Shown: piece by piece, positions 1 through 64,000 of the stretch | Position numbering within the stretch: position 1 is the first letter of the stretch | How the letters are laid out: each line of letters begins with the position of its first letter | Assembly (NCBI GenBank): GCA_937925855.1 | Contig: CALAMO010000014.1 | Coordinates: forward strand, 1-64,000 | Length of the DNA stretch: 64,000 nt | From: an uncultured Thiotrichaceae bacterium | Lineage (GTDB): Bacteria > Pseudomonadota > Gammaproteobacteria > Thiotrichales > Thiotrichaceae | Direction: 5' to 3' | Position numbers and translations under genes: made by a program | Notes under the pieces: model-generated | Databases searched by the model: none | Told to the model about the DNA's origin: nothing | What the model saw: only the letters and a program-made list of their open reading frames with translations

Positions 1-1088
1 GGATTGAAACACTATAGCGATTGCCCGGTGTGTTATGCCCGCTGTGTTCTCCTAGCCTCTCTGGCTGGGAGTGGATTGAAACTGTCATAATATTTACCTC
101 ATACTGATGAAAATTAGTTCTCCTAGCCTCTCTGGCTGGGAGTGGATTGAAACGATGGTTTTATGTATGCGCGTAAAACAAGCCATTACGTTCTCCTAGC
201 CTCTCTGGCTGGGAGTGGATTGAAACACTAATCCTAAGCTGTATGCAGGAACTTGCAAGCGTTCTCCTAGCCTCTCTGGCTGGGAGTGGATTGAAACATA
301 ACGCGCTGATGCCGTATCGTGTCGCATGACAACGTTCTCCTAGCCTCTCTGGCTGGGAGTGGATTGAAACGCATCGGCTGTATTGTTATAAGTGACAAAC
401 ACATCGTTCTCCTAGCCTCTCTGGCTGGGAGTGGATTGAAACCTTATGTTCAAGTCATACTCACAGCACATGCTCTGTTCTCCTAGCCTCTCTGGCTGGG
501 AGTGGATTGAAACCCTGATACTGGGCGAGCTGGTAACTGCGGAATACTGTTCTCCTGGCCTCTCTGGCTGGGAGTGGATTGAAACATCCAGCAGCCACTC
601 CACCAGCGCGCCCAACACCTGTTCTCCTGGCCTCTCTGGCTGGGAGTGGATTGAAACGGGAATTTATTCAGCGATTATAGCGACGCTATGGAGTTCTCCT
701 GGCCTCTCTGGCTGGGAGTGGATTGAAACTTTTTCGGGGTGTCGGCGGTAACGCGCTTTAACCAGTTCTCCTGGCCTCTCTGGCTGGGAGTGGATTGAAA
801 CATTACCGCATGAACAAGCGTATTTTTCCGTCCAGGTTCTCCTGGCCTCTCTGGCTGGGAGTGGATTGAAACTTTTGTGGGGCCAATATTACCGTAGGCG
901 TTAAAACGTTCTCCTAGCCTCTCTGGCTGGGAGTGGATTGAAACAGATGATCAAAGCCCCGTGAGAAAGTGGCAACAGCGTTCTCCTAGCCTCTCTGGCT
1001 GGGAGTGGATTGAAACAACAGGCTTTTGGTTGCTTCCGGCCACCCCAGCATGTTCTCCTAGCCTCTTTGGCTGGGAGTGGATTGAAAG
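1..1088 (+). CRISPR. CRISPR array, leader-distal part
   Basis: Fifteen complete 37-nt repeats start at 46, 117, 190, 261, 334, 406, 477, 549, 621, 693, 765, 836, 908, 980 and 1052. A 10-nt repeat fragment opens the window, and 15 spacers of 34-36 nt lie between. Each repeat begins GTTCTCC and ends GTGGATTGAAAC, giving the usual ATTGAAAC 5' handle of a mature crRNA. Inside it a 9-bp stem (CTCCTAGCC with GGCTGGGAG, one G-T pair) closes a 5-nt loop. Repeats 549-836 carry G for A in the stem, which turns an A-U pair into G-U. The last repeat (1052-1088) has a loop change and ends in G instead of C. A degenerate terminal repeat and the handle position place the leader to the left and transcription left to right. 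No cas gene is in the window, so the type cannot be called; this repeat ending is common in type I and III systems. Short reading frames across the array are artefacts. Confidence 0.99.
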
Positions 1089-1218
1089 ACTCAAACAGAA
1101 TGAATTTTTTGAGCCATTGCCCCTTATGGCGTAGGGTATGTCAGCCCGATTTACCGTTATAAATGAGTCCTACGGAAATCACACAGGCGACAGCAAAGTT
1201 AACCCAAGGAACATTGAA

Positions 1219-2052
1219 ATGCCAGATCATACCCCTCACAGACCGCCGCCGGTTCGGGACTTACTGAATTTAAACGCTAAAATTGCGGTCGTCACCGGAG
1301 CCAGCGGCGGTATTGGCAGTGCAATCGCACGCAGGCTGGCCGAGGCAGGTGCCGCCGTCGTCGTGCATTATCACCACGGAGCAGAACGCGCGGCACACGT
1401 CGTCGACGCCATTCGTGCGGCTGGCGGGAACGCCGTTGCACTCCAGGCTGACTTGCGCACAGAGGTAGGCTGCCATGATTTATTGCAGCAAACCAACACC
1501 CAATTAGGCCGCCCTGATATTCTGGTTAATAACGCCGGTATTCAGCCCGTCAGCGCCCTGGCTGAGTTAGCAGAAACAGAACTTAAAGATGTGATGACCG
1601 CTAATATCAATGCCCCTATCCTACTGACGCGGTGCTTTGCGGCTTTACAGCGCGCCAGCACTGCCAACAACAGCCCGACCCATCAGGCCAATCCTCATCT
1701 CAGCATTACCCATATCGCCTCCATCGAAGGACTACAGCCGGCTTTAGGGCATAGTCATTATGCCAGCAGCAAAGCCGCGCTATTGATGTTTACTCGGGCA
1801 GCAACACTGGAGCTAGGCCCCCTGGGGATACGCATAAATGCTGTCTCGCCCGGTCTGATTGCACGCGAGGGCTTAATCCAAGACTGGCCACAGGGCGTGG
1901 CCCGTTATCAAGCCGCAGCGCCCTTGGGCGATATTGGGCGCAATACGGATATTGCTGATGCGGTGTTATACCTGAGTTCGGCAGCGGCCCGCTGGGTTAG
2001 CGGCAGTCATTTGGTGGTCGACGGCGGCGTTAGCTGCGCACAGACTTGGTGA
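1219..2052 (+). CDS. SDR family oxidoreductase
   Basis: Classical short-chain dehydrogenase/reductase of 277 residues, NAD(P)-dependent and probably cytosolic. Visible motifs are the Rossmann TGASGGIG at residues 26-33, NNAG at 104-107, catalytic Ser168 and the Tyr181-x3-Lys185 pair; the C-terminal SGSHLVVDGG segment is also typical. The start at 1219 was preferred because AAGGA (1206-1210) lies 8 nt upstream; an in-frame ATG at 1138 would add 27 poorly conserved-looking residues. An insert of about 12 residues (roughly 148-159, rich in Asn, Pro and Thr) precedes the catalytic Ser strand. The gene stands alone between the CRISPR array and the isocitrate dehydrogenase gene, so context does not reveal the substrate. 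The overall pattern resembles 3-oxoacyl-ACP-reductase or sugar dehydrogenase-like SDRs. Confidence 0.85.
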   Translation: MPDHTPHRPPPVRDLLNLNAKIAVVTGASGGIGSAIARRLAEAGAAVVVHYHHGAERAAHVVDAIRAAGGNAVALQADLRTEVGCHDLLQQTNTQLGRPDILVNNAGIQPVSALAELAETELKDVMTANINAPILLTRCFAALQRASTANNSPTHQANPHLSITHIASIEGLQPALGHSHYASSKAALLMFTRAATLELGPLGIRINAVSPGLIAREGLIQDWPQGVARYQAAAPLGDIGRNTDIADAVLYLSSAAARWVSGSHLVVDGGVSCAQTW

Positions 2053-2353
2053 TGTGCGGCCTATCAGTGTGGCGTGACCGTGAGATTCGTAACGCTGACC
2101 ATTAAATCACTAAAATGCTATAGCTTACTTTATAAGCGTAATAAACCTTGCATATCCGCTTTAAATCTTGTCCTTTCGGCGCATGCATTAATTGCAGTCA
2201 AGCGCGCAACGCTTGATAATAGACCTATCTCATGAGTGATACTCCCATTGGTTGAGTTAATCCGCATGCAACATTACGCCCTACCCCGCCGCCTAATGGG
2301 GTACAGGATGAGGGTGATGAAAATAAATTTTAAGTTTAACCACAGGAAATGTT
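2053..2353. other. Intergenic region upstream of isocitrate dehydrogenase gene
   Basis: About 300 bases without a convincing gene. It must carry the promoter of the following gene. A weak sigma-70-like pair (TTGATA at 2213 and GATACT near 2238, spacing 19) is visible but not persuasive. A short inverted repeat, ACCCCGCCGCCTAATGGGGT, lies near 2283-2302. The ribosome-binding site of the next gene is CAGGAA just before 2354. Confidence 0.5.
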
Positions 2354-4606
2354 ATGCCCGACACCACTAACCACACCGACGCACCCACAATTATCTACAC
2401 CAAAACCGACGAAGCGCCAGCGCTAGCAACCCGCTCGTTATTACCGGTGGTACGTGCCTTTGCCAACACCGCCGGTATCAACGTGGAGATGCGTGATATT
2501 TCCCTGGCCGGGCGCATTATTGCGGCCTTCCCAGAGCACCTGACTGAGGCACAGCGCCTCCCCGATGACCTGCAACAGTTGGGCGCACTCACGCAGTCAC
2601 CGGCGGCTAATATTATTAAACTGCCCAATATCAGCGCCTCTATGCCACAGCTGCGCGCGGCGATTACTGAGCTGCAGGACAAGGGCTATGCCCTACCAGA
2701 TTACCCGGATGAACCCACAAATGCTGAGCAGGAAACCATTAAAGCGCGCTACGGCAAGATTCTAGGCAGTGCGGTGAACCCAGTATTACGGGAAGGTAAT
2801 TCAGACCGCCGCGCCCCGCCCTCAGTGAAACAGTACGCTCGCAATAATCCCCATAAAATGGGCGTGTGGAGTATGGCCTCGCGTTCACATGTCGCGCATA
2901 TGAACGGCAAAGGCGACTTTTATGCGAGCGAGCAATCCACCATTATTGAACAGGCAGGCAGTGTCAGCATCGAGTTTACCGACAAAGCCAGCGGTGCTGT
3001 GACCGTACTGAAGCCAGAGACCCCCCTCCTCGCAGGCGAAGTCATCGACGGTATGTTTATGAGCCGTAAGGCACTGCGCCAGTTTTTTGAAGACCAGTTA
3101 GAAGATGCGCGCGCCACCGATATGTTGTTTTCACTGCATGTCAAAGCCACCATGATGAAAGTGTCACACCCCATTGTGTTCGGCCACGCAGTCACTGTGT
3201 TTTACCACAAGCTGTTTGAAAAATGGGGTGAAACCTTCGAGAAAATCGGCGTAAACCCAAATAACGGCCTCGGCAACGTCTATATGCGGATTCAAGAGCT
3301 GCCACAGTCAAAACGGGCGGAGATCGAAGCCGACATTCGGGCCTGTTATATTAATCGTCCCGAAATTGCTATGGTCGACTCTGACCGTGGTATTTCCAAC
3401 CTGCATGTCCCGAGCGATGTCATTGTTGATGCGTCTATGCCCGCGATGATTCGTAATTCCGGCAAAATGTGGGGCGCAGACGGTAAATTGAAAGATACCA
3501 AAGCTGTCATTCCAGAAAGCACTTATGCCACTATCTACCAGGAAGTGATTAACTTCTGTAAAACCCACGGTGCTTTCGATCCAACCACCATGGGCACAGT
3601 GCCTAATGTCGGCCTAATGGCTAAGAAAGCTGAAGAATACGGCTCACACGATAAGACCTTTGAAATGACGGCGGACGGTACCATGCGCGTCGTGGCGGAA
3701 GACGGTACGGTCTTATTGCAGCACGAGGTGGAACAGGGCGACATCTGGCGCATGTGCCAGACCAAAGACGAAGCAATTCGCGACTGGGTGAAACTGGCAG
3801 TGAAACGCGCGCGCGCTTCCGGCATGCCCGCGATTTTCTGGTTAGACCGTGGCCGCGCCCATGATATGCAGCTGCGCACCAAGGTGCAGACCTACCTTAA
3901 AAACCACGATACTGCAGGCCTGGATATTCGCATTCTGTCACCGGTGGTGGCGATTCGACGCACGATGGAACGCCTCATTCGCGGCAAAGACACCATCTCA
4001 GTGACCGGTAACGTCTTACGCGATTACCTCACTGATCTGTTTCCGATTCTGGAACTGGGCACCAGTGCGAAAATGCTATCGGTCGTCCCACTGATGCACG
4101 GCGGCGGTATGTTTGAAACCGGTGCCGGTGGCTCTGCGCCCAAGCACGTCCAGCAGTTTAACGAGGAAAACTACCTGCGCTGGGATTCACTGGGCGAGTT
4201 TCTAGCCCTGTCGGTATCCCTAGAACATCTGGCAGAGAATGCAGACAACCCACGGGCAGCCGTGCTGGCGGAGACGCTGGATCAAGCCACCGGTCAGCTG
4301 TTGGAAAATAATAAATCACCGCAGCGACGGATTGGCGCACTGGATAACCGGGGCAGCCATTTCTATCTGGCCTTGTACTGGGCACAGGCGCTGGCGGCAC
4401 AGACACAGGACGCTGAACTCCAGGCCACCTTTAGCGCGCTGGCCGCTCAGTTAGTGGCGCAGGAGGATGAGATCGTGGCTGAGTTAAACCGTGTCCAGGG
4501 CAGCAGCACCGACATTGGCGGTTATTATATGCCCGATGAGGCGGCAGCAGATGCTGCGATGCGGCCCAGCGCGCTGTTTAATGCAGCCCTGGCTAGCCTC
4601 GCCTAA
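2354..4606 (+). CDS. icd: NADP-dependent isocitrate dehydrogenase, monomeric type
   Basis: Monomeric isocitrate dehydrogenase (EC 1.1.1.42), which converts isocitrate to 2-oxoglutarate plus CO2 and NADPH in the TCA cycle. At 750 residues it has the length of the monomeric family (about 740), not the 400-odd of the dimeric enzyme. The N-terminus ([14 protein letters not shown], then SLLPVV) is a family signature. Other characteristic segments are the SDRRAP stretch near residue 150, [15 protein letters not shown] near 172-186, [11 protein letters not shown] near 300 and DRGRAHD near 495. A CAGGAA ribosome-binding site lies 7 nt upstream. The gene stands alone, with a hairpin after its stop codon. 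Some gammaproteobacteria carry this form instead of, or beside, the dimeric Icd; which applies here cannot be seen. Confidence 0.97.
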
Positions 4607-4643
4607 ACGCCCGGTATTCAGCCTCAACTAGGATTGACCGAAA

Positions 4644-4673
4644 GCTCTCCCCCTTTGAGCAAGGAGGGAGAGC
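4644..4673. terminator. Palindrome between convergent icd and ilvY
   Basis: Inverted repeat with arms beginning GCTCTCCC and ending GGGAGAGC around a short TGAGC loop, one bulge. It lies between two converging genes and could stop transcription from both sides, although no T-run follows. The C-rich/G-rich arms resemble other palindromes in this window (7263-7368, 26749-26769, 33164-33183). Confidence 0.5.
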
Positions 4674-4714
4674 CAAGGGAGATTTACAGCGGCATCTGTA
4701 GCGGGATTTACAGC

Positions 4715-5632
4715 CTATTCCAAGGCCCAAAACGCCTGCACCAGCGGGTTCTTAAGGTGCCGTTTCAGCGTGAATAAACCGACATGATAAGGCTCCAACT
4801 GCGGCTCGACCGCTAATACCTGTATGCGGTCAGCCATTGGACTGTGCGCCAGCACAATCTGCGGCACTACCCCAACGCCTAAACCTAGACTGACCATGCT
4901 CACAATCGCTTCATTACCCGCCACCTGGGCATAGATGCGCGGCTTTACCTGATGCTCACGAAACCAAGCGTCAATTCGCTTTCTGGAAATCCCGTCTTCA
5001 GCCAGAATCATCGGCACTTCGGCCCACTGCTGCGCTGAACGGGGCGGCAATGGGCTAAGCCGGGCTTGATGCGGCGCAGCAGCCTCCGGTGCGGGCGCAG
5101 ACAGCTTGCTCAACGGCAATGGCCCAATAAATAATAGGGGCGAGACGGTAATCGGCTTAAACAGCACGCCTCGGGGTAAGGCGCCGGGGTGCGCCGCAAT
5201 CGATAGGTCTTCTTTACCGGCCGCCACCCGTGCAATCGCATGTTCGGGGTCACCGGTGTGTAGTTTGATTTCAATGCCTGGATAGTCATCACGCAGTCGA
5301 TTTAAGCGCTCAAACAGGATGCTGTAGCTGGCGGTCACCGAGCAGTACATGCTGATTTCACCGTACAGCTGACCGGAGTCGTTGGCGAGCGTATGGCGCA
5401 TGACATTCCACTGGGTGGTCGCTTCCCGCGCATAGCTTTGGAACTTACGGCCTGCGGGGGTTAGCGTCACCGTGCGGTTATCGCGGTTAAACAACGTGAC
5501 ATCCAAGGTCTCTTCCAGCTGACGAATATTACGCGACAGCGCAGAAATACTGATATGGCAGGCTTCACTGGCTCGCCCAAAATGTAGGCAATCCGCCAGC
5601 GCGAGAAAATGTTGTAAGCTGCGGGTATTCAT
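4715..5632 (-). CDS. ilvY: LysR-type regulator IlvY
   Basis: LysR-family regulator of 305 residues, divergent from ilvC, which is the classical arrangement for IlvY. The N-terminal winged helix-turn-helix (residues 1-60, LQHFLALADCLHFGRASEAC then SALSRNIRQLEE) binds DNA; the rest is the periplasmic-binding-protein-like effector domain. IlvY activates ilvC when the ketol-acid reductoisomerase substrates acetolactate or acetohydroxybutyrate accumulate, and represses its own gene. The insert of Pro/Ala-rich residues near 180-195 looks like a linker and is not a catalytic feature. The assignment rests on both sequence pattern and the neighbouring target gene. Confidence 0.93.
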   Translation of the reverse strand: MNTRSLQHFLALADCLHFGRASEACHISISALSRNIRQLEETLDVTLFNRDNRTVTLTPAGRKFQSYAREATTQWNVMRHTLANDSGQLYGEISMYCSVTASYSILFERLNRLRDDYPGIEIKLHTGDPEHAIARVAAGKEDLSIAAHPGALPRGVLFKPITVSPLLFIGPLPLSKLSAPAPEAAAPHQARLSPLPPRSAQQWAEVPMILAEDGISRKRIDAWFREHQVKPRIYAQVAGNEAIVSMVSLGLGVGVVPQIVLAHSPMADRIQVLAVEPQLEPYHVGLFTLKRHLKNPLVQAFWALE

Positions 5633-5780
5633 AGTACTAGGTGCGCACGTTGCAAAATACTAGATATAATATTGCATTTATATCAATTTACGAAAGGATT
5701 AATATCGACTACATTGTTAACTACTCTCCGGTTATTGCGTCCGGTTCGCCCTGATTCATCTTATTTAATGGAATATTGTT
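5633..5780. promoter_or_regulatory. ilvY-ilvC divergent control region
   Basis: 148-base divergent promoter region. The AT-rich part near 5650-5677 has TTGCAAAATA facing TAATATTGCA, an interrupted inverted repeat of the type bound by LysR proteins (TGCAA ... TTGCA). This is the likely IlvY operator, close to the ilvY end. A GGAATATTGTT stretch precedes the ilvC ATG and contains its weak ribosome-binding site. Exact -35 and -10 boxes could not be fixed. Confidence 0.6.
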
Positions 5781-7256
5781 ATGTCACAAAACTACTTCAA
5801 CACGCTGTCACTGCGTGAGCAGCTCGCCGAATTGAAAAAATGCCGCTTCATGCATATGTCTGAATTTAGCGACGGCGTAGCAGCCCTGAAAGGCAAAAAA
5901 ATGGTGGTGATTGGCTGTGGTGCTCAGGGCTTAAACCAGGGTTTGAATCTGCGTGACAGCGGCCTGGATGTGTCTTATACCCTGCGTGCCGCCGCGATTG
6001 AAGAAAAACGCCAGTCTTGGAAAAACGCCACTGAAAACGGCTTTACCGTGGGTACCTATGAAGAACTGATTCCAACGGCGGATGTGGTGCTGAACTTAAC
6101 GCCGGACAAGCAGCATACTCATGTTGTCAACACGGTCATGCCGCTGATGAAACAAGGCGCCTGTCTGTCTTATTCACACGGTTTTAATATTGTCGAAGAA
6201 GGCATGCAAGTGCGTGATGACCTCACGGTTATTATGGTCGCCCCAAAATGTCCGGGTTCAGAAGTGCGCGCTGAGTATGTGCGTGGCTTTGGCGTGCCGA
6301 CGCTGATTGCGGTACATGAGGATAATGACCCCAAAGGCGAGGGTTTAGCTCTGGCGAAAGCTTATGCCGTCGGTACGGGCGGTCATAAAGCGGGCGTGCT
6401 GATGTCGTCCTTTATCGCAGAAGTGAAGTCTGACCTGATGGGCGAACAAACCATTCTGTGCGGCATGCTGCAAACCGGTTCCCTGCTCTGCTTCGACAAG
6501 ATGATCGCCGAAGGCGTGGATGCGGGCTATGCCTCTAAGCTGATTCAGTATGGTTGGGAAACGGTGACTGAGGCGCTGAAATATGGCGGCGTGACTAATA
6601 TGATGGATCGCCTGTCGAATCCAGCAAAGATTCGCGCCTTCGATCTGGCTGAAGAAATGAAAGCCATTATGCGTCCGCTATACCACAAGCATCAGGACGA
6701 TATTATGACCGGTCACTTCTCCAAGACGATGATGGCGGACTGGGCGAATGACGACAAAAATCTGCTGGGCTGGCGTGCAGATACCGCAGAAACGGCCTTT
6801 GAGAAAACGCCTGCGGGTGATATGGAAATCTCAGAGCAGGAATATTTTGATAACGGTATTCTGATGGTCGCGATGGTGAAAGCGGGCGTAGAGCTGGCGT
6901 TTGAAACCATGACCGATGCGGGCATTATTGCGGACTCCGCCTACTACGAATCGCTGCATGAAACCCCGCTGATTGCGAACACCATCGCACGCAAGAAACT
7001 GTATGAGATGAACGCGACGATCTCAGATACGGCTGAATACGGCTGCTACCTGTATAACCATGCCTGTGTGCCGCTGCTCGGTGATTTCATGACAGGTATT
7101 AAATCTGACGTGATTGGTCGTGGCCTGGATGTGGAAGATATGGGCGTTGATAATTCGCGTCTGATCGAAGTGAACGCAGCGATTCGCAGCCACCCGGTGG
7201 AAGCGATTGGTGCTGAGCTGCGCGGTTATATGTCTGATATGAAGAAGATTGTTTAA
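5781..7256 (+). CDS. ilvC: Ketol-acid reductoisomerase, class II (long form)
   Basis: Ketol-acid reductoisomerase (EC 1.1.1.86), the second step of valine and isoleucine synthesis: Mg-dependent alkyl shift and NADPH reduction of acetolactate or acetohydroxybutyrate. At 491 residues it is the long class II enzyme typical of enterobacteria and relatives, which has a duplicated C-terminal knotted domain. The N-terminus ([18 protein letters not shown]) is close to the E. coli type. The Rossmann motif [20 protein letters not shown] is at about residues 42-61, followed by the CRFMHMSEF-derived lead-in. The acid and Lys metal/substrate residues sit around [13 protein letters not shown] (154-166) and the two domain repeats with E-rich helices. 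It is transcribed away from ilvY, its expected activator. Confidence 0.98.
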
Positions 7257-7262
7257 GTCATA

Positions 7263-7368
7263 AACACCCTCACCCCCCGACCCCCTCTCCCTCATAGGGC
7301 GAGGGGGAGACGTGCCACATCTTTAAGCCCCTCTACCTTTGAGGGAGAGGGGTTGGGGTGAGGGTGTT
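7263..7368. repeat. Long imperfect inverted repeat downstream of ilvC
   Basis: A 106-base element with arms of about 30 nt: AACACCCTCACCCC at the left end pairs with GGGGTGAGGGTGTT at the right end. Internal CCCCTCTCCCTC pairs with GAGGGAGAGGGG. The middle holds a second small hairpin (CTCCCTCATAGGGCGAGGGGGAG). It fills the gap between ilvC and the next gene. It may terminate ilvC transcription or be a REP/MITE-like dispersed repeat; the C-rich sequence class is common between genes in Proteobacteria. Confidence 0.8.
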
Positions 7369-7403
7369 AGCTTTTACGACGCCCTCACTATAGGACAAGC
7401 AAC

Positions 7404-8819
7404 ATGCCCACCTCCCTGCAAAACCTCACCGTCAACTTCGACGAGCGCTTCGACTTAAAAAACATCGATTGGCGGCTAGAATCCGGTCAGCATTGGCTCA
7501 TCAGCGGCCCCAACGGCGCGGGCAAATCTGCCTTAGCCGCTGTGCTAACCGGCGCAGGTAAGGTCGCGTCAGGCGAGATAAGCGGCCTGCCCCAACATGT
7601 CGGCTGGGTTTCCTTTGAAGCACAGGCCGAGTTAATTGCCGCCGAACTAAAAAAAGATGACGCCGATATTATGGATGTCATTAGTGAGGGTACGCCGGTA
7701 CGCGAAATTCTGGCGCAAGAGAGTCGGGATCTGGTGCTGATTGATGAATTGGTGGCAAAATTTGAGCTGGGCTACCTGTTGGATCGCGCCTTCCGCAAGC
7801 TGTCCACCGGTGAAACACGTAAAGTGATGTTAATCCGCGCCCTAAGTAATCAGCCGGATTTGCTGGTGCTGGATGAGCCGTTTGAGGGGTTGGACGTGAA
7901 GACGCATGCCATGCTGCATGATTACCTCAGCGCACTGTCCCCGAACGTGCAGATAGTCATGGTACTGAATCGTCTTGATGAGTGCCCAGATTTTGTGACT
8001 GATGTGGCCTACGTGGAGCAGGGTAAGTTGCTACATCAGGTAAAGCGTACGGATCAGGCTGCGCTGGCGGAATTGCATCAGCTGTTGCACCTGAAGACGA
8101 CTGATCTTGAGATCCCGCCGACGGATCCCACTGCTGAAAATAAGTTGCCGCCGCTTGACCCGGCACAGCCGCTGGTACGCTTAACGGGTGCCGCGATTAA
8201 ATACGACGATACGGTCATTTTTGAGGGTCTGGACTGGACGATTGAGCCTGGTGAACATTGGCAGCTCAGCGGGCCAAACGGCAGCGGTAAAACCGGCCTG
8301 CTATCACTGATTACCGGCGACCATCCACAGTGTTATGTGAATGATATTTTTGTGTTCGGGTTTCAGCGCGGCAGTGGGGAAAGCATCTGGCAGATCAAAC
8401 AGTATATCGGCTACGTCTCGACCGCGCTGCAATGGGAACACCGCGTGAGTGTGAGCGTGCGTAATGTCATTATTTCAGGCTTTTATGACAGCATCGGCCT
8501 GTACCATAAACCCTCAGAAACTGAGAAAGCGATTGCCGTGCAGTGGCTGGACTTATTAGGCATGACGGCGCGCGCAGATGAGCCGTTTAATAAGCTTTCA
8601 TATGGCGACCAGCGCCTGCTGTTGATTGCCCGCGCCATGGTAAAACACCCGCCCCTGTTGATCCTAGATGAACCTTGTCTCGGCCTGGATGAGATGAATC
8701 GCCAGCTAGTATTAGCGCTGATTGAAAAGATTTGTGCTAGTTCTGGAACCGCCGTGCTGTATGTCAATCACCACCCGCACGATCATATCAAAGGCATTGA
8801 GCATTTTTTGAGTCTGTGA
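7404..8819 (+). CDS. modF: ModF-like protein with two ABC ATPase domains
   Basis: Duplicated ABC ATPase of 471 residues with no membrane segment. The first domain has Walker A GPNGAGKSA near residues 35-43 and the signature LSTGETRK near 133, with Walker B LLVLDEPFEG. The second has GPNGSGKTG near 290, signature LSYGDQRL near 396 and LLILDEPCLG. This architecture and length fit ModF (photorepair protein PhrA), an accessory ATPase next to the molybdate operon in E. coli (about 490 residues) whose role is not settled. No modABC genes are near, so the link to molybdate is by family only. It is not an ABC-F protein, since the typical ABC-F linker is absent. The only molybdoenzyme seen in the window is the xanthine dehydrogenase at 51-56 kb. 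Confidence 0.8.
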   Translation: MPTSLQNLTVNFDERFDLKNIDWRLESGQHWLISGPNGAGKSALAAVLTGAGKVASGEISGLPQHVGWVSFEAQAELIAAELKKDDADIMDVISEGTPVREILAQESRDLVLIDELVAKFELGYLLDRAFRKLSTGETRKVMLIRALSNQPDLLVLDEPFEGLDVKTHAMLHDYLSALSPNVQIVMVLNRLDECPDFVTDVAYVEQGKLLHQVKRTDQAALAELHQLLHLKTTDLEIPPTDPTAENKLPPLDPAQPLVRLTGAAIKYDDTVIFEGLDWTIEPGEHWQLSGPNGSGKTGLLSLITGDHPQCYVNDIFVFGFQRGSGESIWQIKQYIGYVSTALQWEHRVSVSVRNVIISGFYDSIGLYHKPSETEKAIAVQWLDLLGMTARADEPFNKLSYGDQRLLLIARAMVKHPPLLILDEPCLGLDEMNRQLVLALIEKICASSGTAVLYVNHHPHDHIKGIEHFLSL

Positions 8820-8830
8820 TGTTTATGCCT

Positions 8831-8863
8831 CGGTGGGTCTACTCCTCGGACTCTCACCCACCG
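8831..8863 (+). terminator. Hairpin between modF and leuS
   Basis: Arms CGGTGGGT and ACCCACCG form a perfect 8-bp stem with a 17-nt loop, 12 nt after the modF stop. No U-tract follows directly, although CACTTTTGGGG comes a few bases later. It is a plausible terminator or RNA-stabilising hairpin. Confidence 0.45.
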
Positions 8864-8975
8864 CAGTGAATCACTTTTGGGGCAAAAGCACGGCGCACAG
8901 TATTACTTTTACCGGCGTACTTATGCTGCTAAGCTTCGCCTTTTAACCGCATCGCAGTAAACATTCATGATGACT

Positions 8976-11576
8976 ATGCAGGAACAGTACAATCATAAAA
9001 CCCTCGAACCGGCGGTACAACAGTTCTGGGAAGCACATAAGAGTTTTGAGGTCAGCGAAGACCCCGACAAGGAGAAGTACTACTGCCTGTCCATGTTCCC
9101 CTACCCCAGCGGGGTACTGCACATGGGCCACGTCCGCAACTACACCATCAGCGATGTCATCGCTCGTTTCCAGCGCATGCAGGGTAAAAACGTCTTGCAC
9201 CCTATGGGCTGGGACGCCTTTGGTTTACCCGCCGAAAATGCCGCTATTAAGAACCAAGTGCCGCCCGCAGAGTGGACTTATTCCAATATCGATTATATGC
9301 GCACCCAGCTTAAATCGATTGGTCTCGGCATCGACTGGTCACGCGAGCTGGCGACCTGTACACCAGAATATTACCGCTGGGAACAGTGGTTTTTCACCCA
9401 GCTGTATGAAAAAGGTCTGGTCTACCGTAAAAAATCAACGGTCAACTGGGATCCAGTGGATCAAACCGTTTTAGCCAATGAACAGGTCGTAGACGGCTGT
9501 GGCTGGCGTTCTGGTGCACCGGTGGAACAGCGTGAAATTGATCAATGGTTTCTAAAGATTACGGCCTACGCCGATGAACTCCTGGAAGAGCTGGATAAAT
9601 TACCGGGCTGGCCGCAACAAGTTAAGACCATGCAGGCCAACTGGATTGGGCGTTCTGAAGGGGTGGAATTACAGTTCGGACTGAAAGATTCCACGGACAC
9701 CATGACCGTGTTTACCACGCGCCCGGATACGTTAATGGGTGTAAGTTATATGGGCATAGCGGCACAACACCCCCTGGCGACGGCGGCAGCAGAACAACAG
9801 CCAGAGCTCGCCGCCTTTATCGAGGCCTGCAAGCAAAACAAGGTCGCCGAAGCCGAAATGGCGACCATGGAAAAACAAGGCATGCCCACCGGGCTGTCTG
9901 CCATCCACCCCTTAACCGGTGAAGAGATTCCGATTTGGGTGGCCAATTTTGTACTGATTTCCTACGGCTCCGGTGCGGTGATGGCGGTACCGGCGCATGA
10001 CCAGCGCGACTGGGAATTTGCCCATAAATACGGGCTGCCGATTAAACAGGTGATTGCACCTGCCGATGGCAGTGCCATTGATCTAACAGCGGCGGCCTTC
10101 ACGGAAAAAGGCGTCTTGGTGAACTCCGGCGAGTTTGATGGCAAAACCTCAGAGGAAGGCTTTGCGGCCATCGCCGACACGCTGCTGGAACAGGAAAAAG
10201 GTCGCCGCCAAATTAATTATCGCCTGCGTGATTGGGGCGTATCTCGTCAGCGCTACTGGGGCTGTCCGATTCCGGTGATTTACTGTGCTGACTGTGGCGC
10301 GGTGCCCGTGCCAGAACAGGATCTGCCGGTCGTGTTACCCGAGGAAGTCACCTTTGATGAGACCGGTGGCTCGCCGATTAAACGCATGGCAGAATTTTAT
10401 GAGGTGGCCTGCCCGACGTGCAGCCAGCCAGCCCGACGTGAAACTGACACCTTTGACACCTTCTTTGAGTCCTCCTGGTATGTCGCGCGCTACGCCTGTG
10501 CCGATAATAATGAGGCCATGCTAGATGAGCGAGCTAATTACTGGCTGCCGGTCGATCAATATGTCGGTGGGATTGAGCATGCTATTTTGCACCTGCTGTA
10601 TGCGCGCTTCTTCCATAAGCTGATGCGTGATGTCGGCATGCTGGACTCAGACGAGCCGTTTGATAACCTGCTGACCCAGGGCATGGTGCTGGCCGATACC
10701 TTTTACCGGGAAGATGATTCCGGGCGGATTGACTGGTTTTCGCCGACCGATGTTGAGGTCAAGCGTGATGAGAAAGGCCGTATCACCGGCGCACAGCTGG
10801 TGAGTGATGGCCAAAGCGTCGTGCCCTCGGGCGTGAGTAAAATGTCAAAGTCTAAGAATAATGGCGTTGACCCACAGGCCATGATTGAAAAATACGGTGC
10901 GGATACGCTGCGCCTGTTTTCGATGTTTGCCGCACCGCCAGATCAGAGCATGGAGTGGTCAGATTCTGGGGTTGAGGGTGCGCTCCGCTTCCTAAAACGC
11001 ATTTGGAAGCAGGTACACGAACACGTCACTAGCGGCGTGGTCGATATCTCCGCTGGGATTAAGTCAGAAACACTGGATAAGCCGCAGCGTGTATTGCGCC
11101 GCAAGCTGCATCAACGCCTACAGAAAGTCACCGATGACATGCAGCGGCGTCATACCTTTAATACCGCCATTGCAGCAAACATGGAATTACTGAACGATCT
11201 GGCGCGCTTTGAAGATGACAGCACCACCGGACAGACCATTCGCCAAGAAGTGTTGGAATTTATTGTGTTGATGTTAGCCCCAATGGCACCGCATGCCTGT
11301 CATGTGCTGTGGCAGGCGCTGGGGCATGAAGGCGCTGTGGTTGATGCCTCCTGGCCCGAGTTAGACGAGACGGCGCTGGTACAAAACACGCTGGAACTGA
11401 TTGTACAGGTCAACGGCAAAGTACGCGGTAAAGTACAGGTCGAAGCCAGTGCGGACGAAACCTTCGTGCAACAGGCCGCGCTCGATAATCCGAACGTCCA
11501 GCGCTTCATTGCAGAGGCCACGGTGCGCAAAGTGATTGTGGTTAAAGGACGCTTGGTGAATATCGTTGCGAACTAG
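8976..11576 (+). CDS. leuS: Leucine--tRNA ligase
   Basis: Class I aminoacyl-tRNA synthetase (EC 6.1.1.4) that charges tRNA-Leu with leucine, about 866 residues. The HIGH-type motif appears as HMGHVRNYT near residues 46-54, and the KMSKS motif is present as [12 protein letters not shown] near 625-636. Between them lies the CP1 editing domain ([12 protein letters not shown] near 245, then the [15 protein letters not shown] segment near 333). The C-terminal tRNA-binding domain ends in [17 protein letters not shown], close to the E. coli ending. The start at 8976 gives MQEQY, which matches known LeuS N-termini; ATGs at 8967 and 8970 are also possible and neither has a good ribosome-binding site. 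It overlaps lptE by 11 nt. Confidence 0.98.
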
Positions 11577-12075
11577 GTACGTTATCTGTCTGCTGTTCAG
11601 TACGCTACTCCTGAGTAGCTGCAGTGGCTTCCAGCCGCGCATGGCACATTCGGCCATAGCCGTGCCGCTGCTGGGACAACAGGTCAGTATTGCAGCCAGC
11701 ACACTGCGCCCCGATTTTAGCGCGCTGCTCCAGCGCGGCTTACAAGCCAGCGGTGCACAGCTAGTATCCGCAACAGCACCCGGCGTTATTGTGCTGAGCG
11801 TTAACGGGCTGGATGAAGACAAAACCGTATCGGCCTACTCCTCAATCAGACAGGTACGGGAGTTTAATCACTATATCGAGCTGAGCTTTACCGCCCAGCG
11901 TCAGTCCGCCACAGCCAATCAACCCATCACTTCAGCGAACAAGGTGCGGGCTGAACGTACTCAGATTTACGACAGCCGCTATGTGTTAGGTGTATCCGCA
12001 GAAGCGCTGACTATTCGCGACGAATTGCGAGCCGAAGCGGTGAGGCTACTGGCGCTTAAATTGTCGGTGCTTTGA
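11566..12075 (+). CDS. lptE: LPS-assembly lipoprotein LptE
   Basis: Outer-membrane lipoprotein that plugs the LptD barrel and helps deliver lipopolysaccharide to the cell surface. A signal peptide ([19 protein letters not shown]) ends in a lipobox with Cys19 as the acylation site. The remaining 150 residues have the alternating hydrophobic pattern of LptE, including the conserved-looking Y-D-S-R-Y and R-DELR-EA segments near the end. The position just after leuS matches E. coli leuS-lptE. Translation must begin at a TTG (11566) inside the end of leuS, because the next ATG (11641) lies beyond the lipobox and would remove the signal peptide. holA, the usual next gene in E. coli, is not here; recG follows. 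Confidence 0.88.
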
Positions 12076-12127
12076 ATCGCGGCACAGCCCACCCCGTATC
12101 AACACACACCACCAGCACCCGCGAAAA

Positions 12128-12136
12128 TGTTATACT
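12128..12136 (+). promoter_or_regulatory. Extended -10 promoter of recG
   Basis: TG at 12128, one base, then TATACT at 12131-12136: a near-consensus extended -10 element, which does not require a -35 box (none is visible). The expected start of transcription, about 7 nt downstream, falls on or next to the recG ATG at 12144, so the mRNA from this promoter would be leaderless. Confidence 0.5.
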
Positions 12137-12143
12137 AACCGCC

Positions 12144-14246
12144 ATGGATCAGCCCAGCACTGTTAGCCTGTTACAGCAACCTGTCACTGCGTTGAAAGGC
12201 GTGGGCGAAAAAATGGCAGAAAAACTGACGAAGCTCGCCATTATCCGCGTCGCTGATCTATTATTTCATCTCCCGCTGCGCTATCAGGATCGCACCCGCA
12301 TTTATCCCATCAGCAGCTTGCGCGTGGGGCAGGAAGTGCTGGTCGAAGGTGAAATCGATACCACCGAAGTGGTCATGCGCAGTCGACGCATGCTGCTGTG
12401 TCAGGTGAATGACGGCAGTGGCGTAATCACACTACGTTTCTTTCACTTCAGCCACGCCCAAAAGCAAAGCCTTAGCCCCGGTAGTTTGCTGCGCTGCTTC
12501 GGTGAAATCCGTCAATCCGGCTTTCGACTGGAAATGGTACACCCCGAATACAAGCTGCTGAATCCGGCTCATCCAACGCCGGTTGAAAATACGCTCACGG
12601 CAACCTATCCCAGCACAGAAGGTTTACAGCAACGCAGCCTATTGAAACTGATTGGCATTGCGCTGGAACAGGTGCATGAACTACCGGAACTGCTGCCGGA
12701 ACATACCGTACGTACCTACCAGTTCCCGCCGCTGGCCGATAGCCTAATGCTGCTCCACCAACCGCCAGTTGAACTGGCGCACCTCCCCATGACTGACGGC
12801 CAGCACCCGGCACAGCGCCGCCTAGTGTTTGAAGAGATGCTGGCCCATCAGCTCGGCGTGCAGCAGGCGCGCCAAGCCATCAAAAGCGTGAATGCACCGG
12901 CTATGCCAGAGGCCAACACCTACTTCAGCCAGTTGTTGGAGCAACTGCCGTTCCAGCCAACCGGCGCGCAAAACCGGGTCATCGCCGAAATCGCTCAGGA
13001 TCTGGGCCAGAACACGCCAATGAACCGACTGGTGCAGGGTGATGTCGGTTCGGGTAAAACACTGGTCGCTATTGCGGCCGCGCTCCATGCCATCACTCAC
13101 GGCTATCAGGTCGCGCTCATGGCCCCTACTGAGCTATTAGCGGAGCAGCATTACAGCAATCTTTGCGCCTGGCTGGAACCCATGGGGTTGGAGGTGGTGT
13201 TCATTTCCGGCGGACAAACCGCAAAACAGCGACGGCGCAAGGTGGAAAACCTCTTGCTCGGTATCGGCCACATCGCCGTCGGCACCCACGCCCTGTTCCA
13301 GAAAACGGTCGAATTTCTCCAGCTTGGCCTGATTATTATTGACGAACAACACCGCTTCGGCGTGCACCAGCGCCTTGAGCTGCGCGAAAAAGGCAAGCAA
13401 GGCGATCATTATCCGCACCAGCTGGTGATGACAGCAACACCGATCCCACGCACGCTAGCGATGACAGCCTATGGCGACCTCGACTATTCGGTGATTGATG
13501 AGCTGCCGCCGGGACGGACGCCAATTAAAACCGTCGCCATCAATAATGAACGCCGCGATGAGATCATTGAGCGCATCAGCAGCGCCTGCGCAGCGGGACG
13601 TCAGGTATACTGGGTGTGCACGCTGATTGAGGAATCTGAAGTACTCCAGTGTCAGGCGGCGGCGGACACGGCTGAACTGCTGCGCGAACGCCTGCCAAAT
13701 ATCAACGTCGGTCTGATACATGGTCGCCTGCATGGCAGTGAGAAAGAAGCCATTATGCAGGCTTTTAAAGCCAATACCCTGCAATTACTGGTCGCCACTA
13801 CGGTGATTGAGGTGGGGGTCGACGTGCCCAATGCCTCACTCATGATTATTGAAAATGCGGAACGTCTTGGTCTATCCCAACTGCATCAGCTGCGTGGTCG
13901 GGTTGGGCGCGGGGAAACCGCCAGCAGCTGCGTCTTAATGTACCAAGCCCCGCTGGGCAAGACGGCGCGCAAACGCTTAGACGCACTGCGCAGTAGTACC
14001 GATGGCTTTGAGATCGCCAATATTGACCTGGAAATTCGTGGTCCCGGCGAAGTGCTGGGTACGCGCCAAACCGGTGATGTGCAGATGCGCATTGCTCAAC
14101 TGATCCGAGACCAGCATTTATTACCTGCGGTGCAGGATGCAGCGCGTGACATCATAGCCAATTACCCTGAGCGAGTGCCTGCACTCACCCAGCGCTGGTT
14201 GCAGCAGGCCAACGGCGCAACCGCCACCCAATTCTTTCAAAGCTGA
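12144..14246 (+). CDS. recG: ATP-dependent DNA helicase RecG
   Basis: Superfamily 2 helicase of 700 residues (E. coli RecG has 693) that drives reversal of stalled replication forks and branch migration. The N-terminal wedge/OB domain includes LKGVGEKMAEKL near residue 16 and the DRT segment LPLRYQDRT. Helicase motifs in order: Walker A GDVGSGKT near 300, TELLAEQH, DEQHRFGV (DExH) near 400, TATPIPRT near 435, then the second RecA fold with QLRGRVGRG near 590 and the C-terminal TRG segment with EIRGPGEVLGTRQTG. The start was placed at ATG 12144; an upstream in-frame TTG at 12072 overlaps lptE and adds 24 residues without family resemblance. Confidence 0.97.
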   Translation: MDQPSTVSLLQQPVTALKGVGEKMAEKLTKLAIIRVADLLFHLPLRYQDRTRIYPISSLRVGQEVLVEGEIDTTEVVMRSRRMLLCQVNDGSGVITLRFFHFSHAQKQSLSPGSLLRCFGEIRQSGFRLEMVHPEYKLLNPAHPTPVENTLTATYPSTEGLQQRSLLKLIGIALEQVHELPELLPEHTVRTYQFPPLADSLMLLHQPPVELAHLPMTDGQHPAQRRLVFEEMLAHQLGVQQARQAIKSVNAPAMPEANTYFSQLLEQLPFQPTGAQNRVIAEIAQDLGQNTPMNRLVQGDVGSGKTLVAIAAALHAITHGYQVALMAPTELLAEQHYSNLCAWLEPMGLEVVFISGGQTAKQRRRKVENLLLGIGHIAVGTHALFQKTVEFLQLGLIIIDEQHRFGVHQRLELREKGKQGDHYPHQLVMTATPIPRTLAMTAYGDLDYSVIDELPPGRTPIKTVAINNERRDEIIERISSACAAGRQVYWVCTLIEESEVLQCQAAADTAELLRERLPNINVGLIHGRLHGSEKEAIMQAFKANTLQLLVATTVIEVGVDVPNASLMIIENAERLGLSQLHQLRGRVGRGETASSCVLMYQAPLGKTARKRLDALRSSTDGFEIANIDLEIRGPGEVLGTRQTGDVQMRIAQLIRDQHLLPAVQDAARDIIANYPERVPALTQRWLQQANGATATQFFQS

Positions 14247-14400
14247 AGCGGGCACCCACCTCCCCCTAAGCGACGCATGCCCTTATACGCCCGAACATTC
14301 CCTAGCGCTAAGCGTCGCTCCGGCTGTCCATTACATTTCGCTGCCCTGCAAAGACGGGTTACCCTAAGCTATCAACGATAAAAATAACGGACAACACAGT

Positions 14401-15324
14401 ATGACCGCTGTCACCCCACAGCTTATTAGCGCTACGCTTAAAGCGTTAAACCAAGTGGTACTCGGTAAAGAAACCCAGATCAGACTTGCGCTCACTGGAC
14501 TGTTAGCGGGCGGTCACTTGCTGTTAGAGGACCTGCCGGGCATGGGCAAGACCACGCTGGCGCATGCCCTAGCTGGGGTCTGTGGGCTGGAATACCAGCG
14601 CATGCAATTTACCAGCGACCTGCTACCGGCTGACATAATAGGTGCGTCCATCTTTGACCGTCAGTCCTCGGCTTTCACTTTCCACCGCGGCCCGCTGTTT
14701 AGCCAAATATTTCTGGCGGATGAATTAAATCGCGCCTCTCCAAAAGCTCAGAGCGCGCTGTTGGAAGCGATGGAAGAACAGCAGGTCAGCGTTGATGGCA
14801 AAACTTATGCCCTGCCTAGGCCTTTCTTTGTTATTGCGACTCAAAACCCACAGAGTCAGGCCGGCACTTTTGCCTTGCCGGAGTCACAGCTGGATCGTTT
14901 TCTGCTGCGCATCTCGCTGGGCTATCCTGATCCGGCCGCCGAGCGCAAGCTGCTTCGCGGTGCTGAGGGCCGCAGCCAGCTAAACGGTCTGACAGCCGTA
15001 TTAGATCAGCGCCGCTTACAGGCCCTGCAATCGCTAGTGCCACAGGTTAAGCTTAGTGATGCATTATTAGACTATGTGCAGCGTCTAATTGCCTATACCC
15101 GCGACAGCGATCAGTGCGCAACCGGCCTATCGCCCCGTGGTGCCCAGGCACTGGTTCGTAGCGCACAAAGCTGGGCACTCTTACAGGGGCGCAGCCATGT
15201 CTTACCGGAAGATGTGCAGGCCGTTTTCACCGCGGTCGCCGGTCACCGCCTCAGCGGACGCCACGAGGCGCAGGGTACCCCGCTGGCGCGCCACATTCTC
15301 AGTCAGGTTGATGCGGTCGGTTAA
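14401..15324 (+). CDS. MoxR family AAA+ ATPase
   Basis: AAA+ ATPase of the MoxR family, 307 residues, chaperone-like, probably acting with the downstream DUF58 protein on a membrane or metal-enzyme target. Walker A is LEDLPGMGKTT near residues 43-53 and Walker B is FLADELNRASPKAQSALLEAMEE near 110-132. Sensor 1 is FFVIATQNP near 143, and sensor 2 lies in the C-terminal lid (LSPRGAQALVRSAQSWALL). It starts a compact three-gene operon: 1 nt separates its stop codon from the DUF58 ATG, and DUF58 overlaps the transglutaminase gene by 4 nt. This MoxR-DUF58-TgpA order is widely conserved in Gammaproteobacteria; its exact role is unknown. Confidence 0.93.
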   Translation: MTAVTPQLISATLKALNQVVLGKETQIRLALTGLLAGGHLLLEDLPGMGKTTLAHALAGVCGLEYQRMQFTSDLLPADIIGASIFDRQSSAFTFHRGPLFSQIFLADELNRASPKAQSALLEAMEEQQVSVDGKTYALPRPFFVIATQNPQSQAGTFALPESQLDRFLLRISLGYPDPAAERKLLRGAEGRSQLNGLTAVLDQRRLQALQSLVPQVKLSDALLDYVQRLIAYTRDSDQCATGLSPRGAQALVRSAQSWALLQGRSHVLPEDVQAVFTAVAGHRLSGRHEAQGTPLARHILSQVDAVG

Positions 15325-15325
15325 G

Positions 15326-16309
15326 ATGGAGACCCACGCCAAGCCAACCCTCCTATTCCGCGTTAAATCACAGCTGGATCAATGGCTAAAACACCGCCTG
15401 CCGCAAACCCGCGAGGTCACACTGCGCCAGCGGCAGATTTTTATTGTACCGACCCAACTGGCTCTGGGCATGCTGCTGCTCACTCTGCTGCTGTTTATCC
15501 TCGGTATTAATTTCCAAAATTCACTGGTCTATGCGGTGTGTTTTTGGCTGCTGGCGCTGCTGGTGCTGAATATCCTACACACCTACCGTAATCTAGCCGG
15601 TTTAACGCTCAAAGTTATTGGCATTGAACCGTGCTTTGCCGGTGAGAATGCCCTGCTGACGCTGGAATTATCCTGTGAAGCGGATAAGAAAAAATATGCC
15701 GTTCAGCTCGGCTGGCCAGAACATGACCTCAGCGAGGTCAATCTGGCTGAGTCCAATCACCTGCGTGTTCAGCTGGCCTATCCAACACAGCGACGTGGCC
15801 GCTGGACGCCACCGAGAATCACTGTTCGTACCCACTATCCACTGGGTCTGGCCGTCGCTTGGTCGTATTTACTCAGCGATATAAGCGGTCTTGTGTATCC
15901 TAAACCCCAAGAACAAACCGCCCTCCAACCGAACATACCGAATCATTCCGAGCACAGCAGCGGCCATGAAATCCCCGGAGGTAGCCATGATTTCGGCGGC
16001 ATCAGAGATTATCAGCCCGGCGACGCACCTCGGCGGATACATTGGGCTAAATATGCCCAAACCGGTGAACTACACAGCAAAACGTTTATCGACTACAGCA
16101 GCCCAGAATGCTGGCTGGATTGGGATGCTTTGCCCTTCCCTGACGCTGAAGCCCGTCTATCCCATCTCTGTAGTCAGGTATTGACCTGTCATGCCGAGCA
16201 GCAGGAATACGGCCTCAACATTCCGGGCACCCGCTTAGAACCACAGTGGAGTGAAGCACATAAAAACCGCTGTCTGACCGCGCTCGCACTGTTTGGGACA
16301 CTAGAGTGA
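15326..16309 (+). CDS. DUF58 domain membrane protein
   Basis: Membrane-anchored DUF58 protein of 327 residues. Two hydrophobic segments near residues 40-85 (LALGMLLLTLLLFILGINF and YAVCFWLLALLVLNIL) are followed by an Ig-like stretch and then the DUF58 core with GSHDFGGIRDYQPGDAPRRIHWA near 215-237. That G-x-R-x-Y-x-x-G-D-x-x-R-x-I-H-W pattern is the family hallmark. Start ATG 15326 comes immediately after the MoxR stop; longer in-frame extensions overlap MoxR and are not credible. It probably works with the MoxR ATPase. The biochemical role is not known. Confidence 0.9.
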   Translation: METHAKPTLLFRVKSQLDQWLKHRLPQTREVTLRQRQIFIVPTQLALGMLLLTLLLFILGINFQNSLVYAVCFWLLALLVLNILHTYRNLAGLTLKVIGIEPCFAGENALLTLELSCEADKKKYAVQLGWPEHDLSEVNLAESNHLRVQLAYPTQRRGRWTPPRITVRTHYPLGLAVAWSYLLSDISGLVYPKPQEQTALQPNIPNHSEHSSGHEIPGGSHDFGGIRDYQPGDAPRRIHWAKYAQTGELHSKTFIDYSSPECWLDWDALPFPDAEARLSHLCSQVLTCHAEQQEYGLNIPGTRLEPQWSEAHKNRCLTALALFGTLE

Positions 16310-18351
16310 AAACCACAGCGAAAACCACAGTCAACGCCAAAGCCGCACTGAGTTATAGCGGCACGGTTTGGCTTTTGGTGCTGCAATTACTAGTGATGCT
16401 GCCATTTGTACAATACCTGCCCCAATGGCTGATACCGGTGCTAGTATTCACGGCTATATGGCGTATTAGGGTGGTAAAAGGCTACAGCAACCGGCCCGGC
16501 CTGCGGGTCAAAATCACCCTAATCGCCATCGGTATGATCGGCTTACAGTTCAGTGGTTTGCCCTTTCCATCACTGGACTTTATGGTCACCATCCTGCTGC
16601 TGGGGTTTGCGTTTAAAACGCTGGAAACTGACAACCCGCGTGATGGCATTGTAGTGGTCTTTCTCGGCTATTTTTTACTGGCGGTACATTTCCTTTATTC
16701 ACAGTCCATACTGGCCGGTTTATACGGCGCATTGAGTCTGGTGGTACTCACAGCGGTGCTCGTCGTTATCCAGCATCCGCTGACGTTTATGCACAATCGC
16801 CAAAGCACGCAACACACCCTGCGCCTCAGTGCGAGCATGTTATTACAGTGTCTTCCGCTAATGCTGCTGATTTTTATTGTTGCACCCCGTCTGCCGCCGC
16901 TGTTTATGTTGCCCTTGCCCAGCAGTCAGGCCAAGACCGGAATTTCTGACAGCATGACCCCCGGTGATATTGCTAACCTGAGCCAGTCCGATGGCTTGGC
17001 TTTCCGGGTCACCTTTAAGGGGGACAGACCGCCGCAAAACCAGCTGTATTGGCGCGGTTTAACGCTGAACCACTTCGATGGCCGCCGCTGGCAGCAATTT
17101 GCCGATGACTATGAGCTGCGACAGCTCCAGCGTCACTTCGAACAGCACTATCGCTGGCAGCCGAATCAGCTGGAAGTGCGGGGTACGGCGATTGCCTACG
17201 AAGCCCTTTATGAACGCAGCGGCCAACCCTGGCTGTTTACGCTGACGCCGGTGAGTGAAGTGTATGGCGATGTGCTGCGCGTGGGCGATTATCGAGTCAT
17301 GGCTCGCCGTGAACTCCAGGCCCCGACCTTAGTAAAAGCAGTGAGCTACCCGGATAGCCTGCGCGATATAAACCTACAGCCGATGGTACGCCAACTGGCA
17401 CTACAGCTACCGCCGGACACCGATCCCAGAACGCGCACACTCGCCCGCCAACTGCGCGCAGACAGCGACTCTGAGCAAGACTTTATCCAGCGGGTACTCG
17501 CGCGCTACCGTACACAGCCTTTTCATTACACGTTGCGCCCACCCACGCTCGGCAGTACGGACACCATCGACCGCTTCCTATTCGACAGCCAGCGCGGCTT
17601 TTGTGCACACTACGCCGGCAGTTTTGTCTTCATGATGCGCGCGGCGGGCATTCCAGCGCGCGTGGTCACGGGCTATCAGGGCGGCGAATGGAATGCGGCC
17701 GGCCACTATTTATCAGTGCACCAGTTCGATGCACACGCCTGGGCCGAGGTTTGGCTGGCAGATTCGGGCTGGTTGAGAATTGACCCCACCACCTTAGTAG
17801 CACCCGACCGGGTTGAGCGCGGGCTGGAAGCGGCAATGCAAATGGAAGGCAGTTTTCTGGAGAATCAGCTATTTACACCGCACAACATTGAGTGGCTCAA
17901 GCAGCTGCGCCAGCAAATTGACAGCGTGCAGTATGGTTGGCGGCGCTTTGTATTGGGCTATGATCAGGATGCACAGCATAATTTCCTGCAAAACCTGTTC
18001 GGCGAACTCACCGTTAAAAAAGCCGTGTTCACGCTGGGCGGCTTGCTGCTAGCGATTGGCTTCTTGTGGGTAATCTTGCTTGGCATAAAGCCGCTGAGAC
18101 AGCGACATTCACCAGAACAGCTCATCTATCAACGCTTTTGTAAAGCGTTAGCAAAACAAGGGATAACGCGCGAACACGGTCAGGCACCGGGCGATTTTGC
18201 GCGCCGTGCGGCGGCAGCACTGCCTGAGCAGGCCAGCGCCATTCTGGACTTCAACCGCAGTTATGAACGGCTCTGTTATGCCCTGGATAAGAACGAGGAC
18301 AAAACCGCTTTGTTAGGTACATTAAAGCAGCAGTTAAAGCAGCTGCAATGA
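16306..18351 (+). CDS. TgpA-type transglutaminase-like membrane protein
   Basis: Integral membrane protein of 681 residues with DUF3488 (about six N-terminal membrane segments, residues 15-190), a periplasmic transglutaminase/protease-like core and a DUF4129-like C-terminal tail after another membrane segment near 570-590. The core has the Cys-His-Asp triad of the superfamily: RGFCAHYAGSFVFMMRAAGIPARVVTGYQGG near 427-457, then FDAHAWAEVW near 470 and LRIDPTT near 488. It starts at GTG 16306, overlapping the DUF58 stop (GTGA). The Pseudomonas relative TgpA is essential there, but the substrate is unknown. Confidence 0.92.
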   Translation: MKTTAKTTVNAKAALSYSGTVWLLVLQLLVMLPFVQYLPQWLIPVLVFTAIWRIRVVKGYSNRPGLRVKITLIAIGMIGLQFSGLPFPSLDFMVTILLLGFAFKTLETDNPRDGIVVVFLGYFLLAVHFLYSQSILAGLYGALSLVVLTAVLVVIQHPLTFMHNRQSTQHTLRLSASMLLQCLPLMLLIFIVAPRLPPLFMLPLPSSQAKTGISDSMTPGDIANLSQSDGLAFRVTFKGDRPPQNQLYWRGLTLNHFDGRRWQQFADDYELRQLQRHFEQHYRWQPNQLEVRGTAIAYEALYERSGQPWLFTLTPVSEVYGDVLRVGDYRVMARRELQAPTLVKAVSYPDSLRDINLQPMVRQLALQLPPDTDPRTRTLARQLRADSDSEQDFIQRVLARYRTQPFHYTLRPPTLGSTDTIDRFLFDSQRGFCAHYAGSFVFMMRAAGIPARVVTGYQGGEWNAAGHYLSVHQFDAHAWAEVWLADSGWLRIDPTTLVAPDRVERGLEAAMQMEGSFLENQLFTPHNIEWLKQLRQQIDSVQYGWRRFVLGYDQDAQHNFLQNLFGELTVKKAVFTLGGLLLAIGFLWVILLGIKPLRQRHSPEQLIYQRFCKALAKQGITREHGQAPGDFARRAAAALPEQASAILDFNRSYERLCYALDKNEDKTALLGTLKQQLKQLQ

Positions 18352-18356
18352 TGAAC

Positions 18357-19382
18357 TTAAGCAGGCGCTCGCACCGCGCCGGTGGTGCCGCCTACAATCA
18401 GCTCCGTGGCTAATTCCAGGCGCTCCACCTGACGTGTGCCCGCCTTAATCTGGCGCAGCAGGTAATCGGCAGCCCGCATCCCCATCCGCCGCGACGGCGA
18501 GTTCATTGTGGTCAGTGCCGGATGCAACACCGCAAGCATTTCCAGCTTATCAAAGCCGGTCACGGATAAATCCCCCGGCACCTCTAGCGCCAACTCACGC
18601 GCCGCGCTTAATGCGCCCAAGGCCAAAATATCATTGCTACAGATAACAGCAGTAATCTCGGGATGTTGCCGAATAAGCGTATGCATGGCCTGACGCGCCT
18701 GCTCGCCGGAATAGCGCACCTGTAGCACCCGCTCCGCCGCTAGACTGAGCTGCTGAGTCGCCAGATGAGCACGCACGCCCTGTAAACGCTGGCGCGCTCG
18801 GTCATTATTGTCCAATATGGCTGAGATACAGCCTAGCTGGCGATGCCCCAATTCAGTGAGATGCTGTGCTAAACGCCGACCGGCGCTGATATTATCCAGG
18901 CCGATACAGCTGTAAGTAGATGCCGGGTTATAGCTCCACAGGTTAACATAGGGAATTTGCTGCTGATCAATCGCTTCAAACACAGCAGGATGATGATCCG
19001 CTCCGACTAGAACCAACCCATCGATGCCACGGGCTAATAGTGCCTGCACCTCGCGCAGCTCTTCTTGTTGCGAATAATTGCTTTGCGCCAGCAGCAGGGT
19101 ATATTTTTCCTGGCTTAGACCACGCTGTAGGTACTGAATAGCCTCTGAGAAAATCGCATTATCAATAGTGGGGACTACGGCGCCCACGGTCTGCGTTCGC
19201 CGCGACGCCAGCGCACGCGCTGCCCCGTGCGGAACATAGCCCAATGTGGCAATGGCAGCATTGATGCGCGCACGCACATCAGGCCGCACCTTATCGGGCT
19301 GGTTCAGACAGCGTGACACGGTCGCCGTCGAAACCCCCGCTACCCGCGCCACATCCTGTAAAGTTGGTTTTCCAGATCGCAT
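18357..19382 (-). CDS. LacI family transcriptional regulator
   Basis: LacI/GalR-type repressor of 341 residues. The N-terminal helix-turn-helix (TLQDVARVAGVSTATVSRCLN, residues 7-27) is followed by the hinge helix (AARALASRRT) and a periplasmic-binding-protein-like sensor domain (TVGAVVPTIDNAIFSE onward). The start at 19382 gives MRSGKPTLQDV, right for the family; upstream in-frame sequence to 19469 looks non-coding. It is divergent from the hpsN-like operon, whose promoter carries a perfect LacI-type palindrome (19525-19540). The regulator therefore most likely represses that operon until its substrate or an intermediate (DHPS or sulfolactate, by inference) is present. The sensor-domain ligand is not deducible by eye. 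Confidence 0.93.
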   Translation of the reverse strand: MRSGKPTLQDVARVAGVSTATVSRCLNQPDKVRPDVRARINAAIATLGYVPHGAARALASRRTQTVGAVVPTIDNAIFSEAIQYLQRGLSQEKYTLLLAQSNYSQQEELREVQALLARGIDGLVLVGADHHPAVFEAIDQQQIPYVNLWSYNPASTYSCIGLDNISAGRRLAQHLTELGHRQLGCISAILDNNDRARQRLQGVRAHLATQQLSLAAERVLQVRYSGEQARQAMHTLIRQHPEITAVICSNDILALGALSAARELALEVPGDLSVTGFDKLEMLAVLHPALTTMNSPSRRMGMRAADYLLRQIKAGTRQVERLELATELIVGGTTGAVRAPA

Positions 19383-19407
19383 GCGTCTTTGTAGCAAAAA
19401 TGATGAG

Positions 19408-19475
19408 GGAGTGCACACATAAATCCAAAATCGCAAACATGAAAGTCTGCGACTTTCACGGGAGTGCACATAAAA
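19408..19475. promoter_or_regulatory. Repeated elements in the lacI-hpsN divergent region
   Basis: Two direct copies of GGGAGTGCACA followed by ATAAA lie at 19408-19423 and 19460-19475, each holding the palindrome GTGCAC. Between them is a perfect inverted repeat, TGAAAGTC-TGC-GACTTTCA (19440-19458). They sit upstream of the strong hpsN promoter and in the expected leader/promoter of the LacI gene. They could be operators for a second regulator or an RNA hairpin in the lacI leader. Confidence 0.55.
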
Positions 19476-19497
19476 TTCCCACTCCCAGTAATTTTCT

Positions 19498-20890
<1,393 letters not shown>

Positions 20891-20892
20891 AC

Positions 20893-21684
20893 GTGGCGGC
20901 TAATGAGCACGACGCCAACACACCGGGTCATCTATTTGACCTCAGTGACAAAGTGGCGCTGATTACCGGTGCCACTTCCGGCATTGGTAGTCGCCAAGCC
21001 GTTGCTTTAGCGGCGGCTGGCGCTAAAGTGATCCTCCTAGGGCGGCGGGAAGCGCGGCTGCAGACGCTGTGTGCTGAACTCAACCAAAATGCACACCGCG
21101 CGGACTACATTGCGGCTGATCTCGGCGATGACAGCCGCTGGGCCGATATTATTAGCCGTAGCCTCAGCTTTCATCACCGGATCGACATTCTGTGTAACAC
21201 CGCAGGTGTCAATTTGCGCCAGCATGCCGATGAGGTCACGCTGCACAGTTGGGATCAAACACTGAACCTAAACCTGAAAGCACCGTTTTTTCTGGCGCAG
21301 CAGTTGGTGCCCAATATGCGCGAACGCGGCTGGGGCAAGATTATTAACGTGGCCTCGCTCCAATCAGAGCGTGCCTTCGCTAACGGTATCGCCTATGGTG
21401 CTTCCAAAGGCGGTGTGGCTCAGCTCACGCGCGCCATGGCAGAGGCCTGGTCAGTTGACGGTATCGGCTGTAATGCGATTGCGCCCGGCTTCTTTCCGAC
21501 TGAATTAACACAGCCCGTCTTTGACCAGCCCGCATTAAGCGCTAAACTAGCCGCACAAACAGCGGTTGGGCGTAACGGCAGGCTGAGTGATCTGGACGGC
21601 ACCTGTGTTTACCTCGCCAGTCCCGCCTCTGATTATGTTACCGGCCAAATCATCTACATCGACGGAGGGTTCACCGCTAAATAA
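20893..21684 (+). CDS. SDR family oxidoreductase in the hpsN operon
   Basis: Short-chain dehydrogenase of 263 residues. TGATSGIG near residues 25-32 binds the nucleotide; the usual NNAG is NTAG here (CNTAGVN); catalytic Ser and Tyr-x3-Lys are in NVASLQSE and YGASKGG. GTG start at 20893 lies 2 nt after the hpsN stop, with AGGTGA 8 nt upstream inside the end of hpsN, which implies translational coupling. By context it may oxidise or isomerise a stereoisomer of DHPS (the role of the accessory dehydrogenases HpsO/HpsP), but gluconate-5-dehydrogenase-like activity cannot be excluded by sequence. Confidence 0.88.
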   Translation: MAANEHDANTPGHLFDLSDKVALITGATSGIGSRQAVALAAAGAKVILLGRREARLQTLCAELNQNAHRADYIAADLGDDSRWADIISRSLSFHHRIDILCNTAGVNLRQHADEVTLHSWDQTLNLNLKAPFFLAQQLVPNMRERGWGKIINVASLQSERAFANGIAYGASKGGVAQLTRAMAEAWSVDGIGCNAIAPGFFPTELTQPVFDQPALSAKLAAQTAVGRNGRLSDLDGTCVYLASPASDYVTGQIIYIDGGFTAK

Positions 21685-21699
21685 GGTGAACAGACCATT

Positions 21700-22707
21700 A
21701 TGAAAGCATTAGTTTATACCGACACCTGTGAGGTCACTTACCGTGACGAACCGCCGCCAATTGTGCGCGCGGGCGATGTGGTTATGGAGGTTTCCGCCGC
21801 TGCCATTTGTGGCTCTGATATGCACGCCTACCACGGTCATGATGAACGCCGCGTACCGCCGCTGATTCTAGGGCATGAGGTTTCTGGCATTGTGCAGGCC
21901 GGAAAATATGCCGGACAGCGCATGGTCATTAACCCCTTAATGAGCTGCGGTCTCTGTCATGACTGCCAGAGCGGGCGTTCTAACATCTGTCAGCAGCGCG
22001 AACTGATTGGCATGTATTTACAGGGCGCGTTGGCGGAGCAGGTCTCGATCGCTGAACGTAATTTACTGGCGATTCCACAAGACATGGATCCGGTGCATGC
22101 TGCCCTGACCGAGCCGACTGCGACCGCCCTCCATGCCGTGGCGCTGATTGAGCGTATTGCTTATCGGCCGCTGTCGGAGATGCGCTGCCTGGTTATCGGT
22201 GGCGGTGCGATTGGACTGCTAGGCGCGCTGGTGCTAAAAGCCAAGGGCTGTAGCCGGATTGATCTGGCAGAAACCAATGAGTTGCGCCGCCGCAGCGTTG
22301 AGCAGCAGCACTGCGCAGATGCCTTTAATCCCGTGACTGATAAAGCACCGCATGAAGGGGACTATGACGTGGTACTCGATTGCGTCGGCGCACCAGCCAC
22401 TCGCGTCGCCTCCAGCTCGGCAGTCCGCCCCGGCGGCATTATTTCGCACGTTGGCTTACAAAACAGCGGTGATGGCTTCGACAGCCGCCGAATTACGCTG
22501 CAAGAAATTACCGTGCTGGGCAATTACTGCTATACCCACGCCGATTTAACCGCCTCGATTGAAATGCTCTATCGCCAGCAGCTCGGCAATTTGGACTGGG
22601 TCGAGGTACGCCCTCTATCGGCAGGCGGTCAGGCTTTTGATGATTTGCACCATGGGCGAGTGGCGGCAGGCAAAATCGTATTACAGCCGGATCATCTGGT
22701 GCATTAA
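21700..22707 (+). CDS. Zinc-dependent alcohol dehydrogenase
   Basis: Medium-chain dehydrogenase of 335 residues, like sorbitol or threonine dehydrogenases. The catalytic zinc site is suggested by AAICGSDMHAYHG (Cys near residue 38) and GHEVSG (His-Glu near 60). Four structural-zinc cysteines are in SCGLCHDCQSGRSNIC (about 86-101), and the Rossmann motif is VIGGGAIGLLGALV near 166. It follows the SDR by 15 nt and carries AAGGTG upstream. In the hpsN setting it is a candidate 2-dehydrogenase acting on the (S)-isomer of DHPS, by analogy with the accessory dehydrogenases of known DHPS clusters; that is inference. Confidence 0.88.
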   Translation: MKALVYTDTCEVTYRDEPPPIVRAGDVVMEVSAAAICGSDMHAYHGHDERRVPPLILGHEVSGIVQAGKYAGQRMVINPLMSCGLCHDCQSGRSNICQQRELIGMYLQGALAEQVSIAERNLLAIPQDMDPVHAALTEPTATALHAVALIERIAYRPLSEMRCLVIGGGAIGLLGALVLKAKGCSRIDLAETNELRRRSVEQQHCADAFNPVTDKAPHEGDYDVVLDCVGAPATRVASSSAVRPGGIISHVGLQNSGDGFDSRRITLQEITVLGNYCYTHADLTASIEMLYRQQLGNLDWVEVRPLSAGGQAFDDLHHGRVAAGKIVLQPDHLVH

Positions 22708-22714
22708 CGCACCA

Positions 22715-22734
22715 TCCCCTCTGACAAGAGGGGA
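22715..22734 (+). promoter_or_regulatory. Hairpin covering the ribosome-binding site of the FMN dehydrogenase gene
   Basis: TCCCCTC (22715-22721) pairs with GAGGGGA (22728-22734) around a TGACAA loop. The 3' arm is also the only purine-rich ribosome-binding sequence before the GTG at 22737. The hairpin could weaken translation or end part of the upstream transcripts. Confidence 0.5.
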
Positions 22735-22736
22735 AT

Positions 22737-23924
22737 GTGGACTCCTTTACCGACAACCGGACCCCCCCGATGGTGCAATCCCTAAAACGAAAATCCGCCT
22801 GCATCCCCGACCTGCGCCGCCGAGCACAGTGGCGCATACCCCGCTTTGCGTTGGAATACCTGCGCGGTGGCTGTAATCAGGATTTAGCGGTCAGACGCAA
22901 TCGCAGCGCGCTGGATCAGGTCTGTTTACGCCCGGATTATCTAACGCCCAGCTTAAAACCGGTCCTAACGACCGAGCTGTTCGGCCAGCCTTACGACCTG
23001 CCGTTTGGTATTGCCCCACTGGGCCTCACCGGCCTCATCTGGCCGCAGGCCTCGCTCATGCATGCCCGCGCCGCTAAGGCGAGCAATATTCCGTTTGTGC
23101 TCAGCACAGTATCGACCATTAGCATCGAACAAGCCGCAGCAGCGGCCGCTGACAATTTCTGGTTTCAGCTCTACCCGCCAACCGATCGGGCTATTTGTGA
23201 AGACTTGCTGAACAGAGTTGAAGCAGCGGGCTGTCAGCACTTAGTGGTGACGGTGGATGTGCCGACCGCAGGGCAGCGTCCCAAAGACACGCGCAATGGT
23301 TTGGCAGTGCCGCCAAAAATCACGCTGCGTAGCATCGCACAGAGCGTGCTTTGCCCCGAGTGGGGCATCAGAACCTTAAAAACTGGCCTGCCCCAGTTTG
23401 CGTCGCTCCAACCCTATATGCAAAATTTAAAAAATCTAGAGGATCATGCTAACTTTGTACGCCATCATCTGCGAGAACCGGTGGACGCCGCGCTATTGCA
23501 ACGCTTACGTGAACGCTGGCAAGGTAAACTCATCGTCAAAGGCATTAATCATGTGGACGATGCGCGCCGCGCACTTGAAATAGGCGTCGATGGCATCATT
23601 GTGTCTAATCATGGTGGCCGCCAGTTAGATGCAGCGCGGGCTTCGATTGAAACCCTGCCTGCTATCGCCGCAGCTGTGGGTGACAAGCTCACGGTAATGG
23701 CAGACAGCGGCGTGGAAAGTGGCGTGGATATCGCGCGCTTCTACGCCTGCGGTGCGCAGTTTGTCTTTACGGGCCGCCCCTTTTTATACGGCGTCGCAGC
23801 CCACGGTGAACCTGGTGCGCAGCATACTATTGATCTGCTGCGCGAAGAGTTAGAACAGCTGATGCTACAGGTGCATTGTCAGCGGCCCACTGCACTGGTT
23901 CAGCACTTACTAAAAGCCGTATAA
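22737..23924 (+). CDS. FMN-dependent alpha-hydroxy-acid dehydrogenase
   Basis: Family that includes L-lactate dehydrogenase LldD, glycolate oxidase and mandelate dehydrogenase; 395 residues, TIM barrel with FMN. Typical pieces: RIPRFALEYLRGG near 33-45, LTVDVP-like VVTVDVPTAGQR near 170-182, KGINHVDDARRAL near 262, the catalytic SNHGGRQLD near 284-292 and FTGRPFLYG near 345. GTG at 22737 is the long start; ATG 22770 would shorten it by 11 residues and has no ribosome-binding site. It is the last gene of the LacI-controlled operon. There it could oxidise sulfolactate to sulfopyruvate, feeding electrons to quinone or O2; a role in sulfonate metabolism is inferred from position only. Confidence 0.88.
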   Translation: MDSFTDNRTPPMVQSLKRKSACIPDLRRRAQWRIPRFALEYLRGGCNQDLAVRRNRSALDQVCLRPDYLTPSLKPVLTTELFGQPYDLPFGIAPLGLTGLIWPQASLMHARAAKASNIPFVLSTVSTISIEQAAAAAADNFWFQLYPPTDRAICEDLLNRVEAAGCQHLVVTVDVPTAGQRPKDTRNGLAVPPKITLRSIAQSVLCPEWGIRTLKTGLPQFASLQPYMQNLKNLEDHANFVRHHLREPVDAALLQRLRERWQGKLIVKGINHVDDARRALEIGVDGIIVSNHGGRQLDAARASIETLPAIAAAVGDKLTVMADSGVESGVDIARFYACGAQFVFTGRPFLYGVAAHGEPGAQHTIDLLREELEQLMLQVHCQRPTALVQHLLKAV

Positions 23925-23942
23925 GTACTTCAAGGATCGCAT

Positions 23943-24407
23943 ATGGTCTGGAAACCAAGAGTTGTTGTTGCCAGTGTGCTAGCGCGAGAAGGCCGCTATT
24001 TGATGGTGGAAGAAGAAATTGCCGGTCAAATGACATTAAACCAGCCAGCGGGGCATTTGGAATATGGCGAGAGCCTGTTAGATGCCGTGCGGCGCGAAAC
24101 CCTGGAAGAAACCGGCTATCGCTTTGAGCCGGAATCCTTACTCGGGGTGATTCTCGGTCAAAATGAAGACCCCGAACGAGTCTATCTGCGCTTCGCTTTC
24201 TGCGGCCAAATCAGCGGGCAGGTTGAAGGCTACCCGTTAGACGATGACATCATCGCCACCCATTGGCTCAGCCCAGATGAAATTCGGCAGCACCCCCGAC
24301 TGCTGCCGCGTAATGAGCTGGTATTGCATTCGATTGAGCTGTACGAAAGCGGCATTCGGCTGCCGCTGGAGAGTTTGCATTATATGCCGATGGTCTTTAA
24401 CCGGTGA
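23943..24407 (+). CDS. nudJ: NUDIX hydrolase, NudJ type
   Basis: NUDIX phosphohydrolase of 154 residues. The Nudix box [22 protein letters not shown] (about residues 38-59) has all the metal-binding glutamates of G-x5-E-x7-RE-x2-EE-x-G. NudJ of E. coli acts on thiamine pyrophosphate, HMP pyrophosphate and nucleoside di- and triphosphates. AAGGA lies 6 nt before the ATG. It is directly followed by mnmA and hflD, the same order as in E. coli, which supports the NudJ assignment. Confidence 0.92.
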
Positions 24408-24418
24408 AGGAGCGCACC

Positions 24419-25525
24419 GTGCCCGGCCACGGCAAGCGGGTCATTGTTGGCCTATCAGGCGGCGTCGATTCCTCCGTAGCCGCCCTCCTCTTACTCCAAC
24501 AGGGTTATCAGGTTGAAGGCCTGTTCATGAAAAACTGGGAAGAGGATGACAGCGGTGATTATTGTGCGGCAGCCGTGGATTTGGCGGATGCGCAGTCGGT
24601 GGCAGATCAGCTTGGGATTAAGCTGCATACCCTGAATTTCGCGACGGAATATTGGGACGAAGTCTTCACCTACTTCCTAGCGGAATACCGAGCGGGACGC
24701 ACGCCCAACCCCGATATTATGTGCAATAAAGAAATTAAGTTTAAGGCCTTCCTTGATTTTGCACTGGAAGCTGGAGCAGATTATATCGCCACAGGACATT
24801 ATGCCCGCCGCAGCTCACCGGATAGTGCAGGCCACATCAGCATGCTGCGCGGCGTAGACGCGAATAAAGATCAGACTTATTTTCTCTACACCCTGCAACA
24901 GCATGCGCTGCAACACAGCTTATTTCCAGTCGGCCACTTACCGAAAGCAGAGGTGCGCGCCCTGGCGGAACGCGCAGGCTTCAGCACGGCCCAGAAAAAA
25001 GACAGCACTGGCATCTGCTTTATTGGTGAACGTAAATTTCGTGATTTTCTACAGCGATTTTTACCCGCACAGCCCGGCGATATTGTGACCCCAGCAGGTC
25101 GTGTGATTGGTCAACACAGTGGCCTCATGTATTACACCCTAGGCCAACGTCAAGGGCTAGGCATTGGCGGGCTGAAAGACTTACCGGAAGCCCCTTGGTT
25201 TGTCATTGATAAACAACTAGACAGCAATCGATTAATCGTAGCGCAGGGCCATCAAAATGCTTACCTGTTGAACCATGCACTCAGTGCCAGTCAGTTACAC
25301 TGGGTTGCGGGACAGCCCCCCGCCGCGACGTTCACTTGCAGCGCAAAAATCCGCTATCGGCAACAAGATGAAGCTTGTGAAGTACAGATTAACGGCACTG
25401 AAGCCCAGGTCTGTTTCAGTCAGGCACAGCGGGCCATAACACCCGGCCAGTCCATCGTCTTTTATCAGGGCGAACGCTGTCTTGGTGGCGGCATCATTGA
25501 GCAAATGATGCCGGACTGTAATTAA
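24419..25525 (+). CDS. mnmA: tRNA 2-thiouridylase MnmA
   Basis: tRNA-specific 2-thiouridylase (EC 2.8.1.13), which puts sulfur on U34 of Lys, Glu and Gln tRNAs; about 368 residues. The PP-loop [10 protein letters not shown] lies near residues 10-19. The catalytic pair is Cys in MCNKEIKF and Cys in [14 protein letters not shown], as in the family; the C-terminal beta-barrel follows ([17 protein letters not shown]). Start GTG 24419 was chosen because AAGGAG (24407-24412) sits 6 nt upstream; GTG 24404, overlapping the nudJ stop, is the alternative. Confidence 0.97.
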
Positions 25526-25588
25526 TTTTGCGCTAGTACTTGAAATTTCGTGCGTTTACCGCTAAATCTATGCACCCTCTAATCCCTT

Positions 25589-25594
25589 TATAAT
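25589..25594 (+). promoter_or_regulatory. -10 box upstream of hflD
   Basis: A perfect TATAAT lies 12 nt before the hflD GTG, so the leader would be only a few bases. No good -35 box is visible 16-18 nt upstream. It may be an internal promoter between mnmA and hflD. Confidence 0.4.
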
Positions 25595-25605
25595 GGCCAT
25601 CCACT

Positions 25606-26244
25606 GTGCAAGCTAACACCCGTAACCGAACTCTTGCGCTCGCAGCGCTATTTCAATGTATTGATGGCGTTAATCAAATCTCTTCCGATGGACAAGTCGA
25701 CAGCGAACTCTTCAACAGCTCGGTTAACAGCCTGCTGGCAGAAGACAGCGGCACGCTGGAAGATTTATACGGCGGCGTGGGCGGCCTGCGCACGGGTCTG
25801 CGCCTGCTCATGTACCAGCTGGGTTCCGGCAGTGGCACTGGCAGCGAATCGAAAAACATGGACGTCACGCGCTACGCCATTAATTTACTGTACCTGGAAA
25901 AGAAGTTGTCGAATAACAGCAGCATGATGAACCAGCTGCTGAGCGGCATTAGCGATGCCCAACAGCAGCTAGAGCATTTTGAGCCGACTCATACCAATAT
26001 CATCGCGCGCCTCGCTGATGTGTACACCAACACCGTCAGTAAAATTGGCCCGCGCATTATTATTAAAGGCGACCAGACGCACCTGTCTAACCCAGATAAC
26101 GCGGCCAAAATCCGGGTGCTGCTCATGGCTGGAGTGCGGGCAGCACTGCTATGGCGACAAGCCGGCGGCGACCGCTGGAAGCTGCTGTTTTCCCGTGGCA
26201 CCATGCAAAAAGAAGCACGCCGTCTGTTACAGCAGGGCGAATGA
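25606..26244 (+). CDS. hflD: High frequency lysogenization protein HflD homolog
   Basis: HflD (YcfC) homolog of 212 residues, all helical. In E. coli it is a peripheral inner-membrane protein that affects phage lambda lysogeny by binding CII; its normal cell role is unclear. Recognised from RTLALAALFQCIDGVNQIS at the N-terminus, the DLYGG...LRTGL segment and the C-terminal LLMAGVRAALLWRQAGGDRWKLLFSR. The order mnmA-hflD agrees with E. coli; purB, which follows there, is not present here. The start is GTG. Confidence 0.93.
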   Translation: MQANTRNRTLALAALFQCIDGVNQISSDGQVDSELFNSSVNSLLAEDSGTLEDLYGGVGGLRTGLRLLMYQLGSGSGTGSESKNMDVTRYAINLLYLEKKLSNNSSMMNQLLSGISDAQQQLEHFEPTHTNIIARLADVYTNTVSKIGPRIIIKGDQTHLSNPDNAAKIRVLLMAGVRAALLWRQAGGDRWKLLFSRGTMQKEARRLLQQGE

Positions 26245-26341
26245 TACATGGCGTTATAGGCACACTGCTTGAATTGCGGTAGGGTAGCCCATATACACTG
26301 AATAATTTTCCCGACATTCACTCGATAAAGGTTGAGCAGCT

Positions 26342-26689
26342 ATGGACGTAATGGATCGTATTGACGAGGCAGTAAAAAATAATCCGGTAGTAGTATTCAT
26401 GAAGGGCACGCCGCAGCTGCCACAGTGTGGTTTCTCCAGTCGCACCGCGCAAGCACTAATGAACTGTGGCGAAGAATTTGCCTATGTCAACGTGCTGATG
26501 GATCCAGAGATTTTCCAGAATCTGCCGCGCTATGCTGATTGGCCAACTTTCCCACAGGTTTATATCAACGGCGAGTTGATTGGCGGCTGTGACATTACGC
26601 TGGAAATGGCTGAAAACGGCGAGCTGGAAACCCTGGTCAAAGCAGCGGTCGCGGCTAATAACTCGAGTGCAGACGACGCTGCAGCTTAA
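26342..26689 (+). CDS. grxD: Monothiol glutaredoxin GrxD
   Basis: Monothiol glutaredoxin of 115 residues that carries and transfers [2Fe-2S] clusters, bound with glutathione. The active site CGFS is in PQCGFSSRTAQAL (about residues 28-40), preceded by VVFMKGTP. The thioredoxin-fold TFPQVYINGELIGGCDI (cis-Pro and GG) closes the glutathione site. It stands alone, followed by two hairpins. Confidence 0.97.
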   Translation: MDVMDRIDEAVKNNPVVVFMKGTPQLPQCGFSSRTAQALMNCGEEFAYVNVLMDPEIFQNLPRYADWPTFPQVYINGELIGGCDITLEMAENGELETLVKAAVAANNSSADDAAA

Positions 26690-26699
26690 TGGATAAGCG

Positions 26700-26719
26700 C
26701 CCTGGGTTGGTTTCCAGGG
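26700..26719 (+). terminator. Hairpin after grxD
   Basis: CCCTGG (26700-26705) pairs with CCAGGG (26714-26719) and is followed by TTATC. Short stem, weak T-tract; plausible terminator for grxD. Confidence 0.45.
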
Positions 26720-26748
26720 TTATCATAGAGCCCGCCCCTCTCTTCAGA

Positions 26749-26769
26749 CTCCCCTTGGCCTAAGGGGAG
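26749..26769. repeat. REP-like palindrome between grxD and the GFA gene
   Basis: CTCCCCTT and AAGGGGAG flank GGCCT, a perfect 8-bp stem between convergent genes. It is nearly the same sequence as the hairpin at 33164-33183 (CCCCCTTGGCTTAGGGGG), which suggests a dispersed element family that may also help terminate transcription. Confidence 0.6.
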
Positions 26770-26809
26770 CTTCTCAGCACCAAAAGGCAAGTCAATGTTG
26801 TATGCAGGA

Positions 26810-27247
26810 CTATGCTGTTGGCGGCTCCGATGGCTTATACATTGCCAGCAATTCCGCCTCAGTCATATCCTGCGTGCGCTCAGCAAAACTATAGTAATCC
26901 GGCTTATTGTCGATAAACACCTGATGATCCAAAATAAAGGCTGATTCATCATCAAAACTGCCCGCCGCCATCATGTGATTATTCGTACTTTTAAAACGAT
27001 AAAATAGGTGACTACCACACCGCCTACAAAAACCGCGCTCGGCCCAGGCCGATGATGAATAAACGGCAAGATCTTCTGTGTGCTCAAATTCAACTGCGTC
27101 ACCGCACTCTACCGCCATATAGGGGCCACCAGCCCATTGGCGACACATCTTACAATGGCAGGCCCCGACATGAATTTTCGCAGCGGTAGCCGTGTATTTA
27201 ATGGCGCCGCATAGGCAGCTGCCGGTAGATGAAAAGGTCTGTTTCAT
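26810..27247 (-). CDS. GFA/CENP-V family protein
   Basis: Protein of 145 residues in the glutathione-dependent formaldehyde-activating (GFA, CENP-V) fold, which binds zinc through paired cysteines. Seen: GSCLCGAIKY near residues 9-18, CHCKMCRQWAG near 32-42 and CRRCGSHLFYR near 75-85, the standard three Cys groups. Members are mostly uncharacterised; a glutathione-linked or S-hydroxymethyl role is known for few. AGGAG lies 5 nt before the ATG at 27247, which is preferred to the upstream GTG at 27253. Confidence 0.88.
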   Translation of the reverse strand: MKQTFSSTGSCLCGAIKYTATAAKIHVGACHCKMCRQWAGGPYMAVECGDAVEFEHTEDLAVYSSSAWAERGFCRRCGSHLFYRFKSTNNHMMAAGSFDDESAFILDHQVFIDNKPDYYSFAERTQDMTEAELLAMYKPSEPPTA

Positions 27248-27300
27248 AATCACTCCTGAGGTTAATTCCCATTCAATAGGCGTTATTGATTAAACGCTCC

Positions 27301-28176
27301 TCACCGCCTACCCCCACCAAAATACTGCGTGGGCCGCACAAACGCCAGCAGCATCCCAGCCACGACCAGTAAAATCCCGATATACTCATACACATCCGAC
27401 TGATACCCCAGCAGCACATTCCCCACCACCGGTACCACGACTGGCGGCAGTGCGCTAAACAAGGTACCCAGCTGCGGCCCGAGAATACTCACCGTCACCC
27501 CATAGAAAAACACGGCCAGTACACCGACGATCACCCCCTGATACAAGAGCTGTAAAGTCAGCATATCAACCGTCACTTCCGGCCAGTCACGCCCAAAGGC
27601 ATACCACACGAGGTAAGGCGCAGACCCCAAGCTGGTATACAGGGCGGCTTGCAGCGGTTTAATCTTCCAGTAGCGCAAAAATACACCATAAAGCCCCCAC
27701 AGCGCGGCAGCGATTAAAAAGCAAAGGTCACCGAGCGCATAAGACCATGACAGCGGTGTTCCAACCCAGATCGTTCCCACGCCCCCCAGTAGCAACAGCA
27801 GTGCCAGCCAGTGGTCGCGACTAATCGCCTGCCCAAGTAGCGGTTTACTGAACAAGGCGGCCAACAGCGGTGACATGCCCAAGGAAATTGCAGCACTATG
27901 GGTGATCGGCGCAAACTGCAGGCCGGTGATATTAATCAGGCTAAACGGCACGCCCGCAAAGCAGCTCAGCACCAACAGGTGTTTCCAACATGGACGCTGG
28001 TGTTTTATATAAAACCATCCCAGCCAAGGTAGACTAATGAGCAAGCCACCGGCAACGCGCGCCGCATTAAGATCAAGGCTTGACCAGCCTGCATTCATCC
28101 CCAGCATCGAGACCGACGAATGCGCGCCCCAGATTAGCGCGCTGCACAAGCCCAGCAGAATAGCCAGCAGATACAC
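27301..28176 (-). CDS. EamA family transporter
   Basis: DMT-superfamily permease of 291 residues with about ten hydrophobic helices in two EamA halves, likely exporting an amino acid or other small metabolite. The GTG at 28176 overlaps the TAG of the racemase gene upstream (TAGTG), which suggests translational coupling and starts the protein exactly at its first helix (MYLLAILLGLCSALIWGAHS). Longer in-frame starts to 28218 or 28296 overlap the racemase frame and are less likely. Together with the racemase it forms a minus-strand unit divergent from the ThDP-enzyme/TRAP unit. Confidence 0.85.
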   Translation of the reverse strand: MYLLAILLGLCSALIWGAHSSVSMLGMNAGWSSLDLNAARVAGGLLISLPWLGWFYIKHQRPCWKHLLVLSCFAGVPFSLINITGLQFAPITHSAAISLGMSPLLAALFSKPLLGQAISRDHWLALLLLLGGVGTIWVGTPLSWSYALGDLCFLIAAALWGLYGVFLRYWKIKPLQAALYTSLGSAPYLVWYAFGRDWPEVTVDMLTLQLLYQGVIVGVLAVFFYGVTVSILGPQLGTLFSALPPVVVPVVGNVLLGYQSDVYEYIGILLVVAGMLLAFVRPTQYFGGGRR

Positions 28177-28916
28177 TAAGAAAAAGTACGGGGCGACAAT
28201 CCCGCCTGAAACCAGCATAAAAACGTATAAATACTGTATACCGGCAGTCCCAGCGCTCGCTGCAAATCGGCGGCGTAGGGCACCATATTGGTACATTCCA
28301 GCACCATCGCGCCCACTTCTGGGTATTGCGCCACTAAAGCCCGCCCCGCTGACAAAATATCCGCCCGCGACTGCGCCACATCCAGATACGGCTCATCATC
28401 CAGAATAGCACGGCTAAATTCCCGTCCGGCCTCCGTTCCCATCCGTGGAATATCCGACGGAATATTAACTGCGGCCAGATGCGCCGCCGTTAATGTCGCC
28501 CCAGAAATCGTTAATATCCCCACGCGCTGACCCGGTGGTAGAGTTGCCTGTATCATCGGTACCTGCAGCAGCGACGAACTCGCCACCGGCACCTTAAGCG
28601 CGGCGGCCAGTTTATCCTGATGCAGGCACATAAAACCGCAGTTCGTGGCAATGCCATCCGCCCCCAGCGCCACCAACTCCTCAGCCGCTGCAATAAACGC
28701 ATCCAATAAACCATCGGCCTGGTGCCGCACCACGCGATCCGGCGAAGCGCCGCGCACAATCTTATAATGTAGCGGAAACGGCCAGCTGCCCGCATGCCCA
28801 ATATCACCAGGAATACGCGGGAAACGGGTTTCCAGCATAAGCACCCCCAGCGCAGCGCCGTACACATTTTTACCGCCGCGCGCTAGGTTCGGATGATCCG
28901 GGTCAAAATATTGCAT
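28176..28916 (-). CDS. Aspartate/glutamate/hydantoin racemase family protein
   Basis: Protein of 246 residues in the Asp/Glu racemase superfamily, in which two cysteines act as the acid/base pair. The first lies in GADGIATNCGFMCLHQ near residues 84-99 and the second in GAMVLECTNMVPYAADLQ near 203-220. The usual small-molecule-binding turns (VASSSLLQVP and VGILTISG) are present. The substrate is unknown: it could be aspartate, a hydantoin or an arylmalonate-like acid. Divergence from a DadA-like oxidase and a TRAP importer suggests interconversion of enantiomers of an imported amino acid. Confidence 0.85.
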   Translation of the reverse strand: MQYFDPDHPNLARGGKNVYGAALGVLMLETRFPRIPGDIGHAGSWPFPLHYKIVRGASPDRVVRHQADGLLDAFIAAAEELVALGADGIATNCGFMCLHQDKLAAALKVPVASSSLLQVPMIQATLPPGQRVGILTISGATLTAAHLAAVNIPSDIPRMGTEAGREFSRAILDDEPYLDVAQSRADILSAGRALVAQYPEVGAMVLECTNMVPYAADLQRALGLPVYSIYTFLCWFQAGLSPRTFS

Positions 28917-29001
28917 TTGTCTTGCTCCTACTCGGTGAGAGTGGTTATCCGTTCGTCTGGCTCGGAGGCGTTTTACACATTCTGGAAAAAATGTTCCTAA
29001 C

Positions 29002-29009
29002 TGTATACA
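29002..29009. promoter_or_regulatory. Candidate operator in the racemase-ThDP divergent region
   Basis: Perfect palindrome TGTATACA in the 127-base divergent promoter region, 35 nt before the ThDP enzyme gene. It resembles the TTGTATACA half of the element at 40548-40568 and the TTGTnnACAA sites bound by FadR-type GntR proteins. TATACA may also serve as a -10 box. Confidence 0.4.
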
Positions 29010-29043
29010 CTTTTAGCCTCATTCATTACTTGAGTCTCATCCA

Positions 29044-30744
29044 ATGAGCAACCCAGCAGACACCCTCAACGGCGCAGAAGCCATGGTAAAATTGCTGGAC
29101 GGCTACGGTGTTACTCATCTATTCGGTTTATGCGGTGATACTACACTGCCGTTCTACGACGCACTCTATCGCCTCGAACATAATATTCAGCACATCTTAA
29201 CCCGCGACGAGCGCTGTGCGGCTTATATGGCCGATGGCTACGCGCGTGTTACCGGTAAAGTGGGCGTATGCGAAGGCCCAAGCGGCGGTGGTGCAACACA
29301 CATCCTACCCGGCGTGGTAGAGGCGAACGAATCCTCGGTGCCAGTGCTATCCATTACCTCTGACGTGGCGATTTCATCCATCGGTAAATACCCCCTGACC
29401 GAGCTAGACCAGCAGGCTTTATTCCGCCCGCTCACCCAATGGAATGGCGTCATTAATCACCCCGCACGCCTGCCCAGCATGGTGCGAGCAGCCTTTCGCG
29501 CCATGACCACCGGCACGCCGGGCGCGGCTCACCTCGGCTTTCCGTTCGATATGCAAAAAGCAGCGGTTGATCACAGCGACATTTGGGTGCAGGCCGAGCA
29601 TGGCCACTATCCGGCTTGGCGCAGCGGGCCTGAGCAAAGCCGTATTGAAGCGACGGTAGACGCACTGGCCGCCGCGAAACAGCCTGTGATTGTTTGTGGC
29701 GGTGGCGTGGTGCTGGCCGGGGCGGAAGCCGTCCTTAGCTCAATTGCTGAGCACCTCAATATCATCATTGCCACTACCATCAGCGGCCAGGGCAGCCTGT
29801 CAGATACTCACCCCAATTGTCTAGGTGTCATCGGCTCAAACGGTGGCGTCCCGGCGACCCGTCAAGTGATTGACGCAGCGGATCTGGTGATTTACCTGGG
29901 CTGTCGGGCAGGTTCAGTCACCACTGAACGCTGGCGTTACCCGTCGCGCACCGCGCGTATCATTCACTTCGACAGTAACCCCATGGCGATTTCTGCTAAC
30001 TATCAGACAGATATTGCCGTGGTCGGCGACTTATTACTGAGCCTCCAAGCTTTAAAACAGGCGCTGGAAGACGCCGGGGTCAGTGGACTAGATTTTGGCG
30101 GTGCGCACACCGTTGCCGCGACCAAAGAAAAGAAATTTGCGGTATTCGCTGCGCTAGCGGCGAGCACACAGACACCGATTTGCCCGGAGCGAGTCATCGC
30201 CGATTTAAATGCGGTTGCCCCGGACGACGCTATTATTGTGGCCGACCCCGGCACGCCCTGCCCCTATTTTTCAGCCTTTTACCGTACGCCCTATGCGGGG
30301 CGTCACTTCATCAGCAACCGCGCACATGGCGCGCTCGGCTATGCCCTATCAGCCGCCGTCGGCGTGCAGTTTGGCCGCCCGCAGCATAAAGTCATTGCCG
30401 CAATGGGTGACGGCAGCTTTGGCTTCACCGTCGGCGAACTGGAAACCATTGTGCGCTATAAATTACCCATCACCCTGCTAGTATTCTCCAACAGCGTTTA
30501 TGGCTGGATTAAGGCCGGACAGAAAAGCGGATTTGCTGAGCGTTATTATTCAGTGGATTTCAGCCAAACCGATCATGCCGCCATCGCCGCAGCCTACGGC
30601 ATTAAAAACTGGCGGGTGGAAGACCCGACTAAGCTGAAAGCCACGCTGCGGGCAGCCATTGAATACCCGGGGCCAACGCTGGTCGACATCATTACGCAGC
30701 CATTACAAGATGCAAACGCCCCGGTGAGCGAGTGGGTGGCGTGA
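29044..30744 (+). CDS. Thiamine diphosphate-dependent enzyme, unknown substrate
   Basis: Acetolactate-synthase-like ThDP enzyme of 566 residues with the three-domain PYR, middle, PP layout. The cofactor-activating Glu is in TRDERCAAYMADGYAR near residue 58. The middle domain has VIVCGGGVVLAGAE near 210-223. The PP domain has the ThDP/Mg motif GDGSFGFTVGELETIVRYK...NS near 455-480. The segment GPSGGGATHILPGVVEANE in the PYR domain marks a subfamily I cannot tie to a known reaction. It does not look like sulfoacetaldehyde acetyltransferase, benzoylformate decarboxylase or IlvB. It heads a plus-strand unit with a DadA-like oxidase and a TRAP transporter. A 2-oxo-acid made by the oxidase is a reasonable substrate. 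Confidence 0.85.
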   Translation: MSNPADTLNGAEAMVKLLDGYGVTHLFGLCGDTTLPFYDALYRLEHNIQHILTRDERCAAYMADGYARVTGKVGVCEGPSGGGATHILPGVVEANESSVPVLSITSDVAISSIGKYPLTELDQQALFRPLTQWNGVINHPARLPSMVRAAFRAMTTGTPGAAHLGFPFDMQKAAVDHSDIWVQAEHGHYPAWRSGPEQSRIEATVDALAAAKQPVIVCGGGVVLAGAEAVLSSIAEHLNIIIATTISGQGSLSDTHPNCLGVIGSNGGVPATRQVIDAADLVIYLGCRAGSVTTERWRYPSRTARIIHFDSNPMAISANYQTDIAVVGDLLLSLQALKQALEDAGVSGLDFGGAHTVAATKEKKFAVFAALAASTQTPICPERVIADLNAVAPDDAIIVADPGTPCPYFSAFYRTPYAGRHFISNRAHGALGYALSAAVGVQFGRPQHKVIAAMGDGSFGFTVGELETIVRYKLPITLLVFSNSVYGWIKAGQKSGFAERYYSVDFSQTDHAAIAAAYGIKNWRVEDPTKLKATLRAAIEYPGPTLVDIITQPLQDANAPVSEWVA

Positions 30745-30778
30745 TGCAGATACGGCGCCCCACCCTGGACGCTCAGTC

Positions 30779-32029
30779 ATGAAGCACGTCATCGTCATTG
30801 GCGCAGGCATCGTCGGCGTATCCACCACCCTCTGGCTCCAGCGCTATGGCTGTAAAGTCACGCTCATCGACCGTCAGATCAGCAAACAGGCCGCCAGCTA
30901 CGGCAACGCTGGTATTCTCGCGGCCTGTTCGATTATCCCCGTCACCGTCCCCGGCTTGATAGCTAAAGCGCCTAAGATGCTGTTCAGCCCGGAACAGCCA
31001 CTGTTTCTGCGCTGGTCTTATTTATTCACTTTATTACCGTGGCTGCGCCAATACCTAGCGCACTGCAATCAGGATGATGTCGAACGCATTGCCAAAGCGC
31101 TGATGCCACTGATTGGTGATAGCCTGCACCACCATCAGGCGCTGGCGCAGGGCACCCCAGCTGCCGCCTTTGTTAAACCCGATGACTACTCGTTTTTATA
31201 TGATAGCCGCGCCGCTTACACCGCAGATGCCATGGCGTGGCAGCTGCGGGAGGCCTACGGTTTCAGTTGGGACGTGCTGGAGGGTGACGCGGTCACAGCC
31301 TATGATCCCAACCTCAATGGCGGCGGCCAGGTACTGGTACGCATGCATCATCATGGCCGCATCCCCAAGCCGGGAGACTATGTGCAAGCACTCACTCAGC
31401 ATGCGCTGGCGCAGGGGGCGACGCTAATTCGCGGCGAAGTAGCTGAATTTATTAAGCGGGGGGAATGCATTAGCGGCGTCAAGACAGCGGATCAGCAGTC
31501 TTTTAGCGCGGATGCTGTAGCCGTGACCACCGGGGTCTGGTCACCGGGGCTGACACGGCAGCTGGGGATTCGTGTTCCAGTAGAAAGTGAACGCGGCTAT
31601 CATATCGAACTAATCAATCCCAACATTATGCCGCGCGCGCCCATTATGGTTGCCAGCGGTAAATTTGTAATGACGCCGATGGGCGACCGGCTACGCCTAG
31701 CGGGCATTGTTGAATTTGGCGGGCTGGAGGCAGAAGCATCATCAGCACCGCACACGCTATTGCGCAAGAAAGTGCGCGAGACCTTACCCGGTATTCAATG
31801 GGAGGATGAGACTAGTTGGCTGGGCCATCGCCCTGCCCCGGTAGACTCCATCCCTCTGATTGGTCAGATTGATCACCTGCCCGGACTCTATACTGGCTTT
31901 GGGCATCATCATATTGGCCTGACCGGTGGCCCAAGAACCGGCCAGCTGCTGGCACAGCTTATTTCAGGCCAGGAGCCTGCGGTGGATTTACAGCCTTATC
32001 GCCCCGATCGGTTTAATAATCGTGAGTAA
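30779..32029 (+). CDS. FAD-dependent amino acid oxidase/dehydrogenase, DadA-like
   Basis: D-amino-acid-dehydrogenase-type flavoprotein of 416 residues. The FAD dinucleotide fold VIGAGIVGVSTTLWLQRYG (residues 5-23) opens the protein, and the GLYTGFGHHHIGLTGGPRTGQLLAQLISG segment near 375-403 closes it, as in DadA. It probably oxidises an amine or D-amino acid to an imine/2-oxo acid and passes electrons to quinone. It lies 34 nt downstream of the ThDP enzyme gene and before the TRAP binding-protein gene, so its substrate is probably what the transporter brings in, or a stereoisomer made by the racemase. Confidence 0.88.
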   Translation: MKHVIVIGAGIVGVSTTLWLQRYGCKVTLIDRQISKQAASYGNAGILAACSIIPVTVPGLIAKAPKMLFSPEQPLFLRWSYLFTLLPWLRQYLAHCNQDDVERIAKALMPLIGDSLHHHQALAQGTPAAAFVKPDDYSFLYDSRAAYTADAMAWQLREAYGFSWDVLEGDAVTAYDPNLNGGGQVLVRMHHHGRIPKPGDYVQALTQHALAQGATLIRGEVAEFIKRGECISGVKTADQQSFSADAVAVTTGVWSPGLTRQLGIRVPVESERGYHIELINPNIMPRAPIMVASGKFVMTPMGDRLRLAGIVEFGGLEAEASSAPHTLLRKKVRETLPGIQWEDETSWLGHRPAPVDSIPLIGQIDHLPGLYTGFGHHHIGLTGGPRTGQLLAQLISGQEPAVDLQPYRPDRFNNRE

Positions 32030-32138
32030 TATGCCATGATTACTCGTACTGAACAGCGCATAATAAACTCAACGCTAATACACTGTATTCAGTATTCAGA
32101 GACTGCAAGGGTCTCATACATCCAATGGAGGAGTTAAC

Positions 32139-33113
32139 ATGAAAAAAGTCGCATTGGCCGCTGCCATGGCTACCGTTTGTTTCAGCACCACTAGCCTACA
32201 GGCCGGTGAAAAATGGGATATGCCAATGGCCTATTCAGCCACCAACTTCCACTCGGCCACTGGGGCGGAGTTTGCTAAGTGCATCACCACCGGCACCAGC
32301 GGTGATATTGAAGTCACCACTCACCCTTCCGGCTCACTGTTTAAGGGCGGTGATATTAAGCGCGCTATCCAAACCGGCCAAGCACCGATTGGTGAACGTC
32401 TACTCTCCGGCCATCAGAATGAAAATGCGCTGTTTGGTTTTGATTCTGTGCCGTTTCTTGCCACCTCATTTGATGACTCCGCCAAGCTGTGGGAAGCGGC
32501 AAAAGAACCGCTGACTAATCTGCTGGACGAACAGGGTCTGGTCTTACTGTATTCAGTCCCTTGGCCGCCGCAGGGCTTATATTTCAAGAAAGAAGTCAAC
32601 TCAGTGGCCGATATGAAAGGCATTAAATTCCGGTCTTATAATAATGCGACCGCACGCCTAGCGGAACTCACGGGCATGCTGCCGGTATCGATTGAGGCGG
32701 CGGAAATCTCACAGGCATTTGCCACCGGTGTCGCTGAAGCGATGATCTCTTCTGGCTCGACTGGCTATGACCGCAAAGTCTGGGAAAGCCTGACCCATTT
32801 TTATGAGGTTGATGCTTGGCTGCCGCGTAACTATGTGATGGTGAATAAAGACGTTTGGGGCAAAGTCAGTGAAGCCAACCAAAACGTCATTAAAGGCTGC
32901 GCACAAATGGCAGAATATGCCGGTAACTGGCGCGCCAAAGAGTACACCGGTTTCACGCTGAACGGCCTGCGTGCTGGTGGTATGACCGTTGGCCCTGCGG
33001 GCGAAGGTTTGGTGGGTGAGCTGAAAGCCATCGGCAAAACCATGACTGCGGAATGGCTGGAAGCGGCAGGTGATCAAGGTAAGGCGATTGTTGATGCGTT
33101 TAACGCGGAGTGA
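32139..33113 (+). CDS. TRAP transporter substrate-binding protein, DctP family
   Basis: Periplasmic TRAP binding protein of 324 residues with a Sec signal peptide (cleavage near LQAGEKWDM, about residue 24). Typical DctP features include KGIKFRSYNNATARLAELTGMLPVSI near 155-180 and the FATGVAEAMISSGSTGY loop near 190. Solute-binding Arg lies in the KFR segment. Excellent ribosome-binding site GGAGGAG 5 nt upstream. Substrates of this family are carboxylates, sulfonates or amino-acid-like acids; which one is not visible. A hairpin with a T-run follows the gene. Confidence 0.93.
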   Translation: MKKVALAAAMATVCFSTTSLQAGEKWDMPMAYSATNFHSATGAEFAKCITTGTSGDIEVTTHPSGSLFKGGDIKRAIQTGQAPIGERLLSGHQNENALFGFDSVPFLATSFDDSAKLWEAAKEPLTNLLDEQGLVLLYSVPWPPQGLYFKKEVNSVADMKGIKFRSYNNATARLAELTGMLPVSIEAAEISQAFATGVAEAMISSGSTGYDRKVWESLTHFYEVDAWLPRNYVMVNKDVWGKVSEANQNVIKGCAQMAEYAGNWRAKEYTGFTLNGLRAGGMTVGPAGEGLVGELKAIGKTMTAEWLEAAGDQGKAIVDAFNAE

Positions 33114-33163
33114 TAACGCACTTATTCACCAGCCACAAGATCCAACAGAAAAATCCCCCTCGC

Positions 33164-33192
33164 TCCCCCTTGGCTTAGGGGGATGCGTTTTT
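33164..33192 (+). terminator. Terminator or attenuator between dctP-like and dctQ-like genes
   Basis: TCCCCC pairs with GGGGGA around TTGGCTTA, followed by TGCG and five T. It lies in the 247-base gap inside the TRAP operon, so it would let the binding protein be made in excess over the membrane subunits. Its sequence nearly repeats the 26749-26769 palindrome. Confidence 0.65.
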
Positions 33193-33360
33193 GGCAAATA
33201 CTGAACTCTGCTGCAAACGCCCCTGCTTTAACATCGATGTCTGTTAACACGATGCCTTGGAGGGCTGGGTTGGATTTAACTTTCATTGACTTCTATCTAG
33301 AAGGGCAGCTTAAGCAAATAACCTTCAAGCAGATGAAGGTTTCCTCCCCCGGAGTCCTCA

Positions 33361-33903
33361 ATGCACAAACTACGCGCTTTCCTCGACCGCCTCTATCTAT
33401 TGAGCGGCATCATTGCTTCGCTCTTTCTGGTCGCTATTCTGTCACTCATCGTGCTGCAAATGTTGGCACGCTGGACAGGCGAAGTCTTCCCGGGCGCGCC
33501 AGATTATGCAGGTTATTGTATGGCGGCAGCTTCGTTTTTTGCCTTTGCCTACGCACTGAATCGCGGATCTCATATCCGGGTCAGTATTTTGCTTAATGCC
33601 GTAGGCGTTAAGATGCGACGTATTTTGAATATCTGGTGTTTTAGCATTGGCGCTGCGCTGGCCTGGTACTTCGTTTATTACGCCTGTCGTATGGTGTACT
33701 GGTCGTGGAAGTTTAAGGACATCAGCCAAGGACAGGATGCAACCCCACTATGGATTCCCCAGATGGCGATGGTGCTTGGAGTGACGATTTTTGCAATTGC
33801 GCTGACTGACCATTGGCTACATCTGTTTATTGACGGCGATCACCGCATCAACGCCGAAAAGATTAAAGCAACTGAACCGATGCCTGTAGCGAAGGAGGCC
33901 TGA
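33361..33903 (+). CDS. TRAP transporter small permease, DctQ family
   Basis: Small TRAP membrane subunit of 180 residues with four hydrophobic helices (SGIIASLFLVAILSLIVLQML, YAGYCMAAASFFAFAYAL, IWCFSIGAALAWYFVYYA and MAMVLGVTIFAIALTD). It forms the inner-membrane Na+-coupled complex with the following large subunit. The gene ends 2 nt before the DctM start; AAGGAGG in its end serves as the DctM ribosome-binding site. Confidence 0.93.
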   Translation: MHKLRAFLDRLYLLSGIIASLFLVAILSLIVLQMLARWTGEVFPGAPDYAGYCMAAASFFAFAYALNRGSHIRVSILLNAVGVKMRRILNIWCFSIGAALAWYFVYYACRMVYWSWKFKDISQGQDATPLWIPQMAMVLGVTIFAIALTDHWLHLFIDGDHRINAEKIKATEPMPVAKEA

Positions 33904-33905
33904 AC

Positions 33906-35222
33906 ATGGAACAACTCCACTTAATTGCGCTGTTTCTGTTCGTGCTGTTCCTGCTATTGGGCACCGGCGTCTGGGTTGGCCTCGCGCTGATGGGCGTTGC
34001 TTTTGTTGGCATGGAATTATTCACCACGCGCCCCTCGGGTGATGCCATGCTGACGACCATCTGGTCGGCTTCATCATCCTGGACGTTAACCGCCCTGCCG
34101 CTGTTTATCTGGATGGGGGAAATACTCTTCCGCACCCGGCTGTCAGAAGACATGTTTAAAGGCTTATCACCCTGGATGGCACGGCTGCCAGGGGGCTTGG
34201 TACATACGAATATTGTGGGCTGCACGGTCTTTGCGGCCGTGTCAGGGTCTTCTGCGGCGACGCTCACCACCGTGGGCAAGATGGCGATTCCTGAGCTGCG
34301 CAAACGCCAATACCCCGAGCATATGATTATCGGCACACTGGCTGGCGCGGCTACGCTTGGCCTAATGATCCCACCCTCGTTAACGCTGATTGTCTATGGC
34401 GTCACGATTAATGAGTCTATCTCTAAACTCTTTATCGCCGGGATTTTGCCAGGTTTAGTACTCGCGTTAATGTTTATGGCCTATGTGGCGGTTTACTCAA
34501 AATTGGGCAAAGATTTCACACCGCTGGAAGAACCGCGCCTAAGCCTGTGGGAAAAGATTAAAATCTCGCGCTTTCTGATTCCCGTACTGCTGCTGATTGC
34601 GGTGGTGATTGGCTCGATGTATGCCGGGTTTGCCACTGCCACTGAAGCCGCCGCTTTTGGGGTGATTGGCTCCCTCATCCTAGCAGCAGTACAAGGCTCC
34701 TTAAACTGGAAAACCTTTACCGATAGCCTAATGGGCGCTACCGCCACCTCGGCGATGATTGCGTTGATCCTGGCGGGCGCTGCGTTTCTATCACTCGCCA
34801 TGGGCTTTACCGGCCTGCCGCGTGGGCTGGCTGATTTAATTGCCTCACTGGACTTATCGCGCTTTGAGCTGCTGATGGTGCTCCTGGTGTTTTACATCAT
34901 CCTCGGCTGCTTCTTGGATGGCATTTCCTCGGTGGTACTCACCATGGCGATTGTAGAACCGATGATTCGTCAGGCCGGTATTGATGTGATTTGGTTCGGT
35001 ATTTTTATTGTGGTTGTGGTGGAAATGGCACAGATAACGCCGCCGATCGGGTTTAATCTCTTTGTGCTACAGGGGATGACAGATCACCAAATGGATTTTA
35101 TTGCCAAAGCGGCCATCCCAATGTTTCTCATCATGGTGCTGATGGTGTTCGTGCTGATTTGGGTACCAGAATTAGCGACTTATCTGCCGGATAATATGCG
35201 ATCTGCAACAAGCAGTGGGTAG
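33906..35222 (+). CDS. TRAP transporter large permease, DctM family
   Basis: Large TRAP subunit of 438 residues, about twelve membrane segments, carrying the Na+/substrate transport path. Family marks: GSSAATLTTVGKMAIPELRKRQYP near residues 112-135, the GAATLGLMIPPSLTLIVYGV segment near 140-160 and EMAQITPPIGFNLFVLQGM near 372-390. AAGGAGG lies 7 nt before the ATG. It is the last gene of the operon and is followed by a bidirectional hairpin. Confidence 0.96.
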   Translation: MEQLHLIALFLFVLFLLLGTGVWVGLALMGVAFVGMELFTTRPSGDAMLTTIWSASSSWTLTALPLFIWMGEILFRTRLSEDMFKGLSPWMARLPGGLVHTNIVGCTVFAAVSGSSAATLTTVGKMAIPELRKRQYPEHMIIGTLAGAATLGLMIPPSLTLIVYGVTINESISKLFIAGILPGLVLALMFMAYVAVYSKLGKDFTPLEEPRLSLWEKIKISRFLIPVLLLIAVVIGSMYAGFATATEAAAFGVIGSLILAAVQGSLNWKTFTDSLMGATATSAMIALILAGAAFLSLAMGFTGLPRGLADLIASLDLSRFELLMVLLVFYIILGCFLDGISSVVLTMAIVEPMIRQAGIDVIWFGIFIVVVVEMAQITPPIGFNLFVLQGMTDHQMDFIAKAAIPMFLIMVLMVFVLIWVPELATYLPDNMRSATSSG

Positions 35223-35257
35223 TTCAAGTTACAGTCTCCTGCCAACTTATACCCTCA

Positions 35258-35292
35258 GAAGGTCACTCTAACCGCAGCGGTGAGTGACCTTC
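35258..35292. terminator. Bidirectional terminator between TRAP and peroxiredoxin-like genes
   Basis: GAAGGTCACTC and GAGTGACCTTC form a perfect 11-bp stem with a 13-nt loop between convergent genes. T-rich tails are weak on both sides. Confidence 0.65.
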
Positions 35293-35318
35293 CGCCTCAT
35301 GCCTATCGGGCAGCCGTA

Positions 35319-35861
35319 TCAAACGTCTCCCACATACTCGCCGCGTGCTGGATAATCATTCGCCAGCGTAAAATCAATCGCCCCCACCAAATCGGCTAAC
35401 AGCGGGCGCGAGAACGGCATCGTCTGCGTCGCACCATAAAACAAGGTGCCCTCTGGTCGCACCATAAACACGCCCGGTTCGCTAAACAGAGCAGGCTCCT
35501 CGATGCCAATCGAAGTCTTCCCGCGCGACGCTGAGATATAAAGCCCCCACTGGCGCGCGCTCATCAGGCTCAAGCCATGGGCAAAACGCAGCTTATCGGC
35601 TTTTATTTTTTTCGCCATCTCGCGCGTGCGTTCTTCCGTATCTGAACTCAGCGCCAGTACCTGCACCCCACGCTGGGTAAAATCATCCATGAGCCGCTCT
35701 AATTCAAGCAGGTATTTCGCACACACCGGGCAATGCAGGCCACGATAAAACACCAGTAAGTCAAAATGCTCACCGGGTTCAGCGCCCAACACAAAACGAC
35801 TGCCATCAAGCAATGTGACGTTTAAAGCCGGAACCGGCTGACGGGGAATCAGTGCATTCAT
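35319..35861 (-). CDS. Peroxiredoxin-like (AhpC/TSA family) protein
   Basis: Thioredoxin-fold protein of 180 residues. FYRGLHCPVCAKYLLELERL near residues 36-55 has a CPVC motif where peroxiredoxins have a peroxidatic Cys, and the later SDTEERT and GLYIS strands match the AhpC/TSA-like group. It probably reduces peroxides or other oxidants in the cytosol. AGGAA lies before ATG 35861, which is preferred to a start 16 codons upstream. It stands alone, divergent from a GNAT gene. Confidence 0.85.
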   Translation of the reverse strand: MNALIPRQPVPALNVTLLDGSRFVLGAEPGEHFDLLVFYRGLHCPVCAKYLLELERLMDDFTQRGVQVLALSSDTEERTREMAKKIKADKLRFAHGLSLMSARQWGLYISASRGKTSIGIEEPALFSEPGVFMVRPEGTLFYGATQTMPFSRPLLADLVGAIDFTLANDYPARGEYVGDV

Positions 35862-35933
35862 AATTGTTCCTGTGAAAATGAAAGCATTATACTCGCATAT
35901 TACAATCACCGCCTACAGAGACCCAAACAGCCC

Positions 35934-36416
35934 ATGAGCACACACACCCTCATCGTCGACTATCAAAACCCACAGCACCGCGCAGACATGATGACACTCA
36001 TGGATGAATACGCCCGTTTACCCATTATTCACGGCAAGCCACTGCCAGAGTCGATTAAAGCACAATTAGCCGAGCGCCTAAGCCAAATCCCCGGCGCGTT
36101 CAGCGTGCTGTGTTATGTTGCAGAGAAGCCAGCGGGGTTGATCAATTGCTTTGAAGGCTTTTCGACCTTCAAATGCAAACCGCTCATTAATGTGCATGAT
36201 GTTATGGTCAGCGCCGATTTCCAGGGGCGCGGCCTAACCCGCAAAATGCTGAAAACCGTAGAGAGCGTGGCGCGCCAGCGCGGTTGCTGCAAGCTAACGC
36301 TGGAAGTGATGGAATATAATGAACCCGCGCGGCGGGCCTATCAGAACATCGGTTTTGAAAACTATGCCGCTGATCCGGCCTATGGCGTCGCGCAATTTTG
36401 GGAGAAGGCGCTGTGA
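35934..36416 (+). CDS. GNAT family N-acetyltransferase
   Basis: GNAT acetyltransferase of 160 residues. Motif A, the acetyl-CoA pyrophosphate loop, is VMVSADFQGRGLTRKMLKTVE near residues 91-111 (Q-x-x-G-x-G/L pattern), followed by KLTLEVMEYNEPARRAYQNIGF near 122-143, the usual motif B. The acceptor is unknown. There is no operon partner on its strand. Confidence 0.9.
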   Translation: MSTHTLIVDYQNPQHRADMMTLMDEYARLPIIHGKPLPESIKAQLAERLSQIPGAFSVLCYVAEKPAGLINCFEGFSTFKCKPLINVHDVMVSADFQGRGLTRKMLKTVESVARQRGCCKLTLEVMEYNEPARRAYQNIGFENYAADPAYGVAQFWEKAL

Positions 36417-36454
36417 ACGGCTGAGGCGCGAGCTAATAGATCATAAGCCTGGCC

Positions 36455-37804
36455 TCAAAACTCTCGCCCAGCCCGCAGTTCCTTCCACCGCATATAACCA
36501 TTCGCCCCCAACCACATCAAAGGCTCTGGCATTAACTTCTTCGGCGGCGCTTCCGGCTGATAATCCGGCAGCAGCGATGCAGACTTCGCCACTCCCATGG
36601 CCTGCTCCGCCGCTATAATCCCAGCCACAGTGCCCTTAGCGGTACCCAGCCCATTCTGACAGCAGGCCGCATAGACACCCTCTGCCACTTGACCCAGTGC
36701 AGAAACACCGTTCAAGCTCAAACACAGCCGCCCACCCCAGCAATAGGCCATCTCAACCTGTTTTAACATCGGGAAACGCGCCTCAAAACCACGCCGATGA
36801 GTACGCGCGACTGAGTCCAGGCGACCCTCCGGTACGGCCATTGTGGGATCATAGCTAGAGCGGCTGCGAATAATAATGCGATTTCCACCCACGCCTGAGA
36901 TGCGCCGCACCGTCGTACCCAAAGGATCTGCGGGGGTAAAAGCCCACTGCGCTTCCCCCCCCAGGCGCTGACACTCATCAACGGTCAGGGCGCGCGTCAT
37001 CGAAGCATAGGTGAAGACATGCAACAAACGCCGCGCGAAATACCCAAACTGCTGGATCAGGCCATTCACCGCCAAAATCACGGTCTTCGCCTGGACCAAC
37101 CCCTGCGGCGTCTGCACCTGCCAATAGCCCTGGCGCTGCGTGCAAGCCGTCACGGGCGAATACTCGTACAAGTCGACCCCGCGCTGCTGCTGCAAACCTG
37201 CCGCAAAACCGCGAATGAACTGCGCGGGCTGCAGCATTGCGGTTCCGGGTGTCCATAGTCCGCTTTGATAATACGCAATCCCGGTGAGCGCTTTCATATC
37301 GGCGGCATCCAGCAGCTCATAGGTCTCATCTAAGCCGGCCAAATGCCGTGCATAGTCCAAATTGTGCTGCCGGCCTTTATCAGTGGCAGCGGCGTTAATC
37401 TTACCGCTGGCGACAAAGGCTTCAGCGGGCATGGCATAGTCCTGTGCTGCCTGTGCCGCAAAGCGAATGGCAGCTCGATTCAGCGCCGTCTGGCGCCGGT
37501 CATTGTCCAGCGACTCGCCCGCATAATCATCCGAAGACAAATCGTGCGGCAGATCAATCATAAAGCCTGAATTACGCCCCGCTGGGCCTTCTGCGACACC
37601 ACGCCCTTCAAGAATAATAGTGCGCGCCTCAGGCTGTAGCTGGTGCAGCCGCCGTGCCGCCGCTAAACCGGCAAAGCCCGCTCCAACCACTAGATAATCC
37701 GCATGCTGCTCACCCACCAGTGTTGGATAGGGTGCCCGTGCAGGCAAAATCGCATCCCAAGCCGCAGGCCCAGGGTCAGGCGGCATCGCTCCCAACTCTG
37801 CCAT
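36455..37804 (-). CDS. FAD-dependent oxidoreductase, PuuB/OrdL type
   Basis: DAO-family flavoprotein of 449 residues resembling gamma-glutamylputrescine oxidase. The FAD fold YLVVGAGFAGLAAARRLHQLQP lies near residues 36-57, followed by GPAGRNSGFMIDLPHDL near 74-90, a segment where this group binds FAD. The C-terminus has AYCWGGRLCLSLNG and CQNGLGTAKGTVAGIIAAE. It probably oxidises a primary or secondary amine or cyclic imino acid to an aldehyde or imine. It lies downstream of the aldehyde dehydrogenase and DapA-like genes, which could take the products further. Confidence 0.87.
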   Translation of the reverse strand: MAELGAMPPDPGPAAWDAILPARAPYPTLVGEQHADYLVVGAGFAGLAAARRLHQLQPEARTIILEGRGVAEGPAGRNSGFMIDLPHDLSSDDYAGESLDNDRRQTALNRAAIRFAAQAAQDYAMPAEAFVASGKINAAATDKGRQHNLDYARHLAGLDETYELLDAADMKALTGIAYYQSGLWTPGTAMLQPAQFIRGFAAGLQQQRGVDLYEYSPVTACTQRQGYWQVQTPQGLVQAKTVILAVNGLIQQFGYFARRLLHVFTYASMTRALTVDECQRLGGEAQWAFTPADPLGTTVRRISGVGGNRIIIRSRSSYDPTMAVPEGRLDSVARTHRRGFEARFPMLKQVEMAYCWGGRLCLSLNGVSALGQVAEGVYAACCQNGLGTAKGTVAGIIAAEQAMGVAKSASLLPDYQPEAPPKKLMPEPLMWLGANGYMRWKELRAGREF

Positions 37805-37942
37805 TAAGCAAACACCTTGACAGTCCTAAACATGAAAAGGCAGAGGCTAATGACCTGGAAGCCAGTAGGCCTGAGCGCCAGCGAATTTACGCCCGTTAAC
37901 AAGTGTTGTTACTCCCCTGCTTGCCTCGTTCTAACTGCACCA

Positions 37943-39457
37943 TTAGTCAACCGCTTCTTCCGGCGCACGATCCGATAAATCAATCCAGATGGTTTTCACT
38001 TCGGTATACTGGTCATGCGCATGCAGTCCATTATCACGCCCGCCAAAGCCGGACTGTTTATAGCCCCCAAACGGCGTGCTAATATCTCCCTCCCCGTAGC
38101 AGTTAACGGTCACCGTCCCAGCGCGCACTGCCCGTGCTGCCCGCAGCGCCTTCTTGCCATTGGCACTAAAGACACTGGCGGTCAGACCATAGTCCGTATC
38201 ATTCGCCACCGCGATGGCTTCTTCCACACTGCCAACAGTTATCACCGCCAGAATCGGCCCAAAGATTTCTTCCCGTGCCAGCTTGCTGTCAGGCTGCACA
38301 CCGTCAATCAACGTCGGCATCACGTAACACCCTGCGGAGCGCTCCCCCCCAGCAATAATTTTCTCGCCCGCAGCCAAGGTATCCAGATAATGACACACCT
38401 TAGTAAAGTGTTCGGCATCCACCAGCGCACCCAAATGATGGGCAGGGTTCAAAGGGTCACCAGTGCGCCAATCACGCAAATGCGCACTGATTTTCGACAG
38501 CAGCGCATCTTTGATCCCGGCCTGGACAATCAGGCGTGAATTTGCCGAGCAGTTCTCACCCATATTCCAGAACGCGGCATTGACCACATGCGCCGCGACC
38601 AAATCCAGCTCTTCGGCATCATCTAACACAATCGCCGGATTCTTGCCGCCGCATTCCAGCACCACCTTTTTCAAATTAGAATCCGCAGCATAGCGCAGGA
38701 AGCGCCGCCCTGTTTCGGTCGAACCCGTGAAGGACACCATATCAACATCCGGGTGCAGCCCAAGCGGCTCGCCCACATCCGGCCCCAATCCCGGCACCAC
38801 ATTCAATACGCCACGCGGCACCCCTGCCGCCAGCGCCAATTCGGCGACACGTAAGGCAGTTAGACTGGTTTGCTCCGCCGGTTTTACAATCACTGAATTA
38901 CCCGCCGCCAGCGCCGGTGCAATCTTCCAAGCCAGCATCAGCAGCGGAAAATTCCACGGCAGTACGCAGCCGACCACGCCCACCGGCTCACGTACAATCA
39001 GTGCAATCGCCTCATCCCCCACCGGCGCACTCTGATCATAAATTTTATCAATTGCCTCGGCGTGCCAAAGCAGCGTATTAATCGTCTCAGGAATATCAAC
39101 CGTCGCACAATCACGCACTGGCTTACCCGAATCCAGACTTTCCAGCACCGCCAGCTCGTGACGATTACGCTTAATCAGTTTAGCTAGCCTAATCAATACC
39201 GCTTTGCGTGCCGCCGGGTGCAGTTTGCTCCAGCGTCCCTGCTCAAACGCTTCCCGCGCTTTGACGACGGCGAAATCGATATCCCGCGCCGTACAGGCAG
39301 CAATTTGTGCCAGCGGCTCGCCCGTCGCCGGGTTCACGCTGGCAAAGGTTGCGCCAGCCTGGGCGGGTTGAAAATGCCCATCAATAAACGCTGTTGACGC
39401 TAAGGTCAGCGATGCCGCCAGCGCCTGATAGTCCTCATAGCTCAGTAAATCAGACAC
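37943..39457 (-). CDS. NAD(P)+-dependent aldehyde dehydrogenase, PuuC-like
   Basis: Aldehyde dehydrogenase of about 504 residues. Seen: VVGCVLPWNFPLLMLAWKIAPALAAGN near 153-179 (cofactor binding), the general base Glu in VVLECGGKNPAIV near 260, catalytic Cys in NMGENCSANSRL near 295, and EEIFGPILAV near 390. Pattern is closest to PuuC/betaine-aldehyde-type enzymes. GTG 39457 was chosen because GGGAGG lies 9 nt upstream; ATG 39466 abuts that ribosome-binding site. The start overlaps the end of the DapA-like gene by 8 nt, so the two are translationally coupled. Confidence 0.9.
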   Translation of the reverse strand: MSDLLSYEDYQALAASLTLASTAFIDGHFQPAQAGATFASVNPATGEPLAQIAACTARDIDFAVVKAREAFEQGRWSKLHPAARKAVLIRLAKLIKRNRHELAVLESLDSGKPVRDCATVDIPETINTLLWHAEAIDKIYDQSAPVGDEAIALIVREPVGVVGCVLPWNFPLLMLAWKIAPALAAGNSVIVKPAEQTSLTALRVAELALAAGVPRGVLNVVPGLGPDVGEPLGLHPDVDMVSFTGSTETGRRFLRYAADSNLKKVVLECGGKNPAIVLDDAEELDLVAAHVVNAAFWNMGENCSANSRLIVQAGIKDALLSKISAHLRDWRTGDPLNPAHHLGALVDAEHFTKVCHYLDTLAAGEKIIAGGERSAGCYVMPTLIDGVQPDSKLAREEIFGPILAVITVGSVEEAIAVANDTDYGLTASVFSANGKKALRAARAVRAGTVTVNCYGEGDISTPFGGYKQSGFGGRDNGLHAHDQYTEVKTIWIDLSDRAPEEAVD

Positions 39458-40526
39458 GACCCACATCCTCCCGCTGCGCTAGCCTTAACGGCCCGCCGTC
39501 ATTTTCATCATAGGTTTGCTGTTTGCGTTCCCGGCCATCAAAGCGGCTTTTAGGTTGGCGCTTTCCCGCCTCATCAGTCGCTGAATCCAAGCGCTGCGAA
39601 CCCATCACACCCGCTACCGGCAGCGTGTCGCCCATAATATGTTGTAGTGTACGGTCCATGACTCGAATCACCTGTTCCAGGTCACGCTTCTCATCTTTGT
39701 TCAGCGGCTGCAGCGGTTTACGCGGTGGCCCAACTGGCATCCCCCGCACGCTGAGGCCATATTTAATGCACTGCACGAACTTACCCCCCTGCTCCAACAC
39801 CCGCATTAGCGGCAGCATTGCCATCATAATGCGGCGGCCTTTCTCAAAGTCACCTTCCAGCCGACAGGCCTGATACAGGGCAAGATGCGCCTGCGGTGCG
39901 AAGTTCGAACCCGCACACACCCAACAGGACGCCCCCCAGGCAAAAAACTCCAGCGCCTGATCATCCATGCCACAGCCGAGCTGGATATGCGGATAATCAC
40001 GCGCCAATAGGTGCAGGCGGTTAATATCACCGGAGCTTTCTTTAATCGCAGTAAAATTGGGTGAGCGCCCCACCCGATCTAAGTATTCCTCACCCATCTC
40101 CACGCCCATCCTGCCCGGATAGTTGTACAGCATAATGGGTAGATTAGCCGCCCGGTCAATTGCCAGGGCATGCAGGGCATTTTCATGCTCAGTCGGCACC
40201 GCATAAGGCGGTGTCGCAACTAAGAGCGCATCAGCGCCAATCTTGGCCGCCGCGACGGCATAGTCCACGGAATCTTCAGTGCGCATCGCCCCGGTACCCA
40301 CAATCAGCGGCACACGCTGGTTGATGATAGCGTGAAACACCTGCATCAGATGCAGGCGCTCTTCCCGACTTTGGGCATAATACTCGCCCGTAGTTCCCGC
40401 CAGAATCAGACCGTGAACACCGCTAGCAATGAGGTGTTCAATCACCGCCTCCAGCATCGGCTCATTAATGCTGCCGTCTGCTTCATGCGGGGTGATAACC
40501 GGCGTATAAATACCCTCAAATTTCAT
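39450..40526 (-). CDS. DapA-like lyase with C-terminal extension
   Basis: Dihydrodipicolinate synthase/N-acetylneuraminate lyase family protein of 358 residues. Substrate-binding GTTGEYY lies near residues 44-50, the Tyr in LYNYPGRMG near 133-141, and the Schiff-base Lys in FTAIKESSGDINR near 158-170. The family core ends near residue 300; about 55 further residues, highly charged (QRLDSATDEAGKRQPKSRF onward), have no counterpart I know and look disordered. By context (amine oxidase, aldehyde dehydrogenase, betaine-type ABC transporter), a hydroxyproline-type deaminase/dehydratase is an attractive but unproven role. It leads a minus-strand operon. Confidence 0.88.
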   Translation of the reverse strand: MKFEGIYTPVITPHEADGSINEPMLEAVIEHLIASGVHGLILAGTTGEYYAQSREERLHLMQVFHAIINQRVPLIVGTGAMRTEDSVDYAVAAAKIGADALLVATPPYAVPTEHENALHALAIDRAANLPIMLYNYPGRMGVEMGEEYLDRVGRSPNFTAIKESSGDINRLHLLARDYPHIQLGCGMDDQALEFFAWGASCWVCAGSNFAPQAHLALYQACRLEGDFEKGRRIMMAMLPLMRVLEQGGKFVQCIKYGLSVRGMPVGPPRKPLQPLNKDEKRDLEQVIRVMDRTLQHIMGDTLPVAGVMGSQRLDSATDEAGKRQPKSRFDGRERKQQTYDENDGGPLRLAQREDVGRV

Positions 40527-40850
40527 CGCTGTCTGCGCACCCTAAATTTGTATACATATTGTGTACAATAATGGATTTACCCTGCCTTGCCAACTATCTG
40601 ACCTGAATGATTTATCAATGATTTCAGCTTTTAACAGCCCATCTTTACTAATGCAGACATTCGGTATACAAAAATCCAGCTTATCGCTTGAGTTTGCTTT
40701 TCACTAAATGCTATGGTGTAAGCCATCCTGGCCTTGGGAGCCTTGATTATCCAAAGGAAACACTATTTTGGAGGAGGCGGTTGTCGCCTGACTAGCGATA
40801 GTAACGTCAAAATAACCCCTGTACATTTTTTAAAAATTGAGGAGAAAACC
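40527..40850. other. Divergent control region between DapA-like and ABC-transporter operons
   Basis: 324 bases without a gene. It holds the operator-like element at 40548-40568, a further GGTATACAAA near 40673, a weak plus-strand promoter pair (TTGAGT at 40688 and TATGGT at 40712), and a small hairpin AGGCG/CGCCT at 40775-40789 just after a GGAGGAGG sequence that has no open frame. The ribosome-binding site GAGGAG before TTG 40851 closes the region. Confidence 0.6.
40548..40568. promoter_or_regulatory. GntR-type operator, two near-palindromes
   Basis: Two adjacent elements, TTGTATACAT and TTGTGTACAA, form a 21-bp near-palindrome located 22 nt before the DapA-like start codon. Both fit the TTGTnnACAA pattern used by many FadR-type GntR regulators. 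The position would let a repressor block the minus-strand promoter. Confidence 0.55.
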
Positions 40851-41867
40851 TTGAAAACACCGAGTATGTTTAAGAAAGCCGCTCTGGGTCTGGCGCTTTT
40901 AGCGGGCTCTAGTGGCGCAATGGCCGCCTGTGGCAACATTCAGATCGCAGAATGGAACTGGGCTTCCGGCGAACTGATGGCTAACGTTGACAAAATCATT
41001 CTGGAAGAAGGCTTCGACTGTAAAGTTGAATTGGTACCGGGCGCAACGACCACGACCTTTGCCTCCATGAACGAAAAAGGCAAGCCTGATCTGGCGGGCG
41101 AATTATGGATTAATGCGGTACGTGAACCACTAGGTAAAGCATTCGCTGCTAAGACCTTGCACTCTGTGAACGACGGCCCAATCACTGAATTAGGTGAAGG
41201 CTGGTGGATTCCACCTCAAACCGCTGAGAAGCACCCTGAACTGAAGACCGTTATGGACGTATTGAAGCGCCCCGACCTGTTCCCAGACAAAGAAGACCCA
41301 TCAAAAGGCGCTTTCATTGGCTGTCCTGCGGGCTGGGGTTGTCAGCTAGCAAACATTAACTTGTTCCGTGCGTTCGAAATGGAAAAGAAAGGCTGGAAAC
41401 TGGTTGATCCGGGTTCTGCTGCCGGTCTTGACGGTTCAATGACTAAAGCGGTTGAGCGTGGTGCCAACTGGTTCGGCTACTACTGGTCACCTACCGCGAT
41501 GATTGGTAAGCACAAAATGGTTAAACTGCCATTTGGCGTACCCTTCGCCGGTAAAGAAAACTGGGATGGCTGTATTGCTAAAGCTGAACAGGACTGTGCG
41601 GATCCTAAGCCTTCTGCCTGGACTGATTCTGAAGTACACAGTGTGGTTACTAAGAAGTTTATGGAAACGGCTGGTCCAGACGTTATGGGTTATATCAATA
41701 AGCGCGTATTCCCTGGCCAAACCATGAATGAAATGCTGGTCTACATGGGCGATGAGCAAGCGGGTGGCGAAGATGCAGCGTATAAATTCCTGGCTGACCA
41801 TGAAGATCTGTGGAGCGAATGGGTAACCGAAGCAGTTGCTGCCAAGGTTAAAGCAGGCATCAAGTAA
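40851..41867 (+). CDS. Betaine/proline-type ABC transporter substrate-binding protein
   Basis: ProX/OpuAC-like periplasmic binding protein of 338 residues with a signal peptide ending near GAMAACG (about residue 27). It binds quaternary amines through an aromatic box; visible candidates are the Trp-rich stretches IAEWNWASGEL, EGWWIPPQ and GANWFGYYWSP. Paired cysteines (CPAGWGCQ) and C-rich segments in the second lobe may form disulfides. TTG 40851 was chosen because GAGGAG lies 6 nt upstream; ATG 40866 is 21 nt away. A strong terminator follows the gene before the permease gene. Confidence 0.92.
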   Translation: MKTPSMFKKAALGLALLAGSSGAMAACGNIQIAEWNWASGELMANVDKIILEEGFDCKVELVPGATTTTFASMNEKGKPDLAGELWINAVREPLGKAFAAKTLHSVNDGPITELGEGWWIPPQTAEKHPELKTVMDVLKRPDLFPDKEDPSKGAFIGCPAGWGCQLANINLFRAFEMEKKGWKLVDPGSAAGLDGSMTKAVERGANWFGYYWSPTAMIGKHKMVKLPFGVPFAGKENWDGCIAKAEQDCADPKPSAWTDSEVHSVVTKKFMETAGPDVMGYINKRVFPGQTMNEMLVYMGDEQAGGEDAAYKFLADHEDLWSEWVTEAVAAKVKAGIK

Positions 41868-41987
41868 GACACTGCTAATTAATTCGATACCTAACGGGAA
41901 ATACATAGATTGACTCCCCGGGGCATAAAGGCCTTCGTCTTGCTGCCAGTAGGGTATTGAACACATCGAGCAGTTAGAAAAAAACGG

Positions 41988-42018
41988 CCCACTGGTCACT
42001 TGCTGGTGGGCTTTTTTA
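41988..42018 (+). terminator. Rho-independent terminator inside the betaine ABC operon
   Basis: GCCCAC (41988-41993) pairs with GTGGGC (42007-42012), followed by six T and preceded by an A-run. It stands between the binding-protein gene and the permease gene, so most transcripts would stop after the binding protein. Confidence 0.8.
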
Positions 42019-42039
42019 CATCTTATTTAGAGACTTGTT

Positions 42040-42942
42040 ATGGATTGGTTAATTAATTTTTTAACAGAATTTCCACAGATGTCCCGTCAAGGCTTGCGGG
42101 ATATGAAAAAAATGATTGATGGTAGTTACCGGGAGTTTTCGCGTGAATATGGGGAAGCCATTGAATCCTTTTTTGATCCACTCTTGTGGTTTCTGGTCAA
42201 ATTCGAAGAATTGCTGCAAATAACACCCTGGCCGGTTGTTATTCTAGTGGTGGCGGGCTTAGCTTGGTGGGGCGCACGTAGCTGGACTATCGTGATTGGA
42301 AGTATTGTGTCCTTCTTGCTGATTGGGTGGTTTGGTATGTGGGAAGACACCATGTCCACACTAGCCATTGTATCGGTTTCAACCTTTATTTGTATTGCAC
42401 TGGGTATCCCGCTGGGCATACTGATGGCGCGTTCTGACCGGCTTCAGTCCATGGTGACACCGGTGCTCGACATTATGCAGACGATCCCCGCCTTCGTTTA
42501 CCTTATTCCCGTGGTCATGCTATTGGGCATTGGTAAAGTGCCGGGCCTGCTTTCTGTTTGTATCTATGCGATTCCACCGATTGTGCGCCTAACTAATCTG
42601 GGTATTCGTCTGGTTGAGAAAGAGGCCTTGGAGGCCGCAGATGCCTTCGGTGCCAGCTACAAACAGCGTTTATTTGGCGTACAAATCCCGCTGGCGCTGC
42701 CCAATATTTTTGCTGGAGTAAACCAGACAATTATGATGGCACTATCGATGGTCGTGATTGCTTCGATGATTGGGGTCGCGGGCTTGGGTGTTCCGGTACT
42801 GAAGTCCATTTCTAATCAGTATCTGGCATTAGGTATGATGAACGGTCTGGCGATCGTGGTCCTGGCGATTATCTTCGACCGCGTCTCACAGAGCTTTGGC
42901 CTGCGCTTACAGAAACACCGCCATGGAGCACAACATGACTGA
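42040..42942 (+). CDS. Betaine/proline-type ABC transporter permease (ProW-like)
   Basis: Membrane subunit of 300 residues, about six helices, starting with a soluble N-terminal arm of about 60 residues as in ProW. The ABC permease coupling segment, an EAA-type loop, is EKEALEAADAFGASYKQRLFGVQIPLALPNIFAGVNQT near residues 188-225. It overlaps the ATPase gene by 8 nt. Works with the preceding binding protein and following ATPase. Confidence 0.95.
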   Translation: MDWLINFLTEFPQMSRQGLRDMKKMIDGSYREFSREYGEAIESFFDPLLWFLVKFEELLQITPWPVVILVVAGLAWWGARSWTIVIGSIVSFLLIGWFGMWEDTMSTLAIVSVSTFICIALGIPLGILMARSDRLQSMVTPVLDIMQTIPAFVYLIPVVMLLGIGKVPGLLSVCIYAIPPIVRLTNLGIRLVEKEALEAADAFGASYKQRLFGVQIPLALPNIFAGVNQTIMMALSMVVIASMIGVAGLGVPVLKSISNQYLALGMMNGLAIVVLAIIFDRVSQSFGLRLQKHRHGAQHD

Positions 42943-43984
42943 TATTAAGATTAAGATTGAAAATCTGTACAAGATTTTTGGCCCTAAACCTAAGTCTGTG
43001 CTGCAACGGGTTAAAGACGGCATGTCCAAACAGGATTTGTTAGAACAGCACGGACACGTACTGGGCCTGAAAGACATCAATATTGACATTCCAGCACAAG
43101 GAATTTCAGTCATCATGGGCCTTTCTGGCTCGGGCAAATCTACCCTGATCCGCCACATCAATCGCCTGATTGAGCCAACGGCAGGCAAGATGATCGTTGA
43201 TGGTGATGACGTCTTAGCGATGTCTAAGAATAAGCTGATTGATTTCCGTCGCCACAAAGCGTCTATGGTATTCCAGAAATTTGGTCTACACGTACACCGC
43301 ACCGTGGCTGAGAATGTGGCTTATGGCTTGGTGGTTCAGGGCACGCCGCTAAAAAAAGCCAAAGAGCAAAGTCACAAGTGGCTGGATCGTGTCGGTTTGG
43401 CCGGTTTTGAGGAGCATTATCCTTCACAGCTGTCCGGCGGCATGCAGCAGCGTGTCGGCCTGGCGCGTGCGCTGGCAACGGATGCAGAAATTCTGCTCAT
43501 GGATGAAGCTTTCTCAGCACTTGACCCGCTAATCCGCACCGATATGCAGGATGTCTTACTCGACCTACAGGAAGAACTGCACAAAACCATCGTGTTCATC
43601 ACCCATGATCTCGATGAAGCGCTGCGTATTGGTGATACTATCGCCATCTTACGTGACGGTGCGGTCATTCAGCAGGGCGACCCTCAGGACATCATCATGC
43701 ATCCAAATGACGACTACATCGTCGATTTCATTCAGGATATCAATCGTGGCCGCGTCATTCGTCTGCGGACGTTGATGTCAGAGGGCACCGCAATCAACGG
43801 CTTGGCATTAAACCAAAATATGGTGCTGGAAGAAGCGCTGCCACTGGTGGCGGATACCGCTGAGAAAGCCTGTAACGTGGTTGATGATGCCAATAACATC
43901 CTGGGCAGCATCGATCTAAATCAAGTCATCACTGGGCTAGCACGACCCAAAGTGGAAACTAACCCAGAAAACCGTTATCGGTAA
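42935..43984 (+). CDS. Betaine/proline-type ABC transporter ATP-binding protein (ProV-like)
   Basis: ATPase of 349 residues. Walker A GLSGSGKST near residues 61-69, Q-loop MVFQKFGLH near 110, signature LSGGMQQRVGLARALA near 165-180 and Walker B ILLMDEAFSALDP near 188-200. The tail after residue 280 looks like one CBS-like domain (NGLALNQNMVLEEAL then CNVVDDANNILGSIDL), as in ProV/OpuA. Start ATG 42935 has GGAG 6 nt upstream inside the end of the permease gene. A large hairpin follows the stop. Confidence 0.96.
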   Translation: MTDIKIKIENLYKIFGPKPKSVLQRVKDGMSKQDLLEQHGHVLGLKDINIDIPAQGISVIMGLSGSGKSTLIRHINRLIEPTAGKMIVDGDDVLAMSKNKLIDFRRHKASMVFQKFGLHVHRTVAENVAYGLVVQGTPLKKAKEQSHKWLDRVGLAGFEEHYPSQLSGGMQQRVGLARALATDAEILLMDEAFSALDPLIRTDMQDVLLDLQEELHKTIVFITHDLDEALRIGDTIAILRDGAVIQQGDPQDIIMHPNDDYIVDFIQDINRGRVIRLRTLMSEGTAINGLALNQNMVLEEALPLVADTAEKACNVVDDANNILGSIDLNQVITGLARPKVETNPENRYR

Positions 43985-44363
43985 GCCCGTTTGCCTCCTC
44001 GATCCGACCTGGATGCGAGGAGGCAAACCTTAGACAGTAAGTTCGCTCCAGATGCGAACCGGGGTGCGCTTACCCACGCTGAGATGCACAACCATTCGGG
44101 CAAAGCGCATTAACTCGCCTTATCATGGATCGTGTACACGAACTGTTTCAGTGTAGTTCATCTGTAGAGTTTTCAGATATTGTCGCGTTTATCCTACTAA
44201 GAAAACCAGCTGTCATTTTCATTTTACTTACCACTGCGTAAAAATGTAGTATTCATTTTTTATTAATTAGCATCAATTTATTCTATAAAGGATATAGCTA
44301 AAATAAGATTAATTATTAGACAAATGCCACCCATCAATCATAACAACAGAAGGTATTTTTTGC
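43985..44363. other. Intergenic region before the large secreted-protein gene
   Basis: 379 bases without a gene. It starts with the hairpin at 43989-44028 and becomes very AT-rich from about 44200, where the promoter of the large secreted-protein gene should lie; I could not fix its boxes. AGAAGG lies 10 nt before the ATG at 44364. A small inverted repeat GAACT/AGTTC is near 44140-44160. Confidence 0.55.
43989..44028 (+). terminator. Large hairpin ending the ABC operon
   Basis: GTTTGCCTCCTCG pairs perfectly with CGAGGAGGCAAAC over 13 bp with a 14-nt loop, 4 nt after the ATPase gene. There is no U-tract, so it may protect the RNA 3' end or act with Rho. Confidence 0.6.
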
Positions 44364-47300
44364 ATGCTCAGTTCATATAACCCACTTCAGCGATACAGCG
44401 GAACTGCTGAACATACCGTGCCACTGAAGGGATTGCTGCTCACATTGAGCTTGTGTTTAGGCAGTCTGACGTGGTCAAACAGCGCAGAGGCATCCACTTT
44501 GCCTACCTTCACCTGTGATAATAGCTTCTACGAAGTCATTAACGGACAGTTGACCAAACTGGATCCCACAACAGGTACTTACACTCCCATCGGCTCAAAA
44601 CAACCACAGTACAATGCTGCTGGCTATAACTTTCGAGACGATTATATTTACGCGCTTGGCCAAAAGGGCGACATTAAAGACAAACTTATCCGGGTCGGTG
44701 CCGACGGCAACTATGAAGTTATTGGCGATTTTGAGGAATTTGCCTCTGGCGTAGTTGGGCTCAACAACGATTACTATTACGGTTTCAACAGCAACTCAAT
44801 GCGGGTTATTGACCTGACCGATATTGCGGCAGGCTTCAGGAAAATCAACTTCAGCGGCGACTCCGGCGCTGCGTATCTCGATGGCTCTTTCATCCAAAAT
44901 GAAGGCAAGGACTACATTATTGCCGTCAGGGATGCCACGCTAGCCATCTATGATATGACGAATAATGTCGTTTCTCGCGTCCCCGTGACTGGCATGCCAG
45001 CAACCGGCGTCTATGGCGCAGTGTGGACAACGGCTGACGGTCGGCTTTATGCCAGTGACAATGTCACCGGTATTATCTATGCCATCGATGAATTATTTAA
45101 CGGCTCACCACGAGTTATTTCGACTGCCGCTGCGGCACGCCCTTCCAATGACCACGATGGCATGAACTGCTACTTCAGTCGGGCACCCATAGGGCCAACA
45201 CCGACCAAAATGTTCGACTATTCTGATGCGCCAATCGCGGGCACATCCTATAGCTATACCTCACATGAAATCAAAGCAGGCCTTCAGCTCGGTGCTAACA
45301 TCGATGCTGAAACAACACCGCTTGCCACTACCGACGCCAGCGGTGACGGTGCAGATGATGACGGTATCAGCAGCTTTCCTACGCTCAACATGTCAGACGA
45401 CAGCTACACCATTCCTGCTGCTAATATCAGCGCAACGGGTACCGGCAACTTATATGCCTGGATCGACTTTGACAGTGATGGTCGTTTTGAAAACAATGAA
45501 TATGCTTCTGCGACCGTCAGCAACGGTACGATTAGTGGCGATCTCGTCTGGTCTTCACCACCCGCCATGGCACCCGGCAAGACATTTGCCCGTTTCAGGT
45601 TAACGACAGACACGTTCAACGACACTGATTTCGCAACGTTGGCTAGCGATGGTGAAGTTGAAGATTACCAGCTCACTATCAATACGGCTAATACAGCTAT
45701 ACCCGCACCGTCCTGTTTCGGCAGCACAGGTAATTTCACAGGTTTAAATTTCAGCGCCATCTCACCTGCGACTCTGCCACTGCAAACACAGTATTTGTTG
45801 GCCAATGCCGGTAATAAAGACGGTAAGTCAATTGATGTGCGCGTGACCTTTGATAAAGTGCCTAATCCAGCTAGCGCTACAGCAGCCAACATGCCTAGAC
45901 TCGATGGTGGCGACTTCACCTTCAATCATGGCGGCACAGGCAACGATATTCAAGTCACCTATGATTTCTTTGAGGCCGGTACAACGACACCCATCGCACT
46001 GAATCTGCGTCTTAGAATCGAAGATATGGATGAAAGTGAGAGCCTTAAGATCAATACCAGTGAATACGATTCTCTGCTCGTAAACGGCCCCAGCAATCTG
46101 ACAACAAACACTGATGGCAGTGGCCTCACAACGATAACTGGCCAAAGTGGTTCTCGTGCAGAAATCAGCCAGGATACGCTGGAAATCATCTTGTTAGACC
46201 GTTCTTCCGTCACCTATACCAGCACGCCGGGCGGCACAAACAATGGCTTTACCCTGGACGCTAACCTAACGGCTTCTCTGATTTCAGAGCAATGCGTTGC
46301 AGGTGCAACACCAGCACCAGCAACAGACTACTCAGATGCCTTAGCAGATGGTTCTGCCAAACCCAACGGTAGCTCAGGCACATCAAGCTACGGTTCTGCA
46401 GCCCATCGCATCATTTCAGGTATTCAGCTTGGCGCCAACATCACCAGTGAATCTTCTGCAGTGCAAGACGCAGATAACGCCAGTGATGACGGTATCTCAG
46501 CATTTCCTGTTCTGAACGATGCAGACAGCAGCTATAGCCTGCCGGTTGCTAATATCAGCGCAACAGGTAGCGGTAATCTGTATGCCTGGATTGACTTTGA
46601 CGGTGATGGTACCTTTGAAAGCGGCGAATTTGCTCTGACCACGGTCACTAATGGCACTGTCAACAACGCTTTGAACTGGTCAGGTCTGTCCAACAGCAAC
46701 GCAGGTAATACGTTTGCCCGTTTCCGCTTCACCTCTGACACACTAACCAGCGTCAATGCGGCAACGCTTGCCAACGACGGCGAAGTAGAAGACTATGGAA
46801 TAACCATTACTTCAGGTAATACTGCACCCACCATTACTTCAGCAGCCGAAGTCACCGTTCCTGAAAACACTGCGGGAGTGGTGATTGATGTCCAAGCGAC
46901 TGATGACAAGGACAGCGAAGGTTCCAACTTGGTATACAGCCTAGTCAGCGGTGGAGACGATAACAACCGCGTTTACATTGGTGGTGCACAAGGTAAGATA
47001 ACCTTCAGAACCCCACCTGACTATGATGTCCCTACGGACACAGGACGCGATAATGTTTACGAAGTTATGGTTCAAGTGTGTGACAGTGGCCCTCTGTGTA
47101 CCACTCAACTCATTAAAATTACTGTTACCGAGGAGACCAACGAAGATTCCGATGGTGACGGCCTAACCAATGATGCTGAGCGGGCGCTAGGCACTGATCC
47201 GAACGATGCTGATACGGATAATGATGGCATTAACGACGGTGATGAAGTCAATGGCCCAGATGGTGACCCATCGACCACAGGCGATAACACTGATCCTCTT

Positions 47301-48530
47301 GATGCCGACAGCGACGATGACGGACTCAGTGATGGTGAAGAACGTGCAGGTGCCGATGGAAACCCAGCGACAACTGAAGACAATACCGATCCAAACAACC
47401 CAGATAGCGATGCTGATGGTTTACAGGACGGTACTGAGCTTGGTGTTACTGCAGCGCTTCCAGCGGGTAACAGTGACGGTTCCAGTCCGGTAGCGTTTGC
47501 CGGTACCGATACCTCCAAGCAAATCGCTGACGCTGACCCGACTACCAAGACTGATCCAAATGATCCTGACACCGACGATGGTGGGGCCTGTGACGGCAGC
47601 AACACCGTCAGCGGCACCTGTGTTGCCGGCGAAGACCAAAACAACAATGGTGCAGTGGATTCGGGTGAAACCAATCCAGTATTAGGCCAAGGCGCTGATG
47701 ATATCGTGCCACGTTCAGTGTTGTTAAAACTGCGCGCCTTCCTACAGGGAGCCTATGATCGGGATAACGGAATCATGACCAACAACCTGCAGACGCTTAA
47801 TTATCTGCCAAATAGTCAACCTTTCGATACATTAACTAATTTCAGCCACACTGGCAGCGAAAGCATTAGCAGCAGCGTTTTAACAGCAAGCACTGACGCC
47901 GATGGGTTAGTAGACTGGGTACTGGTGAATGTTCATGACCCACTGGATACTGACAAAGTGTTATACAGTCAGGCCGTACTGCTGAAGCGTAATGGCCATG
48001 CTATTGACGCTGCTACGGGCGATACTGAACTAAAACTGCCAGGTTTAACTGAAGGTAGCTATCCGATCAGTTTGCAGCACCGGAATCACCTGGATGTTGT
48101 CACGGCAGAAGCGGTTGAACTGAAGTATGACACGGCAGCTATGGTTGATTTCACGTTACCCGCTACAAAGACGGTAGGCACAGATACACGCCTGGAACTG
48201 TCAGACGCGAGCGGCGACCCTATCGATGTTGCCTTAATGTGGGCAGGCGATGTTAATGTTAGCCAAACCATTATCGCTAATGGCCCAGGCACAGACGCTG
48301 GCGTTATGTTAGGCATGGTATTAGGCGGCACTGGCAACAGCGCGTTTAATACAAACTTTCGCCTAAACGGTTATCACAACGGCGATCTCAATCTGGATGG
48401 TGTTACCTTGTTCGCTGGACCAGCCAATGACATTAGTATGCTATTAGCTAATGTACTTGTGCACCCGCAGAACCCTCTGTTTGCCGCTAACTACATTATT
48501 ATCGGCAGTAAGGCAGCCACTGCGCCTTAA
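44364..48530 (+). CDS. Large secreted multidomain protein with GEVED and thrombospondin type 3 repeats
   Basis: Secreted or surface protein of 1388 residues. An N-terminal signal segment (GLLLTLSLCLGSLTWSNSAEA, about 24-44) is followed by a six-bladed-propeller-like domain to about 270. Two similar modules end in DGEVEDYQLTI (about 428) and DGEVEDYGITI (about 804), each with a YAWIDFDSDG/YAWIDFDGDG calcium-type loop: these are GEVED domains. A cadherin-like domain follows at about 815-925. Asp-rich thrombospondin type 3 calcium loops (DSDGDGLTNDAE, DTDNDGINDGDE, DSDDDGLSDGEE, DSDADGLQDGTE) span about 926-1030. The C-terminal 275 residues, with AGDVNVSQTI and GDLNLDGVTLFAGPANDI, resemble the dockerin-like ends of some secreted proteins. 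Function unknown; adhesion is likely. Confidence 0.9.
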   Translation: MLSSYNPLQRYSGTAEHTVPLKGLLLTLSLCLGSLTWSNSAEASTLPTFTCDNSFYEVINGQLTKLDPTTGTYTPIGSKQPQYNAAGYNFRDDYIYALGQKGDIKDKLIRVGADGNYEVIGDFEEFASGVVGLNNDYYYGFNSNSMRVIDLTDIAAGFRKINFSGDSGAAYLDGSFIQNEGKDYIIAVRDATLAIYDMTNNVVSRVPVTGMPATGVYGAVWTTADGRLYASDNVTGIIYAIDELFNGSPRVISTAAAARPSNDHDGMNCYFSRAPIGPTPTKMFDYSDAPIAGTSYSYTSHEIKAGLQLGANIDAETTPLATTDASGDGADDDGISSFPTLNMSDDSYTIPAANISATGTGNLYAWIDFDSDGRFENNEYASATVSNGTISGDLVWSSPPAMAPGKTFARFRLTTDTFNDTDFATLASDGEVEDYQLTINTANTAIPAPSCFGSTGNFTGLNFSAISPATLPLQTQYLLANAGNKDGKSIDVRVTFDKVPNPASATAANMPRLDGGDFTFNHGGTGNDIQVTYDFFEAGTTTPIALNLRLRIEDMDESESLKINTSEYDSLLVNGPSNLTTNTDGSGLTTITGQSGSRAEISQDTLEIILLDRSSVTYTSTPGGTNNGFTLDANLTASLISEQCVAGATPAPATDYSDALADGSAKPNGSSGTSSYGSAAHRIISGIQLGANITSESSAVQDADNASDDGISAFPVLNDADSSYSLPVANISATGSGNLYAWIDFDGDGTFESGEFALTTVTNGTVNNALNWSGLSNSNAGNTFARFRFTSDTLTSVNAATLANDGEVEDYGITITSGNTAPTITSAAEVTVPENTAGVVIDVQATDDKDSEGSNLVYSLVSGGDDNNRVYIGGAQGKITFRTPPDYDVPTDTGRDNVYEVMVQVCDSGPLCTTQLIKITVTEETNEDSDGDGLTNDAERALGTDPNDADTDNDGINDGDEVNGPDGDPSTTGDNTDPLDADSDDDGLSDGEERAGADGNPATTEDNTDPNNPDSDADGLQDGTELGVTAALPAGNSDGSSPVAFAGTDTSKQIADADPTTKTDPNDPDTDDGGACDGSNTVSGTCVAGEDQNNNGAVDSGETNPVLGQGADDIVPRSVLLKLRAFLQGAYDRDNGIMTNNLQTLNYLPNSQPFDTLTNFSHTGSESISSSVLTASTDADGLVDWVLVNVHDPLDTDKVLYSQAVLLKRNGHAIDAATGDTELKLPGLTEGSYPISLQHRNHLDVVTAEAVELKYDTAAMVDFTLPATKTVGTDTRLELSDASGDPIDVALMWAGDVNVSQTIIANGPGTDAGVMLGMVLGGTGNSAFNTNFRLNGYHNGDLNLDGVTLFAGPANDISMLLANVLVHPQNPLFAANYIIIGSKAATAP

Positions 48531-48565
48531 CTACAGCGGTAGAACAAGCTTAAGCTAGACCCTAA

Positions 48566-48596
48566 TGCCCGCTTGATCCTTCAAGCGGGCATTTTT
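48566..48596 (+). terminator. Rho-independent terminator of the large secreted-protein gene
   Basis: TGCCCGCTTGA pairs with TCAAGCGGGCA over 11 bp around a TCCT loop, followed by TTTTT. A textbook terminator, 36 nt after the stop. Confidence 0.93.
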
Positions 48597-48615
48597 AATG
48601 GCTGGATATAAACGT

Positions 48616-49527
48616 TTACTGGCGCAGCTTATGCCAGCGTCCATCAATCGCCAACAGGCCGAGACCAATAAAACCAATACCCCAGTAATGTCTCAGTTCC
48701 AACCGTTCATCCAGCACAAACACCCCTAGCAAAATCGCAGAAACTGGGATCAAGAACGTTACTAGTGATAGATTGGTCGCACCGGCACTCGCCAGCAGCC
48801 GAAAAAACAAGATATAAGCCAGAGCAGTAGAAAACACCGCCAGCGCTATTATCGCTAAAATCACCGGCGTCCCCGGCATGGAGAACGACAGCGGTTGATC
48901 CACCACCCACATCAGCGGCAGTAAGACCAGAGTAGACAGCGTAACCTGTCCTGTGGCTAGCACAATTGGGTTCAAACCCAACACCTTAAAACGCCGCCCA
49001 AATACCGCCGCAAAGGCATAGGAAATCGCCGCCGCCAGAATCGCGAGCTGGCCCAAAACATTTGCGCCTAGACCGGACAGCACATCCGCTCCTACCATCA
49101 CCAGTACCCCGGAAAAGCCAAGCACAATACCTATAATTTTATGCGCACTGATGCGCTCGTCCGCTAGAAAAACAGCGGCGACCAGAATGGTAAAGAGCGG
49201 CGTCGTGCCATTAAAGACAGAGGCGAGACCGGAAGCAATATGCGTTTGCCCCCAGACAATCAGGCTAAAGGGAATCACATTATTCAGACAGCCCATGATT
49301 AAAATACTGAGCCACACGCGCGGACTGCGCGGCAGCGGCAGGCGTAGAAACGCCACCACACCCCAAAGGGTTAGTGCACCGAGAGCCACCCGCAGCCAGA
49401 CAATAGTTAATGGCGGCAGCTCAACAACCGCCACGCCGACAAAAAAGAACGACCCACCCCAGAGCAAAGACAGCAAACACAACATGCCCCACTCACGTAA
49501 CCCCATCGACGTATTGATTGCTGTCAT
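48616..49527 (-). CDS. EamA/DMT family transporter
   Basis: Ten-helix DMT permease of 303 residues made of two EamA repeats, the second beginning near LGQLAILAAAISYAFAAVFGRR (residue 165). Likely an exporter of amino acids or metabolites, or an uptake protein for purine-like compounds given its place beside guanine deaminase; the substrate cannot be told. The C-terminus ends in RHYWGIGFIGLGLLAIDGRWHKLRQ. The gene converges on the large secreted-protein gene across the terminator. Confidence 0.93.
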   Translation of the reverse strand: MTAINTSMGLREWGMLCLLSLLWGGSFFFVGVAVVELPPLTIVWLRVALGALTLWGVVAFLRLPLPRSPRVWLSILIMGCLNNVIPFSLIVWGQTHIASGLASVFNGTTPLFTILVAAVFLADERISAHKIIGIVLGFSGVLVMVGADVLSGLGANVLGQLAILAAAISYAFAAVFGRRFKVLGLNPIVLATGQVTLSTLVLLPLMWVVDQPLSFSMPGTPVILAIIALAVFSTALAYILFFRLLASAGATNLSLVTFLIPVSAILLGVFVLDERLELRHYWGIGFIGLGLLAIDGRWHKLRQ

Positions 49528-49596
49528 GCTGACACTCCGTACTCAACAAAACACGCATAGTATGCCAAGCGCTGCGCAAAGCACAGCAAGCAGGGT

Positions 49597-50907
49597 TCAC
49601 CCCGTTTGTTTACCCATAATGTAACTGGCGTCAATCGCCCGATCATCACCCAACATCATCAATACAAACAGCCGCTCCGCAATCGCTTCCACCCCACGCA
49701 GTCGCCGTTCAATCAGGGGCGTGCCCTCAAAATTCAGCACCACAAAATCCGCTTCCTTGCCAACTGCAAAATTACCAATTTTATCATCAAGGTAAAGCGC
49801 TTTCGCCCCGCCCAACGTCACAAGGTAAAGCGCCTGAAACGGTGACAGTTTATTGCCACACATTTGCGTCACCTTATAAGCCTCGTTGACCGTCTGTAGC
49901 AGGCTAAAGCTGCTGCCACCACCCACATCTGTCCCTAATCCGACGCGAATGCCATGCTGCTTTGCAGCCATTAAGTCAAACAAGCCGCTGCCAATAAACA
50001 AATTTGAAGTTGGGCAAAAAGCCGCCGCTGCTCCCTGTGCCGCCATCAGCTGTTTATCTTCCGCATCCAGATAAATACAGTGCGCCATGACTGAACGGGG
50101 CTTAAGCAAGCCGTGCTGATGATACACATCAAGATAGCTACGGCTCTGTGGAAATAGCTCACTCACCCACTGCACCTCGTCCTGATTTTCCGCCACATGT
50201 GTATGTAGATACACATCGGGATAGTCTGCTAATAGCTGTCCGGCCGCTGCTAATTGCTCTGGGCTAGACGTGGGTGCAAACCGTGGCGTCACCGCATAGG
50301 CTAAGCGGCCATAACCGTGCCATTTCTCAATCAGCGCCTTACTCTGCGCATAACCACTGTCTGCTGTGTCTTGCAGATACGCCGGGCAGTTACGATCCAT
50401 CATCACCTTACCAGCAATCATGCGTAGATTACGCGCCGCTGATGCTGCGAAAAAGGCATCCACTGATTCGGGGTGCACCGTGCCAAACACACAGGCGGTC
50501 GTAGTGCCATTACGCAGCAGCTCGGCCAGAAAAAAATCAGCAACCTCACGCGCATGCGCGGGCTCAGCAAACTGCCGCTCCGTCGGGAAGGTATACGTTT
50601 CTAGCCACTGTAATAACTGCTCACCATAGGACGCGATCATATCAGTCTGCGGATAATGAATATGGGTATCAATCATGCCCGGAATAATAAGCCGGTTTGG
50701 AAACGCCTCGATGACACAGTCTGCTGAGAGCGTGGGCAATAAGTCAGATGCCTCACCCAGGGCCGTGATATGCCCATCTTCCACCACCAATAAACCATCA
50801 GCGTAATATTGCACCGACGGTGGCAGCGGCTGCAAGGCCACACCCGGATCATCCAGCAAGTGTAAAATGGCCGCACGAAAGGCACGAGGTTCTGCGAGAT
50901 TCATCAT
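49597..50907 (-). CDS. guaD: Guanine deaminase
   Basis: Zinc amidohydrolase (EC 3.5.4.3) that converts guanine to xanthine and ammonia, 436 residues. Zn ligands are seen in DTHIHYPQ (HxH near residue 80), the HTHVAENQDEVQW His near 236, and MAHCIYLD near 275; the catalytic Asp is in GLGTDVGGGSSFSLL near 325. The N-terminus RAFRAAILHLLDDPG is typical of GuaD. AGGAA lies 7-8 nt before ATG 50907; longer starts extend over the promoter region. It is divergent from the uraH-xdh operon and supplies xanthine for it. Confidence 0.94.
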   Translation of the reverse strand: MMNLAEPRAFRAAILHLLDDPGVALQPLPPSVQYYADGLLVVEDGHITALGEASDLLPTLSADCVIEAFPNRLIIPGMIDTHIHYPQTDMIASYGEQLLQWLETYTFPTERQFAEPAHAREVADFFLAELLRNGTTTACVFGTVHPESVDAFFAASAARNLRMIAGKVMMDRNCPAYLQDTADSGYAQSKALIEKWHGYGRLAYAVTPRFAPTSSPEQLAAAGQLLADYPDVYLHTHVAENQDEVQWVSELFPQSRSYLDVYHQHGLLKPRSVMAHCIYLDAEDKQLMAAQGAAAAFCPTSNLFIGSGLFDLMAAKQHGIRVGLGTDVGGGSSFSLLQTVNEAYKVTQMCGNKLSPFQALYLVTLGGAKALYLDDKIGNFAVGKEADFVVLNFEGTPLIERRLRGVEAIAERLFVLMMLGDDRAIDASYIMGKQTG

Positions 50908-51030
50908 GGCAGTATTCCTGTGAAAATTACAATCAGTTGCCAGCGTTAATAACAGCACAGCTGGCCCCAGTAAGACAGTAGCAAACGCGAGTGAAGCCCT
51001 GTATATTAAGTTTACACAAAAACCTGGCCG

Positions 51031-51040
51031 CTTGGCCAAG
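51031..51040. promoter_or_regulatory. Palindrome in guaD-uraH divergent region
   Basis: Perfect 10-bp palindrome CTTGGCCAAG just before the uraH ribosome-binding site, in a divergent region shared by two purine genes. A second imperfect pair TGTATA/TACACA lies at 51000-51018. Possible operator for the purine regulator; weak evidence. Confidence 0.35.
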
Positions 51041-51055
51041 TTCAGGGAGAACTTC

Positions 51056-51409
51056 ATGGGCAAACTCACCACACATGTACTTGATACCGCGAACGGCTGT
51101 CCCGCCGCCGGGGTGAAAATTTCACTGTTCCGTATCGATGAGGGTCATCATACGCTGATTAAACAGAGCGTTACCAATGCTGATGGGCGCTGCGATACCC
51201 CCCTATTAAACGAAGATGAAATCAGCAGCGCACACTGGGAATTGGTGTTTGAGACCGGCGCATATTTTCAAGCGCGAGGGACTCCGCTAACAGAACCGGC
51301 ATTCCTGGATAGCATTCCTATTCGTTTTGCCATCGCGGATGCCGCGGCACATTACCATGTACCCCTCCTGGTTTCGCCGTGGAGCTATTCGACCTATCGG
51401 GGCAGCTAG
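51056..51409 (+). CDS. uraH: 5-Hydroxyisourate hydrolase
   Basis: Transthyretin-like hydrolase (EC 3.5.2.17), 117 residues, converting 5-hydroxyisourate, the urate oxidase product, to OHCU. The family ends are both present: N-terminal LTTHVLDTANGCPAAGVKISLF and C-terminal PWSYSTYRGS, where YRGS is diagnostic. Active-site His and Arg are in the N-terminal THVLD and the FRIDEG region. AGGGAG lies 6 nt before ATG 51056. It overlaps the xdhA start. No urate oxidase gene is visible, although UraH implies one elsewhere. Confidence 0.95.
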   Translation: MGKLTTHVLDTANGCPAAGVKISLFRIDEGHHTLIKQSVTNADGRCDTPLLNEDEISSAHWELVFETGAYFQARGTPLTEPAFLDSIPIRFAIADAAAHYHVPLLVSPWSYSTYRGS

Positions 51410-52947
51410 TGCAGCAGGCCCAGGACGCTCCAGCCTCCCGGCAGACGTTTACCTTCATGCTTGACGGTGAGCTGATCACGCCACCGCCGCTGCCCCCGGA
51501 TACAACACTGCTGCATTTTTTGCGTGAACATCTGGAGCGCAAAGGCACTAAAGAGGGCTGTGCTGAAGGGGACTGTGGCGCCTGTACGGTCGTCGTGGCT
51601 GACCTACATCATACTGAGCTGCGCTACCGAGCGGTTAATGCCTGCATTCAGTTTTTGCCCACATTGGACGGTAAAGTGCTGTACACCGTGGAAAGCCTGC
51701 AAAACGGCCATAGCCTGCATCCCGTACAACAGGCTATGCTGGACTGCCATGCTTCCCAGTGCGGTTTCTGCACGCCCGGCTTTGTCATGTCGCTGTTTGC
51801 GCTGTATAAAACCCAACCTGCAGCTAATCGCCAACAAATCAGCACCGCGCTGGCGGGTAATTTATGTCGCTGTACCGGCTACCGCCCCATTCTGGATGCA
51901 GGCCAACGGATGTACGAATATGCCGCTGCGCTGCCGTCAGCCGCGTTAACGGATATTAATGCCCCCCGCGGTAGCAAACCAGAGCCGCACGCATTGGTAA
52001 ATCAGCTGCAAGCGCTACAAAACGAACAACCTAGCCTAGCACTCGACTACCAGGGCCAGCGTTTTTTTGCCCCAAGCAGCCTGGACGAATTGGCCACCCT
52101 ATATCAGCAGCACCCCGATGCAACACTGCTCGCGGGAGGAACCGACGTTGGACTATGGGTCACCAAACAGCTCCGTTACCTGCCGACCCTGATTTACCTG
52201 GGTAAAGTGAGCGAGCTGGATTATATCCGCATTGACACCGACAAAACCCAGCTTGAGATAGGCGCGCAGGTAACGCTAGAAGATGGCTATCACGCACTGC
52301 TCAAGCACTACCCGGAATTGCAAGAGCTACACCAGCGCTTCGCCTCACCGCCCATTCGCAACGCCGGCACCTTGGTCGGTAATATTGCCAATGGCTCCCC
52401 CATTGGCGATTCCATGCCCGCTCTTATTGCTTTAGGCAGCAGCATCGTGTTACGCAGTGGCGAACAGCAGCGCACATTAGCCCTGGAAGATTTTTACCTG
52501 GATTATCAGCAAAAAGACCTACGACCTGCGGAATTTGTTGTGGCCGTGCACATACCCTTACCTCAGGCAGGCCAGACGCTACGCTGCCGCAAAATTTCCA
52601 AACGCTTTGAACAGGACATTTCAGCGCTGTGTGCGGCATTTCGCTTAACGCTTGATACTAACCATTGCGTGCGCGAGATTCGCATTTGTTTCGGTGGGAT
52701 GGCAGCTGTGCCCAAACGCGCGACAGCCGCAGAAAACAGCCTACGCGGCCAGCCCTGGAATCGCGTGCAGATCGAGCAGGCCATGCAGGCGTTGGCGCAG
52801 GACTTTACGCCGCTGAGTGATATGCGCGCATCGGCGGCTTATCGCATGCAGGTCGCACAAAACTTATTGCTGCAGTTTTTCGAGCAGCAAGCAGACCTTA
52901 GCAGCAGCCTTCCTCCGACCGATTTTAAGCAGGAGCGCCCAGCATGA
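51409..52947 (+). CDS. xdhA: Xanthine dehydrogenase small subunit (FeS/FAD)
   Basis: Iron-sulfur and FAD subunit of xanthine dehydrogenase (EC 1.17.1.4), 512 residues. The ferredoxin-like cluster is CAEGDCGACTVVV (near residues 48-60), and the second [2Fe-2S] cluster has CGFCTPGFVMSL and NLCRCTGYRPIL. FAD binding follows: LLAGGTDVGLWVTKQ near 240 and NAGTLVGNIANGSPIGDSMPAL near 322-343. GTG 51409 overlaps the uraH stop (TAGTG) and has GGGG 6 nt upstream; GTG 51379 is a possible longer start. It overlaps xdhB by 4 nt. Confidence 0.96.
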   Translation: MQQAQDAPASRQTFTFMLDGELITPPPLPPDTTLLHFLREHLERKGTKEGCAEGDCGACTVVVADLHHTELRYRAVNACIQFLPTLDGKVLYTVESLQNGHSLHPVQQAMLDCHASQCGFCTPGFVMSLFALYKTQPAANRQQISTALAGNLCRCTGYRPILDAGQRMYEYAAALPSAALTDINAPRGSKPEPHALVNQLQALQNEQPSLALDYQGQRFFAPSSLDELATLYQQHPDATLLAGGTDVGLWVTKQLRYLPTLIYLGKVSELDYIRIDTDKTQLEIGAQVTLEDGYHALLKHYPELQELHQRFASPPIRNAGTLVGNIANGSPIGDSMPALIALGSSIVLRSGEQQRTLALEDFYLDYQQKDLRPAEFVVAVHIPLPQAGQTLRCRKISKRFEQDISALCAAFRLTLDTNHCVREIRICFGGMAAVPKRATAAENSLRGQPWNRVQIEQAMQALAQDFTPLSDMRASAAYRMQVAQNLLLQFFEQQADLSSSLPPTDFKQERPA

Positions 52948-55328
52948 GCGCGACCCTCGGCAAGCCCATCAAGCACGACAGTGGTCATCTCCACGTCACC
53001 GGCCACGCTCGCTACACTGACGATTTACCGGAACCCAAAAACACCTTATACGCCGCCATCGGCCTCAGCCCGCACGCCCATGCCAATATACTTAGCATAA
53101 ACCTTGAGCGCGTTCGACAGGCCGAGGGCGTGGTCGCCGTTATCACCGCCGCCGACATTCCCGGCGTCAATCACCTCGGTGGCCCAGCACAGGACGAGCC
53201 GGTGTTCGCAACCAGCAGCGTGGGTTACATCGGCCAGTCTATTTTCGCCGTCGCGGCCACATCCATGGGGGCCGCCAGGCGGGCAGTGCGCCTCGCAGAC
53301 ATCGAATATGAAGTGCTCCCACATAACCTCGATATTCGCAGCGCAGTCGCACAGGCTTCCTTCGTCCTACCGACCAAAACCCTCAGCCGAGGCAAGCCCA
53401 CCCAGGCAATCGAGCACGCCCCACACCAACTCAGCGGCCAGTTCGAATTAGGCGGCCAGGATCAATTTTATCTGGAAGGTATGATCGCCTTCGCCCAACC
53501 GCGTGAACAGGGCGATATGCTGATCTATAACTCCACCCAGCACCCGCACCACGATCAAATCGTGGTCGCTGCCGTACTGAACCGCATGCAAAAAGACATC
53601 GTGATTGAATGCCGCCGTATGGGCGGTGGCTTTGGCGGTAAAGAGAGTCAGGCATCTTTATTTGCGGCCATTGCGGCGCTGCTCGCGGATAAGACACAGC
53701 GCCCCGTTAAGCTGCGCCTGGATCGCGATGAAGACATGACCATCACCGGTAAACGCCACTGCTTTGACATTCGCTATCAGGTAGGCTTTGATCAACACGG
53801 TATGATTCAGGGCGTAAAGCTCGATTATGCCTCACGCTGCGGCATTAGCGCCGATCTGTCCGGGCCGGTCAATGATCGCACCATGTTTCATGCAGACAAT
53901 GCTTACTACCTCGAACATATCGATATTATCTCCTATCGCGCTAAGACCCACTCGCAGTCGAATACGGCCTTTCGCGGCTTCGGCGGGCCACAGGGCATGA
54001 TGGCGATTGAGTACGTGCTGGATGATATCGCCCGTCATCTGCAGCTCGACCCACTAGCCGTCAGGCGCATTAATTTTTATGCCCGCGCGGAGGATGTCCA
54101 TCATCTCCATCCCGAACAAAGCCCGACAAATAGCGCTAGCGCAAAACAGCGCAGCACCACGCCCTATGGCATGCCAGTGACAGATAATATTATCCAGCGT
54201 ATTGTTGATGAACTAGAAATCAGCGCGGACTATCAGCAGCGCCGCGCTGCTATTATTGAATTTAATCGCCACAATCGCTATCAAAAGCGTGGCATCGCCC
54301 TCACCCCGGTGAAGTTCGGCATCTCATTTACCGCCACCTTTTTTAATCAAGCCGGCGCCCTCATTCATATTTACAACGACGGTAGTGTCCAGCTCAACCA
54401 CGGTGGCCTAGAAATGGGCCAGGGTTTATACACCAAAGTCGCCCAGGTGGTAGCAGAAGAATTGCAGATCGACCTTAAACAGATCCGCTGTACTGCGACC
54501 CGTACTGATAAAGTACCCAATGCCTCCGCCACCGCCGCCTCTTCCGGTTCTGACCTTAACGGCATGGCCGCGCTGGATGCTGCGCGTAAACTGCGCCAGC
54601 GCCTAAGTGATTTTGCGGCGGACACCTATGCCACCCGCCGCGATGCCATCACGTTTAAAAACGGTGAGGTGATCGTTGGCGATAAGGCGAGACTCCGCTT
54701 TGCGGAATTAGTGCATGCCGCCTGGCTTAACCGCGTTTCGCTCTCGGCTACCGGTTTCTATAAAACGCCCAAAATTCACTATGACCCCGCCACAATGACC
54801 GGCCGACCCTTTTATTATTTTGCCTATGGGGCCGCTGTGAGTGAGGTCATAATCGACACGCTAACCGGCGAAAATAAACTGCTGCGCACTGATATTTTGC
54901 ATGATGTCGGTCAATCGCTGAACCCGGCGTTAGATATAGGCCAGATTGAAGGCGGCTTTATCCAAGGGGCGGGCTGGCTCACCACCGAGGCGCTGGTGTG
55001 GAACGAGGCAGGCAAATTGATGACACACGCCCCGTCGACCTATAAAATTCCGGTAGCGGGCGATATACCGCCTGAATTTAACGTTAAACTGCTGGAAAAT
55101 AACATTAATCCCGAACACACCATCTACCGCTCAAAGGCGGTGGGCGAACCCCCATTAATGCTGGCGATGTCAGTGTTTTTTGCGCTGCGTGATGCGGTGG
55201 CAAGCGTGGCCGACTACCGATTGAATCCACGTCTGCATGCCCCAGCAACGCCGGAGGCAATTTTAAATGCGCTTACAGCACTGTCACCGCAAAACAGCAC
55301 CTCCTCGCAGGATGCCCCAACCGCATGA
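52944..55328 (+). CDS. xdhB: Xanthine dehydrogenase molybdopterin-binding subunit
   Basis: Molybdopterin subunit of 794 residues, oxidising hypoxanthine and xanthine to urate at the Mo site. Moco-binding motifs: GGQDQFYLEG near residues 169-178, RRMGGGFGGKESQ near 226-238, NTAFRGFGGPQGM near 340-352 and GGLEMGQGLYTK near 486-497. The catalytic Glu lies in VGEPPLMLAMSVFFALRDAV near 730. The start overlaps xdhA (ATGA), so the subunits are translationally coupled. Confidence 0.97.
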   Translation: MSATLGKPIKHDSGHLHVTGHARYTDDLPEPKNTLYAAIGLSPHAHANILSINLERVRQAEGVVAVITAADIPGVNHLGGPAQDEPVFATSSVGYIGQSIFAVAATSMGAARRAVRLADIEYEVLPHNLDIRSAVAQASFVLPTKTLSRGKPTQAIEHAPHQLSGQFELGGQDQFYLEGMIAFAQPREQGDMLIYNSTQHPHHDQIVVAAVLNRMQKDIVIECRRMGGGFGGKESQASLFAAIAALLADKTQRPVKLRLDRDEDMTITGKRHCFDIRYQVGFDQHGMIQGVKLDYASRCGISADLSGPVNDRTMFHADNAYYLEHIDIISYRAKTHSQSNTAFRGFGGPQGMMAIEYVLDDIARHLQLDPLAVRRINFYARAEDVHHLHPEQSPTNSASAKQRSTTPYGMPVTDNIIQRIVDELEISADYQQRRAAIIEFNRHNRYQKRGIALTPVKFGISFTATFFNQAGALIHIYNDGSVQLNHGGLEMGQGLYTKVAQVVAEELQIDLKQIRCTATRTDKVPNASATAASSGSDLNGMAALDAARKLRQRLSDFAADTYATRRDAITFKNGEVIVGDKARLRFAELVHAAWLNRVSLSATGFYKTPKIHYDPATMTGRPFYYFAYGAAVSEVIIDTLTGENKLLRTDILHDVGQSLNPALDIGQIEGGFIQGAGWLTTEALVWNEAGKLMTHAPSTYKIPVAGDIPPEFNVKLLENNINPEHTIYRSKAVGEPPLMLAMSVFFALRDAVASVADYRLNPRLHAPATPEAILNALTALSPQNSTSSQDAPTA

Positions 55329-56182
55329 ACCGCTTTGTCATTGTCAGCATTTTGGCAACAAAGGGTTCTGTGCCGCGTGACTGTGGGGCGCAAATGCTGA
55401 TTGCCGCTGCGGAAACCCTTGGCAGCATCGGCGGCGGCACCCTAGAGTATCAGGTCACCCAAACGGCGCGTGCGCTGCTCGCCAGCGACGCACCTAGCGG
55501 CCTGCACCAGCAGCGAGACTATATCCTTGGCACCGACATGGGTCAGTGCTGTGGCGGTCAAGTCCAAGTGAGCTATCAGCTCACTGACAACACTGACTTG
55601 TGGCAAGACCCGCTGCAAACCCTGCGCGCTCAGTTTAGGATTGTGCTGTTTGGCGCTGGACACGTCGGGCAGGCACTAATCAATGTGCTAGCAACACAAC
55701 CCTGTGAGGTGCACTGGGTGGATAGCCGCCGCGACTTATATCCCGATACCGTACCCAGCAATGTCGTCTGTCATCATCCGGCACACCCACCGCGCATTGT
55801 GAGCGAGATGCCTGCGGCCAGTTATTATCTGGTGATGACGCATGATCACGCACTGGACTTAGACATTTGTGACCATGTGCTGGCCCGGCAGGACGTGCGT
55901 TTTCTCGGACTGATTGGATCAGCCACGAAAGCCGCCCGCTTTAAGCGTCAGCTGCGAGGGCGTGGCCTAAGTCCACAGACACTAGACAAACTAACCTGCC
56001 CGATAGGCATCGCTGGGATTAACAGTAAGCTGCCCTCCAGCATCGCAATCGCGGTCACCGCCCAGCTGCTGGGCTTGCATATGGCGGCACCACTGCCTGA
56101 CGATGGCTCCGGCGCGCTCACCTCAGAAACCGCAGGGTTAACGCCTCCACCCCATGCCCAACCCCATGAGATAAACGCATGA
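55325..56182 (+). CDS. xdhC: Xanthine dehydrogenase accessory protein XdhC
   Basis: Chaperone of 285 residues that binds the molybdenum cofactor, helps add its sulfido ligand and inserts it into XdhB. The N-terminal domain has ATKGSVPRDCGAQMLI near residues 12-27 with a conserved-type Cys, and CCGGQVQV near 77. The C-terminal Rossmann domain has VLFGAGHVGQAL near 107-118 and YLVMTHDHALDLDIC near 166-180, then GLIGSATKAARFKRQL. It overlaps xdhB and the ABC ATPase gene by 4 nt each. Confidence 0.95.
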   Translation: MNRFVIVSILATKGSVPRDCGAQMLIAAAETLGSIGGGTLEYQVTQTARALLASDAPSGLHQQRDYILGTDMGQCCGGQVQVSYQLTDNTDLWQDPLQTLRAQFRIVLFGAGHVGQALINVLATQPCEVHWVDSRRDLYPDTVPSNVVCHHPAHPPRIVSEMPAASYYLVMTHDHALDLDICDHVLARQDVRFLGLIGSATKAARFKRQLRGRGLSPQTLDKLTCPIGIAGINSKLPSSIAIAVTAQLLGLHMAAPLPDDGSGALTSETAGLTPPPHAQPHEINA

Positions 56183-57753
56183 CTCAAGCCCATTCGACTC
56201 AGGCCCATCCACCTCAGGCCCATCCTCGCCTGGAACTGCGCAATATCAGCAAATATTACCCCACCATAATCGCCAATAAGGCGGTCAGCCTCAGCGTAAT
56301 GCCCGGCGAAATTCATGCGGTGCTGGGCGAAAATGGCGCGGGTAAGAGTACGCTGATGAAAGCCGTTTACGGCGTGATTAAACCCGAGGAGGGTGAAATC
56401 TTTTGGGACGGCGTGGCGGTCAACATCAGCAGTCCCGCACAGGCTCGCAAGCTGGGCATAGGCATGGTTTTCCAACACTTCTCGCTGTTTGACACCCTAA
56501 CCGTCGTGCAAAATATTTCACTGGCCATGGACAGTAAGCAGGACATGGGCCAACTGGCACAGCGTATCAGCGAGGTCTCCGCACGCTACGGCCTGCCGTT
56601 GAATCCGCACCGACTGGTGCATGACTTATCGGTTGGTGAACGCCAGCGGGTCGAGATTGTGCGCTGTCTATTACAGCAACCGCGCCTGCTGATTATGGAT
56701 GAGCCGACCTCAGTATTAACGCCCCAAGCCGTGAACAAGCTGTTTGCAACGCTGCGCCGACTGGCGGATGAGGGCTGTAGTATTTTGTATATCAGCCATA
56801 AACTAGATGAAATTCGGGCGCTGTGCCATAAAGCAACGGTGCTACGCATGGGCCAGGTCACTGGCGTCACCGACCCGCGCCAGGAAACCTCAAAAAGTCT
56901 GGCGGAAATGATGATTGGCAAGGAGCTACCGGTGTGTGATCATCCGCCCGCACAGCATATCGGCAGTGAACGACTGGTTGTGACCCAGCTATCCCGCGCG
57001 GCTGACGATCAGTTTGGCACGTCGCTAAAGGCGATTGATCTGCGCGTTAGGGGCGGCGAAATCCTAGGTATTGCGGGCGTGTCAGGTAACGGCCAGCAGG
57101 AATTACTCTCTGCGTTGAGCGGCGAAAAACCCTCGGAGCAGCCGCAGGACATTCAGCTCAATGGCACTGCCGCGGGCAGGCTCAATCCAGCACAGCGTCG
57201 GCAATTGGGCCTGCGCTTTATCCCTGAGGAACGCCTGGGGCGTGGTGCGGTACCGGAAATGTCGCTGGCGCATAATGCCTTATTAACTGGACACAGTCAG
57301 GGCATGCGGCGCTGGGGGGGCTTCATTGATTATCGCAAGATGCGCGCTTTTTCCAAAGCCTGTATCGACAAATTTAATGTGAAGTGCAGCGGGCCAGAAG
57401 CCGAGGCTAAAAGCTTGTCTGGCGGCAATGTACAGAAGTACATTGTTGGGCGCGAAATTATGCTAAAACCAGAAATATTAATCGTGGCTCAGCCGACCTG
57501 GGGTGTCGATGTCGGGGCGGCCAGCTTTATCCGCCAGACGCTGGTTGACCTGCGCGATGAGGGAGTGGCGTTGCTAGTTGTATCGGAAGAGCTGGACGAA
57601 CTATTTGAAATTTGCGACCGGATCGCCGTCATGAGTGAAGGACGTTTGTCTGCGGCCAAACCGATACGGGCAACCAACCTAGAAGAAATCGGCCTGCTAA
57701 TGGGCGGTGAAATGCACACTGATTCGACGCCGCTGGCGCAGGAGGTGGCCTGA
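56179..57753 (+). CDS. ABC transporter ATP-binding protein, BMP/sugar-type double ATPase
   Basis: Two fused ATPase domains, 524 residues, like YufO/RbsA-type proteins of BMP-family importers. First Walker A is GENGAGKST near residues 52-60 with signature LSVGERQRVEIVRCL near 150-164; the second domain has the altered GVSGNGQQELL Walker A near 299 and LSGGNVQKYIVGREI near 412. These degenerate second sites are normal for the type. It overlaps xdhC and abuts the permease, so purine uptake genes are fused to the xdh operon. Confidence 0.94.
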   Translation: MTQAHSTQAHPPQAHPRLELRNISKYYPTIIANKAVSLSVMPGEIHAVLGENGAGKSTLMKAVYGVIKPEEGEIFWDGVAVNISSPAQARKLGIGMVFQHFSLFDTLTVVQNISLAMDSKQDMGQLAQRISEVSARYGLPLNPHRLVHDLSVGERQRVEIVRCLLQQPRLLIMDEPTSVLTPQAVNKLFATLRRLADEGCSILYISHKLDEIRALCHKATVLRMGQVTGVTDPRQETSKSLAEMMIGKELPVCDHPPAQHIGSERLVVTQLSRAADDQFGTSLKAIDLRVRGGEILGIAGVSGNGQQELLSALSGEKPSEQPQDIQLNGTAAGRLNPAQRRQLGLRFIPEERLGRGAVPEMSLAHNALLTGHSQGMRRWGGFIDYRKMRAFSKACIDKFNVKCSGPEAEAKSLSGGNVQKYIVGREIMLKPEILIVAQPTWGVDVGAASFIRQTLVDLRDEGVALLVVSEELDELFEICDRIAVMSEGRLSAAKPIRATNLEEIGLLMGGEMHTDSTPLAQEVA

Positions 57754-58850
57754 TGTTATCGATTAAACTGGTACCGCGCCCGCAACCATCAAAAAGCATG
57801 GTCTATCTGTCACCCCTGCTAGCCATTGGCCTGATGCTGGTCTTTGGGCTGATTGTATTTATGTTTCTCGGCCAGAATCCAGTGACCGCTTTTCATGCTT
57901 TCTTTATTGAACCGGTGAACGACTTGTATGGCCTGGGCGAACTGCTGATTAAAGCCTCACCACTGGCACTGATTGCGCTGGGCCTAGCAGTAGGGTTTCG
58001 GGCCAATATCTGGAACATTGGTGCCGAGGGGCAGCTAATCTTAGGTACCATTGCGGCCGGCGGGGTCGCGCTGTGGTTTTATGAAAGCGATAGTGTGTTT
58101 GTCCTGCCGCTGATGTTTATCGCTGGCGCGCTGGGCGGTATGGCCTGGGCGGCGATTCCGGCTTTTTTGCGCACCCGCTTCAATACTAACGAAATTCTGG
58201 TCAGTCTGATGTTGGTGTATGTGGCCGGTATGGTGCTCAGCTGGCTCATCCACGGCCCGTGGCGTGACCCCGATGGCTTTGGCTTTCCCCAGTCCAGAAT
58301 GTTCAGTGATTCCGCGCTGCTGCCGCTGATAATCGAAGGTACGCGCGCGCATGCAGGTATTTTTATCACGCTCCTGGCGCTCATTGTCACCACTATTTTC
58401 TTTCGCTGGGGCTTACTAGCATTTCAAATGCGGGTCGCCGGGCTGGCACCCAAAGCAGCGGGGTATGCGGGCTTTAATAGTCAATACACCGTCTGGATTG
58501 GTCTGTTGGCCGGTGGCGCTGCGGCGGGCTTAGCGGGGGCTAGCGAGGCGGCTGGCCCCTTTGGGCAGCTGGATATGGCAGCCTCGGTTACAGGCTATGG
58601 CTTTGCGGCGATTATTGTCGCCTTCGTTGGGCGGCTGCATCCGGTGGGTATCTTATTCGCCAGTTTATTGATGGCGCTGCTCTACCTCGGCGGGGAATCG
58701 GCCCAGGTGAATCTGGCCCTACCTTCAGCAGTCAGTAAAGTGTTTCAAGGCTTACTCCTATTCTTTTTGCTGGCGACGGACGTATTAATTCACTTTCGGC
58801 TGCAGTTTGGTTCATCCAACGCAGCAGCCCGCAAAGCAGGTGCGCTATGA
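57753..58850 (+). CDS. ABC transporter permease (BMP-type, first)
   Basis: Membrane subunit of 365 residues with about nine hydrophobic segments, of the YufP/RbsC-like type for nucleoside or purine import. Family marks: GFRANIWNIGAEGQLILG near residues 80-97 and RTRFNTNEILVSLMLVYVAGMVLSWLIHGPWRDP near 140-172. The start overlaps the ATPase stop by one base, and the stop overlaps the second permease by 4 nt. Confidence 0.94.
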   Translation: MLSIKLVPRPQPSKSMVYLSPLLAIGLMLVFGLIVFMFLGQNPVTAFHAFFIEPVNDLYGLGELLIKASPLALIALGLAVGFRANIWNIGAEGQLILGTIAAGGVALWFYESDSVFVLPLMFIAGALGGMAWAAIPAFLRTRFNTNEILVSLMLVYVAGMVLSWLIHGPWRDPDGFGFPQSRMFSDSALLPLIIEGTRAHAGIFITLLALIVTTIFFRWGLLAFQMRVAGLAPKAAGYAGFNSQYTVWIGLLAGGAAAGLAGASEAAGPFGQLDMAASVTGYGFAAIIVAFVGRLHPVGILFASLLMALLYLGGESAQVNLALPSAVSKVFQGLLLFFLLATDVLIHFRLQFGSSNAAARKAGAL

Positions 58851-59776
58851 ACACCGAAACGTTGATTTTAATTCTGGCAGCCACCGTGGCGGCCGCTGTC
58901 CCACTGATCTTCGCAGCGCTGGGTGAACTGGTGGTCGAGAAATCCGGCGTGCTGAATCTAGGCGTGGAAGGCATGATGATTGTCGGGGCGATTAGTGGCT
59001 TTATCGTCGCTCATGAAACCGGCTTCTTATGGCTGGGTGTGCTGGCAGGCGCGGGCGCGGGCGTTCTGATGGCATTTATTTTTGGCATCATTACCCTAAC
59101 CCTGATGGCAAACCAAGTGGCAACCGGGCTGGCGCTGACTATTTTTGGCATTGGCTTAAGTGCGTTTATTGGGCAGAACTATAGTAGTGTCGCCCTGGAT
59201 GGCCTCGACAAAATCAATCTTGTCGGCCTGAGCGACCTACCCATAATCGGAAAGCTGTTATTTTCTTACGACCCACTGGTTTATCTGGCACTCCTCATGT
59301 TTCCGCTCATTTCATGGTTTCTGTATCGCAGTCGCAGCGGACTGATTCTACGTGCCCTGGGCGAATCACCAGCCTCCGCGCATGCGCTGGGCTACTCGGT
59401 GATTAAGATTCGTTATCTGGCCGTGCTGTTTGGGGGCGCGATGGCGGGCATCGGCGGTGCTTACCTCTCTCTGGCTTATACCCCACTGTGGTCAGAAGGC
59501 ATGACAGCGGGGCGCGGCTGGATTGCCCTGGCACTGGTTGTGTTTGCGACCTGGCGACCTGGTCGGGTACTGCTCGGTGCCTTTTTGTTTGGTGGCATGA
59601 CGATTGCCCAGTTTCATGCTCAGGGGCTAGGCATTGAAATTCCAGCGCAGTTTCTCACCATGCTGCCCTATCTGGCGACAATCGTTGTGTTGGTGCTAAT
59701 TTCACGCAATGCCAATACCATTCGGCTTAATGCGCCCGCCTCCTTAGGGCAGGCATTTCATAAAGAGGTGCATTGA
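58847..59776 (+). CDS. ABC transporter permease (BMP-type, second)
   Basis: Second membrane subunit, 309 residues, like YufQ, with about eight helices. Typical segments are AAVPLIFAALGELVVEKSGVLNLGVEGMMIVGA near residues 17-48 and RALGESPASAHALGYSVIKIRYLAVLFGGAMAGIGGAYLSL near 170-210. It closes the transporter genes that began in the xdh operon; the binding protein gene comes next, after a gap with tandem palindromes. Confidence 0.95.
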   Translation: MNTETLILILAATVAAAVPLIFAALGELVVEKSGVLNLGVEGMMIVGAISGFIVAHETGFLWLGVLAGAGAGVLMAFIFGIITLTLMANQVATGLALTIFGIGLSAFIGQNYSSVALDGLDKINLVGLSDLPIIGKLLFSYDPLVYLALLMFPLISWFLYRSRSGLILRALGESPASAHALGYSVIKIRYLAVLFGGAMAGIGGAYLSLAYTPLWSEGMTAGRGWIALALVVFATWRPGRVLLGAFLFGGMTIAQFHAQGLGIEIPAQFLTMLPYLATIVVLVLISRNANTIRLNAPASLGQAFHKEVH

Positions 59777-59827
59777 CACGGTTTCTATCGAAACCTCCGA
59801 AACCACGGTTTCTATCGAAACCTCCGA
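59777..59827. promoter_or_regulatory. Tandem palindromic operators upstream of the BMP binding-protein gene
   Basis: Two identical 24-nt units at 59777-59800 and 59804-59827, separated by 3 nt (27-nt period). Each contains the near-palindrome GGTTTC-TATC-GAAACC. The first begins right at the permease stop, 121 nt before the binding-protein start codon. Two identical inverted repeats spaced by about 2.5 helical turns look like a regulator site pair. Confidence 0.6.
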
Positions 59828-59947
59828 TATGCTAAAGTCTGTTTCCTGTTTGGAGCAGACGATTAATCATTTTCCAGCGGGCTATTGCAACGCTCCCATG
59901 ACTATTGAGCGCCGGTGTCCGCACTCGTTAACAAGAGGAGATACACG

Positions 59948-61048
59948 ATGAAACACACATCAGTAACGGGCCGGATTAAAGGCCTGTTAGGGACAAGCCT
60001 ATTGGCTGGTGCGTTGGCATTAGCGGCGGGCAGCGCCCAAGCAGAAGACAAGTTAAAGATTGGCTTTATCTACGTCAGCCCCATCGGTGATGCAGGCTGG
60101 ACGTTCCAGCATGATACGGGTCGTAAAGAGCTGGAAGCGGCTTTTGGCGATAAAATCGAAATTAAAGTACTGGATACCATCCCAGAAGGCCCAGAAGCCG
60201 AACGTGTGACTCGTGAACTGGCGAGCAGCGGCCATCAGATCATTTTTGGCACCTCCTTCGGCTATATGAACCCGATGCTGAAAGTAGCTAAAACCTTCCC
60301 CAAGGTGCACTTTGAACACGCCACCGGCTACAAAACAGCGAAAAACCTGGGCAACTACAACGCACGCTTTTATGAAGGACGCTATCTCGCAGGGATTGTT
60401 GCCGGTGCAATGACTAAGAGCAACAAGCTGGGCTATGTTGCCGCTTTCCCGATTCCTGAAGTATTACAGGGCATTAATGCCTATACCCGCGGCGCGCAAA
60501 GCGTTAACCCTGACATTGAAGTTAATGTCGTATGGGTGAACTCTTGGTTTGATCCGGGTCGTGAGCGTGAAGCCGCTGATACGCTGCTCGATCAAGGCGC
60601 TGATGTGGTCACTCACCATACGGACTCAACCGCACCGGTGATCGCCGCAGAAGAAAAAGGCAAATACGCCATTGCTTATCACTCCGATATGTCTAAATAC
60701 GGTGCAAAAGCACACCTGACTTCTGTGACCCATCACTGGGGTGATTACTACAAAGCGATTGTCCAAAGTGCACTCGACGGCCAATGGGCCGCCGGTAGCG
60801 TTTGGGGCGGCATGAAAGAAGGCATGGTCAACATCGGCGCAATGAATGAAGCCGTACCGGCGGATGTGGTCGCTAAAGTTGAGGCCGCGAAAGCGGCTAT
60901 TATAGACGGCAGCCTGCATCCCTTTGCTGGCCCAGTCGTTGACCAAGAAGGTAAAGAAATTGTCGCCGCTGGTGCTAATATGTCGGATGCCGATATGTCT
61001 AAAATGGGCTTCTACGTACGGGGTGTGAACGGTAAGTTGCCTAAGTAG
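59948..61048 (+). CDS. BMP family ABC transporter substrate-binding protein
   Basis: Periplasmic binding protein of 366 residues of the basic-membrane-protein (BMP) family, with a Sec signal peptide (cleavage near AQAEDKLK, residue 33). Typical parts: IGFIYVSPIGDAGWTFQHDTGRKELE near 39-64 and EGRYLAGIVAGAMTKSNKLGYVAAFPIPEVLQGINAYTRG near 143-182. BMP proteins bind purine nucleosides or bases. GAGGAG lies 7 nt before ATG 59948. Together with the xdh-linked ATPase and permeases it makes a complete importer; a purine base is the likely substrate. Confidence 0.94.
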   Translation: MKHTSVTGRIKGLLGTSLLAGALALAAGSAQAEDKLKIGFIYVSPIGDAGWTFQHDTGRKELEAAFGDKIEIKVLDTIPEGPEAERVTRELASSGHQIIFGTSFGYMNPMLKVAKTFPKVHFEHATGYKTAKNLGNYNARFYEGRYLAGIVAGAMTKSNKLGYVAAFPIPEVLQGINAYTRGAQSVNPDIEVNVVWVNSWFDPGREREAADTLLDQGADVVTHHTDSTAPVIAAEEKGKYAIAYHSDMSKYGAKAHLTSVTHHWGDYYKAIVQSALDGQWAAGSVWGGMKEGMVNIGAMNEAVPADVVAKVEAAKAAIIDGSLHPFAGPVVDQEGKEIVAAGANMSDADMSKMGFYVRGVNGKLPK

Positions 61049-61128
61049 GCTGATGCACCAACTGGGCCTGTGGAAAACAGGCTCAGCACATTCAGCCCGT
61101 CTGCTGGCATAACAACAGGCGAGGCCCT

Positions 61129-61161
61129 CCTCCGTCTCTTTAGGTTCATTGGAGACGGAGG
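61129..61161 (+). terminator. Hairpin after the BMP binding-protein gene
   Basis: CCTCCGTCTC pairs perfectly with GAGACGGAGG over 10 bp with a 13-nt loop, about 80 nt after the stop codon. No U-tract follows; probable terminator or RNA-stabilising hairpin. Confidence 0.55.
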
Positions 61162-61243
61162 CATTTAGGCAGCAAGCTATCCGCGCACCGTAGAATCAAG
61201 CTGCGCCGTAAACGTGGGCGCAGGCTAGCACTGAGGTATGACC

Positions 61244-61747
61244 ATGAGCATCACCCTAAAACCCCGTCCGCTGACTGCCGCAGCATTCGCCCCCTTCGGC
61301 GATGTCATTGCCGCCGGTGAAGATTTTATGCCCATAAACTTTGGCCGCACCGAACGCCACCATGACTTAGCCAAGATAGACACCGCCGAACAAAACGGTC
61401 ATACCGGCATCAGTATTTTCCGTAGCCAAACGCTGGATTTACCCGCTACTGTAAAAGTGATGGAACGCCACCCACTCTCCAGTCAGGCGTTTATCTCCAT
61501 GCAGCGCCAACCCTTTCTGGTCTTAGTCGCCCCGCCAACGGAAACGGCACAGCCTTCTGTAACACAGCTCCAGCTATTTAGCGTCGGTGCAGATCAGGGC
61601 GTAAATTTTAAGCGCGGTGTTTGGCATCATTATTCGTTCAGTCTCCATCAGCCCTGTGATTTCATTTGTATTGATCGCTGTGGGGGTCAGGGTAAAAACT
61701 GCGATGAATACTACTTCACCGAAGAAGTTATCATCACGCTTGCATAG
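61244..61747 (+). CDS. allA: Ureidoglycolate lyase
   Basis: Ureidoglycolate lyase (EC 4.3.2.3), 167 residues, which splits ureidoglycolate into glyoxylate and urea at the end of allantoin breakdown. AllA patterns visible: FAPFGDVIAAGEDFMPINFGRTERHHDLA near residues 14-42, FRSQ near 59, MERHPLSSQAFISM near 73-86 and GVWHHYSFSL near 124-133. Start 61244 is preferred because GAGG lies 7 nt upstream; ATG 61238 is too close. It stands alone after the BMP gene, and the GntR gene follows. Confidence 0.92.
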   Translation: MSITLKPRPLTAAAFAPFGDVIAAGEDFMPINFGRTERHHDLAKIDTAEQNGHTGISIFRSQTLDLPATVKVMERHPLSSQAFISMQRQPFLVLVAPPTETAQPSVTQLQLFSVGADQGVNFKRGVWHHYSFSLHQPCDFICIDRCGGQGKNCDEYYFTEEVIITLA

Positions 61748-61832
61748 CAAACTGTGCACTGCTGACACCTCCTCTCCCATACACACACCACCTCCCCGTC
61801 ACGCTATGCCGTATGAGATAGGCCAAAGGCAA

Positions 61833-61897
61833 TATTGTTCAACAATAAGCGCTTCAATGATTGAGTTTTGCTGATATAACGCTATGATTGTCAACAA
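61833..61897. promoter_or_regulatory. Two GntR-type operator candidates upstream of the gntR gene
   Basis: TATTGTT-C-AACAATA is a perfect 7+1+7 palindrome at 61833-61847, and TTGTCAACAA is at 61888-61897. Both fit the TTGT...ACAA pattern of FadR-type GntR proteins and lie within 130 nt of the GntR start codon, so autoregulation is likely. The region holds no gene. Confidence 0.6.
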
Positions 61898-61957
61898 AAG
61901 CTGATCAACAAACCATTACCAGCACAACCACAGATTCCCGCCCACTGAGGTAGCACC

Positions 61958-62677
61958 ATGACAGTATTCCAGCCCGCCAATCTAGCGCAGGAGCCGGTAA
62001 CCATTGCGGATCGCCTGTTTCTTGATTTGCGGCGCGCCATTCTTGAGGGGGATATGCCCGCCGGGAAAAAAATCAGTGAACCTGAACTGGCAGGCAGCTA
62101 CAAAGTCAGTCGTGGTTCACTGCGTGAAGCCATTAGTAAACTGGAAAACTGCAATCTCGTTACCCGTAAACCCAATATCGGGGCTAGAATTATTAGTTTT
62201 TCCGTAGCGCAGCTGATGGAAATCTATCAGATTCGAGAGGCGATGGAAGGCATGGCCGCCCGCCTAGCAGCCACAAATATGAGCACGGAAGACTTGGCGC
62301 ATCTCAGCGCATTGCTAGACCGCCAACAGGAAACCGTGACTGAAGCTGAGCGCTTACAACAGTCTCGCCTGCGCCATGACTCCGATCTCGATTTCCATTT
62401 CTGCATTATTCAGGCCAGCGGAAATGATCGGCTCATCCGCATGCTGTGTCAGGATTTGTACGACCTAGTGCGCTTCTATCGCTTTCGCCTTAATCCCTCT
62501 TACACCCCAAAAGCCCTACAGGAACATGAGCTGATTGTGGAGGCTATGCAGCGCCGCGATGGTGAAATGGCAGAATTACTGATGCGGCATCATATCCGCG
62601 CATCACGCGAACGGGCGCGAGCGCAGCTGGAAACCATGACGCCTGCTGAGCGGGGACAAACCGAAAAAATCAGCTGA
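61958..62677 (+). CDS. GntR family transcriptional regulator (FadR/FCD subfamily)
   Basis: GntR regulator of 239 residues. The winged helix-turn-helix spans about residues 15-80 (ISEPELAGSYKVSRGSLREAISKLENCNLV), and the all-helical FCD effector domain follows, with EIYQIREAMEGMAARLAA near 88 and Asp/His metal-type residues in DLDFHFCIIQASGNDRLIRML near 144-164. Placement after allA and the purine importer suggests it controls purine use. The ligand is unknown. Two operator-like palindromes lie upstream. Confidence 0.93.
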   Translation: MTVFQPANLAQEPVTIADRLFLDLRRAILEGDMPAGKKISEPELAGSYKVSRGSLREAISKLENCNLVTRKPNIGARIISFSVAQLMEIYQIREAMEGMAARLAATNMSTEDLAHLSALLDRQQETVTEAERLQQSRLRHDSDLDFHFCIIQASGNDRLIRMLCQDLYDLVRFYRFRLNPSYTPKALQEHELIVEAMQRRDGEMAELLMRHHIRASRERARAQLETMTPAERGQTEKIS

Positions 62678-62689
62678 GCGACAGACCAC

Positions 62690-63379
62690 TCAGACGACAC
62701 CCTCGCAACTGCCCCAGCCATCACCCTCAACCTCAATGCCCTGCTCATCAGGCAAACGATGGTATTTTTTAAATTTCAGCGTGAGTTCCAGCGCGCCCGC
62801 CAAATGCTTAGCGTTGTCTGCATTATGGGCTTTGAGTTTAAAATACAGTTCATCAAAGTCACTGCGCCGCACCGAACGTAAATAGGTCAGTTCTTTCACC
62901 ATTTCATCGCTGTAATCAGTGCAGGCACCCATTAGGCGCATGGCCTGCGCCTGTAATCTGGCTTTTTCATCCGGCGTTAATTTTGTATCATCCGCTGACG
63001 GCTGTAGACCGGCCAAACGTTTGTTGTTAACAAAACGTCCCATCGCCCACTGACCTCGAATTTCTTGACCATTAATATGAATATAATGGCCCGCACCATG
63101 CCGTCGGTCATTGGCATAACTGCCAATAAAACGACTGCCATCCGCGAAGCGATAGGTCCCGCGACCATAGCGGATACCCTCTTTCCAAAAGCCAGTATAA
63201 CTGTCGCCGCCTGGGTAGACATACTCGCCAAAACCATTAACACAGTTACCGCTGACACAGCCAGGTTTAACCTCACCTAGCGCACTGTTGGCCAATAAGA
63301 ATAAGCAAGGAAGAAGCAGAAAAGGCAGCCTGAACACTGCAGCCGCAGCAATCCACACTTGAGAATAACGTTTTTTCAT
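62690..63379 (-). CDS. MORN repeat-containing protein
   Basis: Protein of 229 residues with a signal peptide or N-terminal anchor (FLLLPCLFLLANSALGE near 20-36) and three or four MORN-type repeats: GFGEYVYPGGDSYTGFWKEG, GRGTYRFADGSRFIGSYAND and GAGHYIHINGQEIRGQWAMG (about residues 49-113). Each repeat is about 23 residues and rich in Gly and Tyr. The C-terminal half (AQAMRLMGACTDYSDEMVKEL on) is predicted helical with no known domain. It is probably periplasmic. Function unknown. Confidence 0.85.
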   Translation of the reverse strand: MKKRYSQVWIAAAAVFRLPFLLLPCLFLLANSALGEVKPGCVSGNCVNGFGEYVYPGGDSYTGFWKEGIRYGRGTYRFADGSRFIGSYANDRRHGAGHYIHINGQEIRGQWAMGRFVNNKRLAGLQPSADDTKLTPDEKARLQAQAMRLMGACTDYSDEMVKELTYLRSVRRSDFDELYFKLKAHNADNAKHLAGALELTLKFKKYHRLPDEQGIEVEGDGWGSCEGVV

Positions 63380-63528
63380 ATTGTTTAGAGGTATTCATCG
63401 TTGGGGTTGACTTCAACATAGCACCAACCCTGAGACGCAAAAAGCGAATCCTACCTAAACGCAAGCTTTTTTCTGATAGGCTCTATTTTCAAGTAGACTA
63501 AAGGGAGGTTTAGCCCAAGAAGGGTCGC

Positions 63529-64000
63529 TTAAAAATCAGCCAAAATAGCCAGTGCCAGATCATCCACCAACTGGCTTTGCGCCCGCACCAGCGCACCAAC
63601 CGAAGCATCCTGCGGCGTCCGCTTTAGGTCAAAGCGGGCGCTGCGCAAACCGCGTCCACTCTTTGCCAGCTGTAACTGCCAACGTCCCGTTAATACAGCC
63701 TGCTGCCCAGGAATACCGTCAAACTGTGCGACATGCACGCTGACCTGATAAAGCGGGGTCTGCTCCAGCTCCCAGGGCACGGTGAGCACAGTAGTCGCAA
63801 CCGGTAGACGCGCCTGCAAGCGCTGCGCCAACGCCCCCAGAAACTCATCCTCCAACTCACCGCCCCATCTATGAAACTCCGCCACCTCGACGGTATAGCG
63901 GTCTTTACGCAGCACCACGCCCTGTCGATCCAATAAAGTAGGTAAGTATATCGGCCCGACGCCAAGGCTAGTGAGCGGCTGTCTGAGTTTCATCTCAACC
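63529..64000 (-). CDS. PqiC-like ABC-type transport auxiliary lipoprotein, 5' end missing
   Basis: Partial gene whose N-terminus lies beyond the right edge; about 155 codons are visible. The pattern VGPIYLPTLLDRQGVVLRK, then VEVAEFHRWGGELEDEF (residues 12-50 of the visible part) and a conserved W-rich PWELEQTPLYQVSVHVAQFDG match the PqiC/YmbA family (DUF330). PqiC is an outer-membrane lipoprotein of the PqiABC (MCE) lipid transport system. pqiA and pqiB would be expected just off-window to the right. The visible ATG at 63993 is internal. Confidence 0.75.
   Translation of the reverse strand, partial: VEMKLRQPLTSLGVGPIYLPTLLDRQGVVLRKDRYTVEVAEFHRWGGELEDEFLGALAQRLQARLPVATTVLTVPWELEQTPLYQVSVHVAQFDGIPGQQAVLTGRWQLQLAKSGRGLRSARFDLKRTPQDASVGALVRAQSQLVDDLALAILADF

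Follow-up and report, generated by a model that had tools for sequence, protein, structure and literature searches.

A predicted TRAP importer for a pyroglutamate-like ligand is linked to racemase-, DAO- and ThDP-family genes in an uncultured Thiotrichaceae bacterium

Bordetella pertussis DctP6 and DctP7, reportedly described by Rucktooa et al. in 2007, are said to represent a pyroglutamate-binding subfamily of DctP proteins. In the D-arginine dehydrogenase/AruI-type logic, racemisation and flavin-dependent oxidation are followed by ThDP-dependent decarboxylation of a 2-oxo acid. DctP6 and DctP7 are given as pyroglutamate binders in PMC13274462, PMC5812351, PMC11668362 and PMC11574862, and PMC13274462 and PMC11668362 report a KD of 0.3 µM for DctP7 and 5-oxoproline. 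According to PMC13274462, pyroglutamate, a spontaneous product of glutamate and glutamine, is likely to occur everywhere, its use by bacteria being little studied; the same paper places a 5-oxoprolinase gene near the B. pertussis DctP genes and a GntR regulator in pxpTABC of C. glutamicum.

The locus described here lies in the window, by which we mean the whole stretch of DNA analysed (64,000 nucleotides of contig CALAMO010000014.1). With C. glutamicum pxpTABC it shares the presumed substrate and, in many of its relatives, a GntR regulator. By contrast, it combines a TRAP transporter with a racemase, an FAD dehydrogenase and a ThDP enzyme, and no pxpA, pxpB or pxpC gene was found within the window. 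As in B. pertussis, 5-oxoprolinase genes occur beside relatives of its DctP, and the reaction order proposed for it resembles that of the AruI-type logic. The original prediction of a racemase, an exporter, a ThDP enzyme, a DadA-like oxidase and a TRAP importer held for each gene and for their order at 27301-35222:

27301..28176, minus strand: EamA-type exporter, revised start GTG at 28176 (Pfam EamA, 93.5 bits)
28176..28916, minus strand: Asp/Glu/hydantoin racemase family protein, PRK07475 subfamily, proposed racemase/epimerase (NCBIfam NF005679)
28917..29043, no strand: intergenic stretch separating the divergent genes of racemase and ThDP enzyme; its position alone suggests a regulatory role
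29044..30744, plus strand: ThDP-dependent enzyme (Pfam TPP_enzyme N/M/C)
30779..32029, plus strand: FAD-dependent DAO-family protein, proposed D-amino/imino-acid dehydrogenase (Pfam DAO, 166.9 bits)
32139..33113, plus strand: DctP, TRAP solute-binding protein, assigned to the pyroglutamate-binding subfamily (phmmer, VIA-align)
33164..33183, plus strand: terminator-like hairpin in the dctP/dctQ gap (consensus match only)
33361..33903, plus strand: DctQ, TRAP small permease (Pfam DctQ, 66.5 bits)
33906..35222, plus strand: DctM, TRAP large permease (TIGR00786, 373.9 bits; cut-off 268.45)

The exporter ORF as first given extended to 28296 and shared 121 nt with the racemase gene. Because of this overlap and of the TAGTG at 28176, where the racemase stop overlaps a GTG codon, the start is more likely at 28176 than at 28296, which would yield a protein of 291 amino acids whose gene is probably coupled to that of the racemase. 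No EamA homolog was found in the related loci that were clustered; the exporter is a lineage-specific partner, and the idea that it forms a conserved part of the pathway had to be given up. A consensus scan listed no promoter-like site within 28917..29043. Terminator-like consensus sites numbered 19 in the region versus 9.4 expected, and the hairpin between dctP and dctQ could reduce permease expression. Unlike in many relatives, neither a GntR regulator nor an MR/MLE (muconate-cycloisomerase-like) protein is encoded beside the gene set, and a search of the whole genome for the latter (MLE) gave a best match of 27% identity. Relatives at 53–82% identity are known for the ThDP enzyme, DctP and the racemase, and chance is therefore no concern.

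The ligand class of the importer, which is new compared with the original prediction, is most likely pyroglutamate-like, judging from DctP homology. This protein is 55% identical to 6WGM, an entry titled TRAP solute binding protein specific for pyroglutamate. Its phmmer matches were 6wgm (2e-109), 2pfz (1e-77) and 2pfy (7e-69), the next one being at 5e-15, and VIA-align returned Z scores of 44.6, 44.2 and 44.3 for 6wgm, 2pfz and 2pfy (DctP6 at 44.2, DctP7 at 44.3) before falling to 36.0 for the next family. With three pyroglutamate-binding structures as best matches that stand apart from the rest, the window's DctP is assigned to their subfamily by homology and fold. It resembles DctP6, DctP7 and 6WGM in fold, identity (36–55%) and whole-chain match (Z 44), and differs from them in its linkage to DAO, racemase and ThDP genes. 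When 66 rows of close DctPs, almost all DAO-linked, were compared with 10 rows of distant ones, 8 of which come with oxoprolinase genes, 63 columns proved conserved to at least 90% in either set. Thirty-five columns tell the two sets apart, so they may not share the same ligand or enantiomer. Sulfonates, among the compounds originally suggested for a ligand screen, found no such backing as likely ligands: the racemase scored 24.9 bits against an NCBIfam equivalog cut-off of 190 for the cysteate racemase CuyB, and since this match was its sole support the cysteate route was rejected.

Three TPP domains, the catalytic Glu and the GDGS motif place the ThDP enzyme in the acetolactate synthase/pyruvate oxidase superfamily; its marked residues are Asp32, Glu56, Arg288, GDGS (455-458) and GWIKAGQ (487-493). 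The GPSGGGATHILPG motif, originally ascribed to the PYR domain, is located in the N-terminal TPP domain (Pfam domain 9-126), and GPSGGGAT is invariant in an 18-row alignment including the window's own row. Assignments as acetolactate synthase, sulfoacetaldehyde acetyltransferase, glyoxylate carboligase or AruI were each rejected, all scores lying below cut-off: 382.5 versus 538 bits for TIGR00118, the best family score and the test for a biosynthetic acetolactate synthase; 268.6 versus 620 for PRK07525; 287.8 versus 791 for PRK11269; and 297 versus 500 for PRK07524, the 5-guanidino-2-oxopentanoate decarboxylase model, which sets the enzyme apart from AruI. The two acetolactate synthases of the same genome reach 835.0 and 637.8 bits with TIGR00118 and differ at the signature positions, and by sequence the ThDP enzyme is distinct from them. 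The nearest solved protein, BbmA (PDB 8x3x), is homologous over the whole length (E 5e-69) and lacks Arg288 and the GWIK motif. The original remark that the enzyme could not be matched to a known reaction agrees with scores below every NCBIfam cut-off shown and with the lack of a close solved relative. In a 23-row tree, which has eight rows outside the group (several of them long-branched, as L128 is too) and covers neither AruI nor carboligases nor BbmA, it falls into a 99/99 clade in which no characterised member was found, and the three ThDP groups from such loci lie together on one side of a 99/99 branch. The clade is marked by an acidic residue at position 32 and by LTELD/LTGVD and GWI[KR] motifs.

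The putative racemase exceeds the NCBIfam NF005679 cut-off (309.3 versus 231 bits) and that of Pfam (38.9 versus 31), and profile, fold and both cysteines make it a member of the Asp/Glu/hydantoin racemase superfamily. Cys93 and Cys208 are invariant across 31 alignment rows. Its structure model (pLDDT 91.5) matches allantoin (Z 18.2), hydantoin (17.1), aspartate (16.4) and glutamate racemases (14.9), so that the modelled fold is closest to allantoin/hydantoin racemases. The FAD protein belongs to the DAO superfamily but is not DadA by profile (PRK00711, 195.1 bits versus a cut-off of 383), and a DAO gene immediately precedes dctP in 59 of the 61 loci where the two occur.

Racemase, flavoprotein, ThDP enzyme and TRAP transporter recur together as a module, mainly in alphaproteobacterial records among the loci listed; one gammaproteobacterial record (L030) carries ThDP, DAO, MLE and TRAP genes. 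Among the best 80 of 574 candidate ThDP loci, which include many near relatives (e.g. from Achromobacter and Ruegeria), 47 have full flanks of 7.5 kb on both sides; these contain genes for GntR (37), racemase (28), DAO (27), DctP (23) and MLE (19), four have none of the counted partners, and twelve, all but one from Achromobacter, have only a TTT binding protein. Across 149 genomes, a close DctP (50 places at E <= 1e-100, from 78 listed) was present in 27 of the 30 with the ThDP enzyme versus 23 of 119 others (Fisher p 7e-13, phylogeny ignored) and in 20 of 20 with MLE.

The order originally proposed, TRAP import followed by stereochemical conversion, oxidation to a 2-oxo acid and a ThDP step, receives support from operons of a sister ThDP family annotated as SBP-racemase-permease-ATPase-DAO-ThDP or SBP-permease-ATPase-MLE-DAO-ThDP. 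Fifteen sister loci (three plasmid records of 18, H112, H115 and H123, are left out; some genes in L173, L174 and L175 are split across frames) contain a racemase in 11 cases, MLE in three, neither in one and both in none, with DAO in 14. Sequence comparison thus supports the occupation of the racemase slot by two unrelated folds, and this interchange argues for the order of steps. It offers no explanation for the 17 of the 47 full-flank main-family loci (best 80 of 574) that contain both proteins. In Thioclava, the place after MLE-DAO that elsewhere belongs to the ThDP gene is taken by genes for a D-2-hydroxyacid dehydrogenase and an aminotransferase.

Taking these data together, we propose, with a probability of roughly 55%, that the locus serves the import and subsequent oxidative degradation of pyroglutamate (5-oxoproline) or of a closely similar five-ring compound. 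The TRAP transporter would take up the ligand, as suggested by homology, fold and gene context. The racemase-family protein may then invert the alpha carbon from L to D, a role to which its fold, both cysteines and the slot interchange with the enolase-superfamily enzyme point. Family and constant gene position of the FAD protein suggest that it dehydrogenates the D form to an imine or 2-oxo acid, electrons presumably passing to the respiratory chain, and the ThDP enzyme would convert this acid, the simplest possibility being its decarboxylation to an aldehyde. Here we infer both the exact compound oxidised and the ThDP reaction. If D-pyroglutamate itself were oxidised, the 2-oxo acid would be 2-oxoglutaramate. 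It is tempting to speculate on an ATP-independent route of lactam-ring racemisation, flavin-dependent dehydrogenation of D-pyroglutamate to 2-oxoglutaramate and decarboxylation or transfer by the new ThDP clade, the sister clade acting likewise on another, ABC-imported amino acid; we regard this version as doubtful. Amine oxidation of the DAO type works poorly on a lactam nitrogen, and the DAO protein may therefore act on another compound such as D-glutamate or a D-imino acid.

The probabilities given to this proposal and to its rivals overlap, since the readings are not mutually exclusive. Pyroglutamate may only be salvaged to glutamate: the racemase (elsewhere MLE) would convert D- to L-pyroglutamate, PxpABC would open the ring, the FAD protein would turn D-glutamate into 2-oxoglutarate, and the ThDP enzyme would act on a separate acid delivered by varied transporters. 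PxpABC-like genes outside the locus (PxpA, 290 bits; PxpB and PxpC by homology) could open L-pyroglutamate in the window's own genome, and PxpBCA and MLE-DAO-TRAP form a single run in L126, L127, L141, L142, L144 and L146, ThDP being part of that run in L141 and L142. PxpA was found in 28 of 31 ThDP-bearing genomes tested, the window's included, versus 30 of 48 others; pyroglutamate therefore already has a route there, and the notion that the ThDP enzyme replaces PxpABC was dropped. Racemase-GntR-ThDP also forms a separable module (L143, L145, L148, L150), and ThDP genes without racemase, DAO and TRAP partners reach Achromobacter (best 80 of 574). Nevertheless, ThDP presence follows the close DctP even where the genes are not adjacent (the 27 of 30 genomes above), and the sister ThDP gene shares its operon with DAO and racemase. 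On balance, we consider salvage unlikely, if worth keeping in mind.

Somewhat less probable still is a proline-like imino acid (of the hydroxyproline, proline or pipecolate type) that is also accepted by this DctP subfamily, with the racemase as an imino-acid epimerase, the DAO protein as a D-imino-acid dehydrogenase and the ThDP enzyme acting on an open-chain amino-2-oxo acid. Such a substrate would fit a 4-hydroxyproline epimerase gene (PRK13971, 586 bits; cut-off 376) beside ThDP, racemase and DAO genes in L085, a racemase relative in the hydroxyproline-like cluster L161 with flavin dehydrogenase subunits, an aldehyde dehydrogenase and a DapA-like protein, and Agrobacterium sister loci adjoining piperideine-6-carboxylate dehydrogenase and HglS. 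It would also fit the aconitase X gene of L071, known members of that family including cis-3-hydroxyproline dehydratase. Against it stand the title of 6WGM and the oxoprolinase genes recurring beside TRAP genes: 15 of 31 DctP-holding regions, hand-chosen from one family's genomes (26 from genomes lacking the ThDP gene), contain them, as Pxp genes in ten (PxpA of L109 scoring 334.5 versus a cut-off of 226) and as an OplAH-like protein in five. Finally, it appears highly improbable that the ThDP gene encodes a standard acetolactate synthase or a sulfoacetaldehyde acetyltransferase and has its neighbours by coincidence: TIGR00118 is the best family model of the enzyme, but both scores fall short of their cut-offs, the genome's own synthases score higher with TIGR00118, the gene neighbourhood is conserved, and no regulatory-subunit gene is among the identified neighbours.

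In open-licence PMC text we found nothing on point for D-pyroglutamate with a racemase or 5-oxoprolinase, for pyroglutamate with muconate cycloisomerase or racemase, for 2-oxoglutaramate with ThDP enzymes or for the enolase/dehydrogenase/racemase/ThDP gene set, and no paper on BbmA or on R. pomeroyi SPOA0420-0425 (guessed old locus tags); among the matches listed for pyroglutamate and TRAP in Roseobacter/Ruegeria, the word pyroglutamate was absent. The locus joins four families, TRAP, racemase, DAO and ThDP, as one module and, for a ThDP clade in which we found no characterised member, offers a concrete candidate substrate class. The interchange of racemase folds in the sister family may serve as a handle for naming proteins of marine and soil genomes now called 'Asp/Glu racemase family' or 'enolase-like'.

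Two minor observations concern the surroundings of the ThDP gene. Cluster C9, which at first seemed conserved, is an ORF antisense to it and was discarded. In L084, a gene for oxamate carbamoyltransferase AllG, a link to ureides, lies near the ThDP gene, and the same clusters occur in L070, the two loci being one related pair.

The catabolic locus comprises an exporter and racemase gene pair on the minus strand at its left end, followed by five plus-strand genes:

27301-28176, minus strand, EamA exporter
28176-28916, minus strand, Asp/Glu/hydantoin-racemase-family protein
29044-30744, plus strand, ThDP enzyme
30779-32029, plus strand, FAD-dependent DAO-family protein (DAO)
32139-33113, plus strand, dctP (TRAP solute-binding protein)
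33164-33183, terminator-like hairpin in the dctP-dctQ gap
33361-33903, plus strand, dctQ
33906-35222, plus strand, dctM

This is the gene set described in the original prediction. Since the racemase stop overlaps the GTG at 28176, the start of the exporter reading frame is to be moved inward. No gene for a GntR regulator or a muconate-cycloisomerase-like (MLE) protein of the kind found in other loci adjoins the window's set, and the top MLE relative anywhere in the genome is 27% identical.

Based on sequence and modeling of its binding protein, the TRAP importer can be named as probably of the pyroglutamate type. A sequence search with DctP retrieved structure 6wgm (E 2e-109), grouping with 2pfz and 2pfy; the next match was far weaker (5e-15). 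Likewise, a model built from 28 rows (pLDDT 86.8) matched 6wgm with a Z score of 44.6 and two Bordetella pertussis proteins with 44.3 and 44.2, compared with 36.0 for the next entry. Pyroglutamate is named in the titles of the matched structure entries ("specific for pyroglutamate", "binding pyroglutamic acid"). For B. pertussis DctP7, passages of PMC13274462 and PMC11668362 give an affinity for 5-oxoproline of 0.3 uM, the former also placing a 5-oxoprolinase gene nearby, and a passage of PMC11574862 notes tryptophan and tyrosine in the pockets of these binding proteins. Trp142, Tyr148, Tyr167 and Trp227 are invariant across the 28 DctP rows and represent candidate pocket residues only. Sixty-three DctP columns are conserved in close and distant groups alike, and 35 tell the close group from the distant one.

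The genes neighboring DctP relatives agree with this assignment. From 149 genomes of one family, 31 regions with DctP relatives were fetched, 26 of them from genomes lacking the ThDP gene, along with one region in which the ThDP gene is present and DctP absent. Within the fetched stretches, 5-oxoprolinase genes accompany DctP in 15 of the 31 regions (Pxp in 10, OplAH-like in 5), that is, 8 of 10 regions with a distant and 7 of 21 with a close DctP. PxpA of one such region (L109) scored above its family cut-off, PxpC and PxpB of the same region matched their own families below the cut-offs, and the remaining assignments rest on homology to seeds from regions L109 and L133. Of 61 loci holding both genes, 59 have DAO immediately upstream of DctP and in the same orientation. 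Separately, a Pseudooceanicola algae plasmid (L158) carries a DAO relative and a TTT transporter alongside genes for hydantoinase/oxoprolinase A and B and for a ureidoglycolate lyase.

The proposed sequence of TRAP import, stereochemical conversion, oxidation to a 2-oxo acid and a ThDP-dependent step is largely supported by comparative evidence. When the DAO and racemase proteins were used as queries, a second, sister family of ThDP enzymes (38% identical) emerged, encoded on plasmids of Rhizobium, Agrobacterium, Shinella, Bosea, Azospirillum and Tistrella. Gene content was compared in 15 sister loci out of 18 records: the racemase is present in 11, MLE in three, neither in one, and no locus has both; DAO is present in 14. 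The order in annotated operons is SBP-racemase-permease-ATPase-DAO-ThDP in A. pusense and Bosea, and SBP-permease-ATPase-MLE-DAO-ThDP in Tistrella and Shinella. Two unrelated folds with alpha-proton chemistry fill one role, giving good support to racemization ahead of the flavin step. By contrast, racemase and MLE occur together in 17 of 47 loci of the main ThDP family, which an interchange of folds does not account for. In Thioclava, the same MLE-DAO pair is followed, in place of the ThDP gene, by genes for a D-2-hydroxyacid dehydrogenase and an aminotransferase, both of which act on 2-oxo acids. The sister operon in two loci (L169:9911-17201 and L176) faces genes for HglS, YdiJ, an aminotransferase and piperideine-6-carboxylate dehydrogenase (profiles from L169); these belong to 2-aminoadipate catabolism and hint at the amino acid used by the sister system.

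Both racemase cysteines are invariant in 31 rows. In fold, the racemase model (pLDDT 91.5) comes closest to allantoin racemases, with Z scores of 18.2, 18.1, 17.9 and 17.8, and to hydantoin racemase at 17.1; aspartate racemases, glutamate racemases and arylmalonate decarboxylase follow at 16.4, 14.9 and 14.2. A leaning towards five-ring amides would suit pyroglutamate, Z gaps of about one unit being indecisive. On a Chelatococcus plasmid (L161:1-8681), a racemase of this family occupies the slot expected of the epimerase in a hydroxyproline pathway, together with genes for flavin dehydrogenase subunits, an aldehyde dehydrogenase, DapA and an amino-acid ABC transporter.

The ThDP enzyme has three TPP domains with invariant Glu56 and GDGS, and scored under the cut-off of all 25 NCBIfam models listed of 59 matched. 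Its top solved relative is BbmA (E 5e-69). Elsewhere in the genome are genes for IolD and for two genuine acetolactate synthases, which clear the 538-bit cut-off at 835.0 and 637.8. A different ThDP protein, 32.6% identical, lies inside a TRAP-DAO-MLE-racemase run in another genome (L128:2113-3825) and likewise passed no cut-off among the 25 models listed. Three features are common to the enzyme of this locus, its sister family and the L128 protein but differ in the two synthases: position 32 is acidic rather than G, LTELD or LTGVD replaces AFQE(V/I)D, and GWI(K/R) replaces GMVR/GLVR. In a 23-row tree whose outgroups are few and several of them long-branched, these three groups together are split from the remaining rows by a 99/99 branch. 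Pyruvate decarboxylase has an Asp close to position 32. Arg288, invariant across the main family and absent from the L128 protein, aligns with an arginine of the two synthases, the residue that contacts a keto-acid carboxylate in acetolactate synthase.

The window's gene set is conserved among its relatives. ThDP orthologs (58-65% identity) are present in 10 of 398 genomes sampled from the phylum, this one included, and in 35 plasmid records. Among the best 80 of 574 candidates kept from a scan of named genomes, record titles are mostly alphaproteobacterial or Achromobacter, and the closest relative (77%) is from an uncultured Granulosicoccaceae. One locus titled Gammaproteobacteria (L030) holds ThDP, DAO, MLE and TRAP genes; in the Achromobacter loci the ThDP gene is accompanied only by GntR and a TTT protein. 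In the 47 ThDP loci flanked by 7.5 kb or more on each side, the partners are GntR (37), racemase (28), DAO (27), DctP (23), MLE (19), a TTT binding protein (12) and an amino-acid ABC ATPase (5); four loci lack racemase, MLE, DAO, DctP, TTT and ABC alike. Within the 149-genome set, a close DctP occurs in 27 of 30 ThDP genomes versus 23 of the remaining 119 (Fisher p 7e-13, kinship ignored), and in all 20 MLE genomes. Because the ThDP gene is distant from the TRAP genes in some genomes (L143/L144, L145/L146), this co-occurrence exceeds plain adjacency. Other genes near ThDP include an allantoin-type group (L084:2668-9366: oxamate carbamoyltransferase AllG, CoA-ligase-domain and amino-acid-kinase-family proteins, class V aminotransferase, M20 peptidase), to which L070 is likened via clusters in common. 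Two loci without TRAP carry aconitase X close to the ThDP and DAO genes, one with an aspartate-dehydrogenase-like protein (L071:12798-14883), the other assigned by a cluster in common (L102:4707-5969).

The substrate class, originally given as an amino-acid-like acid, can be narrowed to pyroglutamate or a close look-alike. DAO acting on D-pyroglutamate would yield 2-oxoglutaramate. Lactams are unusual substrates for the DAO family, and DAO may instead act on D-glutamate after ring opening. Alternatively, its substrate could be a proline-like imino acid: a true 4-hydroxyproline epimerase lies next to ThDP, racemase and DAO in one locus (L085), and Agrobacterium sister loci adjoin the HglS, YdiJ and piperideine-6-carboxylate dehydrogenase genes, whose L169 products each exceed the cut-off. 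As for pyroglutamate, PxpA was found in 28 of the 31 genomes tested that bear the ThDP gene, the present genome among them, versus 30 of 48 others, which argues that the ThDP module supplements rather than replaces the known 5-oxoprolinase route.

A second catabolic cluster, apparently separate from the ThDP locus, lies at 36455-43984 of the window and contains:

an FAD oxidase (AmaA-like, 101.8 bits, under cut-off)
a DapA-like protein (185.3 bits; cut-off 206)
an aldehyde dehydrogenase and a ProXWV/ChoXWV-type ABC transporter

A further group at 51379-61747, likely serving purine use, combines two xanthine-dehydrogenase-like genes and an ABC transporter (N-termini judged by eye) with:

61238, ureidoglycolate lyase family gene (PRK13395, 160.3 bits; cut-off 160)
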